Assembly: GCF_019977295.1 (NCBI RefSeq)
Contig: NZ_AP024651.1
Location: forward strand, 2,170,001-2,234,000
Source of the DNA: Arthrobacter sp. StoSoilB20
GTDB taxonomy: Bacteria; Actinomycetota; Actinomycetes; Actinomycetales; Micrococcaceae
Direction of reading: 5' to 3'
Length of the DNA: 64,000 bases
Position 1 is the first letter of the stretch. Every line of letters starts with the position of its first letter. Below are positions 1-64,000 of the stretch, piece after piece. A program made the translations under genes and the position numbers. The notes under the pieces were generated by a model that was not told the origin of the DNA, did not search any database, and saw only the letters and a list, made by a program, of their open reading frames with translations.

Positions 1-1
1 C

Positions 2-292
2 GTGTACTCCGCCGAAATCGAACAGGTACTTCACCTGCATCCCTCGGTCCTGGAAGCAGTAGTGGTTGGTGTCCCGGACCCCAAATGGGACGAAGAAGTC
101 CGCGCCGTCGTGGTTCTGCGGAACGGTGTCCAAGCCGACGCCGCCGAGCTTTCGATATTTCTCCGTAAGCACCTCGCCGGCTACAAGATCCCCAAGCAGA
201 TGGTGTTCATGCGCCCCGAAGAACTACCCCGCTCAGCGGCAGGGAAACTAGTCAAAACCCAACTCAAAATGAATCTGGGGTGGAACGCATGA
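2..292 (+). CDS. Acyl-CoA synthetase (AMP-dependent ligase), C-terminal part
   Basis: The frame enters the window already open, so only the last 96 or so residues are visible. They form the small C-terminal domain of an ANL-family acyl-CoA ligase: the YSAEIEQVLHLHPSV segment, the VVGVPDPKWDEEV strand and the terminal PRSAAGKLVK motif with the adenylation lysine. The family activates a free carboxylic acid with ATP and CoA in the cytoplasm. Its stop overlaps the next gene's start (ATGA), so it leads the acyl-CoA catabolic operon. The substrate cannot be told from this fragment. A broken second ligase lies 4 kb downstream. Confidence 0.85.
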   Translation: MYSAEIEQVLHLHPSVLEAVVVGVPDPKWDEEVRAVVVLRNGVQADAAELSIFLRKHLAGYKIPKQMVFMRPEELPRSAAGKLVKTQLKMNLGWNA

Positions 293-1110
293 AGCTTGCG
301 ACAATCCGCACCAATAGCGGCACCCGCGCAGCGGTGGTTGACCGAGGCAAACTCCTGCCGCTCGTTTTCAAGGACGTCGGGGCTTGGCTCCAGGCTGGCT
401 CTCCGGAATGGTCCGGCCACGTCGACGGCGCCCCGGTAAACCCTGAGGAAGCAGACTTCGCTCCTGTTGTTCCCACCCCCGGCAAGATCATCTGCGTCGG
501 GCTGAACTACCGGGACCACATCCTGGAGATGGGGCGGGAACTTCCCGAGTATCCGACTCTCTTCGCCAAGTTCGCAGACTCCCTGATCGGCGCCCGCGAC
601 GACATCGTCCTGCCACCGGATTCCATCAGCGTTGACTGGGAAGGCGAACTCGCAGTCATCATCGGCACCACAGTCAGCCGCGCTGACGAGGCGATCGCCC
701 GTAAGGCCATCGCCGGCTTTGCCGTCGCCAATGACGTTTCAGCGCGTGACTTCCAGCGACGTACTCCGGAGTGGCTGCAGGGGAAAACCTTTGACCAGAC
801 GACACCGTTGGGTCCGTACCTTGTCACTGTCGACGAAACAGGCCCCGAGCCCGACCTGGACATCAGCTGCGCCGTGGACGGCAACACCAAGCAGCACTCG
901 CGAACCTCAGAACTTGTTTTCGGTCCCGTGGCACTCATCCGGTACATCTCCGCCATCACGAGCCTCCACCCCGGTGATGTCATTCTCACCGGGACCCCGG
1001 GGGGAGTGGGGGACGGAAGGAATCCCAAGGAATTCCTCGAGCCGGGATCAGTGCTCGAAACGAGCATTAACACCCTCGGCGCCACCGCGAACCGCTGCGT
1101 CATCCGCTAA
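289..1110 (+). CDS. Fumarylacetoacetate hydrolase family protein
   Basis: 273 residues. The N-terminal strand region (KLATIRTNSGTRAAVV) precedes the FAH catalytic fold from about residue 65 (KIICVGLNYRDH). The metal-binding E-x-E is in VDWEGELAV. NDVSARDFQRR, the K/D pair of GKTFDQTTPLGP and the closing LTGTPGGVG loop follow. Family members hydrolyse or decarboxylate acylpyruvates and related beta-keto acids using Mg2+ or Mn2+. An upstream GTG at 280 is in frame, but the ATG at 289 overlaps the ligase stop as ATGA and has a GGGG-rich ribosome site, so I chose it. It is an extra relative to the mycobacterial leucine-type clusters and may process a ring-derived or keto-acid precursor; that is inference. 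Confidence 0.85.
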   Translation: MKLATIRTNSGTRAAVVDRGKLLPLVFKDVGAWLQAGSPEWSGHVDGAPVNPEEADFAPVVPTPGKIICVGLNYRDHILEMGRELPEYPTLFAKFADSLIGARDDIVLPPDSISVDWEGELAVIIGTTVSRADEAIARKAIAGFAVANDVSARDFQRRTPEWLQGKTFDQTTPLGPYLVTVDETGPEPDLDISCAVDGNTKQHSRTSELVFGPVALIRYISAITSLHPGDVILTGTPGGVGDGRNPKEFLEPGSVLETSINTLGATANRCVIR

Positions 1111-1142
1111 CCCCGCCTTCTTACCCCCGACAAGGAACCACC

Positions 1143-2903
1143 ATGTTTAGTAAAATCTTGATCGCCAATCGTGGCGAAATCGCCGTCCGCGTCGTCCGTA
1201 GCTGCCGGTCCATGGGTATCAAATCCGTCGCCGTTCACTCAGAAGCTGATTCGGCGTCCTTCCATGTGAGGGAAGCGGACCAGGCCGTGAACCTGGGAGC
1301 TGGAGCTGCGAGCGAGAATTACCTGAACATCGAACGCATCATTGCCGCTGCCTTGGAAACCGGGGCCGAGGCCATCCATCCCGGCTATGGTTTCCTCTCG
1401 GAGAACGCCGCATTCGCTAAAGCCGTCGTAGACGCAGGCCTGGCTTTCATCGGCCCCAGCCCTGAAGCCATTTCGACCATGGGTGAGAAAGTTGCCGCCA
1501 GGGCCGTTGCCATCGCCGCCGAAGTACCGCTGGCCCCTGGTTCCAAGAACGCCATTACCGGAGCAGCGGATGTCATCTCCTTCGGTGCCGAGCACGGATA
1601 CCCGATCCTGGTCAAGGCCTCGGCCGGCGGCGGTGGCCGTGGAATGAGGCTTGTCGAGTCCGAAGAACACGCTGAAGAAGCCGTCGCAGCGGCAGTTCGC
1701 GAAGCCACTGCGGCCTTCGGCAACGGCGAGGTCTATCTGGAGCGGTACCTCACCAGTGCACGGCACGTGGAGGTGCAGGTCTTCGCGGACAAACTGGGCA
1801 ACACCACATATGTCGGCGACAGGGATTGCTCGGTGCAGCGCCGTCACCAGAAACTGATCGAAGAATCACCGGCCCCCGGGCTATCGGCAGAACTGCGTGC
1901 CGCCATGGGCGCTGCCGCGGTGCGGCTGGCCGAGCACGTCGGCTACGCGGGCGCAGGCACCGTGGAATTCCTCGTCGAAGGGGAGAACTTCTACTTCCTC
2001 GAAATGAACACCCGCATTCAGGTCGAACACCCCGTCACGGAAATGGTCCACGGCGTGGACCTCATCGCCGAACAGATCCGCGTTGCCGCTGGCGAGGAAC
2101 TCAGCATCCGGGACCACCTCACCCCCCAGGGTGCAGCCATTGAAGCACGCATCAACGCCGAGGACGTGGCCGGCGGCCGCTTTCTCCCAGCGCCCGGACT
2201 GATCGAGGAACTCACAGCCCCCGAAGGTGAAGGCCTGCGTTTCGATACCGGATACCAGAGCGGAGATGAGGTCCTTCCTTACTACGACAGCCTCATCGGT
2301 AAACTCATCGCCTACGGTCCGGATCGTCAAACGGCACTGGCTCGACTTGAAAAAGGACTCGAAAAACTCTCGGTTCGCGGTGTTTCCACCACGGTCCCGG
2401 CATCCCTGAAGGTGGTGCGCCATGAAGACTTCAAGGCAGCGCGCTTCACCACGCGGTGGCTCGAAGAGACGGTCGATTTCTCCGAGGAACCCGAAGACGA
2501 GCCCTTGGCACGCAACGAGGTTGAAGTCGGCGGACGCTTCTACATCATCCCGCAATTCTCTGACCGTCCCGGCGTATACAGCACCGGACCTGTCGCGACG
2601 GCGCCCCCGGAGGAAGCCGCCGCCGCTGGTCAGCGCACCAGGAGCACCCGGACCCGCAGCAAAGGCAAGGCCTCTGACGGCAGCGTCAAAGCACCCATGC
2701 AAGGAACCATCATCAAGGTCAACGTCGAGGAAGGCCAGGCCGTGACAACCGGGGACGTTCTGTTTGTCCTGGAAGCCATGAAAATGGAGAACCCTATCCA
2801 AGCTCCCGCCGCCGGCATCGTAGGACCGATCCACGCCGTCGTTGGTGACTCGATGGCCGCGGGCACACTGCTGACCCAGCTCGTTCTGGAAGGTGCCAAC
2901 TGA
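1143..2903 (+). CDS. Acyl-CoA carboxylase alpha subunit (biotin carboxylase + BCCP)
   Basis: 586 residues. The biotin carboxylase N-domain starts at once (KILIANRGEIAVRV). The ATP-grasp glycine loop (KASAGGGGRGM) and the EMNTRIQVEHPVTE signature follow. The C-terminal biotinyl domain carries EAMKM with biotinyl lysine near residue 547. The enzyme carboxylates its own biotin with ATP and bicarbonate, then hands CO2 to a carboxyltransferase. No carboxyltransferase (AccD-like) gene is present in this window, so that partner must lie upstream or elsewhere. The spacer after the FAH gene holds AAGGAACCACC before the ATG. With CitE, MaoC and an acyl-CoA dehydrogenase nearby, the substrate is probably a branched enoyl-CoA such as 3-methylcrotonyl-CoA; propionyl-CoA is the alternative. 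Confidence 0.9.
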   Translation: MFSKILIANRGEIAVRVVRSCRSMGIKSVAVHSEADSASFHVREADQAVNLGAGAASENYLNIERIIAAALETGAEAIHPGYGFLSENAAFAKAVVDAGLAFIGPSPEAISTMGEKVAARAVAIAAEVPLAPGSKNAITGAADVISFGAEHGYPILVKASAGGGGRGMRLVESEEHAEEAVAAAVREATAAFGNGEVYLERYLTSARHVEVQVFADKLGNTTYVGDRDCSVQRRHQKLIEESPAPGLSAELRAAMGAAAVRLAEHVGYAGAGTVEFLVEGENFYFLEMNTRIQVEHPVTEMVHGVDLIAEQIRVAAGEELSIRDHLTPQGAAIEARINAEDVAGGRFLPAPGLIEELTAPEGEGLRFDTGYQSGDEVLPYYDSLIGKLIAYGPDRQTALARLEKGLEKLSVRGVSTTVPASLKVVRHEDFKAARFTTRWLEETVDFSEEPEDEPLARNEVEVGGRFYIIPQFSDRPGVYSTGPVATAPPEEAAAAGQRTRSTRTRSKGKASDGSVKAPMQGTIIKVNVEEGQAVTTGDVLFVLEAMKMENPIQAPAAGIVGPIHAVVGDSMAAGTLLTQLVLEGAN

Positions 2904-3772
2904 TGAAGCCATACCGCTCCGTTCTCTTCGTCCCGGGCCACAAACGAAGCTGGATCGACAAAGCACTGGCCTCCGAGGCCGACGCGATCATCATCGACCT
3001 CGAGGACTCAGTTCCCGAAGCCGACAAGACACAAGCCCGGGCCAACGCCCTCGATGCCCTCAGCACCCACACCGGCGACAAGGGCATCCTTATCCGCCCC
3101 AACGCCCTGGACACTGTCCATTTCGGGGTAGACGTTGCCGACACCACGCACGGAAACCTGACGGGATACCTACTTCCGAAGCTCTTCTCACGCGATGACG
3201 TCGTGCGTTTCGACGCCCTCGTCACCGCTGCCGAAATCGCCCGTGGCGTGGCCAGAGGATCCGTTGAGCTGATTCCGTCCCTGGAAACTGCTGCTTCCAT
3301 CAGCAAAGTTGACGAAATCCTTGCCGGTCCCAGGGTGGGCGGTGTCATGGCAGCAGCTGCCAAAGACGCAGACGTCTCCCGGGAAGTCGGCTTCAGCTGG
3401 ACCGCCGAAGGAACCGAAACGCTCTACCTTCGCAGCAAAGTGGTCCTCGCCGCCCGCGCGGCGGGTCTGCGCAGCATCGTTCTGGGGCTCTGGCAGGAAG
3501 TCAACAACCTTGATGGACTTCGACATTTCGCTGAGGCAAACAACCGTCTGGGCTACACCGGCCAAGTGCTGATTCACCCGACCCATGCCCCCGTAGCCAA
3601 CGAATCCTACGGCCTGACACCGAGCATGCGCGGCTACTACGAAGGCCTCGTTGAAGCGTTCGAAGAAGGCCAGCGACAGGGACACGGGGCGGTCTCCTAC
3701 CGCGGAGATCACATCGACCTCGCCCACGCCAACCACGCCCGCCAGGCACTCGCCTTCGCCGGCAACAACTAA
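2903..3772 (+). CDS. CitE-like CoA-ester lyase (HpcH/HpaI aldolase family)
   Basis: 289 residues. Family marks are RSVLFVPGHKRSW near the start, the metal-binding LEDSVPEADK, and the IPSLETAASI strand of the TIM barrel. The start overlaps the previous stop by one base (TGATG), giving tight translational coupling. Such stand-alone CitE paralogues cleave beta-hydroxyacyl-CoA esters such as citramalyl-CoA, malyl-CoA or HMG-CoA; the mycobacterial leucine-cluster homologue is known to do this. Following a carboxylase and next to a MaoC hydratase, a terminal C-C cleavage of HMG-CoA-like intermediates is the likely role. The exact substrate is inference. Confidence 0.82.
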   Translation: MKPYRSVLFVPGHKRSWIDKALASEADAIIIDLEDSVPEADKTQARANALDALSTHTGDKGILIRPNALDTVHFGVDVADTTHGNLTGYLLPKLFSRDDVVRFDALVTAAEIARGVARGSVELIPSLETAASISKVDEILAGPRVGGVMAAAAKDADVSREVGFSWTAEGTETLYLRSKVVLAARAAGLRSIVLGLWQEVNNLDGLRHFAEANNRLGYTGQVLIHPTHAPVANESYGLTPSMRGYYEGLVEAFEEGQRQGHGAVSYRGDHIDLAHANHARQALAFAGNN

Positions 3773-3800
3773 GCACCTCACCACAACAGGAGATACCACC

Positions 3801-4280
3801 ATGGCCGGAATGTACTACGAAGACTTCCAGGTAGGCGAAATAATCCGCCACGAAGTCACCCGCACCGTCACGGAGACGGACAACCTGCTGATCACGGCGC
3901 TGACCATGAACGTCCAGCCGCTGCACCTCGATGCGGAGTTCTCGGCTCAAAGCATGTACGGCAAACAAATTGTCAACAGCATCTTCACCCTGGGCCTTGT
4001 CACCGGCATTCCCGTTCAGGACACGACGCTAGGAACGACGCTGGGTAATCTTGGTTTCCGGGACATCGAGTTCCCCAAGCCGGTCTTTTTCGGTGACACG
4101 CTCCGCGTGGAAACTGAAGCACTGGACAAGCGCGTCTCCAACTCAAGGCCGGAAACCGGGATTGTTGGAATCGAACACCGAGGCTACAACCAGCGCGGGG
4201 AAGTGGTGTGCGTAGTAAGGCGCACTGCCCTGATGAAACGACGTGAAACCGCTCAAACCGAGGCTACCGCGAACGCTTAA
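3801..4280 (+). CDS. MaoC family enoyl-CoA hydratase
   Basis: 159 residues with a single hot-dog fold. Visible marks are YYEDFQVGEIIRHEVTRTVT, the hydratase segment TMNVQPLHLD that carries the conserved polar and histidine residues, and IVNSIFTLGLVTG. The frame is open further upstream, but ATG 3801 has an AGGAGA ribosome site eight bases before it, so I chose it. The family hydrates trans-2-enoyl-CoA or mesaconyl/methylglutaconyl-CoA. Its place right after the CitE-like lyase suggests that it makes the hydroxyacyl-CoA which the lyase then splits. A second, diverged MaoC gene lies at 7778-8254 on the other strand. Confidence 0.83.
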   Translation: MAGMYYEDFQVGEIIRHEVTRTVTETDNLLITALTMNVQPLHLDAEFSAQSMYGKQIVNSIFTLGLVTGIPVQDTTLGTTLGNLGFRDIEFPKPVFFGDTLRVETEALDKRVSNSRPETGIVGIEHRGYNQRGEVVCVVRRTALMKRRETAQTEATANA

Positions 4281-4299
4281 GGATCGCGGTCCACAGGTT

Positions 4300-4336
4300 G
4301 TGCAGGCCGGCCGGCAGGGAAGTGGCCGGCCTGCAC
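4300..4336 (+). terminator. Strong hairpin after the MaoC gene
   Basis: A perfect 13-bp stem (GTGCAGGCCGGCC with its complement) closes an 11-base loop in the spacer between the hydratase stop and the broken ligase. There is no T-run, as is common for actinobacterial hairpins. It may end or attenuate transcription before the ligase pseudogene. Confidence 0.55.
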
Positions 4337-4363
4337 CGTCCACACCGATCCAAGGACGAAGCA

Positions 4364-5753
4364 TGCCTTTCTTGAATAGGATCAACAAATGGGCCGAGCT
4401 CCGTCCTGATGAAACCGCCGTTGCCGTTGATGGCCGGGGATGCACGTGGGCGGAGCTGCGAGGGGCTGCCGAAGAACTGCTCCCATTCACACCCGAAACC
4501 TAAATTCTGGACGAACCAAACTCAGTTGAATTCGCTGCCTTCTATTGTGCACGGATCGCCGGTGGACGCCAGGTTGCCGTCCTTGACCCGTCATGGCCAC
4601 CGCAATTGCGCCAGGAGATCGTGCGCAAGCTTCCCGCGTCCAAGAGGGCGAACGAAACCACATTGGAAGACGGCGACCCGGAGTCCACCTTCCTCGTAGG
4701 TTTTACGGCCGGCACTACTGCCATACCAAAAGCATTTACCCGTTCTCGCAGCTCGTGGCAGGCCTCATTTGAGGCCTCTATTGAATTCTTTGACCTCCGG
4801 CCGGAGGACAAGACCCTTGCTCCCGGACCTCTTTCAGCCAGTCTGAATCTTTATGCCCTGTCCGAATGCCTCTACGCCGGGACTGAGTTTCACACGCTCG
4901 GAAAGTTTGATGTCGGAGAGGCCCACGAAGTCATCGCCCATCACGGCATAACCCGCCTCGTACTGGCGCCCACCACGCTCCGTCTACTGAGCGTGCGGGG
5001 TCTCATGGCGTCCGTGGACGGCTCGGCGATCAACACCGTCATCTGTGCCGGTTCCAAGCTCGACGCCCGTACGCTGGAAGCCGCGCGGCGTTGGACTCCG
5101 AACGCCACAATCTTTGAATACTACGGCGCCGCGGAACTAAGTTTCGTCTCTGGACGTGGTTTCCCGGCCGGGCGAGGAATCGACCCCGCTGGTACCGCGA
5201 TCGGCCTGACGTTTCCGGGCGTCCAGGTCTGGATACTCGACGACGAGGGACAGCATCTGCCGGACGGAACGCCTGGAAACATCAGCATCCTAAGTCCCTC
5301 GGTCTGCCAAGGCTACCTTTGGGCGCCGATCGAAACGCCTTCCGCACGCTGGGGGAGCACTACATCGTGGGAGACGTAGGCTACCTTCAGGGCGGCAACC
5401 TTCACATCCTCGGCCGGACCTCGGACATAATCATCACAGCCGGAAACAACGTGTACCCCCACCAGGTTGAACTCGCCCCCTCATCTGTCCCTGGCGTCGA
5501 AAATGCCGTGGCAGTGGGAATGCCCGATGACCTGTTTGGCTCCCGCGTTGTTGCGGGGATCGTTCCCTCGTATGGAGGACTGTCCGCGACCGCTCTTGGT
5601 TCAGCGCTCGAAGACGTACTCACCGCCTCCGCCAGCCCCGCAAAGTACTACGTTCTGGGCGAGCTGCCGCTGACCGATCGCGGAAAGATCAGCCGTCCGA
5701 TCCTCGCGGACTGGATCAAAAATAATGACCCGAGGGTCCGCCCGCTGACCTAG
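4364..5753 (+). pseudogene. Broken AMP-dependent acyl-CoA ligase
   Basis: The conceptual protein begins MPFLNRINKWAELRPDETAV and contains ligase features: the P-loop-like VGFTAGTTAIPKAF, the EYYGAAELSF adenylate motif, the GDVGYLQGGNLHILGR hinge and the terminal LTDRGKISRP lysine. Two lesions interrupt it. The first is an in-frame TAA at 4501-4503. The second is a one-base deletion near 5315-5321, where the frame must shift from ...VCQGYLW to GADRNAFRTLG. Without both repairs no complete enzyme can form. The fragment lacks obvious N-terminal sequence between the first 46 residues and the core, so it is also short for the family. Sequencing error could explain one lesion; two make true decay more likely. 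Confidence 0.8.
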
Positions 5754-5759
5754 CGGGCG
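5739..5759 (+). terminator. Hairpin at the end of the ligase pseudogene
   Basis: CGCCCGC and GCGGGCG pair around a 7-base loop that includes the ligase TAG stop. It lies between the convergent ligase remnant and the TetR gene and could act in both directions. Confidence 0.4.
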
Positions 5760-5769
5760 CCAGCCGATG

Positions 5770-6378
5770 CTACCTGTCGACCCTTGCGTCCGCGTCGGGC
5801 ACGTTCAGTTCCCGAAGGGCGAGCTTCGTGTAGACGGACACGATCTCGTCCAGAGACATGCGTCCGCCAGGCTTGAACCAGGACGCAATGTGCGTGGCCT
5901 GGGCAACGAAGCTGTACACATGGATTCGGGGATCGATGACTTCGGCTAGCCCGGCACGTCCAGCCTCTTCGATGAGCTCTTGGAGGAACAGTTCATATTC
6001 GTGGCGCTTGGCAATCACGACCTCGCGTGCGTCATCGGAGAGGGAACGCAACTCGGCGTTGCCGATAAAGACTTCCTGGGCGCGCTCGGCATGGAACCTA
6101 AGATGGGCGGCAAGCGCCGCTTGGAGTTTGTCCACGGCATCGCCGTCGATCTCTACGGCCTTGCGCGCACTGGCCAGGAGGTCATCGATGATCCCGCCCA
6201 TGATCTGCAGCAGGAGGTGTTCCTTGCTGTCGATGTGGTTGTACAGGCTCCCGACCATCAGCCCGACAGCCGAAGCCACCTGCCGAAGACTTGTAGCGTC
6301 GTAGCCCCGCTCAAAAAACAGCTTTGCCGCTTCCTCGCGGATAGCCTGCGCAGTCCCACGTTCCGCCGTCGCAACCAT
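5770..6378 (-). CDS. TetR/AcrR family transcriptional regulator
   Basis: 202 residues. The N-terminal helix-turn-helix is clear (AIREEAAKLFFERGYDATS, then LRQVASAVGLMVGSLYNHI). An all-helical ligand-binding domain follows, rich in hydrophobic residues. TetR repressors of this kind release DNA when an acyl-CoA or related effector binds. It converges on the ligase remnant and reads in the same direction as the dehydrogenase and second MaoC genes upstream of it. It is the obvious local regulator of the acyl-CoA cluster. The operator pair at 8328-8421 is a candidate target. Confidence 0.88.
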   Translation of the reverse strand: MVATAERGTAQAIREEAAKLFFERGYDATSLRQVASAVGLMVGSLYNHIDSKEHLLLQIMGGIIDDLLASARKAVEIDGDAVDKLQAALAAHLRFHAERAQEVFIGNAELRSLSDDAREVVIAKRHEYELFLQELIEEAGRAGLAEVIDPRIHVYSFVAQATHIASWFKPGGRMSLDEIVSVYTKLALRELNVPDADARVDR

Positions 6379-6542
6379 TTAACCCACCAATCCTCGTCGT
6401 CTTTTTCCAGCCTAACGCACGGACACTTGTTTGCCTGTGGCTTTAGGTCTGGGAAGAAGCTTCACCGTTGAGTGGGTATCGACGCGGGGGAGGGCGTGAC
6501 GTGCGCGGTTCTTTGCCTGATGTATTCCATTGCATTCGCCTC

Positions 6543-7736
6543 TCAGTATGAGCGCGGAAGTCCGAGGTGCTGTTCACCGATGTAGTTACGGATCATGTCG
6601 TCTGTGAGGGGAGCAAAAGTGTAAAGTCTGGCGTCCCGGAAGTAGCGCTGCATGGGTAATTGCCGGAGGAACCCCCATCCGCCCATGGCGCGCATTCCGA
6701 CGTCGGTTACGGTGGTGGCAGCATCGGCTGCTGCGAGCTTCGCCATGGCTGAGAGGGTCTCGTCTGCACCGGCGTGTTCATCCGACGTCAGGGCTGCCCT
6801 CTCGAGCAAAAGCCTTGCACTTTCCACTTTGACGCTGCTATCCACTAGCTTGTGTTGCAAGGACTGAAAAGCCCCGATGGGCCGGCCGAATGCGTGCCGC
6901 TCCTTGACGTAATCCACGGCGTAATCCAGCGCACCCCGGGCAATACCTAGAGCGACGGCTGCGCCGTTGAGCCTCTCGCCGTTGAGTGTCCCCAGAACGT
7001 GCCTGAAGCCCTTGTCCACCTGACCCAGCACCAGTGCAGCCGGGACCCGAACATCGGAAAATTCGATGTCGCATTGTTCCAACGCTCGGATACCCATGGT
7101 GTCGATCGGAGTAGTCATTATGCCGGGTGTGTCGCGGGGGACGATGAACATGGTGATTCCGTCGATGGAAGAGCGCCGAATGTCGCTGGTGCGTGCCAGG
7201 ACGATCAGGTAGTCAGCGTCGGAAGCTCCGCCAATCCACTTCTTGGCTCCGCTGATCAGGAAGGACCCGTCAGTCTGCTCGACCGCTCGGGTGGTCATGG
7301 CGCGAGCAACGTCGGTCCCGCCAGCTGGCTCACTCAAGGCGAACGACATCTTCGCATCGCCTGCAAACAGCGGAGCGAGGAAACGGTCCTGCTGCGCCCT
7401 TGTGCCGAACGTATGGAGAAGTTCAACACCCATATACTGGACCACGAAACTGACGCCCATGGACGTGGCGCGTGCGCCGAGTTCCTCCAGCACCATCGTC
7501 TGGCTGCGGTGTTTGGCTTTAGGTCCGCCAATGGCTGCCTCTAACTGGATGAAACCAGCATTCGCCAGGACCCGCCAAAGTTCGACGTCGTAGATCTCAC
7601 CTTCGTCATGGGCAATGAGCCGTTCTTCAGTGACCTGCTGTTCCAGCAGCCCGATCAGCTTCTGCCTCAGATCATCAAGAGATCCGGGAAGTGCCGGCGA
7701 GTCAAGGGGGGAATCGCTATGTGTGGTGATGCTCAT
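6543..7736 (-). CDS. Acyl-CoA dehydrogenase
   Basis: 397 residues, the usual length. The FAD/substrate signature SEPAGGTDVARAM, KKWIGGASDAD, the RHAFGRPIGAFQSLQHKL arginine/glutamine stretch and the second signature MGGWGFLRQLPMQRYFRDAR are all present. The usual C-terminal YEGT glutamate is replaced by FAPL. Instead GERLNGA sits where isovaleryl-CoA and long-chain dehydrogenases carry their catalytic glutamate. The enzyme makes a 2-enoyl-CoA and passes electrons to ETF. The relocated glutamate and the carboxylase/CitE neighbours fit a branched acyl-CoA such as isovaleryl-CoA; substrate assignment is inference. Confidence 0.88.
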   Translation of the reverse strand: MSITTHSDSPLDSPALPGSLDDLRQKLIGLLEQQVTEERLIAHDEGEIYDVELWRVLANAGFIQLEAAIGGPKAKHRSQTMVLEELGARATSMGVSFVVQYMGVELLHTFGTRAQQDRFLAPLFAGDAKMSFALSEPAGGTDVARAMTTRAVEQTDGSFLISGAKKWIGGASDADYLIVLARTSDIRRSSIDGITMFIVPRDTPGIMTTPIDTMGIRALEQCDIEFSDVRVPAALVLGQVDKGFRHVLGTLNGERLNGAAVALGIARGALDYAVDYVKERHAFGRPIGAFQSLQHKLVDSSVKVESARLLLERAALTSDEHAGADETLSAMAKLAAADAATTVTDVGMRAMGGWGFLRQLPMQRYFRDARLYTFAPLTDDMIRNYIGEQHLGLPRSY

Positions 7737-7777
7737 GGGAAAGCTCCTTTGCTTTGTGCCCGGGGCGTCGTGGAGGC

Positions 7778-8254
7778 TTAGCGGCGCTTGATCAGGAAGC
7801 TGCTGGAGAAGGTCATCACGGTAGTGCCATCCTGCTTCACCACGGTGTAATCAATGGTCCACAGCCCTGCGGCGGGGTTACTGGTTTCCCTGGACTGGCT
7901 CACTGTGGCTTCAACATGAATCGTGTCGCCGATGAATACCGGTTTGACCGCCCGAACTGAGTCCAAGCCCAGCCATGCGATGACATTGGTGAAATACCCC
8001 GTCTGGGTCATCAAGCCCAGACCAACAGAGAGGGTGAGCGGTCCGTGGCCGATCCGCTGGCCGAACGGGGTCTGCGCGGCATACTCCTCGTCCAAGTGAA
8101 GGGAAACCCAGTCGCCGGTGAGTCCTGCCCACTGCACCAGATGCGCATCGGTGACGGTAATGCCGGGGCTTTGCAGTCGGTCGCCTGCCTCAAGGGCGTC
8201 CCAGAAATGGTCCGGGCGTCCCTTAACCAGCTTTTCCTGAACTTGCTCGCTCAT
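7778..8254 (-). CDS. MaoC-like dehydratase
   Basis: 158 residues starting MSEQVQEKLVKGRPDHFWDA. The hot-dog hydratase segment VTDAHLVQWAGLTGDWVSLH holds the conserved D-x-x-x-H-like residues, followed by IGHGPLTLSVGLGLM and PVFIGDTIHVEATV. The frame stays open far upstream. The ATG at 8254 has a GGAGAAC ribosome site, and the upstream stretch lacks family similarity, so I chose this start. It is transcribed with the acyl-CoA dehydrogenase, 41 bases downstream, suggesting that it hydrates the enoyl-CoA the dehydrogenase makes. It has diverged from the MaoC at 3801-4280 and is not a recent duplicate. Confidence 0.82.
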   Translation of the reverse strand: MSEQVQEKLVKGRPDHFWDALEAGDRLQSPGITVTDAHLVQWAGLTGDWVSLHLDEEYAAQTPFGQRIGHGPLTLSVGLGLMTQTGYFTNVIAWLGLDSVRAVKPVFIGDTIHVEATVSQSRETSNPAAGLWTIDYTVVKQDGTTVMTFSSSFLIKRR

Positions 8255-8327
8255 GTGTTCTCCTTCGTGGACAGTGGCGGGATCGTATCGGACCCATACT
8301 GCAGTGGAATACCTCTCCCAGCATAGA

Positions 8328-8421
8328 CTAACGGGCGTTTGTACGTAAGTGGAAGCAAATTCACCCCTCCCCTTGCGTGCGACCCACATCACATCATAGA
8401 CTCCGTACGAACGCTTGTTCT
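8328..8421. promoter_or_regulatory. Inverted pair of TetR-like operator motifs in a divergent promoter
   Basis: The spacer between the divergent MaoC and MFS genes holds the same 18-base motif twice in opposite orientation: CGTACGAACGCTTGTTCT at 8404-8421 and, on the other strand, CGTACAAACGCCCGTTAG at 8328-8345. The core AACGC-YY-GTT is a half-symmetric operator of the type bound by TetR repressors. Two facing sites could let one repressor control both directions. A related core (AACGATCGTT) lies at 11257-11270. Confidence 0.55.
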
Positions 8422-8551
8422 TTAAATGTTCCCAATGTCGTGTACCGAAGAGGAGTCGAGCGCTGTCGGGGTCCGTAGTGATTGCCGCACCGCGACCGTC
8501 ACAGGTGACCACGTTCTCCCATACTCTTCTATTACCAAGGAATGAGTTCCA

Positions 8552-9904
8552 ATGTCGGAATTAACTAACCCCGTTCAAGCATCGCCGCCGCATGTGCCCG
8601 AAGCGCCCACATTCGATCCCCGGACGTCGCGCCGGGCTGTTGCGAGCGGTACGTTCGGCACCGCCCTGGAGTGGTTCGACTTTGCCGTGTACGGCACCCT
8701 TTCCGCCACCCTGTTTCCCCAGCTCTTCTTCCCTAGCTTCGACACGAACACAGCAATTCTTGCTTCGTTCGCAACCTTTGGGGCAGGCATGGTTGCGCGC
8801 CCGATGGGTGGAATCTTCTTTGGGGCGCTTGGCGACAAGATTGGCCGCCGAAATGTCCTGATGTTCACCCTTATGCTCATGGGTGTGTCCTCGGTACTGA
8901 TCGGACTGCTCCCTGGCTACGCCACGGCGGGCCTTCTTGCTCCCACCCTCTTGGTCCTGCTGCGCTTTCTGCAGGGCTTCGCGCTGGGCGGCGAGGCTTC
9001 CGGGGTTCAGGTGCTCGTGGTAGAGCATGCACCGACGGCGCATCGAGGCCTATACGGCGGAATTTTGGCGACTGGTTCGCCCCTTGCTCAGACCTTCGCT
9101 TCGATCACGTTGACCGGACTGGCGATGTTTCTCTCAAAGGAGGACTTTGCCTCTTGGGGTTGGCGGGTCCCCTTCCTGATGGGTGTGCTGCTGCTCGTTG
9201 TAGGCGTGTTCATTCGCCGGAGGGTGGAAGAAACACCGGCCTTCAAGGAAAGCCAGAAGAAGGCAGCCGCTTCAGCGATTCCTCAGGAACGCGCACTGGC
9301 CGTGATCGTCAAGAAGCCGGGCACTGTCATCAAACTGGTGCTGTCCTGGGCAGCGTCCGCGGGATTGTTCTGGATCAGCGTTACGTACGCCGTGAACTAC
9401 CTGACGAAAGAACTCGGCTATGACAACTCGATCACTTTCGGTCTCCTGCTCATGGCAAACCTCATCTCCATTCCGGCGGCGGTTCTTGGTGGCCGGCTCA
9501 GCGACCGTATCGGCCGGAAGAAGACCATGCTGCTGGGGCTGACCATGCAGGGTCTCGCGGCCGCCACGATGTTCCCCATCATGAATTCCATGAACTACCC
9601 GGCCAGTGTCGCGATCATCACACTGGCACTGTGCGGCATCCAAGTTACGGCAGGCACCCAGGCGGCGTTCTTCTCGGAGGCTCTCCCGACGTCCATGCGT
9701 TACACGGGATCGGCACTAGGCATGACTCTGGCCGGACTAATCTTCGGAGCTCCGATCCCGTTCATCGCAGCATGGATTTTCCAGAACACCAGCAACGGAA
9801 TCCTGGCCCTGACTTGCATCGGCGTCGGGCTGGTGATTATCTCCATAATTGCCGTACTGAGCCTGCCCGAGCGCTATAAGCAGTCGCTCCACAGCGAACA
9901 CTGA
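8552..9904 (+). CDS. MFS transporter, metabolite:H+ symporter (MHS) type
   Basis: 450 residues. The N-terminal SGTFGTALEWFDFAVYG is the MHS-family first-helix signature. The cytoplasmic loop GALGDKIGRRNVLM follows, then a series of hydrophobic segments consistent with twelve helices. Another RxxGRKKT-type loop (GGRLSDRIGRKKTMLL) opens the second half. Family members import small organic acids such as shikimate, 2-oxoglutarate, proline betaine or benzoates with protons. Divergent from the dehydrogenase/MaoC pair and sharing an operator region with it, it is likely to bring in the acid that the cluster's CoA ligase activates. Confidence 0.85.
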   Translation: MSELTNPVQASPPHVPEAPTFDPRTSRRAVASGTFGTALEWFDFAVYGTLSATLFPQLFFPSFDTNTAILASFATFGAGMVARPMGGIFFGALGDKIGRRNVLMFTLMLMGVSSVLIGLLPGYATAGLLAPTLLVLLRFLQGFALGGEASGVQVLVVEHAPTAHRGLYGGILATGSPLAQTFASITLTGLAMFLSKEDFASWGWRVPFLMGVLLLVVGVFIRRRVEETPAFKESQKKAAASAIPQERALAVIVKKPGTVIKLVLSWAASAGLFWISVTYAVNYLTKELGYDNSITFGLLLMANLISIPAAVLGGRLSDRIGRKKTMLLGLTMQGLAAATMFPIMNSMNYPASVAIITLALCGIQVTAGTQAAFFSEALPTSMRYTGSALGMTLAGLIFGAPIPFIAAWIFQNTSNGILALTCIGVGLVIISIIAVLSLPERYKQSLHSEH

Positions 9905-9954
9905 CACCGACGGAACCCTGGAGTCGTCGACTTTCGTTTTCAGCAAAAGGAACA

Positions 9955-9988
9955 TTGAAGGGCCGCTCCTGGAGGGGCGGCCCTTCAA
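9955..9988. terminator. Bidirectional-looking terminator hairpin
   Basis: TTGAAGGGCCGCTCC pairs with GGGGCGGCCCTTCAA around a TGGA tetraloop, a 15-bp stem with one G-T wobble. It separates the MFS gene from the convergent NTF2-like gene and can serve both strands. Confidence 0.75.
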
Positions 9989-10017
9989 TATGTCGTGGTT
10001 GATGTAGGTCAGTGGAT

Positions 10018-10539
10018 TTATCCGCCAAGGTCCGAGCGTCGGCATGACATCCAACCTGGATCGGCAGCCAGGAAGTAGTCCTGACGATGCAGAGGCGAAG
10101 AGTCGCCAGTTAGGAGCTCGATCCTGGTCCGGACCAGACGCATTATTGAGATGCGCCACCGCCCCTCAACGCGCCGATACTCTTCCTCATAGTGGCCATA
10201 TCCCCGTATGCCGTATAGCCCCGGAACCTTCGCTCCACGGTACTCCCGACTATCCCTCGGCCAGACCAGATAGTCGTGCATCGACCACACTGCGCGCATG
10301 GAATCATCACCCATAGAGGCGATCTGGGGCATGAAGCCCTGGTGCGCCGAATCGACACCGTCCAGGAAGCGGGAGACGCCGTCAACGAAGGCATCGGCAT
10401 CACCGGCGTCGAAGGGAAACCCTGCGAATTGCGCCTCGTTATGGAACACCCCCCGAAGTTCAGTCCAGCGTTTGGCGTCAAGGTGTCGAAAATAGTTGAT
10501 TTTGAGGTTCCGGACCTCGTCAAAGTCCGCGTTGCACAT
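10018..10539 (-). CDS. Nuclear transport factor 2 (NTF2/SnoaL)-like protein
   Basis: 173 residues. The cone-like fold is indicated by FDEVRNLKINYFRHLDAKRW, FHNEAQF, a central FVDGVSRFLDGVDSAHQGFMP and the YGHYEEEYRRVEGRWRISIM strand pair with the typical W-x-I ending. Members act as small-molecule dehydratases/isomerases or as dioxygenase small-subunit relatives. The start codon overlaps the stop of the EthD gene upstream (TGATG), so the pair is one operon. Substrate unknown. The pairing with an EthD protein suggests handling of a cyclic or phenolic metabolite; that is inference only. Confidence 0.75.
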   Translation of the reverse strand: MCNADFDEVRNLKINYFRHLDAKRWTELRGVFHNEAQFAGFPFDAGDADAFVDGVSRFLDGVDSAHQGFMPQIASMGDDSMRAVWSMHDYLVWPRDSREYRGAKVPGLYGIRGYGHYEEEYRRVEGRWRISIMRLVRTRIELLTGDSSPLHRQDYFLAADPGWMSCRRSDLGG

Positions 10540-11201
10540 CAGATGATGACCAATTCATGGGCTAGGTAGCCGTGCACGCCATTCACCACGCCAGTCAAGG
10601 ACTTAATGCTCTTGTAGACCTGGCTTGCCGCCGTAGCCGCCGACGTCTCGTCAGCGAAGGCGAAAGCCATCGCCACTTGCGGGATTAGGGGTTCGGCACG
10701 TAAGGCGTTGCGTGTAAGCAGCTGGCAACCGGGAGCCAGGAAGTTCACGCTCGCGTCAATCGCGCCGAACCACTCATCGGCCATGCGGTCAGCCCAGGCC
10801 GTCACCGCGTCCTGGTCCGCAGATTCCTCATTCTGCCAGCGGGCGAGTAGCCACAGTTTGTGGGGAGACGGGCCATGCGGCTCGCTGGCGGAAACGGCCC
10901 CTCCCGTCAACCCGCTCAAGAAGTTCGTTTCATCAGCAGCCAGTCGTTCGGCAACGTCCGAATCGTAACCGGCGCGAACCACACCCTCGTCCTCAAACCA
11001 GAGTTCCACAATGCCGTCGACAGCATAGGAATTGCCCTCGGAAGCCAAGGCAAACGACTGGTGCACATGATTTTGCCGGTAAGCGACCACACCGGGAAGG
11101 GCACGTGCAATCTCAGCGTGAGCGGTGGACCAATGGGCGCGGAAAGCCTCGCGCGGCATCCCGTCACGTTTTTCTAGATACGTAATGCGTTTCGGCATCA
11201 T
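10539..11201 (-). CDS. EthD domain-containing protein
   Basis: 220 residues from the first of two adjacent ATGs at 11201, which has an AAGGAG ribosome site six bases upstream. The first half is a clear EthD/dimeric alpha-beta barrel (KRITYLEKRDGMPREAFRAHW, then HAEIARALPGVVAYRQNHVHQ). The second half (KLWLLARWQNEE..., ...VNGVHGYLAHELVII) looks like a diverged second copy of the same fold, so the protein may form its own barrel. EthD proteins accompany monooxygenases and ring-modifying enzymes, and their chemistry is usually undefined. A palindromic operator lies just upstream at 11257-11270. A single-domain EthD gene lies at 13585-13974. Confidence 0.75.
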   Translation of the reverse strand: MMPKRITYLEKRDGMPREAFRAHWSTAHAEIARALPGVVAYRQNHVHQSFALASEGNSYAVDGIVELWFEDEGVVRAGYDSDVAERLAADETNFLSGLTGGAVSASEPHGPSPHKLWLLARWQNEESADQDAVTAWADRMADEWFGAIDASVNFLAPGCQLLTRNALRAEPLIPQVAMAFAFADETSAATAASQVYKSIKSLTGVVNGVHGYLAHELVII

Positions 11202-11256
11202 TAAGCTCCTTCGGTTGGTGGTATGCATCAAATCTTCCCTGGCACGAAGCTCTGGT

Positions 11257-11270
11257 CAAACGATCGTTTG
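11257..11270. promoter_or_regulatory. Perfect 14-bp palindrome upstream of the EthD-NTF2 operon
   Basis: CAAACGATCGTTTG is fully self-complementary and lies 56 bases upstream of the EthD start. The core AACG-AT-CGTT matches the AACG...GTT core of the paired sites at 8328-8421, suggesting a TetR-type operator shared by both transcription units. Confidence 0.5.
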
Positions 11271-12041
11271 TTCGTCGAGTTTCCGGCTCGTCCCGGGATC
11301 GGTTACAACGATTCCATTTGTCCACACTTAAGTCTTTTCTTATTGCGATTGTTAGTCAGCCATTGGCTCCTGTCTTCTTCGGCAAACGTCTGCTCATCGC
11401 TTGTAAGGCCCGAGCGACACGACGCTCGGTCGCAGGCGCACCATTTGAGAGGGCGGGCTGCAACCTAAGAGTTCGGCTACTACGGCCGACCGGGTGCTCT
11501 GGGGGAGGTCTCGTCAGCATCGTCGACGCGTAACTCCCGGCACAAATTGCGGTCACTGCCAAGGTCGCCGAGCGCTGGGAGTTCACAACCTCGTCGGGCC
11601 GCGCAAGTTGAAGCCGAGCAGTTCGCGACAAGAGCTCATCTGTCAGCACCTGGGCAGGGTGGCTCGCTCGACAGATTCTCGATGCGGTCTTGCGTATTGT
11701 GTAACCGCTCTTCAGCGATCAGGCGATGCCCAAAGCAAGTCTGGGTTGCGGCTTTGCCTCGGTCTTGATCTTCCGCCGGATCGACGTGCGATGCTTCTCC
11801 ATGCCGTCCAAGGAGCCCTAAAGCGTCGGCGGTTTCGGCCGTGGCCGCTCCGTTCCCACCCAAGTAGATGGAGGCTGCAGCCAGCTCGCGGGGCGTGATC
11901 ATTCGGGAGGAGCCGGGGGATGGATACTGGAGGCAAGTTCGTTCGGAAGGAACTTCTGCCCGTCGGGTTTGGCGGGCAGTGCAGGATGTTAAGGCTGGCG
12001 GTCTGCTCTGCGCTTCGTTGCCGTATGGAACGATTTTTAAG
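11271..12041. other. Gene-free stretch, possibly decayed coding DNA
   Basis: About 770 bases without a supported gene. Short frames on both strands have no recognisable family, poor starts and no ribosome sites. On the minus strand, ITPRELAAASIY near 11890 faintly recalls the start of a LuxR-type helix-turn-helix, but the rest does not follow and I do not call it. It sits between the EthD operon and a decayed gene pair, so debris is the likeliest content. Confidence 0.4.
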
Positions 12042-12765
12042 ACGTAGGCGAGGAATCGTCCTTAGAAGATGACGCCCGTCCACGTCGTCATCGACACGAC
12101 CGCAGAGACGTGGGCTTCGACCGGTCCGGCGTCGGCATCCGACCATCCCCTACTTGACGGTGGACGCTGCGGTGAAAGCACGAGGACGTTTAGCACCGGC
12201 CAGGAGCAGGAGTCCGAGCCTCCACGGCGCAGCACCGAAGCCCGCGACGCAGACGGCCTTCGCGGTGAACATCAAGATACCCGTTACGACGGCGATGGCT
12301 AGGCCGACGTGGGACACGGGCAAGAGATAGCGCGCAGCCCTGGTGGCGGCGGCAGGGACCGCGCGAAGCCGAGCAGGCAGAGGTCAAACGCGAACGCCGG
12401 ACCGACGAGCACAGCGATTCCGAGGATGTGGAGGCTCTCAAGCGTCGCATAGGTGAAGGGGGTGGAACGCACAGCGCCCCCGAGCGCCGAATCCTGCAGC
12501 CAACGCAGGATCGGTTCAAGCCATTCAGGCATCCGGGCTCCGGTCATCCTGGCGAGTACGGCACCGAACACCACCCAGACGAACCAAGACTCTCTGAGCC
12601 ACTGTCGGCACCCTCGGCGGTAGGGGCCATCCCTGTGGGATCTTCGACCGTGAACGGCACCCCGACAGGTCCCTCGTGCTTCCACGGCGCCTGGCAGCGG
12701 CGCCCTGACCGGAAGCGTGTTGCCGATCATTGGTTGACAGGTGCATTGCCGTACGGCACGCCGGT
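12042..12765 (-). pseudogene. Decayed copy of the DUF6644 + DUF6152 gene pair
   Basis: This stretch is a degraded duplicate of 24279-25045. It retains RMPEWLEPILRWLQDSALGG, then SLHILGIAVLVGPAFAFDL of the membrane protein, and VIGNTLPVRAPLPG plus a trace of the C-terminal membrane segment of the secreted partner. Most of the DUF6152 gene is deleted, and the membrane protein changes frame near 12330, ending early in one frame while nucleotide similarity continues to about 12042. Neither product can be whole. The intact pair lies 12 kb away on the same strand, next to an IS110 remnant, so the duplication may have been mediated by transposition or recombination. Confidence 0.8.
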
Positions 12766-12908
12766 TCGTATTTACCATGCTCCTCCTACGACGCCCTTGC
12801 TTAGTCACAGGTCCCGGTAGCGGATCGCCTTGTCGAGTTTTTGCCGTAGCTGCCCGCCTGTGATCTGGTATCTAGGGCCTGGACCGGATACTGCCTCAGT
12901 GCCGAATT

Positions 12909-13505
12909 CTAGGCGCTCTCGCCCAAGTAAGGGTTGTACGCGGCGGTGTCGCGCTGGAAGTGCCACCCTTCAGAGAGCCGGCCAGCGTCTAGGGTGTCGG
13001 AGCCGATGGCGTCGAGGAACGCCGTCACGGTGTGCTTCGCTGCGTCGTCGTCGCCGGCGATGGCGAATACGGAGCGCTCGGGGTCACCGCTGGGCCGGGC
13101 GAGACATGTGAGGTGTTCGAAGTAGATCCTTGACGACGTTTGACTGCGCCAGGTGCGCCTGCAAGATTTCCGACGTGGTGGTGAATTCCTCATCCAGCTC
13201 GGCGATCTGCCCATCGAGCTCAGGGTAGTGATTGTTGGTGTCGATCACGGTTTTGCCATGTAGGGGTTCGATGGGGACTTCCTGGAAAGCCGCTAATGGA
13301 ATGCTCACGATGACGAGATCGCCGCTTTCTACGGCTTCGGCGGGGGTTGACGCGCGTGCCTTGGGTCCGAGTTCGGCAACGAGGTTGGCAAGGGTTTTGG
13401 TCCTCGCCTGTTGCTGAGCACTACATCGTAACCTGCTGCGATCGCGAGTCATGCAGCTGTGCTGCCGATGAGACCATTGCCGATGGTCCCTATGGTTGGT
13501 GTCAT
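12909..13505 (-). pseudogene. NADPH-dependent F420 reductase-like oxidoreductase, broken
   Basis: A Rossmann-fold protein can be pieced together from three frames. MTPTIGTIGNGLIGSTAA holds the dinucleotide loop. It is followed by a stop and IAAGYDVVLSNRRGP. A long frame carries LVAELGPKARASTPAEAV, ESGDLVIVSIPL and KTVIDTNNHYPELDG. After another shift near 13130 come YFEHLTCLARPSG, FAIAGDDDAAKHTV and LSEGWHFQRDTAAYNPYLG. The order matches the F420/NADP-binding domain family of about 200 residues. At least two frame disruptions and a stop show that it is not functional. Function of the ancestor: probably redox chemistry with NADP or F420. Confidence 0.78.
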
Positions 13506-13584
13506 TGGTGTTGGTGTCTTTCAAAAAGGTGTGGCTGTTATGCCAGCAGAAGCCTGTGGGAAGGTCATTTATTCTGAGTCTCGG

Positions 13585-13974
13585 CTAAAGCCGGGGCCGT
13601 GCCTCCACCGGATCCCATGCAAGCCAATGCTTTTCGGCGCTGTAGGACTGATGAACTGCAACTGGAATGCTGAGTACGGTGTCCCAATCGATGAAGTATC
13701 CAGTGTCCTCGTTAAGGGCCGCGCCTTGGGCCGAAGCGAAGGCCCGCTCGGCAGCTTCTCTCGTTTCGAAGGAGTATTCCGAAAGTGCGTCGTAGTCTGG
13801 GAAGGAATCCGTAGCGTTCCAACCGCCGTGCAGGATTGGCTGTTGATAATACGCCAATAGTCCGGGCAGGGCGACGGCAAGTTGGAAGTGGACCTCAGAA
13901 TAGTGACGGAGGTATTTCGATTCGGATACTCCAGCCTTGCGCCTGGTTAGGAAGACGATTTTAAACAAGCTCAT
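13585..13974 (-). CDS. EthD domain-containing protein (single domain)
   Basis: 129 residues starting MSLFKIVFLTRRKAGVSESK, with an AAAGGTGG ribosome site; the longer open frame upstream lacks similarity. The EthD marks are KYLRHYSEVHFQLAVALPGL, then YYQQPI and the closing FIDWDTVLSIPV strand. It is the simple ferredoxin-like dimer-forming type, usually linked to oxidative ring metabolism. It is transcribed in the same direction as the arginase-fold gene upstream, but a 265-base gap separates them. Substrate unknown. Confidence 0.7.
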   Translation of the reverse strand: MSLFKIVFLTRRKAGVSESKYLRHYSEVHFQLAVALPGLLAYYQQPILHGGWNATDSFPDYDALSEYSFETREAAERAFASAQGAALNEDTGYFIDWDTVLSIPVAVHQSYSAEKHWLAWDPVEARPRL

Positions 13975-14239
13975 CCACCTTTCTTTTTCTCTCTGGCAGG
14001 AAGGTTCCCCGCTGCGCGGGCGGGTCCCGGACATCAGCGGGACCACGGGAAGGTTGCGAAAAGATTCCTCAACGCTGTCAGGATGGCGCACCCTATGGGT
14101 GCTTTGCTCGCTGGAAAGCGTGAGGACAAACGGGAAATGAAGTCCATGGCCGGTGCATCTAGCCTATGGACAGGAGCGCTGCCGAAAATGAGGCATTGCC
14201 TGGCTACTTCTTCTCCAGTAAATTGCGTTGCGCCGACGT

Positions 14240-15145
14240 TTATTTGGGCAATGGCAATGCGTTGAGGATTTCCTGGACAGCTATGACCTGGCGGGGCACG
14301 TATTCGGCCACAGTTACTCCCACGAGTTCGGCTGTCGTTGTCAGATCAGTAACAGTTCGGATGAGCGCCTCCCGGCTTAGGCCGCCTGGCTCCATGCCCA
14401 GACCCAAAACAATGTCGTTGCTGTCCACGACGTCCAGATCAAGGTGGACAGCAACCTTGGAACAGCCGGTGCCTTCAAGCCATGTGAGTAGGGTTTCAGT
14501 ACCCCTGTTGAGGTCCTCGGCGCTGAAGCTTTGGATGCCCCACTCGCGGGCGTTCGGCAAATCCCAATCCGTCCACGCGTGGACGCCAGCGAGGGCAACT
14601 CTAGAGGGGGCAATTGTCGCTGGTAGTGCGCCGACAATATCCCGGTCTCCCTTGCCGATCAGGTGTGACAAGGCCATGGCGTGATATCCATCGTAGGCAT
14701 CGTCAGGAAGCGTGCAGTCGGCATGTGCATCCAACCACACGATCGCAAGGTCATCACCGTACCTAGCTGCCAAGTGAGCAAATGGGGCGACGCTAACGGA
14801 GCACTCTCCCCCCAGTGTCACAATTTTCGCCGGGGAGGCTTCCTGTATCAATCCAACGGCTTCGGTCAGCTGCGACAGGACCGCTTCCCGGGCAAAGATG
14901 CCTTGAGTTGACTCGAAGTCTTGAGTGTTTGATGAAACAGGAACCGTTAGGACAGGACCGTCCGTTGCCGGAAGAAGCGCACCCAGGATGCTGGAGCCTA
15001 TGCTGTAACCGGTTTGGGCGGCTGCCAGCGGGAGTTCCGGGATCAATGCCGTGATATTTTCCGGGGTAGCCCCTTGCCACTGGGGCCACAAGAGTCGAAG
15101 TGTCGTTGGATTAGATTCAGATGCAGAGGGTCCTGCGATGGTCAT
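14240..15145 (-). CDS. Arginase-family (ureohydrolase-fold) protein
   Basis: 301 residues. Two of the three metal motifs of the arginase fold are intact: WLDAHADCTLPDDAYDGYHA (D-x-H-x-D) and HLDLDVVDSND (D-x-D-x-x-D). In the first motif, GGECSVSVAPFAHL, the usual GGDHS histidine ligand is cysteine, which changes the first Mn site. The family hydrolyses guanidino compounds such as arginine, agmatine or formimidoylglutamate. The altered ligand and lack of urea- or guanidine-related neighbours leave the substrate open. It lies upstream of the EthD gene and downstream of the GH3 gene, all minus strand. Confidence 0.8.
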   Translation of the reverse strand: MTIAGPSASESNPTTLRLLWPQWQGATPENITALIPELPLAAAQTGYSIGSSILGALLPATDGPVLTVPVSSNTQDFESTQGIFAREAVLSQLTEAVGLIQEASPAKIVTLGGECSVSVAPFAHLAARYGDDLAIVWLDAHADCTLPDDAYDGYHAMALSHLIGKGDRDIVGALPATIAPSRVALAGVHAWTDWDLPNAREWGIQSFSAEDLNRGTETLLTWLEGTGCSKVAVHLDLDVVDSNDIVLGLGMEPGGLSREALIRTVTDLTTTAELVGVTVAEYVPRQVIAVQEILNALPLPK

Positions 15146-15214
15146 GTATAACGATCCTTTTAGTAGTGCTCGTCAGCCGGTACGGACCGTGCCGGTGGGA
15201 GCCCATGAAGAGAA

Positions 15215-16999
15215 CTAATCGACGCGGTGGAGGGTGAGACCGTGACCGAAGCGGAACAGAGGAGCGTCAGTGTCAAAGGGGACGTCGGCGCGGCTTGCTT
15301 CCACGGCTCGTGTTGATGACGGTAAATCGAACGGCAAACGCCCTCGGGCCGTTCGCCGGCCGAAGAGCACATCCAGTAGTGCTTCGTCGGATGCGCCGTA
15401 GTTTGCAACGACTGCTGCCGCCCGATGGACAATTTCCGGGATGATGGCTGGGCGGTCGAGATAGATGTCCACGATTGTGGGGACCCGGCTGCAAATTCCT
15501 AGAACTTCCGCGAGATCCTCGGGAGGGAATTCAAGGCTGCCTGCGTGGAAGAACTGTTCGAAGGCCCCCTGCCTGGGTTCGAAGGGTGCTTTGATCCTCA
15601 CCACTGCGATGTCGGCTTGTTCCGGCGTTTCCGTGATGGTGCCATATTGGGCTGCCACGGCAGGATCGATGTTCGAGACGTAGATCTGTGGCTGCCCGGT
15701 GATTGGCAGGACAGTTGATTCTGAGCCGTTAGTCAGGACCGTCAGGGATTGGCATTGTGCGTCGTAGCCTGCCTCGAGGAACGCGGTCTTTGCAACCGTT
15801 GATGCGGCCAGATCAGGATCCACGAAGGGGTTATCAAACAGGCCGAGAATGAATTTCTCGCGGAGCACCCGTCTGGCTGAGATATCGATTCGCGTTTCGG
15901 AGAGGCGGCCGGAGTTGACGAGTTCAACGAGTAGCTCGGGGCAATGCTCCCCGCCGAACTGATCCACGCCTGCCGAGATGGCTTTTGCGAGCCGATGGGA
16001 GGGCGACAGGTGTTCCACTCCCCATGCCCGTGCTGCCTGCGGTTCGCCCCAGACGACGCTGTCGTGGATGAGGTTCCAGTCCGCGCAGACAATCCCTTCG
16101 AAGCCGTACTTCTCTCGGAGCAGTCCTGTAATGATTCCCTTGTTGAACCCGAATGCGACTTCCTCGTACTGCGTGCCAACCGGCATTCCGTAGTAGGGCA
16201 TGACCTGAGAAGCTCCAGCCTCAAAGGCCGCCTCGAACGGTAGCAAGTGGTGGTCAAAATTCCCTCCCGGGTACACCTGTTCACGTCCATACGGAAAGTG
16301 AGGGTCCTCCCCGTCCTTCTGGGGGCCGCCGCCGGGGAAGTGCTTGACCATGGTCGCCACACCTTCGGCGCCCAATTGGTCGGTCTGAAAACCCTTGATG
16401 TAGGCCGTTAGGAGGCGCGATGTAAGTTCCGCGTCTTCTCCGAAGGTACCTCCGATTCGCGCCCATCTAGGTTCCGTAGCGAGATCAATCTGGGGATGAA
16501 GTGCAACGCGCAGACCGACGGCCAAGTATTCCTGTCTCGCGATGTCGGCGAACTCGCGCACTGTGTTTTCGTCGCCAATGGCAGCAAGTCCCAAGGACTC
16601 GGGCCACTGCGAGAAGGATCCGGCGGTGAAGCTGGCTCCGGGGTTGTCAGTGAAGGCATGGCGGGGATCTGTGGAGAGGGTGACGGGAATACCGAGTCGT
16701 GAGGACAGTGCGCATTCCTGGATTCTGTTGTGCCATTCAGCCATGGTCCTGGGGTCGCTGCCGTGGAGGACGTTGAAGTGATTGATCTGCTTGTTGAGCA
16801 GCATGTCCTCGGTTCCCGGCAGGGCGTAAGTAGTGCTTGGTCCGGACAGAGTACCGTTGTCGCCGATTTCAATCATTTGGTGGAAGAAGAGCCCGGCCTT
16901 TTCGAGGAGGGTCATTCTGGCAAGCAGGTCTTCGACCCGCTCGTCGGTGGAAAGGCTGGGATCCAGGTACGGGGATGTGCGGGTTGATGCGGATGGCAC
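15215..16999 (-). CDS. Glycoside hydrolase family 3 (beta-glycosidase)
   Basis: 594 residues, no signal peptide. The GH3 TIM barrel is shown by STDPRHAFTDNPGAS, LHPQIDLATEPRWARI and the substrate-binding KHFPGGGPQKDGEDPHFPYG (about residues 219-238). The nucleophile aspartate is D307 in IVCADWN. A C-terminal alpha/beta sandwich follows and ends LFRFGHGL. Being cytoplasmic, it would cleave imported beta-glucosides or xylosides. It lies just downstream of an MFS transporter gene, 74 bases away, forming an uptake-plus-hydrolysis pair under the divergent TetR. A paralogue with the same architecture is at 43772-45562. Confidence 0.92.
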   Translation of the reverse strand: MPSASTRTSPYLDPSLSTDERVEDLLARMTLLEKAGLFFHQMIEIGDNGTLSGPSTTYALPGTEDMLLNKQINHFNVLHGSDPRTMAEWHNRIQECALSSRLGIPVTLSTDPRHAFTDNPGASFTAGSFSQWPESLGLAAIGDENTVREFADIARQEYLAVGLRVALHPQIDLATEPRWARIGGTFGEDAELTSRLLTAYIKGFQTDQLGAEGVATMVKHFPGGGPQKDGEDPHFPYGREQVYPGGNFDHHLLPFEAAFEAGASQVMPYYGMPVGTQYEEVAFGFNKGIITGLLREKYGFEGIVCADWNLIHDSVVWGEPQAARAWGVEHLSPSHRLAKAISAGVDQFGGEHCPELLVELVNSGRLSETRIDISARRVLREKFILGLFDNPFVDPDLAASTVAKTAFLEAGYDAQCQSLTVLTNGSESTVLPITGQPQIYVSNIDPAVAAQYGTITETPEQADIAVVRIKAPFEPRQGAFEQFFHAGSLEFPPEDLAEVLGICSRVPTIVDIYLDRPAIIPEIVHRAAAVVANYGASDEALLDVLFGRRTARGRLPFDLPSSTRAVEASRADVPFDTDAPLFRFGHGLTLHRVD

Positions 17000-17073
17000 C
17001 GTTGTTCTCCTTGGCTTGTGGCGAGGTTCGGTCCGCGCCGGCGTGACCGGTTGGTTCAGGTCTGGTCAGTGGG

Positions 17074-18327
17074 TTAGCGAGAGCCGCGAACGAAGCGCAC
17101 GGCGACTGCTCCTGCGAGGGCGAATCCGGCAGCCCAGAGGTAGAGGGCGGTGTAGTTTTCGGTGCCCAAGAGAGTGAACAATATGGCAGCAAATGCTGGT
17201 GCCACCGACTGCGGCAGGGCATTGGCGATGTTGAAGACCCCTAGATCCTTGCCGGCTTCCTCGGAGTTGGGCAGTACGTCGGTAACGAGTGCAAGGTCTA
17301 CAGCCATGTGTACGCCGATACCCAGCCCGACCACTGCGACGCCGACGTGGAAGGACGCAAGGTCTGTTGAAAATGCGATGACGGGGAAACCTATGGCTGC
17401 GATGACCGTTGCCACGGCAATGAAGATCTTACGGCGCCCTGTTTTGTCGGAAAGGTATCCGCCGCCGGCGGAGCCAATGAGGATGCCTGCCACCAACACG
17501 ACGGAGGCGGTAGCGACGGCGGGCGCAACGGTGGTGTTGGTGAAGCCGAAGCGGCTGATAAGCAGGAAAGACTGGTACGTCAGCAAAGTCATCCAGGCTA
17601 GCACGATGAAGAAACGGCTAACCCATGCCCAGGCGAAGTCCGGGTGGCGGCGCGGGTTGACCCAGAAAGTGCTGAGAAATTCGCGGACACCGAATGAGAC
17701 GTGAGGGCTGGTGTTCCTGGGCTCACGAAGGAAAGGAAGGAAAACTGCAACGAGAACGAGCCCGATGACTGCCGGGGCGAGGAACATCAGAAGTGTGCTT
17801 GTAGAGAACCATGCTGCGACGTATGCAGCACCGGCCATAGCCCCGTAGTTGCAGACGCCTGAAATACCTGCCACACGGCCGCGCTGGTCCTGCGGGACGT
17901 AGTCGGCGATCACGGCAGTCAACGCTGCAATGGCCGCGTTGTACGCCAGTTGGGCGGCACACCACGATGCCATGATTACCGGCACGGAATCACTGATGCC
18001 AATGACGGTTACGGCAAGGGTGCCGGCCGCCATGCCGCCGATGAAGAAGGGACGCCGGCGACCGAAGCGGGAGCGGGACCGGTCGGATAGCCGTCCGAAG
18101 AAGGGATTTCCGAACAGAGCAAACAAAGCCGCCAGAGCAGTGATGGATCCATAGACCGCAATCGCATCATCCGGACGTATCTCCCGAACCCGGACGGACA
18201 CGGTAACAAGGCCAGGTGCGTAAACAGCGAGCCATAGGCCAAGGGTCGCAAGGGAATACAAGCCGATAAACCCAGCAGATCGGCGCGTGGGCAGCGAGGA
18301 CTGTGCCGTCAGAGAAGGAGAAGCCAT
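17074..18327 (-). CDS. MFS transporter, probable glycoside importer
   Basis: 417 residues. The first-loop motif GRLSDRSRSRFGRRRPFFIG and its counterpart GGYLSDKTGRRKIFIA in the second half mark the two six-helix halves. The R-x-RFGRRRP loop is common in sugar-porter relatives such as SLC45/GPH-like carriers. Its transcript runs into the GH3 gene, so the likely cargo is an intact beta-glycoside. It is transcribed divergently from a TetR gene across a 208-base spacer holding a perfect palindrome at 18412-18424. Confidence 0.85.
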   Translation of the reverse strand: MASPSLTAQSSLPTRRSAGFIGLYSLATLGLWLAVYAPGLVTVSVRVREIRPDDAIAVYGSITALAALFALFGNPFFGRLSDRSRSRFGRRRPFFIGGMAAGTLAVTVIGISDSVPVIMASWCAAQLAYNAAIAALTAVIADYVPQDQRGRVAGISGVCNYGAMAGAAYVAAWFSTSTLLMFLAPAVIGLVLVAVFLPFLREPRNTSPHVSFGVREFLSTFWVNPRRHPDFAWAWVSRFFIVLAWMTLLTYQSFLLISRFGFTNTTVAPAVATASVVLVAGILIGSAGGGYLSDKTGRRKIFIAVATVIAAIGFPVIAFSTDLASFHVGVAVVGLGIGVHMAVDLALVTDVLPNSEEAGKDLGVFNIANALPQSVAPAFAAILFTLLGTENYTALYLWAAGFALAGAVAVRFVRGSR

Positions 18328-18411
18328 CTTGCTCTCATTTCGGGGAATGTGACCGCGACCATACGCGATCGGTTGAAAAAACCATACAACGAACTCTGAG
18401 TGGTTGGTAGG

Positions 18412-18424
18412 TATTCGGCGAATA
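18412..18424. promoter_or_regulatory. Palindrome between MFS and TetR genes
   Basis: TATTCGGCGAATA is perfectly symmetric and lies between the divergent MFS and TetR starts. It is the best operator candidate for the adjacent regulator. Confidence 0.45.
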
Positions 18425-18535
18425 TGAACAGAAAATTTACATGGTGGTAACGCACCCGCAGTGGTCCCGACGGTCCGGACGGACCGAAAAACAGAAGGGA
18501 AAGTTAAGCTGGCCTATGCTGGAAACGTGGAAAAT

Positions 18536-19150
18536 GTGACGTTGACTGCTCAGGCCAGGGGCCCTTACGCGCCGGGGGAAGCGGCCAGATTACGAATCCT
18601 TGCTGAAGCGAAGGAAGCCTTCGGGCAGCGAGGTTACCGTGGAGCTTCCCTCTCGGAGATTGCGAAGGCTGCCGGAATAACCCAGCAGGGGCTCCTTTAC
18701 CATTTTGGAAACAAGGAAAAGCTTCTTGTGGCAGTTCTGAAGGATCGAGACGAGGAAGACCTTGCAGGGTGGCCGCAGAAAAAGCTTGTAGGAACTGAGG
18801 TCCTGGACGCTTGGGACAGCGTCGTTGAACGTAACGTTCGATTCCTCGGCCTCGTCCGGCTTTCGCACGTCCTGTGTGCAGAATCAACAGGCGATAGTCA
18901 TCCCGCCCGCGGATTCTTTCTAGAGCATTTCGATCTTGGACGCACACTGCTCACTGCAGCTTTTGCCGAGGGCGTTGACGCGGGAGAGCTGCGTCCCGAC
19001 ATCGATTACGAGGCCTTAGCCACTCAGATAATAGCCATGCATGAAGGGCTGGAAAACCAATGGCTCGTTGACCCCGAGGGAGTCGACATTCTTTCTCTGT
19101 TCAAGTCCTACACGCGCCAGGTTCGAACGATGATATCGCTGACGAAATAG
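18536..19150 (+). CDS. TetR family regulator of the GH3/MFS module
   Basis: 204 residues. The helix-turn-helix is GYRGASLSEIAKAAGITQQG followed by LLYHFGNKEKLL. The frame is open from 18461, but GTG 18536 places exactly seven residues before the RGPY motif, as in the paralogue at 41814, and has GGAAAAT just upstream, so I prefer it. The C-terminal domain ends with an EGLENQWLVDPEGVD segment that is also recognisable in the TetR proteins at 41814 (DGMELQWLLNP) and 50911 (DGLQLQALYRPG). This defines one subfamily, each member beside a glycoside module. It probably represses the divergent MFS-GH3 operon until a sugar or glycoside binds. Confidence 0.87.
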   Translation: MTLTAQARGPYAPGEAARLRILAEAKEAFGQRGYRGASLSEIAKAAGITQQGLLYHFGNKEKLLVAVLKDRDEEDLAGWPQKKLVGTEVLDAWDSVVERNVRFLGLVRLSHVLCAESTGDSHPARGFFLEHFDLGRTLLTAAFAEGVDAGELRPDIDYEALATQIIAMHEGLENQWLVDPEGVDILSLFKSYTRQVRTMISLTK

Positions 19151-19330
19151 CGGCCGCTGAGAGTACCTGAGACGTCGGAGCGCTACGTCGACGCCGAATA
19201 CAACCGTGTCCGGGACGTGGATCATGCTCCGGACGGGTCGCTTTGGTTTGTCGCCAACAACATCGACGGGAGAGACAACCAGGGGTCCGGGGACGACCGC
19301 AAACTCAGCGTGAATTGTTGTGAAAAATGA
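19151..19330 (+). pseudogene. C-terminal remnant of a PQQ-type glucose/sorbosone dehydrogenase
   Basis: Directly after the TetR stop and in its frame runs a short coding trace: RVRDVDHAPDGSLWFVANNI, then DGRDNQGSGDDRKLSV and a TGA at 19328. This is the typical last blade of the soluble aldose/sorbosone dehydrogenase beta-propeller (R-x-RDV...PDGSLWV...DGRG...GDDRILR). The rest of the gene is missing, so a deletion has removed it. It hints that a glucose-oxidising enzyme once belonged to the glycoside module. Confidence 0.6.
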
Positions 19331-19474
19331 CGTCTGAGCTGGGATTTGCTGACGGAGGCCCTACTGGTACCTCTCTTAAGCGGGGCTCCCTCGTGTTGGT
19401 GAACCGTGGTCTTCTTGAGAGTGCAGAAGGAAACTTCGACTTTCGTTAGCGCAGATTACGAGGATGCCAAAGAT

Positions 19475-20623
19475 ATGACTACGAACACTGACGGAATCAA
19501 GAAAGCTGCCATCCGCGCGGCCTTGACGGAGGACGCTGTCTCGCGCCGAGGGCTGATGAAGCTGACAGGTGCCGGTGCTGCCGTGCTCGGGCTGTCCGGT
19601 GTGGCCGGCATGGCAACAGCCGGTGCCGCCAACGCGGCGCCCACTGGACCCCGCAGTGATCTGGAGCCAGGGGACACTTCCAACGGTGCGGACAACTTCT
19701 ACACCAGTGAACAGGTCACGGTACGGAAGATTTCATTCAAGAACCAATACCAGATGAAGGTTGTGGGCAATCTCTTTATCCCGAAGAACCTGGACCGTAG
19801 GCTGAGCAACCCGGCCCTTGTGGTGGGCCATCCGATGGGTGCAGTGAAGGAACAGAGTGCCAACCTCTACGCCACCAAGATGGCTGAACAGGGCTTTGTC
19901 GCAATGTCCTTCGACTTGTCCTTCTGGGGCGAAAGCGAGGGCAAGCCCGGCAATGCCGTGTCCCCGGATATTTACGCTGAGGATTTCAGCGCGGCGGTGG
20001 ACTACTTGCGGTCTCTGGCCTTCGTGGACAAGGAGCGTGTTGGTGCGATCGGTGTCTGCGGCAGCGGGAGCTTTGTCCTCAGCGCGGCCAAGATCGATCC
20101 GCGCATTAAGGCGATCGCCACGGTGAGTATGTACGACATGGGAGCGGCCAACCGGGACGGGCTCCGGAAGTCCGTGTCCTTGGAACAGCGCAAGGGATTC
20201 GTCGCCCTGGCCGCCGCGCAGCGTGACGTGGAGTTCAACGGCGGCAAGACCGCCTACACGGGCGGCACACCCGAGGTGCTGACTCCGGACTCGACCGACG
20301 TGGACCGGGAGTTCTACGACTTTTACCGGACCGCCCGTGGTTGGTGCCCCAACACCACAACGCACCCGGCTTTGGCCACGAACACGAAGTTCATGACGTT
20401 CTATCCGTTCAACGATATGGATCTCCTTTCGCCGCGCCCGCTGCTGTTCATCACCGGCGATCAGGCCCATTCCCGCGAGTTCAGCGAGGAAGCCTACCGG
20501 CTCGCCACCGGCCCGAAGGAACTGGTGTACGTTCCCGGCGCAGGGCACGTGGACCTTTACGACCGCACGGGCCTGATTCCGTTCGACAAGCTCACGGTCT
20601 TCTTCCGCTCGAAGCTGACCTAG
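19475..20623 (+). CDS. Tat-exported alpha/beta hydrolase (dienelactone-hydrolase-like)
   Basis: 382 residues. The N-terminal signal has the twin arginine SRRGLMKLTGAGAAVLGLSG, then an AlaAsnAla-Ala type cleavage region (GAANAAPTG), so the enzyme should be exported folded. The hydrolase core begins near residue 80. Its nucleophile elbow reads GVCGSG, with Cys in the position typical of dienelactone-type enzymes. The final histidine is in VPGAGHVDLYDRTGLIPF. The longer frame from 19406 adds a non-signal stretch, so ATG 19475 is preferred. The next gene encodes a related cytoplasmic protein without a signal. Substrate unknown; an ester or lactone is likely. Confidence 0.82.
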   Translation: MTTNTDGIKKAAIRAALTEDAVSRRGLMKLTGAGAAVLGLSGVAGMATAGAANAAPTGPRSDLEPGDTSNGADNFYTSEQVTVRKISFKNQYQMKVVGNLFIPKNLDRRLSNPALVVGHPMGAVKEQSANLYATKMAEQGFVAMSFDLSFWGESEGKPGNAVSPDIYAEDFSAAVDYLRSLAFVDKERVGAIGVCGSGSFVLSAAKIDPRIKAIATVSMYDMGAANRDGLRKSVSLEQRKGFVALAAAQRDVEFNGGKTAYTGGTPEVLTPDSTDVDREFYDFYRTARGWCPNTTTHPALATNTKFMTFYPFNDMDLLSPRPLLFITGDQAHSREFSEEAYRLATGPKELVYVPGAGHVDLYDRTGLIPFDKLTVFFRSKLT

Positions 20624-20695
20624 TAGGTACAAGGCCCCACCCAAAAACGCCAACCACCCAGCACAGATAGAACACAGAGAAGACGGAGAACATCC

Positions 20696-21664
20696 ATGAC
20701 AGCACCGCATGATGGCGGCTACCGCTTCGACCTCGACTCCGAAGTCACGCGCACACCTGTCCGCTACCTCAACCGCTACGGCATCGAGATCGCCGCCGAC
20801 CTCTACCTCCCCAAGGGCCTCGACCGGTCCGCGAAGCATCCGGCCGTGGTGATCGGCCCGCCGCACAGCGCCGTCAAGGAGCAGGCCCCCGGCGTCTACG
20901 CTAATCAGCTTGCGAAGCGGGGCCTCGTCGCCCTCGCTTTCGACCCGTCGTTCAACGGCGAGTCCGGCGGCGAGGCCCGACGTGTCACGTCCCCGGAGAT
21001 CTTTGCCGAGGATTTCAGTGCGGGCGTCGACTTCCTTGGCACCCTACCCCACGTCGACCGCGAGCGGATCGGTGCGCTCGGGGTCTGCGGCAGCGGCGGC
21101 TTCGCACTGTCGGCCGCGCAGATCGACACCCGCATCAAGGCCGTGGTCACGTCGGCGATGTACGACATCTCCGGCGTCAAGCGCGAAGGCTGGGAGCACG
21201 CCGCCACCGACGAGCAGCGCCGCGCAACCCTCGCGGCGCTTTCCGAGCAGCGGTGGAAGGATGTCGATGCAGGCGTTCCAAAGGTCGTCCGCGCCTTCCC
21301 TGCCGAGCCCGCCGATCAGGTTCCCGAGGGCCTCAACCCTGGAGCCGCGGAGTTCTTCGAGTACTACGGCACCGAGCGCGGCCACCACCCCCGCGCGATC
21401 GGCGGCTTCACGACCACCAGCGATGCTGCGCACATCAACTTCGGGTCCCTGCGCTCACTGGATGACCTCGCGCCGCGGCCGATCCTACTGGTCACCGGTG
21501 GGAACGCACATTCCCGCTACTTCAGCGAAGATGTCCACACCCAGGCGCCCGGGCCGAGCGAGCTCCTCGTCGTTCCCGGTGCGCGGCACATCGACCTTTA
21601 TGATCGCATCGACCTGATCCCGTTCGATGCGATCGCAGCCCTCTACGCGGAGAGCCTGATCTGA
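20696..21664 (+). CDS. Alpha/beta hydrolase, cytoplasmic paralogue
   Basis: 322 residues, starting GYRFDLDSEVTRTPVRYLNR after a short leader. It shares with the preceding gene the segments IAADLYLPKGLDR, GPPHSAVKEQAPGVYA, the GVCGSGGFALSAA elbow with Cys as likely nucleophile, NAHSRYFSEDVHTQ and VPGARHIDLYDRIDLIPF. It lacks a signal peptide, so the pair arose by duplication and has split between cell compartments. GGAGAAC precedes the ATG. These proteins are usually annotated as dienelactone hydrolases or YcjY-like hydrolases; the substrate is undetermined. Confidence 0.83.
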   Translation: MTAPHDGGYRFDLDSEVTRTPVRYLNRYGIEIAADLYLPKGLDRSAKHPAVVIGPPHSAVKEQAPGVYANQLAKRGLVALAFDPSFNGESGGEARRVTSPEIFAEDFSAGVDFLGTLPHVDRERIGALGVCGSGGFALSAAQIDTRIKAVVTSAMYDISGVKREGWEHAATDEQRRATLAALSEQRWKDVDAGVPKVVRAFPAEPADQVPEGLNPGAAEFFEYYGTERGHHPRAIGGFTTTSDAAHINFGSLRSLDDLAPRPILLVTGGNAHSRYFSEDVHTQAPGPSELLVVPGARHIDLYDRIDLIPFDAIAALYAESLI

Positions 21665-21754
21665 GGCGGGCATGCTGACCGGCGGTCTCCTCGGGCTGCG
21701 CAACCAGGCCGAGGGATCTGATCACCTGGGGCTGGGGGCCAGCGCGCCGGCGAC

Positions 21755-22237
21755 CTACTTCCCGTCTGCGGTGGCGCTCGCTTCGTCCCGGGATGTGTTG
21801 CTGGTCTCTCGCTTCGGCCGGGCCTTCGAGGACGACGGGGTTGCCCTGGGGTCGGGAACCAACTTCAAGCGGTCCCCGCTCTTCGCGGCATCCGGTCCGG
21901 GCGTCGGAGCGTAGCTGAAGAACTCGCCGTCAACAATCAGGAGACGGATTGGTTGCGCGTAACCAGCGACGTCGATACTTTGCCTCTGCGGGAGATCTAC
22001 CTGCGGGCGTTCCAGCCCGTGGCGGAACGAGGCCCTCGCCGGCTGGCCCCATTTCTGCCAGAGGCCATGGGCGACAAGGTCGATGAGCACTTCCTTCGGA
22101 TTATCGGCCCGAACGCGGTCGGGCAATTCGAAGGGCTGCCGCTGCCGCTCGCCGAGATGGAAAAGATGACCGCTGGCGCGTCGAGGCGAATCGGCAACGG
22201 GGGTTTCCTCTTTGTCAAGGTCGAATACGTAGCTCAC
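21755..22237 (-). pseudogene. Unresolved ORF, possibly a scrambled third hydrolase
   Basis: An open frame of 160 codons. Its start (SYVFDLDKEETPV) resembles the N-terminus of the hydrolase at 20696 (GYRFDLDSEVTRTPV). A later stretch, QPIRLLIVDGEFFSYAPTPG followed by GDRLKLVPD, weakly recalls that family's RPILLVTGG...ELLVVPG region. The middle does not match and the catalytic elbow is missing, so an internally deleted copy is possible. It may equally be non-coding. It abuts an SDR fragment on the same strand. Confidence 0.3.
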
Positions 22238-22242
22238 GGGGG

Positions 22243-22560
22243 TATGGCCGGCGCCGAAAGGAAGGGTACTTGGTCGCGTGGTAGGTGGTGCGGCCCCACC
22301 GCCGACCAGCCCGCCGAGTGAAGACCCAGTTCACGATCGCGGCGGAGTCCTGCTCGCGCATCGCTTCAGCTCATACTTCATCGAGGCCCAGAATCCCCTA
22401 GATTGACTGCGACGACCTTGTCAATGGGGTTCCTCGGTCTCGTCGGCGGAGTCGACCGGGGGCATCATGATCCCGGCGCTCCTGAACGCCATGTCTAGGC
22501 TACCGAACGCGTCGACGGTCTTCGCGACGGCGACGGCGAGGATCTGGTCATCGTCTGTGG
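22243..22560 (-). pseudogene. Short-chain dehydrogenase fragment
   Basis: Pieces of a classical SDR can be read in several frames: TVDAFGSLDMAFRSAGIMMP (the NAG region), VDSADETEEP, DKVVAVNL, WASMKYELKRMREQDSAAIV and the active-site RTTYHATKYP (Y-x-x-x-K). Frame changes and a stop separate them, and both the Rossmann start and the C-terminus are absent. It is gene debris between the hydrolase pair and the IS110 element. Confidence 0.7.
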
Positions 22561-22570
22561 AGTCTCACGC

Positions 22571-22906
22571 CTTGTAGTGTTTTGGTGTCGACGGCGCAGG
22601 GGTATCGCACGTTCAGGCAGTACGCGACATTACGAAGTGGGGGCGCGAGTTGTTGATGCCGGCCCGTGGCGGTCTGAGGGCATGTCGCCGGGGCGGTCCG
22701 GCAGCGCCGGCCTTATCTGTTCGGTTGCCACTGAGTGGACGGCGGCGTTTCCGGGCCTAATTCCCCGGTGGTGATGTCCTTTGCGCGGACGGTCGGGGCC
22801 TTCTCTGTCACATGTTCCGTAGGTTGCCACTAACGGTGCCCTTGGCCGGATGGCTCATCGGGGGTGCAATGGTAGTGCCACATGTGAAGCTTGGGAGGTC
22901 CCGGCT
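22571..22906 (+). other. Non-coding flank upstream of the IS110 transposase
   Basis: No gene is supported here. The last 180 bases hold repeated short motifs: GGTTGCCACT at about 22729 and 22827, and CACATGT-type half-sites near 22809 and 22880. In IS110 elements the stretch before the transposase encodes the bridge (seeker) RNA that guides recombination, so a remnant of that RNA could lie here. I cannot define its ends. Confidence 0.3.
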
Positions 22907-24015
22907 GTGTTTGAGCATACTTTCATCGGGCTCGATGTTCACGCGGTTAATATCGTTGGCCACGCGATGAATCCGAGTACCGGAAAAATCAGCACCCACA
23001 CGATGGTCGCTGAACCACCCGTGGTCCTGGACTGGGTCCATCGGTTCGAGCCGCCAGTCAAGGTTGTCTACGAATCAGGCCCAACCGGGTTCGTCCTGGC
23101 CCGGTTCCTACGGGCGCAGGGCATCGACTGCGTAGTGGCAGCTTCCTCGAACCTGTTGCGAGCTTCTGGCGACAGAGTCAGAACCGACCGGCGGGACGCC
23201 CTGGTGCTGGCCGAGATACTCGCGGTCGGCTCAGTGACCGAGGCCCGCGTCCCCAACCTGGACGAGGAAGCACTCCGGGATCTGCACCGGCTCCGCTCGG
23301 GCACTGCCAAGGACCTCGCACACGTCCGGCAGCCCGTGAACGCCATCCTTTTGCGCCACGGCATCCGCTAGCTCAAGGACGCCCGGTGGACGAAGGAACA
23401 CTACCTGTGGCTGCACCGCCAACACTTTGACCAACCGCCGCTGCAGTTCACCTACGAAGCGCATATCGAGCAGGCCGAACTGCTCGCCGGGCATTTGTCC
23501 CGGATCGACAGACACATCTCGGCCACCGCCAAGGCTTGCCGCGACACCCAGGTCATCTACGCGTTAATGTGTCTGCGCGGGATTCGGACAACGACAGCGT
23601 TCGGGCTGGCCGTGGAAATAGGAGACTGGACCCGCTTCACCGGAAAATCGATCGGCTCTTACCTCGGACTCGACCCCAGCGAAATTTCCTCAGGCCAATC
23701 CCGGCAGGTGGGTCCGATCACGAAAGCCGGGAACACACGTACGCACGAAAGCTCCTGGTCGAAGCGGTTTTGCAGCACCGAAGCCCATATGCCCGGCCCG
23801 GCGAACGGCTACTGAGCCAACTTGATCTCGTCGGCTCGGCAACCCGGATCCGTGCCCTCGAAGGAAACCTCCGGCCCCAACACAAGTGGGAACATCTCGA
23901 TGAACCGCACAAACCGTCCGTCAAGGCCAACACCGCGATCGCCCGCGAACTCGCGGGCTGGTGCTGGTCACTGGCCGCACCGCTCCAGCAAGGAGACCGC
24001 ATGACTGTGGCCTAA
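22907..24015 (+). mobile_element. IS110 family transposase, disrupted
   Basis: Starting from GTG 22907 (VFEHTFIGLDVHAVNIV), the DEDD RuvC-like domain is visible: GLDVH aspartate, VVYESGPTGFVLARFLRAQG glutamate and GDRVRTDRRDA aspartate. The C-terminal half has MCLRGIRTTTAFGLAVEIGD, SYLGLDPSE and the serine-recombinase-like region. Two lesions break it: an in-frame TAG at 23369-23371, and a one-base shift near 23735 that moves ITKAGNT... into the frame ending YARKLLVEAVLQHRSPYARP. The element cannot move by itself unless the stop is read through and the frame shifted. It sits in the debris zone between the hydrolases and the exported-protein genes. Confidence 0.82.
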
Positions 24016-24163
24016 CCCGAAACACAACCGCCGACGCTCGACCTTAGACACCTAGCAGAGCTCCAGCCGAACATCGTCATGCGGTAATCAACCCGCGAAT
24101 ATCAGTCTGACACTGCCGTCGATAACGACTCGCCCGCACTTCCGAACACAACCGACCGGCACA

Positions 24164-24203
24164 GGATGAGCGGCCCCCGAACAAACCCAGGAGCCGCTCA
24201 TCC
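24164..24203. repeat. Perfect 11-bp inverted repeat downstream of IS110
   Basis: GGATGAGCGGC and GCCGCTCATCC enclose an 18-base loop, 150 bases past the transposase end. It may mark the right side of the element or act as a terminator between it and the convergent DUF6644 gene. Confidence 0.5.
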
Positions 24204-24277
24204 ATGCCCTCTTGACACCAGAACCTACATATCAGACGTGCCGTTGATGACTTGGTCGCATTCACGGCGCGGGTTCA

Positions 24278-24772
24278 TCAGATGTAGGCCAGGAATCGTC
24301 CCGCGAAGATCACGCCCGTCCACGTGGACATCGATACGACCGCCGAGATGCGGGCTGCGGCCGGTGTCGTATCGGCCTCTGCCCACTCAGGGACTCGACG
24401 GTAGACACTGCGGTGAAACACGATGACGTTCAGTCCGGCTAGGACCAAGAGTCCGAGCTTCCACGGCGCAGCACCTGAGCCCGCGACGCCGACGGCCTGC
24501 GCGCTGAACATCAAGATGCCTGTCACGACGGCGATGGCTAGGCCGATGTGGGACATGGGCAAGAGATAGCGTGCGGCTTTCGTGACGGATACCAGGGAAC
24601 GCCCGGCGCCCAGCAGGCGGAGGTCGAACGCGAAAGCCGGACCGACGAGCATTGCGATTCCGAGGATGTGGAGGCTCTCGAGCGTTGGGTACATGAAGGG
24701 GGTGGAACGCACGGCGTCACCGAGCATGGAGTCCTGCAGCCAGCGCAGGATCAGTTCAAGCCGTTCAGGCAT
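24278..24772 (-). CDS. DUF6644-type membrane protein
   Basis: 164 residues from ATG 24772, whose ATGCCTGA overlaps the stop of the upstream gene, so the longer frame is discarded. RMPERLELILRWLQDSMLGD at the N-terminus is followed by four or so hydrophobic segments: SLHILGIAMLVGPAFAFDL, ISHIGLAIAVVTG-like, KLGLLVLAGLNVIVFH and TWTGVIFAGRFLAYI. The histidines in SLHILG, MSHIG and IVFHRS fall within membrane segments, a pattern seen in haem or metal membrane proteins; that is inference. It is co-expressed with a secreted DUF6152 protein. A decayed duplicate lies at 12042-12765. Confidence 0.72.
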   Translation of the reverse strand: MPERLELILRWLQDSMLGDAVRSTPFMYPTLESLHILGIAMLVGPAFAFDLRLLGAGRSLVSVTKAARYLLPMSHIGLAIAVVTGILMFSAQAVGVAGSGAAPWKLGLLVLAGLNVIVFHRSVYRRVPEWAEADTTPAAARISAVVSMSTWTGVIFAGRFLAYI

Positions 24773-25523
24773 CCTGGTTCCGTTCAACGTGGCGGGTGCG
24801 CCGGCGTATGTAGAAGACGCTGCCCATGGCTGCCGCGACCACGACGGCGGCAAACACCGTCCAGACGACCCACGTCCCTGGGCCGCTGCTGTTGTCGGCA
24901 TCCTGTGCGGGCGGGGTCAGCTCCGTGGGATCCCCGACTGTGGACGGCACTCCGGTGGGTGCGTCGCTTGCCTGCGCTGTGCCTGGCAGCGGTGCCCTGA
25001 CGGGGAGCGTGTTGCCGATCACCTGGTTGACGGGCGCATTGTCGTCTCCATACCAGAACGCGACCGGGCGGAATAGTCCGTCATCGGTGCTGTTGATGTA
25101 TCCGACGCCCTGGAAGCGTTCTGCGACCCGCAGGGTGCGGTCCAGACCATTGCTGCTGGACCACCACGGCGGGGCGATGATGACTTCAAGCTCGTGGTGG
25201 GGCCCGTCATACCCAACGGCGGATTCGACCCGAACACTGTCCTCCGGGCCTGACAGCTCCTCGGGGATCGGCAGGTCAGGGGTGTTGGCCGGCAGCTGGG
25301 CATCCAGCGTGACATCGAAATGCGAATGTGGGTCGCCCCAGCTCCCCTCGGACGAGACGGTGCCGGCGATGTAGACGAGGTTGTTGGTCTCGAAGCCGTC
25401 CCAGCCGTGATGCGCGGCGGCCGGGGATACTGGGACCAGTGCCATCCCTGCCGTGACGAGGAGGGCCGCCGTGGCTAGAAGACCGCGACGACGTGTTCGT
25501 TCGGTGTGCGTGGAGATGGTCAT
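24765..25523 (-). CDS. DUF6152-type secreted, membrane-anchored protein
   Basis: 252 residues. The signal peptide runs to PAAAHHGWDGF; mature domain marks are VYIAGTVSSEGSWGDPHSHF, the ELEVIIAPPWWSSSNGL region and VIGNTLPVRAPLPG. A C-terminal transmembrane helix (WVVWTVFAAVVVAAAMGSVF) with a basic tail (IRRRTRH) anchors it. Histidine-rich HHGW and PHSH motifs near the mature N-terminus suggest metal binding, and the family often neighbours cupredoxin or membrane DUF6644 genes. The role is unknown. Translation is coupled to the DUF6644 gene, implying a complex at the cell surface. Confidence 0.72.
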   Translation of the reverse strand: MTISTHTERTRRRGLLATAALLVTAGMALVPVSPAAAHHGWDGFETNNLVYIAGTVSSEGSWGDPHSHFDVTLDAQLPANTPDLPIPEELSGPEDSVRVESAVGYDGPHHELEVIIAPPWWSSSNGLDRTLRVAERFQGVGYINSTDDGLFRPVAFWYGDDNAPVNQVIGNTLPVRAPLPGTAQASDAPTGVPSTVGDPTELTPPAQDADNSSGPGTWVVWTVFAAVVVAAAMGSVFYIRRRTRHVERNQDA

Positions 25524-25589
25524 GGTCGTCGATCCTTACGTGATGGGTGTGTGGAATTCGTCCGGCGGGGCTGGTGCTGCAGCTCAGCT

Positions 25590-26627
25590 TTATGCGGGGA
25601 ATGGGACGCCGGTCCGCTCGGCGTAGGCGGCCAGCAGCTGCTCCTGCGCCTGGGAGTCGTGCACGAGCTGATTCACGCGCGTGTCGAGTTGCTGGTGGAA
25701 GAGGAACCCGCCGGTGACGCCGCTACCTGGCTCTACCCCTTCGGCGAGCCAGACCTGGGTCATGTAGCCGCCCCGCAGGCTGTCAGGGGTAGAGATGTTG
25801 CCGTTGTGGAAGCCCATCAGGGTGGGGATCCAGCCGGGTGCGACGGCATTGACCCGCCGTCCGGGCCATACGCGGGCCGCAGCGGTGGCGATCATCGCCA
25901 TGTGCAGCTTGCTGTCGCCGTAGCCGATACCGTCGCCAGAGCGCACCTCGTTGAGCTTCAGGCTGCCGCCGAGGTGCAGGTCGGAACTGAGGTAGATCAG
26001 CTGCTGCGGAGGGGGCACCAGCGCGGTGAGGAGGTACGGCGAGAGTGAGTTGGAGTTGAGCAGCTCGCGGTCGGGGAGCCCATATTCGCCGGCGTTTTGG
26101 ATGATCGCGTCGAAGTCGCCGAGGGCGTTGATCTGCTCTGCCAGCGCTTTCGTCTGGTCGAGGTCGAGAAGGTCGCCGATCACGACATCCTCAAGGCCCG
26201 GCAGGTCGCGGCGCGCGTCGGCGGCGCGCTGCTCGTTCCGGGCGTGCGCGACGACTGTGTGCCCGCGCTTCAAGAGATATGCGGACGCAAGCTGTCCGGC
26301 GCCGGCGGTGGACCCGGTAATGAGGACGCGCTTTTGCTGCCCGCCCTTGAGCGGCTGCACATTCTCGTCGATCCACACCAGCTCGTCGGCAACCTGCTGG
26401 GTGTTGTACTGGCCGATTCCGTACCGGTCGCCCTGAGCGCGTATCCCGTCGGCGGTGGTCTCAGCCGGGTTGGGCGCAGAGTTCGTGGGTGCGGCCGACG
26501 AGGAGTCCTGCGGTGGAGTGCTGGTGCAGCCTGCCAGAATCCCCGCGCCAAGCGCTGCTCCTGACAACAGGAAGACGCGTCTGGTCAGAGACCTCGTATC
26601 GAGCGTCACTCTAGTCATTTTCTTCAT
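25590..26627 (-). CDS. Tat-lipoprotein short-chain dehydrogenase
   Basis: 345 residues. The N-terminus has twin arginines (SLTRRVFLLSGAALGAGI) and a lipobox LAGC at about residue 34, followed by a Ser/Pro/Thr linker. The SDR domain then shows VLITGSTAGAGQLASAYLL (NADP loop), an LIYLSS serine and YGDSKLHM (Y-x-x-x-K). A nicotinamide-dependent enzyme placed outside the membrane is odd: it would need cofactor bound before Tat export, which Tat allows. Its start follows immediately on the stop of the cyclophilin-like gene, so both are in one operon. Substrate unknown. Confidence 0.8.
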   Translation of the reverse strand: MKKMTRVTLDTRSLTRRVFLLSGAALGAGILAGCTSTPPQDSSSAAPTNSAPNPAETTADGIRAQGDRYGIGQYNTQQVADELVWIDENVQPLKGGQQKRVLITGSTAGAGQLASAYLLKRGHTVVAHARNEQRAADARRDLPGLEDVVIGDLLDLDQTKALAEQINALGDFDAIIQNAGEYGLPDRELLNSNSLSPYLLTALVPPPQQLIYLSSDLHLGGSLKLNEVRSGDGIGYGDSKLHMAMIATAAARVWPGRRVNAVAPGWIPTLMGFHNGNISTPDSLRGGYMTQVWLAEGVEPGSGVTGGFLFHQQLDTRVNQLVHDSQAQEQLLAAYAERTGVPFPA

Positions 26628-26960
26628 TCAGCCTGCCACCGCGATGGTGACCTGCTGCCCGTCCCGCAACTTGATCTGGACGATGTCCTCGGTTTCGCCG
26701 ATCTTGGTCAAGTCGTTCGAGAAGGTGCTCCCCTCGGCGTTGTAGAAGAATCCGAGGTTGCCCCACGGCCTGTAGGAGAACGTGCCCGGGGACTCCGGTG
26801 CCCGAGATGAGGGTGTGGTTGAAGAAGTGGCGCTTCTGCTCGGCGACGCGGCCTCTGTGCGCGGAGGCCTTGGGCTCTCGCCTGAGGGCGGTGTGCTGCA
26901 TCTGGCAAGGAGCAGCGGCAACGTGAACGCGTTGTCGGCGGCAGTTCCGGGCAGTCGCAT
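26628..26960 (-). CDS. Cyclophilin-like fold protein with scrambled centre
   Basis: 110 residues from ATG 26960, which has an AAGGAATC ribosome site. The N-terminus (TAADNAFTLPLLLAR) and C-terminus (SYRPWGNLGFFYNAEGSTF, then NDLTKIGETEDIVQIKL) fit the small cyclophilin-like family of about 110-120 residues. The middle third (low-complexity Ser/Pro/Arg) is out of frame. Another frame reads AEQKRHFFNHTLISGTGVPG there, which fits the family better. Two compensating frameshifts, near 26885 and 26800, would explain this, so the product is probably misfolded. The stop touches the SDR start. Confidence 0.5.
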   Translation of the reverse strand: MRLPGTAADNAFTLPLLLARCSTPPSGESPRPPRTEAASPSRSATSSTTPSSRAPESPGTFSYRPWGNLGFFYNAEGSTFSNDLTKIGETEDIVQIKLRDGQQVTIAVAG

Positions 26961-27723
26961 CGTGGATTCCTTACAGATCGGTTGGAGCAGTACTCCGTCC
27001 ATAGAACACGGAGAACCCGCACAGAGGGAGTCCCTGCCGAGAGGGGTATCAGGAGGGACTCCCAACCCTGCGATCGCGCGGGCTCCGTGGCTGCGTAGTT
27101 CAGAAGAGGGAGCCACGAGGAGTCGTCAATCCCGGAGCCAAGCGTAGATGAACTGAGGGCAACATGACCCTCAACGACTCCCGTCAAAGATCCTGGATTC
27201 GGTTCGTTTTTGGCGTGGGGAGACCGGGCTGCCGATGCTTTGCCAGGCCAAAGGGGTGTTGACGTTGTGCACACATGAATCGACCGTTCACCGTCCCTTG
27301 TTTGGCCTACGTCCGAATTTCATTTGGGCGCCCCAATCGACATGACTGCGATCGGCAAGTGCACCATGTAATGCCATTCCCTCCAAGAGACTTCAGCAGC
27401 TGTGGTGGACCGTGTGCTTCGAATTTGGCCTAACCATCGTCATCGACGCGACACTACAAATGTGCAGAGGCGGTTTGGAAGAAGCTGACTACTCCCTCGG
27501 TGACTACGGAGCACGCCGACGCCGAGCAGTTTGCAGATATAGGCCTTTCGTGACGCTTTCTCACGTCAGGTCGGAGGGTGATCTGTCCTTGCCGCAGCCG
27601 ACTAGAAAGGACCAAGTGCGAACCGATACGTCTTGTTCTCATCAGATCTTGGGTCGCTATGTTGGGGGCTAAGAGCTGCTCAACGAACCCGCCGTCGTCG
27701 TGCGCTTCTGCCTCAGCCACGCG
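26961..27723. other. Gene-free stretch before the glycoside operon end
   Basis: About 760 bases. Frames on both strands are short or lack ribosome sites and family marks; for example, a minus frame at 27454-27720 has no recognisable domain. The part nearest 26961 should carry the promoter of the cyclophilin-like/SDR operon. I see no clear terminator for the glycoside operon that ends at 27724. Confidence 0.4.
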
Positions 27724-28725
27724 CTAGTCTTTGCTGCTGAAGGCGGCGTCGAAGCTGGTTTGTGAGGCGGGGAAGTCAAACTTTTTCAGGGCGGCGAGGG
27801 CTTCGGGGGCGCCGTGGAGGCGGTCCATGCCGGCGTCTTCCCACTCAACAGAGATGGGTCCGTCGTAGCCGATGGCGGTGAGGGCGCGGAAGGACGATTC
27901 CCAGGGCACGTCGCCGCGTCCGGCGGAGACGAAGTCCCAGCCGCGGCGGGGGTCGCCCCAGGGCAGGTGGGAGCCCATGACGGTGTTCCGGCCGGTGGGG
28001 CGGAGCTTGGTGTCTTTGCAGTCCACGTGGTAGATCCGGTCTTTGAAGTCCCAGATGAAGGAGACGGGGTCGATGCCTTGCCACATGAAGTGGGAGGGGT
28101 CCCAGTTCAGTCCGAACGCGGGCCGGTGGCCGATCGCTTCGAGGGTGCGGACGGTGGTCCAGTAGTCGTAGGCGATCTCACTGGGGTGGACTTCGTGGGC
28201 GAAGCGGACCCCGTTTTCGTCGAAGACGTCCAGGATGGGGTTCCAGCGGTCGGCGAAGTCCTGGTAGCCGGCCTCGATGACTTTTTCGGGGACGGGCGGG
28301 AACATGGCGACGTATTGCCAGATGGAGGAGCCGGTGAACCCGACTACGGTGTCCACGCCGAGTGCCTTGGCGAGGCGGGCGGTGTGTTTCATTTCTTCTG
28401 CGGCGCGTTGGCGGACGCCTTCGGGTTCCCCGTCGCCCCAGACACGGGAGCCGACGATGGCTTCGTGGCGGAAGTCGATGGGGTCATCGCAGACTGCTTG
28501 GCCTTTGAGGTGGTTGGAGATGGCCCAGACTTTGAGGTTGTACTTTTCCAGGATGGCGAGTTTGGAGTCGACGTAGCCGGGTTCGTCCCAGCGCCAGGCG
28601 TCCAGGTGGTCTCCGGAGACGGCGATTTCCAGGCCGTCGTAGCCCCAGCCCGAGGCGAGGCGGGCGACTTCCTCGAACGGGAGGTCGGCCCACTGGCCGG
28701 TGAACAAGGTGTACGGGCGGGGCAT
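27724..28725 (-). CDS. Sugar phosphate isomerase/epimerase (AP-endonuclease-2-like TIM barrel)
   Basis: 333 residues. The barrel strands and metal ligands are visible: GYDGLEIAVSGDHLD, VVGFTGSSIW, FAHEVHPSEIAYDY (His/Glu), FGLNWDPSHFMWQGIDPVSF (Asp/His), YHVDCKDTKL and ISVEWEDAGMD (Glu). These are the residues that bind the divalent metal in xylose-isomerase-like enzymes. In 3-keto-sugar pathways, proteins of this type act after a Gfo/Idh dehydrogenase as isomerases, hydratases or lyases. It is the last gene of the operon, one base after the Gfo/Idh stop. The exact reaction is inference. Confidence 0.87.
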   Translation of the reverse strand: MPRPYTLFTGQWADLPFEEVARLASGWGYDGLEIAVSGDHLDAWRWDEPGYVDSKLAILEKYNLKVWAISNHLKGQAVCDDPIDFRHEAIVGSRVWGDGEPEGVRQRAAEEMKHTARLAKALGVDTVVGFTGSSIWQYVAMFPPVPEKVIEAGYQDFADRWNPILDVFDENGVRFAHEVHPSEIAYDYWTTVRTLEAIGHRPAFGLNWDPSHFMWQGIDPVSFIWDFKDRIYHVDCKDTKLRPTGRNTVMGSHLPWGDPRRGWDFVSAGRGDVPWESSFRALTAIGYDGPISVEWEDAGMDRLHGAPEALAALKKFDFPASQTSFDAAFSSKD

Positions 28726-28726
28726 G

Positions 28727-29935
28727 TCAGGCTCCTTCAGCGATGAGTGAGTTGTGTTCTACGGCGGTGATGGTGCTCTTGTTCTTTGCTGAGGTTTCCA
28801 CAGCGTCGAGGACGCGTTGGACTTGCAGCCCGTCTTCGAACGACGGCGACGGCGACTCACCGGCGGCGATCGCGGTGAGGAAGTCGCGGATCTGGTGTGT
28901 GAAGGTGTGTTCCCAGCCAATGATGTGGCCCTGCGGCCACCAGGCTTCGAGGTACGGGTGCTCTGGTTCGTTGACCAGGATCCTCCGGAACCCCTGCTCC
29001 CGGACAGGTGCAGTGGCGTCCAGGAACTGGAGTTCGTTCAGGTTCTCCAGATCAAACATCAGGGAGCCGGCGGTGCCGTAGACCTCGATCTTCAGACTGT
29101 TCTTTTGGCCGGTCGCGACCCGGGACGCCTCAACGGAAGCGCCCAGGTCCCCGGTAAGCCAGAAGGTTGCCCACACCGCGTCGTCGACCGTGACGGCTTC
29201 GGGTCCGCCTGGTCCGGGACGCTCGGTTACGAAGGTCTTCAGCATCCCCGACGCTTCCAGCGCGGTTTGCCCCGTCAGGTACTGGATCTGGTCAATCGCG
29301 TGCGAGGCGATGTCACCCAATGCCCCGGAACCAGCCGTTTCCCTCCGCAGCCGCCAACTCATCGGGGATTCAGCATCGCTGAGCCAGTCCTGCAAGTACG
29401 CGGCCCGAACATGCCGGATAGTCCCTAGCCGGCCTTCGGCGATCAGTTCACGGGCCAGGGCCAGGGCAGGGACGCGGCGGTAGTTGAAGCCGATCATCGA
29501 CTGCACGCCGCGGGCGCGCGCCTCGGCAGCAGCCGCTGTCATCAACTCCGCTTCGGCTAACGTGTTCGCCAGTGGCTTCTCCACGAGCACGTGCTTGCCC
29601 GCCTCGAGGGCGGCAATGGCGATTTCGGCGTGCATCCAGCCTGGGGCGCAGACATCGATGATGTGGATGTCGTCCCGCTCGATCACGGAACGCCAGTCCG
29701 TGGCGGACTCGGCCCAGCCGTACTTGGCAGCCGCCTCGGCCACAGCGGAGGCGTCGCGTCCCACGAGCACTTTCTGCTCGAAGGCCGGGACATTGAAGAA
29801 ACTGGCCACGTTCCGCCACGCATTTGAATGGGCCTTGCCCATGAAGGCGTATCCGATTGCGGCCACCCCTAACGGAACGGATTTCGGGTGGGTGGTCGGG
29901 GAAGGCGTCTGGTCAGACCGGGCGGGGGTTGTCAT
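28727..29935 (-). CDS. Gfo/Idh/MocA oxidoreductase (sugar or glycoside dehydrogenase)
   Basis: 402 residues. The N-terminal Rossmann domain starts LGVAAIGYAFMGKAHSNAWR; the FMGKAHS helix is typical of the subgroup that includes levoglucosan dehydrogenase. HVLVEKPLANTLAEAE holds the conserved EKP lysine. The C-terminal domain shows MIGFNYRRVPALALA, YLQDWLSDAESPMSWRL and GDIASHAIDQIQYL with the likely catalytic D/H pair. Such enzymes oxidise a sugar hydroxyl, often C3, with NAD+. It is adjacent to the TIM-barrel gene and likely feeds it. It is distinct from the second Gfo/Idh gene at 37479-38564. Confidence 0.9.
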   Translation of the reverse strand: MTTPARSDQTPSPTTHPKSVPLGVAAIGYAFMGKAHSNAWRNVASFFNVPAFEQKVLVGRDASAVAEAAAKYGWAESATDWRSVIERDDIHIIDVCAPGWMHAEIAIAALEAGKHVLVEKPLANTLAEAELMTAAAAEARARGVQSMIGFNYRRVPALALARELIAEGRLGTIRHVRAAYLQDWLSDAESPMSWRLRRETAGSGALGDIASHAIDQIQYLTGQTALEASGMLKTFVTERPGPGGPEAVTVDDAVWATFWLTGDLGASVEASRVATGQKNSLKIEVYGTAGSLMFDLENLNELQFLDATAPVREQGFRRILVNEPEHPYLEAWWPQGHIIGWEHTFTHQIRDFLTAIAAGESPSPSFEDGLQVQRVLDAVETSAKNKSTITAVEHNSLIAEGA

Positions 29936-29956
29936 GGTGTGTTTCCTTGCTGAATC

Positions 29957-30781
29957 TTAGAAGGTGTCTGTTGCCGGGGCCCAATGCGACAGGATTGCCT
30001 GATGATTGGACGCAGCTTCGCCAGCGGCTCCGATGATGCCCGCTTCGTTGCGAAGAACTGCCGGCACGATGGGCACGCGTAGCTTGATATGGGGCAAGTA
30101 GTCGTGTGCCCGCTCGGAAATGCCGCCTCCTACGATGACGAGTTCAGGGGAGAACAAGAACTCGATGTGGGAAAGGTAGCGTTGCAGCAGAAGACTGTAT
30201 TCGTTCCACGACAATCCGGCTCTTTCACGGGCAGCGGCCGAGGCCTTGCTTTCGGCGTTGTGGCCATCGATCTCAAGGTGACCCAATTCCGTGTTGGGAA
30301 CCAGTCTTCCGTCGGAGATAAATGCTGAGCCAATTCCAGTGCCTAAAGTGATCACGAGGACGGTACCGGCGACTCCAGCCCCAGCGCCGTAGCGTGCTTC
30401 TGCAAGCCCGGCAGCGTCGGCATCATTGATGACTTCGACGGGTAGACCCAGACGGGCCGATAGCAGGGCTTCAATATTGGTGTTCAGCCAACTCTTGTCT
30501 ACGTTGGCAGCGGAGCGAACCACGCCGCGCTGGATGATGCCCGGAAAGGTTACGCCCATGGGGGTGCCGGGTTCAGGGGCTTCAGGGCGGGCAGAGAGCT
30601 CGTCGGCGACCCTGGAGACTGATTCGGCGATGGCTTGGGGCGTGGCTGGCTGCGGTGTGGGTACACGGAATGGTTCACCAAGGAGCCTGCCGTCTTGCAC
30701 ATTGACTATGCCGCCCTTGATAGCGGTGCCTCCAATGTCAATACCGATCAGTGGCTTGTGCTGGTATGAGTTCTCGTCCAT
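29957..30781 (-). CDS. ppgK: Polyphosphate glucokinase (ROK family)
   Basis: 274 residues. IGIDIGGTAIKGGIV is the phosphate-binding loop; VITLGTGIGSAFISDGRLVP and the hallmark ELGHLEIDGHNAE identify the actinobacterial polyphosphate/ATP glucokinase rather than a ROK repressor (no helix-turn-helix). It phosphorylates glucose to glucose 6-phosphate using polyphosphate or ATP. In this operon it would capture the glucose released by glycoside cleavage, showing that glucose is an end product. A chromosomal glycolytic copy probably exists elsewhere; this would be an extra, substrate-induced one. Confidence 0.88.
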   Translation of the reverse strand: MDENSYQHKPLIGIDIGGTAIKGGIVNVQDGRLLGEPFRVPTPQPATPQAIAESVSRVADELSARPEAPEPGTPMGVTFPGIIQRGVVRSAANVDKSWLNTNIEALLSARLGLPVEVINDADAAGLAEARYGAGAGVAGTVLVITLGTGIGSAFISDGRLVPNTELGHLEIDGHNAESKASAAARERAGLSWNEYSLLLQRYLSHIEFLFSPELVIVGGGISERAHDYLPHIKLRVPIVPAVLRNEAGIIGAAGEAASNHQAILSHWAPATDTF

Positions 30782-30859
30782 ATGACTTCCGTTCGACGCA
30801 GGAGCAAGGAGGCAGGGTAGGCGAACGTGAGCGCCGTGCTTGATATCGTTCTGGTTGCT

Positions 30860-31138
30860 TCAGTGGCGCTTTTCATGGATGGTGCCGCAAGGCACGCTCG
30901 GATCGACTTGGATTATGTACAAGTCGAGGGCTTGTTGGGTGACCAGGATTCCGTGTCTCCGTTCGAATGCTAGCGGCATCAGGCGGTCGACGGCTTTACT
31001 GATCTTCTGGTCCCGGCTGTGTGCGTTGTCATCTGTCGCGACCTGAACGGACAGCGAAACCGGTGGTTGGCCGGTCGATTCGTTGAGTTGAGGGAGGTCG
31101 GCTCCATTCATGGGCGGCCGATCGGTGTCGTGGGACAT
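30860..31138 (-). CDS. Small conserved hypothetical protein
   Basis: 92 residues from ATG 31138, which has a strong AGGAGGG ribosome site. An alternative ATG at 31201 overlaps the esterase stop as ATGA. The N-terminal half is polar and probably disordered. The C-terminal half, KISKAVDRLMPLAFERRHGI, then LVTQQALDLYIIQVDPSVPC, looks like a compact helix-plus-strands domain that I associate with small actinobacterial proteins of unknown function. No catalytic motif. Its place in the operon suggests an accessory role, but nothing shows what. Confidence 0.6.
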   Translation of the reverse strand: MSHDTDRPPMNGADLPQLNESTGQPPVSLSVQVATDDNAHSRDQKISKAVDRLMPLAFERRHGILVTQQALDLYIIQVDPSVPCGTIHEKRH

Positions 31139-31197
31139 GAGCCCTCCTGGGCTGTTGAATGAACGGGCAGAAGAAGTGTGAGGGCTGACGGGGCGGT

Positions 31198-32118
31198 TCA
31201 TCGGACTGATGCTTCTGTCTGCGACAGCGAGCTATCGGTGGGCTGGCTGTAGGCCCACGGCGAGGTGAGCCACTCGATCATGCGTTGGACGCTGCGTTGG
31301 GCACCGACGGTCGTGGGTTCGTTCAGGTGTCCGTGGTCGGTTCCGTGTTCTCTGACGGTTAGCAGGTCGACGCCCGCGCCGGCGAGTTCGGCGGCAAACG
31401 CGTCGCCGGAGGAGCGAATGGTATCGACGTCCGAATTGAGCACGAACGTCGGTGGAAAACCGGTTAGATCATGTCCGCCAGGGAACGCATACGGGTCGGC
31501 TAATTGTTGAGGGTTTCCATTTACGTAATTGAGAGTCAGGCCTTCGACGCCTTGCGGCGTGAGAGGTATGCCGGTGCCCGGCGTAGTTGCGGCGAGCTTG
31601 ATCTGCAGCTCGGTGCTGAACTTCGGCAAGGCTGGGTGCAGGAGGGGGTAGGCAAGAAGCAGCCTGGAGGGCATGGCGAGGCCCTGATCGCGTAGGCGCA
31701 GAGTCAATCCTGCGGTGAGTGTTCCCCCAGCGCTTGCTCCGCCAAGCGCCCAACCCGCGGGACTCTGCAAATGAAGTTCTGTGTTCGCCCAATCCAGGAC
31801 GGCCTCGATTTCGTCGATCGCTACGGGGTAGTAGGCGTCACCGGTGCCTGGTTCGACGTCGAGGTCCAGAGCCCACTGAGGCACCGGGGCGAGTCGGTAG
31901 TCAACAGCGACGACAGAAATCCCGGCCTCGGCCAGAGTTGTGGCTACCCAATCGCTCTCGGCCATATCGAGATCGCCGTAGATAAACGCTCCGCCGTGAC
32001 ACCACACCAGGCCGAGCGGCTCGGGGCGCGGTCCGGCCGGGTTATAGAGGCGGACAGGGATTTCCCCGTAAGGCCCTTGGAGCCGCCGGTTTTCGGCGTG
32101 GACAGCGTTTTCTGTCAT
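31198..32118 (-). CDS. HSL-type alpha/beta hydrolase (acetyl/aryl esterase)
   Basis: 306 residues. The hormone-sensitive-lipase family oxyanion motif LVWCHGGAFIYGD and the nucleophile elbow GGASAGGTLTAG (Ser) are clear. The acid FVLNSDVDTIRSSG and His in EHGTDHGHLNE complete the triad. Cytoplasmic, without signal. In a glycoside operon it probably removes acyl groups such as acetyl, malonyl or coumaroyl from imported plant glycosides before the sugar is attacked; this is inference from context. Confidence 0.87.
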   Translation of the reverse strand: MTENAVHAENRRLQGPYGEIPVRLYNPAGPRPEPLGLVWCHGGAFIYGDLDMAESDWVATTLAEAGISVVAVDYRLAPVPQWALDLDVEPGTGDAYYPVAIDEIEAVLDWANTELHLQSPAGWALGGASAGGTLTAGLTLRLRDQGLAMPSRLLLAYPLLHPALPKFSTELQIKLAATTPGTGIPLTPQGVEGLTLNYVNGNPQQLADPYAFPGGHDLTGFPPTFVLNSDVDTIRSSGDAFAAELAGAGVDLLTVREHGTDHGHLNEPTTVGAQRSVQRMIEWLTSPWAYSQPTDSSLSQTEASVR

Positions 32119-32283
32119 GATCTATTCCTTTTCGAGGCATCTGGGTGGTTTTTCGGGCAGACACTCAAGAGGGTGCTGGAACTCTGAATGCCGGGACTTG
32201 AGCAGGGGCAAGAACACATCCGAAACAGCGGTTTTGTCTCCAAGGCCACTCTCTGTTTTGAGGGCGTTGATCCGCGGACGTCT

Positions 32284-32520
32284 CTAAGCTGCGTGGCGGA
32301 CAAAGGTTCCCGGCAGATTTTCGATGATGCGCCTGCTCAAGACTCCGTCGTGCATCAACCACAACATCGATCCATCAGTGGCAACGTCATCGACTCGGCC
32401 ATGGTCTATCAGGCTCCCGTTTCTGAAGATTTCGACGTCTTGACTCTTAAGCGCTGTCCAGTCGTCAATGGGTTGCCAGGGGGCTGTCACGTAGGACTTT
32501 CCTGGCAGGAAATCAGGCAA
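32284..32520 (-). CDS. Small conserved hypothetical protein (TTG start)
   Basis: 78 residues. Translation appears to begin at TTG 32520, with AAGGA seven bases upstream; no ATG lies near the domain start. DDWTALKSQDVEIFRNGSLI, then DHGRVDDVATDGSMLWLM and RRIIENLPGTFVRH, suggest a small beta-rich domain. I associate similar W..LKG...EI..DG...G.VD.VT.DGS.LWL proteins with Micrococcales, function unknown. It lies between the isomerase and esterase genes, with wider spacers than elsewhere in the operon (137 and 165 bases). Confidence 0.55.
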   Translation of the reverse strand: MPDFLPGKSYVTAPWQPIDDWTALKSQDVEIFRNGSLIDHGRVDDVATDGSMLWLMHDGVLSRRIIENLPGTFVRHAA

Positions 32521-32657
32521 TGTAGGTCCTTACCTTTAGTGACAGCCGCCCATCCATGCCGTCTGCTTGACCGGGGTGGATCGGCTCCTATGTGCCCATG
32601 AACTGAGCATTCCTCCGCCCTCGTGCCCGGCGGAGCTCCGAGTAGACGTGTTGCCCG

Positions 32658-33398
32658 CTATTGGCCGAGATCGATGTCGGAAAGAAATGTCAAGGACCTG
32701 CTGATGCCCTCGAAGAGGTCCCCGGTGTAGTCGTCAAATTCGACTACACCTGTTTCCAGGTGCTCTGCTGCCCGGAGGATGTCAGTCACACGCATTGCCC
32801 CGTCGCCGGCAGGCAGCTGGGCCGAAGTATCGGTGGTGATTGGCCCATCCTTGATGTGGATGAGCCTCACTCGGTTGCCGAGCCGGGTCAGCAGATCCAC
32901 GACGTTTTGCCCGCCCACGGCCGCCCAGTACGTGTCGATTTCCAGGACAACTTCCGGATCCAACAAGCTGGAGAAGTACTCAAGGGCCGTGTCGCCGTCG
33001 ATGGTGCTCTCCAGTTCCCAGGCATGGTTGTGGTAACCAACGCGGATGCCGTAATCGGCCCCCTTCCGGGCCGCGGCATTAAGTTTCTCCGCTGTAGCTT
33101 GAATCGTTTCCCGGTCCTGCCAGTGTTCGGGCGGCAGGAACGGATCGATAACTGTCGTGATGCCCAGTTCTTTTGCTGCTGCAAAGATCTCATCCTGGTC
33201 CTGGCTTAAGAGCGGAGCGTGTCCGGAAGGAGCCGCAATTCCGTTCTCCTTCAGCGCGGCACCGAGTTCCTTGACGGTGGCGACGAAGTTGTACGGTTCC
33301 ACTTTCGTGTAGCCGATAGCGGCGACTTTCCTGATGGTGCCTGGCAGGTCTTCCTGAAGGGAATTACGCAGCGTGTATAGCTGGAGGGAGTAGGACAT
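32658..33398 (-). CDS. Sugar phosphate isomerase/epimerase (TIM barrel)
   Basis: 246 residues from ATG 33398 (MSYSLQLYTLRNSLQEDLPG), which has an AAAGGAAAAC ribosome site; the longer frame is rejected. Barrel marks: GYTKVEPYNFVAT, VGYHNHAWELES (His), VVLEIDTYWAAVGGQNVVDL (Asp), VRLIHIKDGP and VVEFDDYTGD. It is a shorter subgroup than the 333-residue protein at 27724, so the operon has two different barrels and may run two successive steps on an oxidised glycoside (for example, elimination and rehydration). It follows the ABC permeases. Confidence 0.85.
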   Translation of the reverse strand: MSYSLQLYTLRNSLQEDLPGTIRKVAAIGYTKVEPYNFVATVKELGAALKENGIAAPSGHAPLLSQDQDEIFAAAKELGITTVIDPFLPPEHWQDRETIQATAEKLNAAARKGADYGIRVGYHNHAWELESTIDGDTALEYFSSLLDPEVVLEIDTYWAAVGGQNVVDLLTRLGNRVRLIHIKDGPITTDTSAQLPAGDGAMRVTDILRAAEHLETGVVEFDDYTGDLFEGISRSLTFLSDIDLGQ

Positions 33399-33441
33399 GT
33401 TTTCCTTTGACGTCTTGAGGCTTCGAACCTTGTGGTGTGTG

Positions 33442-34326
33442 TTAGCGTCCAGCAAGGGATCCGCCGATGCCGCCGACGCTGAAGTACTTGTTCAAGGTGG
33501 CGAAGAGGATGATGGGCGGGACCATCATCACGACGGCGAGGGCCATGACTGAACTCCAGTCGGTGAGGTTCTGTTGGAAGAATGACTGGACGCCCAAGGG
33601 CAGAGTAATGATCTCGGTTGATCGAAGGAACACGATGGCTACGAGGTAGTCGTTCCATGCGAGCAGGAACGCGAAAATCGCTGTGGAGAGCACTCCCGGC
33701 AGGGAGTTGCGCAGTACGACCTTGGTAAAGGACCCGAAGACCGAACACCCGTCGATCCATGCTGCTTCCTCCAGGCTCATGGGAATGGAGTCGAAGTAGG
33801 CGGCCATCATCCAAGTTGCCACGGTCATCGTGGACCCGACATAGATGATGGTCAGGCCCAGAAGGTTGTCCACCAGGCCCATCCCGGCGAAGAGGATGAA
33901 CAGCGGTACTACTGAGGTGATGATGGGCAGGGACTGCATCACAAACAGGAGCAGTGAGTAGCCGGAGACTGCTTTGCTCCTGCCGCGGGAGAGGACGTAG
34001 CCGGCCGGTGCTGCCACGGCTACAGATACGACAACCGTCGCCAACGTCGTGATCAGGCTGTTCTGCAGCCAAGTGGTGGCAAGGGTTTCGGAGAAGATGT
34101 AGCCGAAGTTTTCCAAGGTAAAACCTGTGGCGGTACCTGTAGGACCTGGTGTCAACGAGAGAACTATCGTCACCATGATAGGAACGAGAACGATGGCGGT
34201 GAGGATGAGAACCAGGACGAATCTCCACCAGCGACCCCGAGTCCCGGCTTCAGGAAGTACCGGGGGTTTGCTTGTGGTTCCGGTGGCCTGGCCAGTTTCG
34301 GCGGGTGTATGCAGTACTGCATTCAT
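33442..34326 (-). CDS. Carbohydrate ABC transporter permease (MalG-like)
   Basis: 294 residues. About six hydrophobic segments and the cytoplasmic EAA loop LEEAAWIDGCSVFGSFTKVV, typical of CUT1 sugar importers. It forms a heterodimeric channel with the product of the gene directly upstream; start and stop abut. No ATPase gene is present in the operon, so a shared MsiK-like ATPase must energise it, as is usual in actinobacteria. Confidence 0.9.
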   Translation of the reverse strand: MNAVLHTPAETGQATGTTSKPPVLPEAGTRGRWWRFVLVLILTAIVLVPIMVTIVLSLTPGPTGTATGFTLENFGYIFSETLATTWLQNSLITTLATVVVSVAVAAPAGYVLSRGRSKAVSGYSLLLFVMQSLPIITSVVPLFILFAGMGLVDNLLGLTIIYVGSTMTVATWMMAAYFDSIPMSLEEAAWIDGCSVFGSFTKVVLRNSLPGVLSTAIFAFLLAWNDYLVAIVFLRSTEIITLPLGVQSFFQQNLTDWSSVMALAVVMMVPPIILFATLNKYFSVGGIGGSLAGR

Positions 34327-35286
34327 TTATTCGACGCTCGACTTTCGGATCTGGCGGTAGAGAAGGACCGACACCACGACGAGGGTGACCGTCATGAGGA
34401 AGGCGATGGCCACGCCCGGGCCTGTTTGGAAGTTCTGGAACACCGTGCGGTAAGCCAGAACCACGAGGGACGTAGTCGCGTCGACGGGACCGCCACCGGT
34501 GAGCAGGTAAATGGTGGGGAAGTCATTGACACAGAAGATCGTCATAAGGATCCAGCTGATATAGGTGGAGCGGGCGATCAGCGGCAGCGTGATTTGGCTA
34601 AGCTGCTGCCAGCGACTGGCGCCATCCATGCTGGCAGCTTCGTAAACGGAAGTGTCGACGGAAGCCAGGGCGGAGGACGTCATCATCATCATGAACGGGA
34701 AGCTGACCCACACCTTGAAGATCATGACGGTAATGGCGGCCAAGGCAGGGTCGGCCAGAAACAGGGGGGTACCCAGGCCCAAGCTGCGAAACAGGGCGGG
34801 AACGGGACTGTCAGGCGTTGCTACCAACCAGTTCCAAGCGGCCGCGGAGACCACGATCGGCACTACCCAGGGCAGGAGCAGCAGCACCTTGAAGATTCCG
34901 TTCCCCGGGATCTTGGTACGCAACAGCAGGGCCAGCCCTATTCCGACAAGCCAGGAGCCGAACACTCCGACGACAGTGAAGAGCAAGGTGAAACGTGCGG
35001 CCTTCCAGAACGCTTCAGAGGAGAGCACGCTGGCGAAGTTTTCCACCCCGATGAAGTTGCCGGTCTCGATCAGTGAACCGTCGTGAGTAGCCTGCACTCC
35101 GGCATAGATGAGGGGATAGGCATGGATGAGTACCAGCAAAACCACCGATGGCAACAACAGCCAGAAGAAGGTCCGGCGGGTCTGCGTGCTGAGTTTGCTC
35201 TTGCGGTTTCCCGGTAGACCGGACCCGCCGGGGGCTACGCCCCTGCGGGCCCGGTCCAGGCCGGTACGTGCTGTGAACGAGGACAA
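34327..35286 (-). CDS. Carbohydrate ABC transporter permease (MalF-like)
   Basis: 319 residues with a basic N-terminus and about six hydrophobic segments. The EAA loop is VYEAASMDGASRWQQLSQIT. It pairs with the MalG-like permease encoded right after it and with the binding protein encoded 14 bases before it. Together they form a CUT1-type importer for oligosaccharides or glycosides. Confidence 0.9.
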   Translation of the reverse strand: MSSFTARTGLDRARRGVAPGGSGLPGNRKSKLSTQTRRTFFWLLLPSVVLLVLIHAYPLIYAGVQATHDGSLIETGNFIGVENFASVLSSEAFWKAARFTLLFTVVGVFGSWLVGIGLALLLRTKIPGNGIFKVLLLLPWVVPIVVSAAAWNWLVATPDSPVPALFRSLGLGTPLFLADPALAAITVMIFKVWVSFPFMMMMTSSALASVDTSVYEAASMDGASRWQQLSQITLPLIARSTYISWILMTIFCVNDFPTIYLLTGGGPVDATTSLVVLAYRTVFQNFQTGPGVAIAFLMTVTLVVVSVLLYRQIRKSSVE

Positions 35287-35300
35287 CGTTTCAGCCTTTA

Positions 35301-36626
35301 CTATTTCGTTACGGATTCGATGCCGGTCTGCAATTCACGCAGAGCGGTCTTCGCATCGGTCTTACCACCAAGGACCGTCTGCGTGAACTGGCCAAGGAAC
35401 TGACCGCCCTCTACAGCTGCCAGGTCGGCGAAGAGCCTAGTACCTTGGGCGCTGAATGACTTGGAGATCGGCTGCCAGTCTTTGATGATCTTGACGTTGT
35501 TGGCATCCTTCTGGAACTCGGGAAGTTCCGTGATGGATTTGAACACCGGCATCGCTCCGACCAAGCCCTGCTTCCACAATTCCTTCAGCTGGCCCAGGTA
35601 GTAAATCAGGAATGCTTCAGAAGACTCCTGCGACGGGGTGTTCTTGTACATCATGATGTTGTTGCCGTACGTGAGGGTTGCTTTGTCGCCATGCGGGCCC
35701 GTGAGTGGATCCGCCACCAAGATGTCACCCGTGGTGTCCCCGGCGCGAGCGGGAAGGCCGGGGGAGTGGGTGCCGAAGGCGATCTTCTTGTCCCTCCACT
35801 GGGTGGTGAGGCTGTCCTCGTTGTAGCTCAGCGCGGCCGGGTCCACGATCCCGTTGGACACGAGTTCACGGATGAACTCCACGGCCTCGACGTTACGGTC
35901 GTTAAGGGCATCCGGCTGGCCGTCCTTGGTAAACAGGCCGCCGCCGTTGTTGAGCAACATCTGGATCACGGACTGGACTCCGATGTTATTTCCCGCGCCG
36001 GCGCCGGTACCGAAGGCGAATGCTCCGATTGCCTTAAGTTTCTTGCCGGCTTCCAGCAGTGTGGGCCAGTCCTTGGGAAGCTCGGTTCCTGCCTGCTCGA
36101 AGAGTGACTTGCGGTACCAGAAGACGCGCGGGTCCAGCTGCCAGGGGATGGCGATGTAGCCCTTGTCGGACTCGAAGGGTTCGAGCACGCCGGGGAGGAA
36201 GTCATCGAACATCCCGTTCTTTTTTAATTCCGCGATGACGTTGTCGGCATAAGCGATCTGGTTCTGCTCTTCGAACTGGAAGGCCTGGAAGCCGGCGCCG
36301 GTGGACACTGCAGGCCCCGTCTTGGACGCGATGGCCGAAGAGAAGGTCTGGTAGTAGTTGGTCCATGGGATCGACTGGTAGGCAGCCTTGGCTTTTCCGC
36401 CTTCAGGTGCGTACGATTCCGTGATCTTTTTGGCTGCTTCCGTGTAGGAGGCCGGCCCCCATGGCATGTCCCAGAACTTCACTGTGGCCCCAGCGCCCGA
36501 CCCGCCGCCTTGGGAGGATCCTGCGCCGCAAGCGGCGAGAAGCGGGACTGCGGCAGCTGCGGCCGTGAGTCCGAGAAAGCCACGGCGTGAGACTGATTTC
36601 GCGGTAATGCTGTTGGGATTCATCAT
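35301..36626 (-). CDS. Sugar ABC transporter substrate-binding lipoprotein
   Basis: 441 residues from tandem ATGs at 36626, with AAGGAAAG upstream. The leader has both a twin-arginine motif (VSRRGFLGLTAAAAAVPL) and a lipobox (LLAACG), so it is a Tat-exported lipoprotein anchored outside the membrane. Family-1 extracellular binding-protein marks include VKFWDMPWGPASYTEAAKK and an aromatic-rich SIPWTNYYQTF segment. It captures the substrate for the two adjacent permeases. The ligand is not readable from sequence, but operon content suggests a plant glycoside or disaccharide. Confidence 0.9.
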   Translation of the reverse strand: MMNPNSITAKSVSRRGFLGLTAAAAAVPLLAACGAGSSQGGGSGAGATVKFWDMPWGPASYTEAAKKITESYAPEGGKAKAAYQSIPWTNYYQTFSSAIASKTGPAVSTGAGFQAFQFEEQNQIAYADNVIAELKKNGMFDDFLPGVLEPFESDKGYIAIPWQLDPRVFWYRKSLFEQAGTELPKDWPTLLEAGKKLKAIGAFAFGTGAGAGNNIGVQSVIQMLLNNGGGLFTKDGQPDALNDRNVEAVEFIRELVSNGIVDPAALSYNEDSLTTQWRDKKIAFGTHSPGLPARAGDTTGDILVADPLTGPHGDKATLTYGNNIMMYKNTPSQESSEAFLIYYLGQLKELWKQGLVGAMPVFKSITELPEFQKDANNVKIIKDWQPISKSFSAQGTRLFADLAAVEGGQFLGQFTQTVLGGKTDAKTALRELQTGIESVTK

Positions 36627-36693
36627 TGCTCTTTCCTTTTCGGACCTGGTGTCCCCGGCCCTGCTCGACGTTGAGATGGATAATTTAGAACTG

Positions 36694-37482
36694 CTAGAGG
36701 TGTGTGACCGCGGCTTCGAATTCCGCAAGGTCCGGTGCGGTGGAACCGCTGGAAGCGAGTGCTGCCAAGCGTTTCCAGGTTGCGCGGTGGGAAGATTCGT
36801 AAATTGTTGGGGCAGTCAGTGACCCCTGCGGGTCTGTTCTCTTCAGCGTTGCCGGGCGGGCCGTATCAGGAGCCGGGATCAACAAGTCGACACAACCGGC
36901 TTTGGTTAGCATCCGCACACGCACGTCGTTGTCCGAAGCGTTCGAGACGACGGCAGTTATGGTCACTGGAGCCCTTGACCCGGTGAAGGTGGCGGCAACG
37001 GTAAAGCCGTTCTTGTTGGTGCGAAGACTGCGAACGTCATCCAGGGGGCCTAGAAGCCTCGCGGCCAGCACCAGCAGTTCTGCCCCTACCTGCGCGGTCG
37101 GGATGCTGCCCCGTATATAGGCTATGACTTCAACCAGGACGCTGTCGGAGGCCGCCTGTTTGAAGGCCTCCGCCGCCTGAGGTATCGCAGGATTGGAAGC
37201 CCACCGGAAGCCCAACACCACGGGTACGGCCTTGCTGGCCGCGAGTCTTTCAAGAGACTGCGTCTCGCCTGGTTCCGGCGCGATCACCGCGACGCCGGCC
37301 GCACCCTTGGTGATGGTTTCGGCGGCTCGATGCGCCCAACCATTCGTGCCGGTCACGCCCTGCAACGTTGCCGTATCCGCCTGTCCCGGTGCCAAGGACA
37401 TGGGCAGGGAAGCAACGACAGATGCGACGTCGCCCGTTTCAGCGGCCCCGTTGTCCGCATGGACGCCGAATGTGGCTTTCAT
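36694..37482 (-). CDS. Hypothetical protein, possibly a Gfo/Idh-like relative
   Basis: 262 residues from ATG 37482, which overlaps the dehydrogenase stop (ATGA) and has a GGAGG site. I do not recognise a family with confidence. VVLGFRWASNPAIPQAAEAF, then SDSVLVEVIAYIRGSIPTAQ, followed by a hydrophobic LLVLAARLLGPLDDVRSLRT and beta strands, parallels the C-terminal half of Gfo/Idh proteins. The N-terminus lacks the G-x-G-x-x-G loop. It may be a non-catalytic partner of the upstream dehydrogenase, comparable to small subunits in other glycoside-oxidising systems; that is inference. Other roles remain open. Confidence 0.6.
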   Translation of the reverse strand: MKATFGVHADNGAAETGDVASVVASLPMSLAPGQADTATLQGVTGTNGWAHRAAETITKGAAGVAVIAPEPGETQSLERLAASKAVPVVLGFRWASNPAIPQAAEAFKQAASDSVLVEVIAYIRGSIPTAQVGAELLVLAARLLGPLDDVRSLRTNKNGFTVAATFTGSRAPVTITAVVSNASDNDVRVRMLTKAGCVDLLIPAPDTARPATLKRTDPQGSLTAPTIYESSHRATWKRLAALASSGSTAPDLAEFEAAVTHL

Positions 37483-38564
37483 GCTGCGGCCTCCTGTCGT
37501 TTCAGTGCCGCCGACGCCGCTGCGTCGGCTATTGCGAGTGCGAATTGCAGGTCTTGGATCAGAGTGTCGGCGCTTGGAGGACTGGCTTCGCCCCGCGCCA
37601 GGAGCGCAAGGAACTGCCATTCCGCCTCGTAACCATTGGCATCAAAAGGGCCAAAGACCTGGGTCTTCTCGCCGTCCGATATTTCGGCCACAGCCGAGCC
37701 GGCCTGCACGTAGGAGGGTGTGAAAGTCACCCTAAGGGATTTCGTGTCACTGAATGCTTCGAAGGTCCATTCGGGTTCCCAGCTGTCGGACATGACGGCC
37801 TGCAGATCAACGTTCCGGCCGTCGGCCTGGGCAAGTATGAGGTAGCCGAATGGCTCCAGGGCCTCGGCGCAAAGTACCTCGAGATCAGTAAAAGAAGGGA
37901 CGAAGCGGCGCACCAACGGAAGGTCATGGATCGCCAGTCCCATGACTCCTCCACGGATCGAGTTCTCCAGAACGGTTGGGTCGCGGAGGTCAGGGGCGGC
38001 CGGGGGAGTGACCGGCCGGTTGATAACTTCCGTGGCGAAATCCTCAAAGCGAGGATTAGGAGGCAATACGATTGATGACCGCAAGGTGTGTGCTGTGTCG
38101 GCCAGGTCGCCCCAGGCTTCCTCCGCTGCTTTCCACCCAGGGTCGAAGGTATGCATCGCGCCCACAATGATCGGTACGCCGGTCTCGGTCGAAACTTCCG
38201 AGATTCGGGCCGCTTCTTCGCCGCTCATGGCAAAGGGCTTTTCGCAAAGGATCGCGCGCTTGCCAGCCCGGCATGCAGCGATAACTTGTTCGGCATGGAA
38301 CTGGTGAGGGCTGCAGATCACCACTACCTCGACCTCAGGGTCAGCCAGCAGTTTCTGGACGCTGGTGGAAAAACGTGCGCCGACCCGGCCGGCAACTGAT
38401 TCAGCAATGCCCGCGTCGACATCCATGACATGGGCCACAAAGAACGTGTGGGTGAGCCGGGCCAAGGTGGGCAGGTGAATTGCCTGCGTGACAGGACCTG
38501 CTCCCAGTATTCCAACTCCTAAGGGCGGCGGGGCTGTTGTCTCCTGCTGTTCGACAGCGGACAT
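37479..38564 (-). CDS. Gfo/Idh/MocA family oxidoreductase
   Basis: 361 residues. The start was chosen at ATG 38564 (MSAVEQQETTAPPPLG): the preceding in-frame ATG at 38570 touches the GAGGAG ribosome site directly, and the duplicated copy at 41657 has ATT in its place. Domain marks are GVGILGAGPVTQAIHLPTLA (NAD loop), VVICSPHQFHAEQVI, AILCEKPFAMSGEEAARI (EKP) and MGLAIHDLPLVRRFVPSF. Probably an NAD-dependent sugar or glycoside dehydrogenase. It is the first gene of the twelve-gene operon, behind the promoter segment with the AAACAGCTGTTT operator. Confidence 0.88.
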   Translation of the reverse strand: MSAVEQQETTAPPPLGVGILGAGPVTQAIHLPTLARLTHTFFVAHVMDVDAGIAESVAGRVGARFSTSVQKLLADPEVEVVVICSPHQFHAEQVIAACRAGKRAILCEKPFAMSGEEAARISEVSTETGVPIIVGAMHTFDPGWKAAEEAWGDLADTAHTLRSSIVLPPNPRFEDFATEVINRPVTPPAAPDLRDPTVLENSIRGGVMGLAIHDLPLVRRFVPSFTDLEVLCAEALEPFGYLILAQADGRNVDLQAVMSDSWEPEWTFEAFSDTKSLRVTFTPSYVQAGSAVAEISDGEKTQVFGPFDANGYEAEWQFLALLARGEASPPSADTLIQDLQFALAIADAAASAALKRQEAAA

Positions 38565-38715
38565 GTACATCTCCTCATTGATCTGAACACTTGCGTCACA
38601 GGGTGTGGGCTACGCCACCCGAAAAGACATCGTGCGTTTACTTTTCACTAAATATAAACAGCTGTTTTGGATTTGGCAAGACGGGAGCAGGATGGGATAC
38701 CCAGAAAGGGAAGAG
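38546..38715. repeat. Duplicated promoter segment, copy A
   Basis: 170 bases matching 41639-41808 at 136 of 170 positions in an ungapped comparison. It includes the first codons and ribosome site of the Gfo/Idh gene and the spacer upstream of it. It ends in a purine-rich AAGGGAAGAG that, in copy B, sits just before the TetR start. No TetR gene follows here. Confidence 0.85.
38656..38667. promoter_or_regulatory. Operator palindrome of the glycoside operon
   Basis: AAACAGCTGTTT, perfectly symmetric, 92 bases upstream of the Gfo/Idh start. The copy B equivalent is AAACAGATGTTT. Conservation within a diverged duplicate supports binding by the TetR protein encoded at 41814. Confidence 0.6.
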
Positions 38716-38884
38716 AAACACCCGCAAGTCGCAGAGCCCCTCGGGCTCTACTGCGTGTGTGCGGTAAGTGAGCAGCCGGCTTCAGGTAGGTTGACCCGAG
38801 GTGTCGAGTGGCGTTTCGGCACTGGCCGGATAACATATCGGTCACGCTGCATCGAAAGTGGAATCCTTGACCCGCGGACGTGAT

Positions 38885-38919
38885 GAGGACGCAGGGTCAC
38901 GGCCTGACCCTGCGTCCTC
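38885..38919. terminator. Terminator hairpin of the GH116 gene
   Basis: GAGGACGCAGGGTCA pairs perfectly over 15 bases with TGACCCTGCGTCCTC around a 5-base loop. It lies 31 bases past the GH116 stop and separates that gene from the promoter of the next operon. Confidence 0.75.
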
Positions 38920-38949
38920 TGTTGGTGCACGTGCGTTAGATGTGCGCTG

Positions 38950-41622
38950 TCATTGGCGGCGGGCCGATGCGTATGTGTCCCAGGCGGCCAGTGCCCGGAC
39001 GTAGTAGGCCGCCCGGTAGGTGGTGGTGTCGTAGCCGTTCCATGCCTCGGGGGTGTTGAAGGCGAAGGCGCCACCTGCGGCGGCGGTGGGGCTGTATATC
39101 TGGTGCACCAGGCCCTCTGCGAGCTCGTTGCCGTCGGCGACAAGGTCGGGGCGTCCGAGCCGTCGGCCTTCCCGGATGAGCGTTCCGGCAAACTCGAAGT
39201 TCGTCCCGGTCCACACCTCCGCGGCTTGGAAGCCCAGTTCCCTGGGCCGGCCGGGTATTACCGGGTAGGGCTTGCCGCCGATCGGGACGAGGTTCGGCGC
39301 TCCAAGCATGTGCCCTGTGGAGTCCTTCACCTGCGTGAGATGGTCGAAGGTGTTGGTCAGGTGAGCGGTCACGCGTTCGGGCGGGTTGATGTCGGGCAGC
39401 CCGAGTTGCTCGGCCACGTGCTGGGGCCACAGCACGTCGACGAAGACGTCCGTGGACCTCGCGCCTGCGTCGGTGAACTTGTAGTAGCTTCCGGTCCAGA
39501 AGGCGGACTCGTATGCCTCTAGGGAAGCCGCCCGCGTGTTGTTGAGGGTGTCGACATCAACCGTCGAGGCTTCGGAGATGCCGAGCCGCTTGGCGTCCTC
39601 GGTAGCGGCTGCCATGATGTCCGCGGCCAGGATGTACAGGCCCGAGGTGTAGACCCCGTGTACTCCGCCAGATTGCCCCATCACGTCGTAGGTGCTGGCG
39701 AAGGTGGCCGGCTCCGTGGGCAGCGTGTCGCCCTGCGGTATTCGGGGTAGAACGTCGTGTGTCCAAAGGCGGAGCATTGCCGGGTATGCGTCGCGCAACA
39801 GGGAATCGTCGCCGGAGCTGCGATACGCTCCGTAGGCGCGGATCAGGTATTTGACCGGACGGTCGAAGAAGGTGGTTTCGGGTGTGGCTGGGCTGGTTGA
39901 GGTCTCCCATAGCAGCCAAGGCGCGCTCAGGTGCCACCAGCTATAGCCCTCGACCGGGGGGTTGAAGCCGGGGCTGCCGGGCACTCGGCCGTTAGGGTCT
40001 TGGGCAATCATCTCGGAGGTCGCGCGGACCCAGTCGGCTTCGATGGAGGGAAACAGCTCACGCAGGGCGATGGCCATCTGGCCTTGGACATCGAGCTCCC
40101 CGGCGTCGGCCCAGCCACCACCAGTGAGCGTGTGGAACAGGTGGGTGCCGGGGACGGCCGAGCCTGGTCGGGGCGCTCCGGTCTGGTGTGGGCTGGAGAC
40201 GAGGCCCGATTCCCAGAAGGAGCCGTTGAACGTGAGCTGACTGAGTTCGTTCAGGGCGGCCATGCGGATCGCGGGCGACACGGTGTCATCGAATGCCACC
40301 GGCTTCCACCAGCGTTCCACCGCTTCCTCTGCCTCGTCTCGGCGTGTGAGGTTCCGCGCAGCAATGGCGAAGCCCTGGTTGCCGGGATAGCTGCCGGCGA
40401 CGTAGTTGTTTTGTTCGTCTTGACGGGCTCCGTAGAAGGAGGTGTAGCGCCTCATCCAGGATGTGTCGCCCTCAGTACCGAACGTGATCTGTGGGAAGTC
40501 CCAGGCCAGGACGAAGCGAACGGTTTGCGTTTTATTAGGTGGCAGGTTCATCTCGACTGCGAGGGCGCTGGCGGAGTTGCTGTCGTCGAGGGCAGAGTTG
40601 GGGAGGCTGCCGGTTGCGCTGAAGGGGGTGTAGATGTCGGAGCCGTCGCCGTCGGCGTTCCAGGAAGTTGCGTACGAGACTCGCTGTCCGGGTTCACTTC
40701 GCACGGCAGTCGTCCACTCGCTGTTCTGTGAGTCTGCGGTGTTGGTGGGGCTGGATGCGCCTAGGGTGATGCCGGTGATTTTGTTCCGGTGATCGACGGT
40801 CTCGTGGCTGGTGAAGCCCGTGCGGACGCTAGGCACGGGGCTGGGGGTGTTCTGCACCGTGGCGCCCACGTGAGCTGGAGCGTTGGGGAAGGTGAACATG
40901 GTCGACACGTTCGTCGGCTTGCTCGTTTCGTTTTTAAGTTCCACATCGAAGTAGGCCACGGGTTGGGAGGAGGACTCGTCGTTGCCGGCCACGATGGGTG
41001 TCCAGAACGTTGTTGACACGGATGTGGAGGGTACGGGGTCGGCGTAGTCGATGCGGCCGTAGGGGTAGAGCGCGCTGTATGTTCCGCTCCCAGCATCCAG
41101 GGTCGACCATGCAGGGAGGACGGACCCGAACTCGGAGCTGTTGACGGCGAGCGTCTTGGTCGTGGCGGTTTGGCCTGGCTGCTGTTCACGGATGTGGATG
41201 GCGGCCTGAGGCAGGATGCGCTTTTCGTAGTTCGTGTTTGTCGATCCGCCCATGTTCCACGGACCGAAGGTCCCGGCCTGGTTGATCATGAACGAACCTG
41301 CCCCGAGTCCACCCAGCGGAATCCCCAGGCCGGGCTGAGCCATGGGATTGCCGAGCTGGAACGGCGAGGTATTGGGTTCGGAGGTATCACCTGCACAGGC
41401 TTGCCAGACGTGAGGGCTGCATGGGGTGCTTCCAATGACTCCGAGAGGCCGCTGGTATGCGGCCTCACCCAAGGCCGAGTGTCCCGCCGGTTCCGCAGCG
41501 GGCGCGGGCGGCGGTGACGCCAGGGCTGGTGCGATGGTTGTGGCGGCTATGCCCGCCGCAGCAACGACGGCAACTAAGCGCAGGCTTAGGCCGTGGGTTG
41601 TAAACAAGGTTGGCTTTTTCAT
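38950..41622 (-). CDS. Secreted GH116-type glycosidase (glucosylceramidase-like)
   Basis: 890 residues with a signal peptide (LRLVAVVAAAGIAATTIAPA). The GBA2-like N-terminal domain starts with GLGIPLGGLGAGSFMINQAG. The catalytic (alpha/alpha)6 domain holds FNGSFWESGLVSSP, STYDVMGQSGGVHGVYTSGL with the likely acid/base aspartate, SAFWTGSYYKF, QAAEVWTGTNFEFAGTLI and the closing TPEAWNGYDTTTYRAAYYVR. GH116 enzymes cleave beta-glucosides or beta-xylosides with retention. Here it would act outside the cell. The gene sits between two copies of a 170-bp regulatory segment and has a coupled leader ORF. Its ribosome site is poor, which fits coupling. Confidence 0.85.
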   Translation of the reverse strand: MKKPTLFTTHGLSLRLVAVVAAAGIAATTIAPALASPPPAPAAEPAGHSALGEAAYQRPLGVIGSTPCSPHVWQACAGDTSEPNTSPFQLGNPMAQPGLGIPLGGLGAGSFMINQAGTFGPWNMGGSTNTNYEKRILPQAAIHIREQQPGQTATTKTLAVNSSEFGSVLPAWSTLDAGSGTYSALYPYGRIDYADPVPSTSVSTTFWTPIVAGNDESSSQPVAYFDVELKNETSKPTNVSTMFTFPNAPAHVGATVQNTPSPVPSVRTGFTSHETVDHRNKITGITLGASSPTNTADSQNSEWTTAVRSEPGQRVSYATSWNADGDGSDIYTPFSATGSLPNSALDDSNSASALAVEMNLPPNKTQTVRFVLAWDFPQITFGTEGDTSWMRRYTSFYGARQDEQNNYVAGSYPGNQGFAIAARNLTRRDEAEEAVERWWKPVAFDDTVSPAIRMAALNELSQLTFNGSFWESGLVSSPHQTGAPRPGSAVPGTHLFHTLTGGGWADAGELDVQGQMAIALRELFPSIEADWVRATSEMIAQDPNGRVPGSPGFNPPVEGYSWWHLSAPWLLWETSTSPATPETTFFDRPVKYLIRAYGAYRSSGDDSLLRDAYPAMLRLWTHDVLPRIPQGDTLPTEPATFASTYDVMGQSGGVHGVYTSGLYILAADIMAAATEDAKRLGISEASTVDVDTLNNTRAASLEAYESAFWTGSYYKFTDAGARSTDVFVDVLWPQHVAEQLGLPDINPPERVTAHLTNTFDHLTQVKDSTGHMLGAPNLVPIGGKPYPVIPGRPRELGFQAAEVWTGTNFEFAGTLIREGRRLGRPDLVADGNELAEGLVHQIYSPTAAAGGAFAFNTPEAWNGYDTTTYRAAYYVRALAAWDTYASARRQ

Positions 41623-41657
41623 AGGACTGCTATCTCGTGCTGTTCGAGAGCGGACAT
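41619..41657 (-). CDS. 12-codon leader ORF coupled to GH116
   Basis: An ATG with a GAGGAG ribosome site six bases upstream opens MSALEQHEIAVL and stops at TGA overlapping the GH116 ATG (ATGA). The first eight residues mirror the Gfo/Idh N-terminus MSAVEQQE, so this is a relic of the duplicated Gfo/Idh start. It probably delivers ribosomes to the GH116 start, which lacks a good site of its own. Confidence 0.55.
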   Translation of the reverse strand: MSALEQHEIAVL

Positions 41658-41808
41658 GTAAATCTCCTCATTGATCTGAACATCTGCCTGACTGGATGTG
41701 CTCTAGGCCACCCAAAAAGAAACCGATCGATTCGGTTTCGCCAAACATAAACAGATGTTTCTGATTTGGCAAGAGGGTCATAGGATGGGACACCAAGGAA
41801 GGGAAGAG
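41639..41808. repeat. Duplicated promoter segment, copy B
   Basis: The counterpart of 38546-38715. It lies between the GH116 gene and the divergent TetR gene and ends six bases before the TetR ATG. An extra inverted repeat, AAACCGA-TCGAT-TCGGTTT at 41720-41738, is present only in this copy. Confidence 0.85.
41749..41760. promoter_or_regulatory. Operator palindrome upstream of TetR and GH116
   Basis: AAACAGATGTTT, five-base symmetric arms, matching the site at 38656-38667. It is placed to control both the TetR gene and the divergent GH116 gene. Confidence 0.55.
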
Positions 41809-41813
41809 GTGGA

Positions 41814-42494
41814 ATGTCAGTTTCACTCACGAGCCGAGGCCCGTATAAGAAGGGTGTCCAACGGCGTCAAGAAATCGTCGATGCCGCTGCGCGTGTATTC
41901 GCCAGGCACGGCTATCACGCGGGTTCTCTGCGTCACATAGCCGAGGAAGTTGGCGTAACCGGAGCGGCTTTAATCCGCTACTTCGGCAGCAAGGAAGGAC
42001 TGCTGGTAGCGGTTCTACGCCGCTGGCAGGAGGAGTCGTCCCATTGGCAAGGGCCTCACACGGGTCTTGAACACATCCGGGCGCTGATCCCACTCATGCG
42101 GTACCACGTAACGCACCGCGGGTTCATCGAACTTTTTCTGACCCTGAGCACCGAGGCCTCAAACCCGGACCATCCCGCCCGCGGATTTATCGTCAAGCGT
42201 TACGAAGAAGCGCTCCACGGATTCAATCGGCAGCTGAGCATTGCCCGTGACGCCGGCGATATCCTGCCGCTTACTGATGATGCCATCGATTTGGAGTCGC
42301 GCTCCTTGATCGCACTCATGGACGGGATGGAGCTCCAGTGGCTGCTCAATCCCGACCTCGACCTTGTCACCAAATTCCAGGCACAGGTGAACATCACCAT
42401 CTCCCGCTGGACCGGAAGGAGCATCGAAGAAGTCACGCTTGAGACAGAGACATGGCTGGAACGCGTGAACTCCGGGCGCGATGCCGCGATGTGA
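41814..42494 (+). CDS. TetR family regulator of the GH116/Gfo-Idh modules
   Basis: 226 residues from ATG 41814 with a GAAGAGGTGG ribosome site. After SLTSRGPYKKG comes the helix-turn-helix (GYHAGSLRHIAEEVGVTGAA then LIRYFGSKEGLLVAVL). The effector domain includes the DGMELQWLLNPDLD motif shared with the TetR proteins at 18536 and 50911. It is divergent from the GH116 gene across copy B of the repeated segment. The same palindrome lies ahead of the twelve-gene operon, so one repressor probably governs the extracellular glycosidase and the intracellular pathway together. Confidence 0.88.
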   Translation: MSVSLTSRGPYKKGVQRRQEIVDAAARVFARHGYHAGSLRHIAEEVGVTGAALIRYFGSKEGLLVAVLRRWQEESSHWQGPHTGLEHIRALIPLMRYHVTHRGFIELFLTLSTEASNPDHPARGFIVKRYEEALHGFNRQLSIARDAGDILPLTDDAIDLESRSLIALMDGMELQWLLNPDLDLVTKFQAQVNITISRWTGRSIEEVTLETETWLERVNSGRDAAM

Positions 42495-42620
42495 AACATC
42501 TGCCTGAGATTTTTCGTGGGGGAAGCAAGTCAAGCACAGGAATGTCCTCCTCACCTCGGAGGAAAGGTTCTCAGAGGTTCGGTCATTCTTTAGCGCTTCA
42601 GGGTGTGTGAACGGCTTCTG

Positions 42621-43775
42621 CTACCCACCGCGGAGCCATTCACCAATGCGCTCGTTTCCCACGAACCTATCAGCCATGCGTAGGTAGCCGGCGGTGTTCG
42701 GGTGCAGTCCGTCCGGGAGGTCCGGAGCATCGTTGAGTCCGAAGAGTTCGAGGCCGTTGAGGTAGTAGAGCGCCGAATCGGTTGCAGATCTGGACGTGAC
42801 GATTTCGGCCAACAACAAACGTATCTCTGTGAGGTTCAAGGACCCGATGTTCTGTCCTGTCACGGGTGGCGGAACGGTGCGAAGCTTCCCGGAGCGCGCG
42901 TCCCAGGTGATCGGTCCCGGGTTCGTCTCCTGCATTGGGCAAGCGATGGGGGAAATGAGAAGGATCGGTACTTCCGGTTTTGCCTCCCGGATGGTGTCCA
43001 GGAACGCGTGGACGGCCGGTATAAAGGTTCTGCGTTTCATGGTGTCCCCGTTGGCGATGTTGATGCCAACTTTGAGGCTGATGAGATCCGCTTCCAGGTC
43101 CCGCATGATGCGTGCGACGAAGTGGTCAAGGTGGGCACCTCCGCCGAAAGCCATTGAGGTCAGATTTAGGCCGAGCTTTCGTGCTGCCACGGCTGGCCAG
43201 GTTGAGAGCGGCGAGTCCGCCTCGGCGCAGTGGCTGATCGAACTGCCGTAGTGCGTCCATCGAGGAATGTCGGAGTGCGGCGTCGGCTGGAACGGGGCGT
43301 CGGCTTTAAGGTCGAGGATCTCGATGCTGGCGTTGTTGGGGAGCCAGATCTCAACATCGCGGGCAGTGCCGTCCCCGCCGAGCTCGAATATCAGCGAGGC
43401 GGGCTTTCCCGTGTGATGTTCGGGAGGACCACCAAGCTGAAGTACGTCGTAGGGTCCTTCAGTTTCCCATTGCTCCATTGTCAGGTCACCGCTGACGGCA
43501 CCGTAGGTGACCAGGACTGAAGCAGGGTCCATTCCGGGGTACAGGCGCCGGGTCGAAAGAGCGGTCAACGTAAGACATCTGGCCGCTGTCGTAAACGCGA
43601 GACGGACACCCGAAGGCTGCGTGGCGTTGATCCTGAGCGTTTCTTCGTCGTGATAGGAATCCACCGACCGAGGAAGCCGGTGGGGAACCACACCTCCGGA
43701 AGTGTGTTCTACGTCCAGAGCTCCGCGGAGAGCCTGAACGATGATGTCCCGCGTGGGCTCGCTCAGGGAATTCAT
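42621..43775 (-). CDS. SGNH/GDSL-family hydrolase
   Basis: 384 residues from ATG 43775, which overlaps the GH3 stop (ATGA). An N-terminal beta-rich domain precedes the SGNH core: THYGSSISHCAEADSP with the nucleophile Ser, GVNI-like KVGINIANGDTM (N block), and the terminal DGLHPNTAGY Asp/His pair. There is no signal peptide. Enzymes of this build are carbohydrate esterases or lipases. Coupled to GH3 and an importer, it probably deacylates an imported oligosaccharide; inference. Confidence 0.83.
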   Translation of the reverse strand: MNSLSEPTRDIIVQALRGALDVEHTSGGVVPHRLPRSVDSYHDEETLRINATQPSGVRLAFTTAARCLTLTALSTRRLYPGMDPASVLVTYGAVSGDLTMEQWETEGPYDVLQLGGPPEHHTGKPASLIFELGGDGTARDVEIWLPNNASIEILDLKADAPFQPTPHSDIPRWTHYGSSISHCAEADSPLSTWPAVAARKLGLNLTSMAFGGGAHLDHFVARIMRDLEADLISLKVGINIANGDTMKRRTFIPAVHAFLDTIREAKPEVPILLISPIACPMQETNPGPITWDARSGKLRTVPPPVTGQNIGSLNLTEIRLLLAEIVTSRSATDSALYYLNGLELFGLNDAPDLPDGLHPNTAGYLRMADRFVGNERIGEWLRGG

Positions 43776-45562
43776 GGTCGGGCCTCGTCCACGTCCAACC
43801 CCCATCCCAGGGGAAACAACGGTTCCTCTGTATCGGAGGGCACATCGGGGCGGCTCGCAAAAACGGCTTCCATAGTGCGTGGTAGCTCGAAGGGGAGCTT
43901 CCCTCGGGGACGGACCCGACCGGTGAGGACGTCGAGAACGGCGGAGTCGGAAGCGCCATAATCAGCGACGATGGCAGACGCAAAGGCGGCTATGGGTGTC
44001 AGTATGGCGGGCCTGGTCAGCGTGACAACGAAGACCAAGGGAACCTGCCGGGCAATTGTTCTCAGCTGCTCGACGTATTCCTCGGAAAAGTCGAGAGACC
44101 CCTGTTCCATCCCGTTCTCAAGGAAGTAGGTGTCGCGTTTTTCGTAGGGAGCATGGGCTCGCACGATCGCGACCGTTGACTCTTCCAGTGATGATGGCGT
44201 CCACCCTCCCGGCAACACGGAAGTTTCGATGTCGACGAGGTAGGCCTTTTGCGGCCCGGTAACGGGCAGCACCTGCGCGCCTTCTTTGTTCTGGTTCATC
44301 AGCACGGTGAGCGACTCTGACTGTGTGACCCTGCCAAGATGGATGTGTTCAGCGGTCCCGATCTCCACGTTCGTTTCAGAGGCACGAGGGGTTAGGATCC
44401 CGAGGTCATGCATCAGGGTAACTGTGCGGCGGGCTGATTGATCGAGGCGGTCTTCGCTGATTTCGCCGGATTCAAGAAGGCCGATTAAGAGTTCGGTATC
44501 ACTTTCACCGCCGAATTGGTCGACGCCCGCCTTGAGAAGCTTCATAACCCGCTGGCGGCGATTCAGGTGCTCCACACCCCATGCGCGGGCGGGGAACGGC
44601 TTACCGAAAACGGTTACGTCGGTGATCAGGCCGAAGTCGCTGAGGATGATCCCGTCGAATCCCAGCTCCTCGCGAAGCAACTGGGTCAGGATCTGGCGAT
44701 TGAAGGCGAAGCCGACTTCCTCGACGGGTTCACCGTTGAGGGTCAGCCCGACGGGCATACCGTAGTAAGGCATGATTGCTGCCGTGCCGGCATCGATCGC
44801 GGCTTTGAACGGGAGCAGGTGGTCACGCAGTCGGCCTCCAGGGTAGACCTGCTCGCGCCCGTAGGGGAAGTGCGGGTCCTCGCCGTCGAGTTGAGGGCCG
44901 CCTCCCGGGAAGTGCTTTGTCGTTGCGGCAATGCTTGTTGGTCCCAGGGTGGTGCCCTGCAGGCCTTCGAGGTAGGCCCTAAGGAGGGTTGCGGTGAGCT
45001 GCGGCTCGGCGCCGAACGATTGGGCTTGCCGGGCCCACCGTGGCTCCGTCGCAAGATCGACTTGGGGGTGGAGGGCCATGCGCACGCCCATGGCCAGGTA
45101 ATCCTGCCGGACAATGTCGGCGAAGGTCCGCACAGCTTCGGGGTCACGGAGGGCGCCGAGTCCGATAGGTTCGGGCCATTGCGAGACACCACTCGCCCGG
45201 TGGCTTGCGCCTGCGTTCTGGATAAATGAGTGTCGTGGGTCTGAGGAGAAGATAATCGGCAGTCGTGACCCAGTGGACGTAGCAAGGTCCTGCAGGACCT
45301 GAAGTACTGGGGCTGCCTTGGCCGGCTCGGGCATGCTTGCGAGGCAGAAGTATCGGATGCCCTTATCCACGATGAGGTGACGCAGAGTGTCGCCGCCCAG
45401 CGGGGAAGGTGCGTCGAGGTCGAGATCCGCGTCGACCATCACCATAGGCTGGAAGAGCAAGCCGACTTTCTGCGCAGTAGTGAGGCCGCCGATGATTTCG
45501 TCGACACTCCTGCTGTGCAACGTTGTCGATACGCCGGTGGGGTTCATTAGCTCGTCCATCAT
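43772..45562 (-). CDS. Glycoside hydrolase family 3 (beta-glycosidase)
   Basis: 596 residues, cytoplasmic. The architecture matches the GH3 at 15215-16999: SSDPRHSFIQNAGASHRASG, LHPQVDLATEPRWARQ, KHFPGGGPQLDGEDPHFPYG, the nucleophile D309 in IILSDFG and a C-terminal PLFPLGWGL. The two are clear paralogues with separate modules and regulators, so they probably serve different glycosides. Start and stop overlap its neighbours by ATGA on both sides, placing it in the ABC operon. Confidence 0.92.
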   Translation of the reverse strand: MMDELMNPTGVSTTLHSRSVDEIIGGLTTAQKVGLLFQPMVMVDADLDLDAPSPLGGDTLRHLIVDKGIRYFCLASMPEPAKAAPVLQVLQDLATSTGSRLPIIFSSDPRHSFIQNAGASHRASGVSQWPEPIGLGALRDPEAVRTFADIVRQDYLAMGVRMALHPQVDLATEPRWARQAQSFGAEPQLTATLLRAYLEGLQGTTLGPTSIAATTKHFPGGGPQLDGEDPHFPYGREQVYPGGRLRDHLLPFKAAIDAGTAAIMPYYGMPVGLTLNGEPVEEVGFAFNRQILTQLLREELGFDGIILSDFGLITDVTVFGKPFPARAWGVEHLNRRQRVMKLLKAGVDQFGGESDTELLIGLLESGEISEDRLDQSARRTVTLMHDLGILTPRASETNVEIGTAEHIHLGRVTQSESLTVLMNQNKEGAQVLPVTGPQKAYLVDIETSVLPGGWTPSSLEESTVAIVRAHAPYEKRDTYFLENGMEQGSLDFSEEYVEQLRTIARQVPLVFVVTLTRPAILTPIAAFASAIVADYGASDSAVLDVLTGRVRPRGKLPFELPRTMEAVFASRPDVPSDTEEPLFPLGWGLDVDEARP

Positions 45563-46449
45563 TTCTTGTCGATGCCGGAAGTCGTTGTGGCTGCTCGTTC
45601 CCGTCGGCGTTCTGCCTGACGCTTGGGGTCAGCCGCCGGGGCGGCCAGTAGCAGGCGCTGCGTATAGGGGTGCTCCGGCGTGGTGGTGACTTTGGCCCCT
45701 TCGCCGGTTTCAACTATCTGCCCGCGGTACATCACCGCGACCCTGTGGCTCATGACCCGAACGACACTAAGGTCGTGGGAGATGAACAGCAGGGCTACGT
45801 TCGTCTCTTGTTGTATGTCCAAGAGCAGTTCCATGACCCTCGCCTGGGTTGTCAGATCCAACGCGGAGACAGGTTCGTCGCAAATGATGAGTTTGGGTGA
45901 GAGTGCAAGTGCTCGTGCGATGGCCACCCTCTGACGTTGCCCTCCACTGAATTCGCGTGGGTACCGTTGGAGGGCGTCGGACGGCAAGTGAACGACGTCG
46001 AGCAATTCGCTGATGCGTTGTGCAGCTTCTTTGCGCCGGATGCCCCCGGCCCTCAGGGGTTCTGACAGAGTGTCACCGATGGTCAGAGCAGGACTAAGCG
46101 AGGAATACGGGTCCTGGAAGACAGCCTGCATTTCCCCTGCAAGTTGGCGGCGGCGTTGTTTACTGGCAGTCGTTATGTCTTCCTGATGGTAGGTAACCGT
46201 TCCGCCGGAAATGGGTGCCAGACCTAGTACGGCCCTTCCCAGTGTTGATTTGCCGGAGCCTGATTCCCCCACCAATCCAACGGTTTCGCCGGGCCGAACA
46301 TTGAGGCTGACCCCATGAAGGACCTGAAAGCTCTTTCGGCGTAGGCCTTTGGATCGGTACGTCACTTCCAGATCGTTGATTGCGAGCAACGGCTCCGCAG
46401 ATCCAGCGGCGGTTTGCGGCTGAGCCGCTGTTGCGTTTGGCGACCTCAT
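45559..46449 (-). CDS. Oligopeptide/oligosaccharide ABC transporter ATP-binding protein (DppF-like)
   Basis: 296 residues. Walker A GLVGESGSGKSTLGRAVLG, signature FSGGQRQRVAIARALALSPK, Walker B LIICDEPVSALD and the switch HDLSVV are intact, and the C-terminal YTQRLLLAAP motif is typical of the Opp/Dpp family. It works with the ATPase domain fused to the permease encoded upstream. Near cellobiose-type GH3 enzymes, Opp/Dpp importers often carry oligosaccharides, which I favour here. Confidence 0.9.
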   Translation of the reverse strand: MRSPNATAAQPQTAAGSAEPLLAINDLEVTYRSKGLRRKSFQVLHGVSLNVRPGETVGLVGESGSGKSTLGRAVLGLAPISGGTVTYHQEDITTASKQRRRQLAGEMQAVFQDPYSSLSPALTIGDTLSEPLRAGGIRRKEAAQRISELLDVVHLPSDALQRYPREFSGGQRQRVAIARALALSPKLIICDEPVSALDLTTQARVMELLLDIQQETNVALLFISHDLSVVRVMSHRVAVMYRGQIVETGEGAKVTTTPEHPYTQRLLLAAPAADPKRQAERRRERAATTTSGIDKK

Positions 46450-48230
46450 GCCATCACCTCATGGTTTGTCCACGCCGGGCGTGCAGGTGCATCGTCCAGT
46501 AGGGCGGCGAATAGTTTCTTGGTGTAGTCGTGCTCAGGGTTGTTGAACAATGTTTCAACAGAACCGGTTTCGATGATGGATCCTGAGCGCATCACTGAGA
46601 CTCTGTCGGCAAGATCAGCCACCACCCCGAAATTGTGGGTCACGAGGAGCATGGCTAGTCCTTCTTCCCGCTGGAGGGTTCGCAACAGATCGAGGATCTC
46701 GGCTTGAACGGTGACATCGAGCGCTGTGGTGGGTTCGTCGGCGACTATTAGCGCAGGTTTGCAGGAAACGGCTCCGGCTATGAGCACTCTTTGGGCCATA
46801 CCCCCCGAAATTTGGTGAGGATACGACGAGTAAACCCGCTGAGGATCGTTGATGCCGACACGTTCCAGGAGGCGCATCACGGTCTCTCGTGCCGCTTTCC
46901 GGTCCATGTTCAGCAGGACCCGCAGCGGTTCGCAAAGCTGGTGCCCGATGGTGTAGGAAGGGTCCAGGTTCGACAGTGGCTCCTGCGGCACGTATCCGAT
47001 GTGGCGGCCGCGGATACGGGCGAGGACCTGGGGACGGGCCGAGGTCAGCTCGGTTCCTTCCATCCGAATGGTGCCGGCCATGATCCTTCCGCCCTCAGGC
47101 AAAAGACCGAGAATGGACCATGCTGTCTGGGTCTTACCCGACCCGGATTCGCCAACCAGGGCGTGAACTTCTCCCGGGGCGATTCTTAGGGATACCCCAT
47201 CAACCACAGTTTTCCATCCACCGTCTACCTGGTAGGAGACGGAGAGTGAATCGACGTCCAGGAGAGCCTTCTCCTCGGGGGAGCTGTTTTCGTGGTTGAT
47301 GGGCGGGGCGGGGCGGGGGCGGGGTGGCGACCACACCAGTCGGCGGTCTTCGGTCCTGTCTCCGGTCAATTCAAGCTCATCACGAAGCGCAGATCCGAGC
47401 AGTGTGAACGCTATACAAGTCAAACTGATGGCAAGGCTGGGCCAGAGAATAAGCATGGGACCGCGGAAGATGTTGTAAAAACCCTCGGAAAGCATTCCGC
47501 CCCAGGAGGGAAGTGCGGGATCGCCAAGCCCAAGGAAGTCAAGGGCGGCTTGGATGGCTATGCTGACGCCTAGTAACCCGGCAGTCAAGAGGATGGCGGG
47601 GGCTCGAACCGCCGTCAGGACATGGCGCCTGATAATCCGGCTGTCCGTTAGCCCAGACACTTTGGCGGCATCAATGTAGAGCTCCCCACGCACACCTCGG
47701 ACCGCATTAAAGACGACCCGGTAATACGACGGGGCCAAAATGACACCGAAGATTCCCATGACGACCCACAAGGAAGGGCCTACAACTGCTCTCACCGCCA
47801 GAAGTACCACGATTGCTGGCAGGGAAAGGATTACCCCTGACAACCAGGCTGATAAGGTATCGAACCATCCGCCACGGTATCCGGCGATCAGACCGCTTGG
47901 GATACCGATAGCAGCGGCGACGACGACCGCGACAGCCGCTCCGGCGAGGCTTACCGACGTGGCGTGAATGAGCCGCGAAAGGACATCACGGCCGGCACTG
48001 TCCGCACCGAGAAGATGCTCGGGGGATTGCGGGGCAAAAACCAGCTGCAGGGATGCTGCGTTTGGATCATAAGGTGCAATAAGAGGACCTATTAGAGCTA
48101 CCAAAATGATGGCGGCTATATAGGCTGAGGCAGCGAGACCTAAAGGGTTGCTCAGCAAGCGGCTTGACAGGGATTTCCTGCGTCCCGCAGTGGGCAGGGC
48201 ACGGTCTAGGGCTTCGATTTGCTGGGTCAT
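46446..48230 (-). CDS. Fused ABC permease and ATPase (DppC-DppD type)
   Basis: 594 residues from ATG 48230, which overlaps the permease stop (ATGA). Residues 1-290 or so are a DppC-type permease with the EAA loop ELYIDAAKVSGLTDSRIIRR. A short linker rich in Pro/Arg follows. From about 330 comes a DppD-type ATPase with VGESGSGKTQTAWSILGLLP, HQISGGMAQRVLIAGAVSC and LIVADEPTTALDVTVQAEIL. Normally these are two proteins; the fusion is uncommon but known in actinobacteria. Together with DppB-like and DppF-like proteins it makes a full importer. Confidence 0.9.
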   Translation of the reverse strand: MTQQIEALDRALPTAGRRKSLSSRLLSNPLGLAASAYIAAIILVALIGPLIAPYDPNAASLQLVFAPQSPEHLLGADSAGRDVLSRLIHATSVSLAGAAVAVVVAAAIGIPSGLIAGYRGGWFDTLSAWLSGVILSLPAIVVLLAVRAVVGPSLWVVMGIFGVILAPSYYRVVFNAVRGVRGELYIDAAKVSGLTDSRIIRRHVLTAVRAPAILLTAGLLGVSIAIQAALDFLGLGDPALPSWGGMLSEGFYNIFRGPMLILWPSLAISLTCIAFTLLGSALRDELELTGDRTEDRRLVWSPPRPRPAPPINHENSSPEEKALLDVDSLSVSYQVDGGWKTVVDGVSLRIAPGEVHALVGESGSGKTQTAWSILGLLPEGGRIMAGTIRMEGTELTSARPQVLARIRGRHIGYVPQEPLSNLDPSYTIGHQLCEPLRVLLNMDRKAARETVMRLLERVGINDPQRVYSSYPHQISGGMAQRVLIAGAVSCKPALIVADEPTTALDVTVQAEILDLLRTLQREEGLAMLLVTHNFGVVADLADRVSVMRSGSIIETGSVETLFNNPEHDYTKKLFAALLDDAPARPAWTNHEVMA

Positions 48231-49168
48231 GACTGCCGCATTTTCGGGTTGAGCCATCCTTGAAGAAGGTCGATGGCAAGGTTTACGAGGAAGACGACGA
48301 TGGCTGTGAGGATGACGAGTCCCATCACGATGGGTATGTCTCCCTGAGCGGTGGCCGCAATGGCGCTTTGTCCAAGCCCCGGAAGGGAAAATACCTGTTC
48401 CACTACGACTGCTCCTCCAAAGAGGACAATGAACTGAAGTCCCAGGACGCTAAGGGCCGGGGCCGCGGCGTTCCTCAGTACGTGACCGAACATAACCCGC
48501 CCCTCAGGTAGGCCGCGGGCGCGGAGCGTGCGCACGTAGTCGAGCCGCATGGCATCAATCATCGATCCGCGAATTTGCTGGGCGACACTTGCAGTGGCCG
48601 CAATTGAGAGTGCAAGGACCGGCAACGTTATGGTCGAAAGCCAGCCCGGAAACGAGACATCTGGTCGGGTGTAACCCGTGGCAGGGAACCAACGCAGGCT
48701 TAGCGCGAACATGAGGACCAAGGCAAGGGCCATCAGGAATCCGGGGACAGCGGCCACGGTGACGGACGCGATCTGGATGAAACGGTCCAGGGGTCCCCGC
48801 TGCCGTGCTGAAGCGGCGCCAAGGCAAACCGCAACGACTGCGGAAAGCAGGACAGCTCCGATGGTGAGAGTAAGGGTAACGGGCAACCGGGTCAGGAGCG
48901 CCTCGGTCACGGACTGCCCGGTAAACCAGGACCGGCCAAGATTGCCTTGAACGGCTCCGCTGGCCCATTCCAGGAACTGTGTGGTCAGGGGACGGTCGAG
49001 GCCTAACTGCTGCGTTTTGCGGTCGACGAGTTCCTGCGATGCGTTCTGTCCCAGGATGTTTCGGGCTGCATCGCTGGCACGGAGGTTTAGAAGGAAGAAG
49101 GTGAGAACACAGAGCGACCCGATGGTCAGGATTCCCGCAAGGAGCCGCTGAAGGATGAATTTAGTCAT
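48227..49168 (-). CDS. ABC transporter permease (DppB-like)
   Basis: 313 residues with an N-terminal membrane segment (LLAGILTIGSLCVLTFFLLN) and further hydrophobic segments. The cytoplasmic EAA-type loop is LDYVRTLRARGLPEGRVMFG. It forms the channel with the permease half of the fused protein. The 54-base spacer to the binding-protein gene upstream keeps it in the operon. Confidence 0.9.
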   Translation of the reverse strand: MTKFILQRLLAGILTIGSLCVLTFFLLNLRASDAARNILGQNASQELVDRKTQQLGLDRPLTTQFLEWASGAVQGNLGRSWFTGQSVTEALLTRLPVTLTLTIGAVLLSAVVAVCLGAASARQRGPLDRFIQIASVTVAAVPGFLMALALVLMFALSLRWFPATGYTRPDVSFPGWLSTITLPVLALSIAATASVAQQIRGSMIDAMRLDYVRTLRARGLPEGRVMFGHVLRNAAAPALSVLGLQFIVLFGGAVVVEQVFSLPGLGQSAIAATAQGDIPIVMGLVILTAIVVFLVNLAIDLLQGWLNPKMRQS

Positions 49169-49222
49169 GGGTATGGTTACGAGCGCCGGGGGCGAGGCTG
49201 CTCCTGTTCCCCGGCGGCACGC

Positions 49223-50752
49223 TCAGCTTTCAGATTTAATGTTCCAGAGGTAGGGGTAGGCGTTGTCGGACTGAAGTTCGACAGCGATGCCGGGCTTGGT
49301 GAAGAAGGCAGTCTGAGCCCGGTAGGTGGGTGCAAACCATGCCTGTTCCACGACGTACCGGTTCAAGTCTTGGCTGATCTTCTTTGCGTCGTCGCCCTCA
49401 GCTGTGCTGAGTTGACTCATGTATTCGAGGATTTTGGGGTCTTCGGTTTTCAGAACGTTGAACGGAGCCCACGGCGCCAAGGCGAATTGGATTCCTGCCC
49501 AGCCGGACTTAGGGGTCTCCAAATTCATGGGGAAGGCCGCCCAGGTGCCTCCAAGCATTTTTCTGAAGAGATCGTCGCCGGTTGTTTCCCACGTGACGTT
49601 GATACCCACCTTGCCGAGTTGTTCCTTGTAAACCGCGAATTCAGCTTCGGGTACAAAGTTGCTGCTTGGCATCAAGAGGTCGAATCCGTTGGGATAGCCT
49701 GCTTCTCTCAGAAGGCTTTTGGATTTCTCCACGTCGAAGGAGTAGGCAGTGTCGAGTTCCGGGAGGTAGGCATCAGAAGTCTTGTCGAAGGTTTGTGCCG
49801 TCGGAGATCCATATCCTGCAGCGAGTCCCTTAACGAGTCCTTCACGGTCCAAGGCGTGGTTGATGGCCTGCCGAACGCGCACGTCCTTTAGCGCCGGGTT
49901 GAGTTTGCCTGTCCTGTCTGCAAGAACAAAACCTGCCCAAGTGGATTCAGCAAGCGTAGTTTTGTAGCCAGCAGCTTCGGCCTCTGGGATCTGGGTCGGT
50001 GTCTGTGAGGCCGTTGCGTCGACCTGACCGCCTTTGATGGCGTTCATCAGCGCAGTCGCATCGCCGTAAAGCGTCATGGTGATGGTTTTGTAGTGCACCG
50101 AGTCCGCGTCCCAGTAATCGGCTCTGGCATCGAACACGTAGCTGGACCCGACAACTGTTTCGTCCTTGTCCAGCACATAGGGACCGCTGCCGACCGGGCT
50201 ATTGGCCGCATTTGGGTCAGTCCACATGGCCGCGCTGCCTACGATGCCTGCATTCTGTGACAGCGTCGTCAGCAACGAAGGGTCCGGACTCTTCATGGTC
50301 ACCAGGACGGTCTTGGCATCGACGGCTTCGGCTTTTGCCACATTGGACAGATATGGAGCGTTGGCTGCTGTTCCATCACGGAAGCGCTTCAGGCTGTCTG
50401 CCGTGACCTCGGCAGTGAGCGGCGTGCCGTCACTGAAAGTGACTCCATCGCGCAAAGTCAGGGTGAGTTGGGTCTTTGATTGGTCCCATTCCCACTTCTC
50501 CGCCAGTCCGGCAACGATTGTTCCGTCCGGTTCTGCTCGAAGCAGAGTGTCGTACACAGCCTGAAGGTAAGGGGATTCGATCGCCCACGCCGTCTCCCAA
50601 GGAGCGAAGGAGGTGTTGGGAGCGACCATGCCGAGCCGAAGTACTTCGGACTGCACAGTCCCACCCCCGCCGGATTGTTGGCCTACGCAGGCGGTCAATG
50701 CGACGAGGGTGGCAAGGCCGGCCGCTGCAACCCTAAGGATGCGCTGGTGCAT
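49223..50752 (-). CDS. Family-5 extracellular solute-binding lipoprotein
   Basis: 509 residues. The leader has a lipobox (VALTACVGQQ) with Cys at about residue 22. Family-5 marks are LTLTLRDGVTFSDGTPLTAE and RVRQAINHALDREGLVKGLA. These proteins bind peptides, nickel or oligosaccharides; the companion GH3 and SGNH genes suggest a carbohydrate ligand. First gene of the operon, divergent from a TetR gene across a 158-base spacer with an AAAACCTT/AAGGTTTT operator. Confidence 0.9.
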   Translation of the reverse strand: MHQRILRVAAAGLATLVALTACVGQQSGGGGTVQSEVLRLGMVAPNTSFAPWETAWAIESPYLQAVYDTLLRAEPDGTIVAGLAEKWEWDQSKTQLTLTLRDGVTFSDGTPLTAEVTADSLKRFRDGTAANAPYLSNVAKAEAVDAKTVLVTMKSPDPSLLTTLSQNAGIVGSAAMWTDPNAANSPVGSGPYVLDKDETVVGSSYVFDARADYWDADSVHYKTITMTLYGDATALMNAIKGGQVDATASQTPTQIPEAEAAGYKTTLAESTWAGFVLADRTGKLNPALKDVRVRQAINHALDREGLVKGLAAGYGSPTAQTFDKTSDAYLPELDTAYSFDVEKSKSLLREAGYPNGFDLLMPSSNFVPEAEFAVYKEQLGKVGINVTWETTGDDLFRKMLGGTWAAFPMNLETPKSGWAGIQFALAPWAPFNVLKTEDPKILEYMSQLSTAEGDDAKKISQDLNRYVVEQAWFAPTYRAQTAFFTKPGIAVELQSDNAYPYLWNIKSES

Positions 50753-50819
50753 CTTTGCACGGTCCTTTCAAAAGGAGTCTCTAGGCCCCGCTTCAGCAGG
50801 ACAAGGAGAACCTAACACC

Positions 50820-50878
50820 AAAACCTTAGGCATCAAAGGTTTTTGGAAAAATAAAATTCTTTTGGGGTCAAAGGTTTT
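50820..50878. promoter_or_regulatory. Operator region between the ABC operon and TetR
   Basis: AAAACCTT (50820-50827) and AAGGTTTT (50836-50843) form an inverted repeat with an 8-base spacer. A third AAAGGTTTT half-site follows at 50870-50878. The AT-rich region between them could hold promoter elements. It probably binds the adjacent TetR protein. Confidence 0.55.
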
Positions 50879-50910
50879 CATCTGAGCGGTCCGCTGATAC
50901 CGTCACCTGC

Positions 50911-51513
50911 GTGAGTACGACACCAACCAAGCCCCGTGGGGAGTATGCCAAGACCGCCCGTCGGCGGGATGAAATAGTGACGGCCGCTCTGACCGTTTTT
51001 TCTTCTTCGGGTTTCGTCAACGCCTCAATGAGCGAGATCGCAAAGCGGTCTGGACTCACATTGCCAGGGCTGCGACATCACTTCGAATCTAAGCTCGACC
51101 TGCTGCAGGAAGTCATATTCCGGCGCGAACTGGACGCGAATGAACACTTGAAGGGTCGGATCGGGATTGACTTATTACGGGGTCTCCTTGAGATCGCCGA
51201 CCGCGATCAGAAAGATCCTGGGCTGACGCAGATGTACGCAATGCTGGCTGCCGAAGCGACGGATCCGGAACATCCGGCCAATGAGTACTTCCGTGGCCGC
51301 TACGACTTGGTCGTAGATACGGTTCATCGGGCCTTTCGGGAGGCGGCCGAAGATGGCGCTTTACGCCCCGAATCTGACCCGGCCGGGCTGGCCAGGTCTT
51401 ACGTGGCCCTGTCTGATGGACTGCAGCTGCAGGCCCTGTATCGGCCGGGCTCCTTCTCGCAGGTGCAGCTGACCCGCGAGTTCCTGAGGCAGCACCTGAC
51501 GGTGCCACTCTGA
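50911..51513 (+). CDS. TetR family regulator of the GH3/ABC module
   Basis: 200 residues from GTG 50911; no clear ribosome site is visible, so the message may be leaderless or nearly so. The RGEYAKTARRRDEIVTAALT start resembles the paralogues. The helix-turn-helix is GFVNASMSEIAKRSGLTLPG then LRHHFESKLDLL. The effector domain has AEATDPEHPANEYFRGRY and DGLQLQALYRPG, the subfamily signature. It most likely represses the divergent binding protein-ABC-GH3-SGNH operon. Confidence 0.87.
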   Translation: MSTTPTKPRGEYAKTARRRDEIVTAALTVFSSSGFVNASMSEIAKRSGLTLPGLRHHFESKLDLLQEVIFRRELDANEHLKGRIGIDLLRGLLEIADRDQKDPGLTQMYAMLAAEATDPEHPANEYFRGRYDLVVDTVHRAFREAAEDGALRPESDPAGLARSYVALSDGLQLQALYRPGSFSQVQLTREFLRQHLTVPL

Positions 51514-51521
51514 AACCTTGA

Positions 51522-51571
51522 GTCATCCTTATGCCAGGGTCGACAGGCATTCACCCTGGCGCAGGGATGAC
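51522..51571 (+). terminator. Compound hairpin after TetR
   Basis: GCCAGGGT/ACCCTGGC form an 8-bp inner stem (51533-51540 with 51553-51560). GTCATCC/GGATGAC form a 7-bp outer stem. It ends the TetR transcript before the GH78 gene. Confidence 0.65.
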
Positions 51572-51715
51572 GGACAATACCATGCCGGATCTCGGGGCCT
51601 CCGGCATGCCTTGAGCGCGGCGCAACGATGACAATTTCACTTTCGCCACCCATCGGATTCTGCACAAATAGCCGCTAGACAGCATCAATCATCCGAGATA
51701 GTCTCATCCGAAATA

Positions 51716-51729
51716 TGACCACTCGGTCA
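51716..51729. promoter_or_regulatory. Small inverted repeat upstream of GH78
   Basis: TGACC-ACTC-GGTCA, in a stretch rich in short TC/AT motifs. A weak operator candidate for the rhamnosidase gene; no dedicated regulator gene adjoins it. Confidence 0.25.
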
Positions 51730-51879
51730 CTTTTCAGTGAGGCTTTGATCCTCCTCCACGAGCGCTGAGTCGGAACCCGTTTACAAGAAATGGGCCTCGG
51801 CTCCACCGGCCGGACAGCACGTAGACCGGCCGTAACGCTCCCTCCATTCCCGCAAAATGCGGTCAGCAAAGGAACCACC

Positions 51880-54135
51880 TTGACAGTCAACGCACGCTTC
51901 ATCACAGCCGACGACGATGTCGACAGCGCACCTCTACTATTCCGGAGCGTCAGACTGGACCAGGGGCATGGAGCTGTAATCTCCGCCCGGCTCAGACTCA
52001 GCGCCCTGGGTGTAGTTGATGCATGGATCAACGGCAATCCCGTCACCCAGGACCTTCTGACTCCGGGATGGACCAGCTACGAATGGCGCATCCGCGCGGC
52101 CAGCCACGATGTCACAGGGCTGTTGAAGGATGAATTCACCATCGCCCTCGCCATAGGCAATGGCTGGTACCGCGGCCGACTCGGATGGTTTGGCAACTCC
52201 GCAATCTACGGGGACGAAAGGGCTGGCTGGGCGGAACTACGTATCGACTTCGAAGACGGCCACGAGCAGACGGTTGGAACCGACGAGTCCTGGGCAGCGA
52301 CGGGCTCGGGGATCCTCGCCGACGACCTCTACGACGGCCAGACCATCGATGCGCGAATTCGACCGTCGTTGAAAGACCTCGGGGTCGGAGGCCCAGTTCG
52401 TGTCATCGACGTGGATCCGGCACTTCTCGTCGACGATGCCGGGCCGGCTATCCGGCGTCAGGAGTACCGTCATCCCGAACGGATCTGGCAGGCACCATCT
52501 GGAGCCACCCTGGTCGACTTCGGACAGAACATCGGTGGTTGGCTGAAAGTCCGCGTGCAAGGACTGGCGGGTTCTGCGATCACAGTCAGATACGCCGAAG
52601 TACTCGAAGACGGTGAACTCGGCGTCCGACCTCTCCGGACTGCTGAAGCAACCGATCGCTTCATCTTGTCCGGACGGCTTGACGAGTTTGAACCTACATT
52701 CACTTTCCACGGCTTCCGGTATGCAGAAATCACCGGATGGCCGTCCGGATCACCCCTGACAGAAGACAGCCTTACGGCCGTCGTCGTCCACTCAGACCTT
52801 CGTCGGATCGGGTACTTCAAGAGCTCCAACCAGTTGCTGAACCGTCTTCACGAAAACATCGTGTGGGGGCTTCGCGGCAACTTCGTCGGCGTTCCCACCG
52901 ACTGCCCCCAGCGGGACGAACGACTCGGCTACACCGGTGACCTGGCAGTCTTCGCCCCCACCGCCGCCTTCCTCTATGACACGAAAAGTTTCCTGAGTGA
53001 ATGGCTGCGCGACCTGGCGCTTGAACAGTCACATGCTGACGGGATTGTGCCGGTGATGGTGCCGAACCCCCTCAAGCACATCGAGATTCCGCTACCGACT
53101 CCGGACGCCACCGCAATTTGGAGTGACGCCGGCGTCTGGGTGCCCTGGGCGCTCTGGGAAGCCTACGGCGATGAGTTCGAGCTGGCCCAACAATTCGATT
53201 CGATGGCCGCACATGGTCGCCGCGTTCGGAGTCTCCTATCGCCGAACGGAGTATGGGATGCAGGCTTCCAGTTCGGGGACTGGCTTGACCCGACGTCGGA
53301 CCCGGACGAGCCCCTAAATTCCAAAGCAGACAAAGGGGTCGTGGCGACCGCGTGCGCTTATCGCACCGCCCGTATGCTTGCTGATTCGGCACGCGCCCTC
53401 GCCAAAACCGACGAGGCCGCCGAGTTCGACGCGATGGCATCCTCACTCCGCTCGTCGTTCAACCAGGAGTACGTCGATCCAGCGGACGGCCGCATTCGTA
53501 GCGACGCCCCGACCGCGTATGCGCTGGCCCTCGCATTCGGTCTTCTGGACGACCCATCCCGGCAGAAGGCCGGCGATAGGCTGGCGGACATCGTCGAAGC
53601 CTCGGGCTACCTCATCTCCACAGGGTTCGCTGGAACACCCTTCATCACCGAAGCCCTGGCATCGACCGGACATGTTGCCCACGCCTACCGCTTGCTCTTG
53701 CAGACTGATTGCCCCAGCTGGCTCTATCAGGTAACCATGGGTGCTACCACGGTCTGGGAGCGGTGGGACTCGATGCTCCCGGACGGCTCAATCAACACCG
53801 GCGAAATGACCAGCTTCAATCACTACGCCCTCGGCGCGGTGGCCGACTGGATACATCGCGCAGTCGGGGGACTCACTCCGCTTGAACCCGGTTATGCTCG
53901 GGTGCTGATCGCCCCGACACCAGGCGGTGACGTGACCTCCGCGGAGACCACTCTGGACAGCCCACACGGCCGGATCTCCGTCTCCTGGCAACTCCAAGAC
54001 GCCAGCATCGCCTTGCAGGTCAAGTTGCCGAACAACGTCGTTGGCGTTGTTCAAATCCCCGGCCAGGTGGAAAAAACTTTGAATGGCGGATCGCACGCAC
54101 TTACTGTGCCGTTCGACAGCCTCGTCTTGGACTAA
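51880..54135 (+). CDS. Alpha-L-rhamnosidase (GH78)
   Basis: 751 residues from TTG 51880, which has AAAGGA six bases upstream. An ATG at 51790 in the same frame adds 30 residues but lacks a ribosome site. Domains in order: N-terminal beta domains (SALGVVDAWINGNPV, NGWYRGRLGWFG), a carbohydrate-binding-like domain (TLVDFGQNIGGWLKVRVQGL), then the (alpha/alpha)6 catalytic barrel with VPTDCPQRDERLGYTGD, where the general acid glutamate lies, and DWLDPT. WERWDSMLPDGSINTGEMTS and FNHYALGAVADWIHRAVGG close the barrel, followed by a beta-sandwich tail. It removes terminal L-rhamnose from flavonoid or saponin glycosides; cytoplasmic by lack of a signal. Confidence 0.9.
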   Translation: MTVNARFITADDDVDSAPLLFRSVRLDQGHGAVISARLRLSALGVVDAWINGNPVTQDLLTPGWTSYEWRIRAASHDVTGLLKDEFTIALAIGNGWYRGRLGWFGNSAIYGDERAGWAELRIDFEDGHEQTVGTDESWAATGSGILADDLYDGQTIDARIRPSLKDLGVGGPVRVIDVDPALLVDDAGPAIRRQEYRHPERIWQAPSGATLVDFGQNIGGWLKVRVQGLAGSAITVRYAEVLEDGELGVRPLRTAEATDRFILSGRLDEFEPTFTFHGFRYAEITGWPSGSPLTEDSLTAVVVHSDLRRIGYFKSSNQLLNRLHENIVWGLRGNFVGVPTDCPQRDERLGYTGDLAVFAPTAAFLYDTKSFLSEWLRDLALEQSHADGIVPVMVPNPLKHIEIPLPTPDATAIWSDAGVWVPWALWEAYGDEFELAQQFDSMAAHGRRVRSLLSPNGVWDAGFQFGDWLDPTSDPDEPLNSKADKGVVATACAYRTARMLADSARALAKTDEAAEFDAMASSLRSSFNQEYVDPADGRIRSDAPTAYALALAFGLLDDPSRQKAGDRLADIVEASGYLISTGFAGTPFITEALASTGHVAHAYRLLLQTDCPSWLYQVTMGATTVWERWDSMLPDGSINTGEMTSFNHYALGAVADWIHRAVGGLTPLEPGYARVLIAPTPGGDVTSAETTLDSPHGRISVSWQLQDASIALQVKLPNNVVGVVQIPGQVEKTLNGGSHALTVPFDSLVLD

Positions 54136-54291
54136 CCGTCCGGACGGCCGACGCTGACGTGTGCCTCCTCGCGCACCCGGGCCACTGCGCCGCTTCAACA
54201 AGACACCCCATCCCGCATGAAGACGCCCACGAAAACGTGTAGCTCGTGCCACCGCGCGTCTGCCAATGGACAAGAATCAAGGAACCTGCTC

Positions 54292-55308
54292 ATGACTAAA
54301 CCAGTAGTACTTTTCAAACCCGCTCCTCAGTTACGGGAACGCATTTTCAGCGCAGAATCGTGGATTCGCTTAACTAACAACTTCGATGTCATCGATTACG
54401 AGGCTCAGCCCGACGATGACGACTTCGCCGCGCGCCTTCCAACGGCGTTCGCTGTGGTTGGCCAACCCGACCTGAGCGCAGACACGCTTCGCGCCGCTCC
54501 CGGTTTACGGGCAATAGTCAACGTGGAAGGAAACTTCTTTCCCAACATCGACTACCCCACGGCATTCGCAAACGGCACTCGAGTCCTGGGCTGTGGGACT
54601 GCCTACTCCCAGGCTGTTGCCGAATACTCACTCGCACTCGCCCTGGACATCGCCCGCGGGATCACCAGGGAGGACCACGCAAGCCGGGATGGTTCGGATG
54701 CGATTGTTTCCGCCACCACCGCCGACTCAATCCTGCTTCGCGGGGCCGCCGTGGGTTTGATTGGCTATGGCAACCTCGGACGGGCGTTCCATGCACTCAT
54801 TGAGCCGTTTCATAATGTAGTCCGCATTCATGACCCATGGCTACCTGACAGCATCATCCGCGATACCGGCGCCATTTCGGCTTCATTGGAGGAGACGCTG
54901 CGAACCAGCGACTTCGTTTTTGTGTTCGCCACAGCCACCGCTGACAGCGAGCACCTCTTAGACGCCGAGAAGCTCGACCTTCTCCGGTACGGCGCACGGT
55001 TGATTCTGGTCAGCCGTGCTGCAGTTGTCGATTACGACGCGCTGCTTGAGCGGCTTCGCACCGGCAGCCTGCTTGCAGCCATCGATGTCTGGCCAGTGGA
55101 GCCTATCCCAGCAGGAGATCCCTTCTTAGACCTAAGAAATGTAGTCATCTCCGCCCATAGGGCTGGTGGCATTCCACAAGCGTTCTTCAGCATCGGTGAG
55201 ATGGTCTGCGACGACTTGGAGCTGCTTCGTGACGGTCTACCGCCGGCGCGGCTGCAGGTCGCCGCGCCGGAGCTCGTGAGCCGCTACCGCAATAGGCCCG
55301 TCGGGTAG
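54292..55308 (+). CDS. D-isomer-specific 2-hydroxyacid dehydrogenase
   Basis: 338 residues from ATG 54292, which has AAGGAA nine bases upstream; a longer frame from 54217 lacks similarity. The NAD-binding domain has GAAVGLIGYGNLGRAFHALI. The catalytic set is R in LVSRAAVVDYDAL, E in VWPVEPIPAGDPF and H in VVISAHRAGGI. The family reduces 2-keto acids or oxidises 2-hydroxyacids. Downstream of a rhamnosidase, it may act on a sugar-derived acid of the rhamnose pathway, but no rhamnose-pathway gene is present to confirm this. Confidence 0.87.
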   Translation: MTKPVVLFKPAPQLRERIFSAESWIRLTNNFDVIDYEAQPDDDDFAARLPTAFAVVGQPDLSADTLRAAPGLRAIVNVEGNFFPNIDYPTAFANGTRVLGCGTAYSQAVAEYSLALALDIARGITREDHASRDGSDAIVSATTADSILLRGAAVGLIGYGNLGRAFHALIEPFHNVVRIHDPWLPDSIIRDTGAISASLEETLRTSDFVFVFATATADSEHLLDAEKLDLLRYGARLILVSRAAVVDYDALLERLRTGSLLAAIDVWPVEPIPAGDPFLDLRNVVISAHRAGGIPQAFFSIGEMVCDDLELLRDGLPPARLQVAAPELVSRYRNRPVG

Positions 55309-55451
55309 GAGGACGCCATAAAGCTAATTCCCGGCTATGTCCACTGGTCCGACACGGCGCACGTAAAGGCGCGTGGGTGTACCCGCGGGGTTGAGTCCAG
55401 AAACGTTGCTGGCTCCGCGCCCTGAAGTACATCAAAGAGCCTTCGAGGAAT

Positions 55452-55674
55452 GTAGGCGCCGTGGCTGACTGGATACACCCGTGGTCGCAGGCCTTTCCAC
55501 CTCTGGTGCCCGGTTATCGCAAGATCCTCGTCAAGCCGCAGCCCGCGGGCGGCCCAGTTGGACCTCAACCCGCAAGAGAAACATTTAGGGACAACTGGTG
55601 TGCACCGGCAAATCGACGACGGCGACCTGGCTGCCGTCGTCGATATTCCAACCGGAACCACAGTGCTAATCTAG
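55452..55674 (+). pseudogene. C-terminal remnant of a second GH78 rhamnosidase
   Basis: GAVADWIHPWSQAFPPLVPG, then YRKILVKPQPAGGP, matches the GH78 sequence GAVADWIHRAVGGLTPLEPG of the neighbour gene. In another frame, DDGDLAAVVDIPTGTTVLI continues its terminal beta strands. The two parts are out of frame and the rest of the gene is absent. A diverged copy was deleted or replaced here. Confidence 0.65.
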
Positions 55675-55758
55675 CTGCCGGGGCCGAAATAGGGAGAAGT
55701 GGGGTTGGGCCGTCACCAGTTTGCGGCGCAAGTGCTGGCCTAGCGATTGATGCGAAGA

Positions 55759-55787
55759 GCCGGGCAGGGGAATTCCCCTTGCCCGGC
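55759..55787. terminator. Hairpin between GH78 remnant and IclR gene
   Basis: GCCGGGCAGGGG pairs with CCCCTTGCCCGGC around an AATT loop, with one bulged T. The 340 bases from here to the IclR gene hold no other gene that I can support. Confidence 0.6.
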
Positions 55788-56124
55788 ACCAAGTCCACAG
55801 ACGTTCGAGGACCTGCGGGTCTGAGGTCGGGTCGACCGGGAAGGTGCCTGTGCGCGACAGTGTCCCTGCATTCTTCTGCGGCGGCGGCTTGTGCTTCTTC
55901 TTAAGTCGGTGCTGGGAGGTCTATTTGCTTGGTGGGTACAAGGCTACTGCCGCGGAAGATGCACTCGGCGTTGACGTGGCTGTACTCCACTGACCCATCT
56001 AGACCGTGAACGAAATTGGGTAGGGAGCTCAAGGGATTTTTCATGCGCGGTCCACCCACGCGTCACCGCTTCCGGCTACAGGACCCCGCTCGACACGGAT
56101 TTGCAAATCACGGAGGGTAGGGCC

Positions 56125-56889
56125 ATGCCCCGTACTCAAGCTGGAGAGTCCGTGCTTTCCCGCGCCGTCCGGATCATTGAGGCCTTCGGGCCCGGTGATA
56201 CCGTGTTGAGCGTTACAGAGATTTCCCGGCGTTCGGGGCTGCATATCGCTACTGCCTCGCGGCTTGTAGAGGAACTCTGCGGGTTTGGGTGGCTCCAGCG
56301 TGATGAGGACCGGAAGGTTCGGATCGGCGTCCGGATGTGGGAGCTGGCTTCCCGTGCGTCACCGACGCTGAGCCTGAGGGAAGCGGCGATGCCGGTCATG
56401 GAGGATCTGCACTCGATCGTCGGCCAGCATATCCAATTGGGTGTCATGGAGGGCGAAGAGGTGCTTTTCGTTGAACGGCTGACAGCTCCCGGGGCTGTCA
56501 TCAATTACACCCGCGTTGCGGGTCGCTTGCCTTTGCACGCTTCGTCGTCGGGCATTCTTCTGTTGGCTTTTGCTCCGGCGGCCCAGCAGGAACGAATTAT
56601 TGCCAGGCCTCTTGACGTGTTCACCGACCAGACCGTCAGCACTCCGCAGCAACTCAGGTCTGTCCTTGCCGAGGTGCGCCGGAATGGGTTCGCTTTTCTG
56701 GCGGGGCACCTCCACCCGGCCGCTGCCGGTGCGGCCGTTCCGGTCAGGGATCCCATGGGCAACGTGGTGGCGTCGTTGGCTGTCATTGTGCCGAATGACG
56801 CCATTGCGAAGTCCCGCATTGCCGTACTACAGGCTGCGTCGGCAGCTGTGACCCGTTCGATGGAGTATCCCGCACCGCCTCCGAGGTGA
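56125..56889 (+). CDS. IclR family transcriptional regulator
   Basis: 254 residues from ATG 56125 with a GGAGGG site. The winged helix-turn-helix covers VLSRAVRIIEAFGPGDTVLS and EISRRSGLHIATASRLVEEL. The IclR effector domain follows from about residue 75 (HSIVGQHIQLGVMEGEEVLF, LPLHASSSGILLLAF). It precedes a reductase-P450-transporter set in the same direction and is probably their activator or repressor responding to an aromatic acid, as PcaR/PobR types do. A TCTCAA-CCA-TTGAGA site lies in the gap before the reductase gene. Confidence 0.88.
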   Translation: MPRTQAGESVLSRAVRIIEAFGPGDTVLSVTEISRRSGLHIATASRLVEELCGFGWLQRDEDRKVRIGVRMWELASRASPTLSLREAAMPVMEDLHSIVGQHIQLGVMEGEEVLFVERLTAPGAVINYTRVAGRLPLHASSSGILLLAFAPAAQQERIIARPLDVFTDQTVSTPQQLRSVLAEVRRNGFAFLAGHLHPAAAGAAVPVRDPMGNVVASLAVIVPNDAIAKSRIAVLQAASAAVTRSMEYPAPPPR

Positions 56890-56907
56890 CACACCTCTCA
56901 AAAGTAC

Positions 56908-56922
56908 TCTCAACCATTGAGA
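56908..56922. promoter_or_regulatory. IclR-type operator before the reductase gene
   Basis: TCTCAA-CCA-TTGAGA is a perfect inverted repeat with a 3-base spacer, 68 bases upstream of the reductase ATG. A further CTCTCAAA half-site lies at about 56895. Probable binding site of the adjacent IclR regulator. Confidence 0.5.
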
Positions 56923-56989
56923 ATTCCATAGTGGTGACGGACGGCTGAAAGCGAGTCTTTACGGAGAACAACGCGAGCAAAGGAGCCGA

Positions 56990-57961
56990 ATGTTCACCAA
57001 AGAGAATTCCGATCCATACGCCTTGCAGACGAGGTTGTTAGTCACGGCGAAGAAGCACTTTGCAGATGGAGTGGTGTCCCTGAACCTGGCTCACCCGGCA
57101 GGGCGCAGGTTGCCCGACTGGACGCCCGGATCGCACATAGACGTGGTACTGCCTTCCGGCATCAACCGCCAGTACTCCCTTTGCGGAGACCGATGGGATG
57201 CCCACAACTACCGCATTGCCGTCCTCCATGAGACGGACGGCCGCGGCGGATCTGACTTTATCCATCATGGACTCACCGAGGGCATGACCTTCGCCATTGG
57301 CGGGCCCCGTAACAATTTCCGCCTCGTACCGTCCGAAAAGTACCTATTCATCGCCGGAGGCATCGGGATCACACCCATGCTGCCCATGATCCAGGCCGCC
57401 CACATGATGGGAGCGGAGTGGAGGCTGCTGTACTTTGGACGGTCTCGGCGAACTATGGCATTCCTGGATGAGCTCGCAGCCTATGGTGATCGCGTCATGA
57501 TCATGCCCAAGGACCAAGTAGGACCCTGCAGTGCATCGGAACTCATCGGACCAGCTTCAGCGGACACGAAAGTGTACGTCTGCGGTCCGCAGAGGCTCCT
57601 TGCCGCTGTCGAACGCCACTGCGCTGACTGGCCGCCGGGCCTCCTGCGCCTGGAACACTTCGCCGCCAAATCGCACGGCGCCCCCATCAGAGACGTTTCC
57701 TTCTACGTCGAGCTGGCCCGCGCAGGGATCACCGTCACCGTTCCACCCGAGGTCAGCGTCCTCGAAGCGATCCAGCGAGCCGGCGTGCGAATGCTGACCT
57801 CGTGCAGGGAAGGCACGTGCGGAACCTGCGAAGTCACAGTCCTCGACGGTCAACCAGACCACCGCGACTCCATTCTTAGCGACGCGGATCGGGCAGCAGG
57901 AAACTGCATGTTTCCATGCGTCTCGCGCTCCTGCGGTGACCGCCTCGTTCTTGACGTTTAG
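56990..57961 (+). CDS. PDR/VanB-type oxidoreductase with [2Fe-2S] domain
   Basis: 323 residues. The flavin domain has NRQYSLCG (R-x-Y-S, residues 59-66), the NAD domain AGGIGITPM (122-130) and YVCGPQRLL. The C-terminal plant-type ferredoxin has Cys272, Cys277, Cys280 and Cys310 in the C-x4-C-x2-C-x29-C pattern. Electrons flow NADH to flavin to [2Fe-2S]. This is the layout of vanillate demethylase and phthalate dioxygenase reductases. Encoded 30 bases before a P450, it is probably the P450's single-component redox partner, replacing the usual separate ferredoxin and reductase. Confidence 0.9.
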   Translation: MFTKENSDPYALQTRLLVTAKKHFADGVVSLNLAHPAGRRLPDWTPGSHIDVVLPSGINRQYSLCGDRWDAHNYRIAVLHETDGRGGSDFIHHGLTEGMTFAIGGPRNNFRLVPSEKYLFIAGGIGITPMLPMIQAAHMMGAEWRLLYFGRSRRTMAFLDELAAYGDRVMIMPKDQVGPCSASELIGPASADTKVYVCGPQRLLAAVERHCADWPPGLLRLEHFAAKSHGAPIRDVSFYVELARAGITVTVPPEVSVLEAIQRAGVRMLTSCREGTCGTCEVTVLDGQPDHRDSILSDADRAAGNCMFPCVSRSCGDRLVLDV

Positions 57962-57990
57962 CCCCGGCACAACTCACGAAGGACCCACCC

Positions 57991-59217
57991 ATGACAACCA
58001 TCATCAGCGACCCCAAAACCCCCTGCACTGACGTCGATCCGTTCAGCCGGGAGGTCTTGGAAAATCCACTCCCGTTCCAATCCGAACTCCGGGCTGCCGG
58101 CCCTGTGGTTTACCTCAACAAGTACGACGTTTACGCCGTGGGCCGGTACGGGGAGGTACAGGCCGCGCTGACCGACTGGCAAACCTTCCAGTCCGCCGCA
58201 GGTGTTGGCCTCAGCAACTTCCGGAAGGAAATGCCGTGGCGACCACCGAGCCTTCTCCTCGAAGCTGACCCTCCCCACCATGACGCGCCACGTGCTCTGC
58301 TGACCAAGATTCTTGGACCCCGGGAGATCCGCAAACTGTCGGAATCCTGGACAGCCGACGCGGAAGAACTGGTGGACCAAGTCCTGTCCCGTGGCCCGGA
58401 GTTCGACGCCGTCGCGGACCTGGCCGCGGCTTTTCCGCTTCGTGTCTTTCCAGATGCTGTGGGCATACCCCAAGCCGGCCGGGAGAACCTGCTCCCGTAC
58501 GGGGACCACGCATTCAATGCCTTTGGCCCGCCCAACGAGCTCGTGGCAAAGGGTGCGCCGCGGGTGCCGGAACTGTCCGCCTCGATCGCCTCTCAATGTG
58601 CTCGGGAGGTGCTGACCACGGACGGATTCGGTGCCCAAATCTGGGCCGCCGCGGATCGGGGGGATATCACCGAGGCGCAGGCTCCGCTCATTGTCCGGTC
58701 ACTGCTCACTGCCGGCGTGGATACCACGGTCAACGGCCTGGCCGCTGTACTTTACGCGTTTGCCACCAACCCCGGCCAATGGGCCCGTCTTCGCGAAAAC
58801 CCCACACAGTCACGTACAGCCTTTGACGAAGCAGTCCGCTTCGAGTCACCCGTCCAGACCTTCTTCCGGACCACCACTCGCGACATCGAGGTGGGCGGGA
58901 CGCTCATCCCCGAGGGCAGGAAAATTCTCATGTTTCTGGGGTCAGCCAACCGGGACCCCCGGCGCTGGGACAAGCCGGACACCTTCGACCTGAACCGGGA
59001 TCCCTCCGGGCACGTGGGGTTCGGGTTCGGGATCCACCAGTGCGTCGGCAAACACATTGCCAGGCTCGAAGCGTCCACCCTGCTCGAAGTGCTCGCTCGA
59101 AGAATCGAAACCATCGAAATCTATGGCCCCACACGCAGGCACCACAACAACACGCTGCGGGCGTGGCAATCCTTGCCCGTGCGCGTGAAGACCAGTCCCA
59201 CCTTTACAAGGAAGTAA
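57991..59217 (+). CDS. Cytochrome P450, CYP199-like (4-methoxybenzoate O-demethylase type)
   Basis: 408 residues. Heme ligand Cys351 in FGFGIHQCVGKHIARLE, I-helix AGVDTT (241-246) and an E-x-x-R-type EAVR. The stretches AAGPVVYLNKYDVYAVGRY, MPWRPPSLLLEADPPHHD, LPLRVFPDAVG-like, ENLLPYGDHAFNAFGPPNEL and FESPVQTFFRTTTRDIE agree closely with my recollection of Rhodopseudomonas CYP199A enzymes, which O-demethylate para-methoxybenzoic acids to 4-hydroxybenzoate. The B-C loop and F-helix segments that line that pocket are kept. With the reductase upstream and an aromatic-acid transporter downstream, O-demethylation of anisate, veratrate or similar is likely. Identity to CYP199A members was not computed. 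Confidence 0.88.
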   Translation: MTTIISDPKTPCTDVDPFSREVLENPLPFQSELRAAGPVVYLNKYDVYAVGRYGEVQAALTDWQTFQSAAGVGLSNFRKEMPWRPPSLLLEADPPHHDAPRALLTKILGPREIRKLSESWTADAEELVDQVLSRGPEFDAVADLAAAFPLRVFPDAVGIPQAGRENLLPYGDHAFNAFGPPNELVAKGAPRVPELSASIASQCAREVLTTDGFGAQIWAAADRGDITEAQAPLIVRSLLTAGVDTTVNGLAAVLYAFATNPGQWARLRENPTQSRTAFDEAVRFESPVQTFFRTTTRDIEVGGTLIPEGRKILMFLGSANRDPRRWDKPDTFDLNRDPSGHVGFGFGIHQCVGKHIARLEASTLLEVLARRIETIEIYGPTRRHHNNTLRAWQSLPVRVKTSPTFTRK

Positions 59218-59219
59218 AC

Positions 59220-60559
59220 ATGGACATTCTCAAAGACCTTCGCTCATCCCCGATGAGCAGGCTCCAAGTCCGGGCCGTTGCGGTGGCCATCGCCCTGATG
59301 CTCATAGACGGTATGGACGTTGCGGTGGCCGCCTATGCCGCGCCCGCACTGTCCAAATCGTGGAGCCTGGACCCCGTCACGCTGGGTTTCCTGCTCAGCT
59401 CCGGTCTGGTGGGTATGGCAGCCGGCTCACTGATTCTCACACCGTTTTCTGACAAGATCGGCCGACGCCGAATGATGCTGGTGGCACTGATCCTCGTGAG
59501 CACGGGCATGGTCCTCTCAGTCTTCGCCGGCGACGTCATCCAACTCATGGCCTACCGGGTGCTGGCCGGCCTGGGCATCGGCGGCATGATCGCCAACTTG
59601 AACGTGTTCGTCTCGGAGTACTCGTCGGATAAACGCCGCGGAAGTATTTTCGGGTTGTTCACTTCAGGGTTCGCCATCGGCGCGACTCTCGGCGGTTTCA
59701 TTGCGGGCCCGCTGATTCCACACTTTGGCTGGCGCTCTGTGTTCGCCGTCGGGGCCGCAGCCAGCATCATCATGCTTGCGGTGACCTGGCGTTTCCTCCC
59801 CGAATCGCTGGAGTATTTAGTCAGCAAGCGCCCGCCCAACGCGCTGGCACGGATAGATGCCCTTCTCCTGCAAATGCGCAGGACGCCGCTGGACGCGCTC
59901 CCTGACCTACCTCAGGGGCAGCAAGTGCAGCACGGAATCAGGGACCTGCTCGCCGGACGAATGGCCATCCAGTCACTACTGCTGTGGACAGGCTACGGCT
60001 TGATGATCGCCGCTTACTATTTCGCCAGCACGTGGACACCTAAGCTCATTGCAACATCATCGGGCGACGACAGCCTCGGCGTGACCATGGGGCTGGTGGT
60101 CAACTTCGGTGGCATCATCGGATGCTTCATCTTCAGCATCCTGGCCGTCTTCCTCCGCAGCCGGCACTTGCTGCTGGGATCCCTGCTGGTCTCTGCCGTG
60201 ATCTACGTACTTTTCGGGATGACGTTCAACCAAACATCACTGGCCATCGTCATCGGTGCAGTTCTCGGCGTGGTCACCTCTGCCAACGTTGCCGGGTTCA
60301 CGCCACTACGCCCACCCTGTTCCCGGCCGCTCTGCGCGGAGCGGGCATCGGTTGGATGGTGGGCATCGGACGACTCGTCTCGATCGTTTCACCCATCCTT
60401 GTGGGCTATCTGCTGGCCGGCGGGTGGAAGGCAGAGAACGTCTTCATCCTCTTCGGCATCCCGTTGGTGGTATCGGCTTTGGCGATGGCCACCATTTGGT
60501 CGCTCACCTCCGGGAAACGGGCAGGGGAGCAGCTTAGCGAGACAGTGCGGGTGGGCTAA
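59220..60559 (+). pseudogene. Aromatic-acid:H+ symporter (AAHS-type MFS), frameshifted
   Basis: Starts at ATG 59220, with AAGGAAG upstream and two bases after the P450 stop. The N-terminal helix has LMLIDGMDVAVAAYAAPALS (the D-x-D motif of the AAHS family), and the loop after helix 2 reads SDKIGRRRMML. At about 60300 one base is missing: ...TSANVAGF should continue YATTPTLFPAALRGAGIGWM, but the frame runs into an unrelated Ser/Arg-rich tail that ends at 60623. The last three helices are therefore lost unless the deletion is a sequencing error. Restored, the protein would be about 446 residues, normal for the family. Confidence 0.85.
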
Positions 60560-60572
60560 GAGGAGCCCGAAA

Positions 60573-60617
60573 CGAGTTCGACGTCGGCACTTACCTGAGT
60601 GCCGACATCGAAGCTCG
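60573..60617. terminator. Long terminator hairpin of the P450 operon
   Basis: CGAGTTCGACGTCGGCACT pairs with AGTGCCGACATCGAAGCTCG around a TACCTG loop, with one wobble and one bulge. Fourteen bases after the transporter stop. Confidence 0.7.
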
Positions 60618-61080
60618 CGGTGATGGTGGTCTCACATGACGCCAGCGATTTAGCAGATGTGGGTAATCTCCACATTTGCCGCAACGTGGACGACCTCGTA
60701 AGTTCACCGGTCTGGCCGGGATCCGCATGTTCTCTGGGTTCCCGTGGTTCCCAAAGCCGGAAGAGCGTTCGAGTCCCAGTATTCCGGGTTTGAGGTCCCA
60801 AAATCTCTTGGGCCGTTCCATCCTTGGAAAATCAGCAAAGCATTGGGGGACCGAAGTCTTCTGCTTCCAGGTTGGCGGGCTTGCCGCGAAGCAGGTATCG
60901 ATCTAGGCACATGCCGTATATGTCGGCGCAAGCAACCCTGCAGAACAACAGCTGGCGTCGGCTTCAAATCCTGCAAAGGGGGCACGTTTTCCTGGATTTA
61001 GACGCCATTTCCTGCCATATTCAGCGTCCTGGCGCGGGCAAAGTGCATCTGCCGGAGGCACCCTCCGCCTGCGAGAACAC
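60618..61080. other. Gene-free stretch before IS256
   Basis: No gene with a ribosome site or known domain. On the minus strand there is a short frame, without similarity. GTTCGAGTCCCAG near 60768 resembles a tRNA T-arm but no tRNA folds around it. It was the target area for the IS256 insertion at 61088/61089. Confidence 0.4.
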
Positions 61081-61088
61081 CGCGATCA
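61081..61088. repeat. Target-site duplication, left copy
   Basis: CGCGATCA directly outside the left end of the IS256 element; identical to 62449-62456. Confidence 0.85.
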
Positions 61089-61116
61089 GGGAGTGTCCGT
61101 TTAACGGTGGATTCGG
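61089..61116. repeat. IS256 terminal inverted repeat, left
   Basis: Begins GGGAGTGTCCG and contains TAACGGTGGATTCGG; matches the inverse of 62421-62448 with several mismatches in the first half. Confidence 0.85.
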
Positions 61117-61125
61117 GTGTTGGCA

Positions 61126-62376
61126 TTATGTGATTCTGCCTTCGAAGGTGATGGCGAAGGCGTTCAGTGCCGGTTTCCACCTTGCTATCCATCGTGCTCT
61201 GCTTCGGCCGGTAGGGTCCAGTGCCCTGGTGGCCAAATAGAGGCATTTAAGAGCGGCGGGGATGGTCGGGAAGTGTCCGCGTGCCCGGACCGCTCGGCGG
61301 TATCGTGCGTTGAGTGATTCGATGGCGTTGGTGCTGCAGATGACTTTCCTAATTTCAACGTCATAGTCCAGGAAGGGAACGAACTCGCTCCAAGCATTGA
61401 GCCAGAGCCGGGTGATGGCCGGGTATTGCCGGCCCCATTTGCCGGTGAACTCCTCGAGCCGTTCCTTGGCCGCAGCCTCTGATGGTGCCGTGTAGACCGG
61501 GCGAAGGTCTCTGGCCATTTCGGTCCAACTCTTCCGGGAGGCATACCGGAAGGTGTTCCGAACCAGATGCACGATGCAGGTTTGCACCACGGCCTGGGGC
61601 CAGACGGTGTTGATTGCGTCCGGCAGGCCTTTGAGCCCGTCGCAGACAGTGATGCAAACGTCTTCCACGCCTCGGTTTTTGATCTCGGTAAGTACCGCAA
61701 GCCAGAACTTAGCTCCCTCACCTCCATCGCCGGCCCACAATCCCAGGACGTCCGGTTCACCGTTGGTAGCGACGCCTATGGCCACGTAGATGGGCCGGTT
61801 GCTGACCTGCCCATCACGGACTTTGACGTGGATCGCGTCGATGAACATCGCCGGGAGCACCCGGTCCAGAGGACGGTTCTGCCACTCGGTCATTTCCCCG
61901 ACGACCTTCTCTGTGATTCGGGAGATGGTGTCCTTGGAGACTTTCGCGCCGAACACGTCGGCGAAGTGCGCCGCAATCTCCCCGGTCGTGAGCCCTTTCG
62001 CGCTCAAGGACAGAACGATTTCATCGACACCGGTCAGCCGACGCTGGCGCTTCTTCACCGTTTGGGGATCAAATGTGGACCCGGTGTCCCGGGGCACATC
62101 GATCTCCACCGGGCCAATCTCGGTGAGCACGGTCTTCGAACGGGTACCGTTACGGGAATTGCCACTCCCACGCCCGGCCACGTCATGCTTTCCGTACCCC
62201 AAATGCTCGTCCATTTCCGCTTCCAACGCGGTCTCCAGGACGTTCTTGGTCAGCTTGTTCAACAGCCCTCCCGGGCCAACAAGTTCCAACCCCTGTTCCT
62301 TGGCTTGGGACAGGAGCTGCCGCGCCAACTCTTGCTGATCCACATCAGTCGCCATGGGATCCATGGTGTCGCTCAT
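61126..62376 (-). CDS. IS256 family transposase
   Basis: 416 residues, full length. The N-terminal DNA-binding region (VLETALEAEMDEHLGYGKHD) is followed by the mutator-type catalytic core: first Asp in FIDAIHVKVRDGQVSNRPIY, second Asp in ITVCDGLKGLPDAI, and the C-H motif stretch TCIVHLVRNTFRYASRKSW. KVICSTNAIESLNARYRRAV carries the late catalytic Glu region. DDE chemistry, cut-and-copy through a circular intermediate. The ends and target duplication are intact, so the element could be active. Confidence 0.95.
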   Translation of the reverse strand: MSDTMDPMATDVDQQELARQLLSQAKEQGLELVGPGGLLNKLTKNVLETALEAEMDEHLGYGKHDVAGRGSGNSRNGTRSKTVLTEIGPVEIDVPRDTGSTFDPQTVKKRQRRLTGVDEIVLSLSAKGLTTGEIAAHFADVFGAKVSKDTISRITEKVVGEMTEWQNRPLDRVLPAMFIDAIHVKVRDGQVSNRPIYVAIGVATNGEPDVLGLWAGDGGEGAKFWLAVLTEIKNRGVEDVCITVCDGLKGLPDAINTVWPQAVVQTCIVHLVRNTFRYASRKSWTEMARDLRPVYTAPSEAAAKERLEEFTGKWGRQYPAITRLWLNAWSEFVPFLDYDVEIRKVICSTNAIESLNARYRRAVRARGHFPTIPAALKCLYLATRALDPTGRSRARWIARWKPALNAFAITFEGRIT

Positions 62377-62420
62377 GATCAGTCCTCCCCGCCAGGCAAG
62401 CCCGGCGTGTCAGGCCAACC

Positions 62421-62448
62421 CCGGATCCACCGTTATTCCGACAGTCCC
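62421..62448. repeat. IS256 terminal inverted repeat, right
   Basis: Partner of 61089-61116, read on the opposite strand; ends in ...GACAGTCCC at the element boundary. Confidence 0.85.
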
Positions 62449-62456
62449 CGCGATCA
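62449..62456. repeat. Target-site duplication, right copy
   Basis: CGCGATCA directly outside the right end of the IS256 element. Confidence 0.85.
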
Positions 62457-62554
62457 AAACTGGGTGACTTCGAGGCGATCAAAGCCGCTCCCACCGACCC
62501 CCTCGAACGCCATAATCGATCTTCGGTCAACCGGCACAGGCTCGGAAAAGTGGC

Positions 62555-63586
62555 CTAAGGCATATCGAGTCGGGTTTTGTAGGCGGTGTTTTTGTTGGTG
62601 TTCCAGCCGGCGATGATGCCGGCTCCGAGCATTTGGTCGGTGAGTCGTGCGAAGCGGTATCCGGGGTCGGTGTCGAGGGCGAGTTGCATGTATTGGTGTG
62701 CTTTGGATCCTCTGCCTTCCCACCAGTTGATGTAGCCGATGGTGGTGAGGATGGGTGCGGCGTGTTGTGGGCTGGTTCTGGTGTAGGCGTGGAGGAGCAG
62801 TTGTTCGGCCCATTCGATCTGTGACCACCTCGGAGCAGTCTCAGTTTGGGCGAAGAGGATGTGCTGGGGCGGTTCGTCGATGCCGGGGATGTCGGCCATG
62901 AGCCGGTCGCGGATGTGGGGGAATTGGAAGTTCGCGATGAGAGCGGCGCAGTCCTCGTCGGTGGGGAAGTCGTTGCTGACGAGCATGTCCGTCCAGAGTT
63001 GGCTGGCATGTAGCGCCGCTTGATCGGGTGACTGGGCTCGGATGGTGTTCATGCAGTTTTCGACGGCGATGGCGTGGTCTGCTTCGTGGGCTGGCGCAGG
63101 GAGGACGATTTGGTTGGTGGGTTCGATGGTGCTGCCGCGGTAGATGAATTCGGCGTTGACGCGGCTGTATTCGGTGGTGCTGATGGGCAGGGTGATGTCT
63201 TGTCCGGGTTCGCTGTCGTAGGGGGAGTAGGTTTCGTCGCTGACGAAGATCCCGTCGCGGATGGTGATGCCGTTCTCGGCGAGGACTCCAGTGAGTGCGG
63301 CGATGGTAACTGCGTGTGGTTTGGGTTGGCCTGGTTCACTGTGGGTTGAGGTGTAGAGGGCGAAGACGATGCTCGTCGCGCTGGTGTCGCTAGTGAGGTA
63401 GCTGCTGACAGTTCGGGCATAGGGGAGTTCTGTTCCTGGTTGGCGGGGGAGATCGATCCGGAGGGTGGCGCCGACCTTGCCCTTGTCCAGGGTGATGCAG
63501 ACCAAGCTCTCGTTGGGCCAGAATCCGAGGGTGTGCCCGATGAAGCTCAGCAAGTCTGCCGGGTCTTTGATGGTCAGCGCATTCAT
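62555..63586 (-). CDS. DUF4192 domain-containing protein
   Basis: 343 residues from ATG 63586 with an AGGA-type site; the longer frame upstream lacks similarity. DPADLLSFIGHTLGFWPNES opens the DUF4192 domain. A tetratricopeptide-like helical tail follows: RWSQIEWAEQLLLHAYTRTS, INWWEGRGSKAHQYMQLALD, YRFARLTDQMLGAGIIAGWN. DUF4192 proteins are widespread in actinobacteria, and actinobacterial plasmids or islands often carry diverged copies. Function unknown. The lower GC at third positions and many TCG/ACG-poor codons are not obviously odd. No clear operon partner in the window. Confidence 0.8.
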   Translation of the reverse strand: MNALTIKDPADLLSFIGHTLGFWPNESLVCITLDKGKVGATLRIDLPRQPGTELPYARTVSSYLTSDTSATSIVFALYTSTHSEPGQPKPHAVTIAALTGVLAENGITIRDGIFVSDETYSPYDSEPGQDITLPISTTEYSRVNAEFIYRGSTIEPTNQIVLPAPAHEADHAIAVENCMNTIRAQSPDQAALHASQLWTDMLVSNDFPTDEDCAALIANFQFPHIRDRLMADIPGIDEPPQHILFAQTETAPRWSQIEWAEQLLLHAYTRTSPQHAAPILTTIGYINWWEGRGSKAHQYMQLALDTDPGYRFARLTDQMLGAGIIAGWNTNKNTAYKTRLDMP

Positions 63587-64000
63587 TGTCCTGTTCCTTT
63601 GTGCGTGCGTTGTGTCTTTGGCCTTTGCGCCGTTCTCATGGGGTCTTGTGCGCTGGTACGGAGCTGGAACGGGGTGACCGGGGCAGGTCCTCGGAAAGGG
63701 CCAAGTGGCGTGGGAGCACTGAGCCAATTTCCAGGGCGCGGTGACGCCACGGTTGCGCGGAGGCCCATCCAGCGATGATCGGGATATCAGAATGACAAAC
63801 AGCGTTGTTGCTTCTGGCTATTCATGGGCAGGCCGATGTGCAGCGTCATGACTCAGCGGCCCTAGTCTTCGGCATCAGGCATCGCATGGCGGGATCGCTC
63901 CGCCGGATGAGCCGGGGACTGCTTTCAGTCCCGACATATGCGCCGTTATCGGCTACCTGAGTGTCCATGAGTGAGCTCCTAGCTTTCGGGAATCCGTCAG
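63587..64000. other. Upstream region of the DUF4192 gene, no gene seen
   Basis: 414 bases to the window end. Short frames lack ribosome sites and known domains. The promoter of the DUF4192 gene should be near 63590-63700; I could not place its elements with confidence. Confidence 0.4.

Follow-up and report, generated by a model that had tools for sequence, protein, structure and literature searches.

How newly acquired genes gain sensible regulation is an open question. The stretch of DNA analysed here, 64,000 nucleotides from Arthrobacter sp. StoSoilB20 (contig NZ_AP024651.1; hereafter the window), holds a gene for a GH116-family glycosidase with a copy of the promoter of an adjoining pathway on either side, and the locus raises the question of whether that promoter was duplicated in place or came with the gene. 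Our analysis indicates that the pathway promoter and start probably became part of a moving gene, rather than forming a duplication frozen in place. Here regulatory DNA and start codons appear to accompany a gene, in a case concrete enough to be tested.

Two copies of the gfo promoter flank the GH116 gene

The features on which the analysis rests are the following (window positions).

37479..38564, minus strand: gfo, encoding a Gfo/Idh/MocA oxidoreductase (Pfam PF01408), with AGGAG 6 nt upstream of its second ATG (MSAVEQQE)
38531..38715, minus strand: copy A, with a TTGCCA-17-TATATT promoter, a Shine-Dalgarno (SD) sequence and the first gfo codons
38716..38878: the 163-bp stretch that separates copy A from the GH116 unit
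38885..38919: hairpin 3' of GH116, a 15-bp inverted repeat with 15/15 pairs
38950..41622, minus strand: gene for the GH116-family glycosidase, 890 aa (Pfam PF12215 and PF04685), with a signal peptide by eye
41619..41657, minus strand: leader ORF, MSALEQHEIAVL-stop, derived from the captured start of gfo, with a TGA that overlaps the GH116 ATG
41624..41808, minus strand: copy B, with a TTGCCA-17-TATGTT promoter, an SD and gfo start codons, 5' of GH116
41814..42494, plus strand: gene for a TetR-family regulator (Pfam PF00440), divergent to gfo in relatives

Ungapped alignment of copies A (38546-38715) and B (41639-41808) gives 136 identities in 170 positions, and the repeat can be extended to 38531-38715 and 41624-41808 (147/185 identical). 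Random 170-nt pairs drawn from the window (198,906 of them) gave a mean of 44 and a maximum of 87 matches, so the two matching 170-bp copies reported in the first-pass annotation lie far above chance. When copy B was compared with the 4.78-Mb genome it matched itself, copy A (E 8e-41) and a single 24-base stretch (E 0.22). The palindrome AAACA-NN-TGTTT that had been placed in each copy is indeed present in both, where it occupies the -35/-10 spacer. A consensus scan predicted one sigma-70-like promoter per copy, both directed at gfo/GH116, and none directed at TetR in either copy; the earlier description of the repeat as a divergent promoter thus applies to the gfo/GH116 direction. Both copies were also said to carry a ribosome site and the first Gfo/Idh codons. 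Each does have AGGAG 6 nt upstream of a shared ATG followed by gfo codons, except that the shared start is the second ATG of gfo and the first has been lost from copy B (ATG TAC ATG in copy A, ATT TAC ATG in copy B).

Directly past its promoter, at 41719-41739 on the minus strand, copy B contains an inverted repeat with perfect 8-bp arms, GAAACCGA/TCGGTTTC, and then a run of five T. The repeat folds into a stem with a terminator-like score, and a perfect 8-bp repeat of this kind is absent from copy A; it is possibly an operator, a 5' stabiliser or an attenuator. For the stretch at 38716-38878, a query covering 38701-38884 matched only itself at E <0.08 among the loci compared.

A borrowed gfo start leads into GH116

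On the minus strand of copy B the sequence ATG TCC GCT CTC GAA CAG CAC GAG is gfo-like and runs onward to a TGA; promoter, SD and codons of gfo stand directly before GH116. The resulting leader, MSALEQHEIAVL, has 12 codons, and its stop overlaps the GH116 start in the ATGA at 41622-41619. The SD scan placed AGGAG 6 nt upstream of the leader and gave, for GH116 itself, matches of at most 3 nt to the ribosome-site consensus applied. With the leader TGA overlapping its ATG and no good ribosome site of its own, GH116 is likely to be translationally coupled to the leader. In translational coupling through an ATGA overlap, an SD-less gene starts where an upstream ORF, itself provided with a good SD, ends. 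The leader and GH116 share this layout, with the difference that the upstream ORF is here the captured 5' end of another gene.

The empty site in Arthrobacter sp. Soil736

The resident operon begins with gfo, and nine of the ten ORFs examined have a Pfam match; the TetR_N DNA-binding domain of the adjoining regulator scores 63.4 bits. The most informative relative is Arthrobacter sp. Soil736 (NZ_LMSB01000002.1), in which the TetR protein is 86% identical to that of the window. Loci L069 and L082 of this genome are overlapping parts of one stretch and contain, in window order, TetR, one promoter, gfo, p36694, SBP1, MalF, MalG and TIM1. Beyond TIM1 follow Gfo2, TIM2 and then ROK, which in the window precedes them, and the hydrolase at 31198-32118 has no counterpart in the Soil736 stretch. 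GH116 is absent from this locus and from the Soil736 genome as a whole (E 1e-30). Divergent TetR and gfo matches less than 700 bp apart occur in 19 of 80 loci, Soil736 included (best 80 of 546 TetR matches). Another close TetR/gfo locus is that of Paenarthrobacter nitroguajacolicus (TetR 84%). A metagenomic lineage is represented by gfo P0124 (88%) and TetR P0247 (82%), both with a longest contig of 3,537 bases that is probably the same contig, and this contig has no space for GH116 between two complete genes.

Between window and Soil736, dS is 0.35-0.42 for TetR, gfo and p36694. Over 27724-42494 as compared with L069, the values fall into two classes, 0.32-0.42 (TetR, gfo, p36694 and TIM2) and 0.95-1.26 (SBP1, MalF, MalG, TIM1 and Gfo2), and the operon is therefore itself a recombinant mosaic. 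The TetR gene of the window is flanked by the gfo operon on one side and a GH3/ABC operon (42621-50752) on the other. In two other genomes of the genus (L071 and L073), a TetR of this family adjoins an oligopeptide-type ABC operon that contains a gfo homologue and, in L073, also a GH3 gene.

GH116 is rare and has relatives in Kribbella and Microbacterium

GH116 was found in 1/206 genomes of the genus, which is the window's own, and in 2/395 genomes of the family, the second time in two pieces with 46-47% identity. It occurs in 1/38 Kribbella genomes and in 3/295 Microbacterium genomes (86, 45 and 39% identity). No match was found at E 1e-30 in 72,556 plasmid records, a set from which records near the window's own genome were possibly omitted. 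Clusters of GH116 proteins were taken from the best 120 of 226 matches and those of Gfo from the best 120 of 609, each from 8,000 candidates scored.

Window positions 38879-41625 align ungapped with Kribbella sp. VKM Ac-2527 at 90.3% DNA identity, from just beyond the hairpin to 3 nt upstream of the GH116 start codon, and the six other matched genes of the Kribbella locus are 49-71% identical in DNA. GH116 there follows MalG of a homologous locus. Two overlapping ORFs with transposase-type DDE_3 and HTH_32 domains (L096:307-1448) adjoin GH116 in Kribbella, where they are a possible vehicle for the gene. Kribbella retains the hairpin 3' of GH116 with 14/15 pairs and the same loop, Microbacterium with 14/14 pairs and a different loop; the hairpin has no T-run.

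In Microbacterium (genome G626) gfo points leftwards, and TetR and then GH116 point rightwards. Positions 38885-41775 of the window, which include the copy B promoter, are 84% identical to the GH116 end of this contig. The encoded GH116, which differs by about one residue from its counterpart in Microbacterium sp. B35-04, begins MSAVEQQEKSPT, which is the Arthrobacter-type gfo start (MSAVEQQE) fused in frame. The gfo of G626 itself begins MFDARRRDRMSMSGDRD and differs from the Arthrobacter-type start whichever ATG is taken. Near the start, the motif AV(E/D)QQE is found in 4/120 gfo clusters among the best 120 of 609 matches, namely the window's and its three closest; it also occurs in the Microbacterium GH116 cluster P0003 and in Soil736 gfo. 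A further GH116 cluster, P0006, and TetR cluster P0297 (49%) are both from Microbacterium sp. DT81.1 (longest contig 425,621) and probably lie on one contig. Besides this strain, close GH116 genes occur in Pseudarthrobacter sp. NPDC057230 and Rathayibacter caricis.

For GH116 itself dS is 0.27 against the Kribbella gene and 0.49 against the Microbacterium gene. In the GH116 tree the Kribbella gene, without leader, lies nearer the window than the Microbacterium gene, with leader (supports 93/93 and 94/97, unstarred), which implies that Kribbella lost the leader or received the ORF alone. Composition was uninformative for dating the arrival of the gene: GH116 (GC 0.645, GC3 0.786) is not foreign among its nine neighbours (GC 0.576-0.654, GC3 0.655-0.865).

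Copy B groups with the Microbacterium promoter

We compared copy A, copy B and the promoters of Soil736 and Microbacterium over 131 ungapped core columns. The two copies are not each other's nearest relatives: the number of differing columns is 10 for A-Soil736, 25 for A-B, 26 for B-Soil736 and 23 for B-Microbacterium. Nine of the ten informative sites pair A with Soil736 and B with Microbacterium, one pairs A with B and none supports the third option; the first grouping was recovered in 9,967 of 10,000 bootstraps. At the 121 columns where A equals Soil736, 19 differences are seen in B and 22 in Microbacterium, with both differing at 12 (3.5 expected) and bearing the same letter at nine. These nine sites lie between -13 and +48 from the first base of the -10 box. 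Judged from these alignments, the split of copy B from A would be older than that between the lineages of the window and Soil736, unless B evolved unusually fast.

The Soil736 promoter is a mosaic, B-like on the TetR side, where 36 columns hold 8 differences between A and B, 9 between A and Soil736 and 5 between B and Soil736, and A-like on the gfo side, where the corresponding differences in 143 columns are 29, 11 and 30 (Fisher p 0.0018; best-split permutation test for the switch, p 0.0035). Recombination through the promoter therefore appears to have made or unmade the arrangement, and insertion of a unit and loss of an old one predict the same pattern. The Microbacterium homology ends at the -35 box, beyond which copy A shows 36 further columns resembling the TetR flank. 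Since Microbacterium has no counterpart of this flank, the donor was not the Microbacterium version.

A promoter that may travel with GH116

The grouping of B with Microbacterium, the gfo codons fused to GH116 there and the 90% identity to Kribbella suggest that the promoter, the ribosome site, the start of gfo and GH116 move as one unit. We therefore favour, with a probability of roughly 0.55, the reading that a small mobile unit, with GH116 as its payload, joined the resident promoter by recombination. Such a unit would comprise the gfo promoter/operator, the ribosome site, the first gfo codons, GH116 and the hairpin. In its 5' part the unit is similar to the gfo start found in the window/Soil736 clade, and the homologous unit in Microbacterium has this start fused in frame. 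The unit would have entered when its promoter copy underwent homologous recombination with the TetR/gfo promoter already in place; for a circular molecule one crossover would suffice, and a promoter would be left on either side. Because GH116 is rare in the genus, insertion is moderately favoured over loss. Against the mobile unit, the raw distances of B to Microbacterium, A and Soil736 are nearly equal, and the shared differences of B and Microbacterium could in part be fast-changing sites. The mosaic would be explained just as well by an old local duplication from which Soil736 lost the gene. The 163-bp stretch matched no source among the loci compared, the TetR-side flank of copy A is missing from the Microbacterium version, the composition of GH116 is not foreign, and the leaderless Kribbella gene is the nearer in the tree.

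The history that best competes with the mobile unit is an old local capture, to which we give a real but minority chance. The promoter would have been duplicated around GH116 in the ancestor of the window and Soil736, the unit later copied to Microbacterium, and GH116 lost from Soil736 when recombination between both promoters left a B-A hybrid. The B-like and A-like sides of the Soil736 promoter are what such a loss would leave, A and B diverge to a similar degree over the whole repeat (8/36 and 29/143), as they would after one duplication, and the leader is of the gfo type of this clade. Three observations weigh on the other side, none of them decisive: GH116 is present in a single genome of 206 in the genus; the metagenomic lineage is also without it, so two losses would be needed; and its dS to Kribbella (0.27) is lower than the values for TetR, gfo and p36694 between window and Soil736 (0.35-0.42).

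The first-pass annotation had proposed that a TetR/gfo region was duplicated with GH116 captured between the copies. Of this proposal, the ancestral state is borne out, in that the GH116-less region is common (19/80 loci, best 80 of 546) and GH116, which is rare, took over gfo signals. A recent local duplication is very improbable and was rejected on the four-sequence comparison, since, even if two copies flank GH116 and a single-copy arrangement exists, A is much closer to Soil736 than to B (10/131 as against 25/131), B shares 9/10 informative sites with Microbacterium, and an in-frame version of the same capture occurs there. Paired promoters flanking a gene thus need not mean local duplication.

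An extension of the mobile-unit reading, which we consider doubtful, is that GH116 is a self-addressing accessory gene, carrying the promoter, operator and start of its partner operon both as regulation and as homology for integrase-free entry and exit. If this were true, GH116 would have been gained and lost repeatedly, each time landing under pathway control. Between the copies no long gene other than GH116 was read, so the insert brought neither an integrase nor a replication gene. In Campbell-type integration by a single crossover, direct repeats of the common sequence flank the insert and the copies are hybrid. The present locus is alike in its direct repeats on either side of the insert and in hybrid copies, and differs in that the common sequence is the promoter of the adjoining pathway. 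Four comparable states are available: empty (Soil736), with a leader ORF (window), with an in-frame fusion (Microbacterium) and without a borrowed start (Kribbella).

Promoter capture by horizontally transferred genes has been described, in the portions of the account considered here, with deletion and tandem duplication as routes and with short homologies at the junctions (PMC11111574). The likeness is that a foreign gene is expressed after joining a resident promoter. The cases presented in those portions lie within one genome and are mostly experimental, whereas here the joined promoter and start codons accompany GH116 in two genera. Titles and abstract openings in the literature included no published locus of this kind, which is no proof of absence.

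Predicted regulation of the two promoters

Under the mobile-unit reading, GH116 would be transcribed from copy B, and ribosomes would load at the borrowed gfo site, read the 12-codon leader and restart at the ATGA overlap. TetR, as putative repressor of both promoters, would cause the secreted glycosidase and the uptake/catabolic operon to be induced together. Control of gfo by TetR is predicted and is supported by the conserved divergent position; control of GH116 is plausible and has less support. Because the sites that separate the copies span -13 to +48 of the -10 box, A and B may respond differently, and the sensitivity of the two promoters would perhaps be unequal.

We examined 21 TetR/gfo-type regions for shared operator candidates. 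AAACA-GM-TGTTT was rejected as a conserved operator, being exact in three of them (A, B and Soil736). The dyad CGTTTA-N13/14-TAAACG occurs with at most two mismatches in 8/21 regions, copy A included (that of L083 lies elsewhere in its region). With the N14 spacing, copy A and Soil736 have one mismatch and copy B has three.

Whichever history applies, copy B may no longer be under this TetR, its promoter having arrived with GH116 as a constitutive or otherwise regulated element. The weaker dyad in B and the position of the nine separating sites around and past its -10 box would agree with this, but the spacer palindrome is intact in B, and in each of Kribbella, Microbacterium and the window the operon next to GH116 comes with a TetR of this same family; on balance we think such a release from TetR unlikely.

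Family and active-site residues of the GH116 protein

The GH116 protein matches Glyco_hydr_116N with 196.7 bits and DUF608 with 98.8 bits (cut-offs 30.2 and 26.3), and is predicted to be secreted from a signal peptide judged by eye. In profile comparisons its family is closer to chains of the TxGH116 beta-glucosidase (E ~1e-93) than to the exo-beta-D-arabinofuranosidase 8ic6 (E 5e-16). The acid/base and nucleophile of TxGH116 are given as D593 and E441 in the sections consulted of its description (PMC10167657). D593 aligns with D646 of the window protein, a column with D in 105/121 aligned sequences, and D452 aligns with D511. The two proteins differ in that E441 stands opposite T500, in a column with D in 74, T in 30 and E in 10 of the 121 sequences, and the substrate of TxGH116 is not transferable to the GH116 protein here. 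This correspondence comes from sequence alignment, in which subfamily nucleophiles may not align; those of subfamilies 1 and 4 are reported, in the extract seen, not to align by sequence and yet to coincide in structure (PMC10509167). Because the known GH116 nucleophile aligns with T500 and not with a glutamate, beta-glucosides, proposed earlier for transcript measurements, are unsupported as inducer or substrate and amount to a guess. Nine residues past T500, E509 lies at a position where glutamate is kept in 70/121 aligned sequences.
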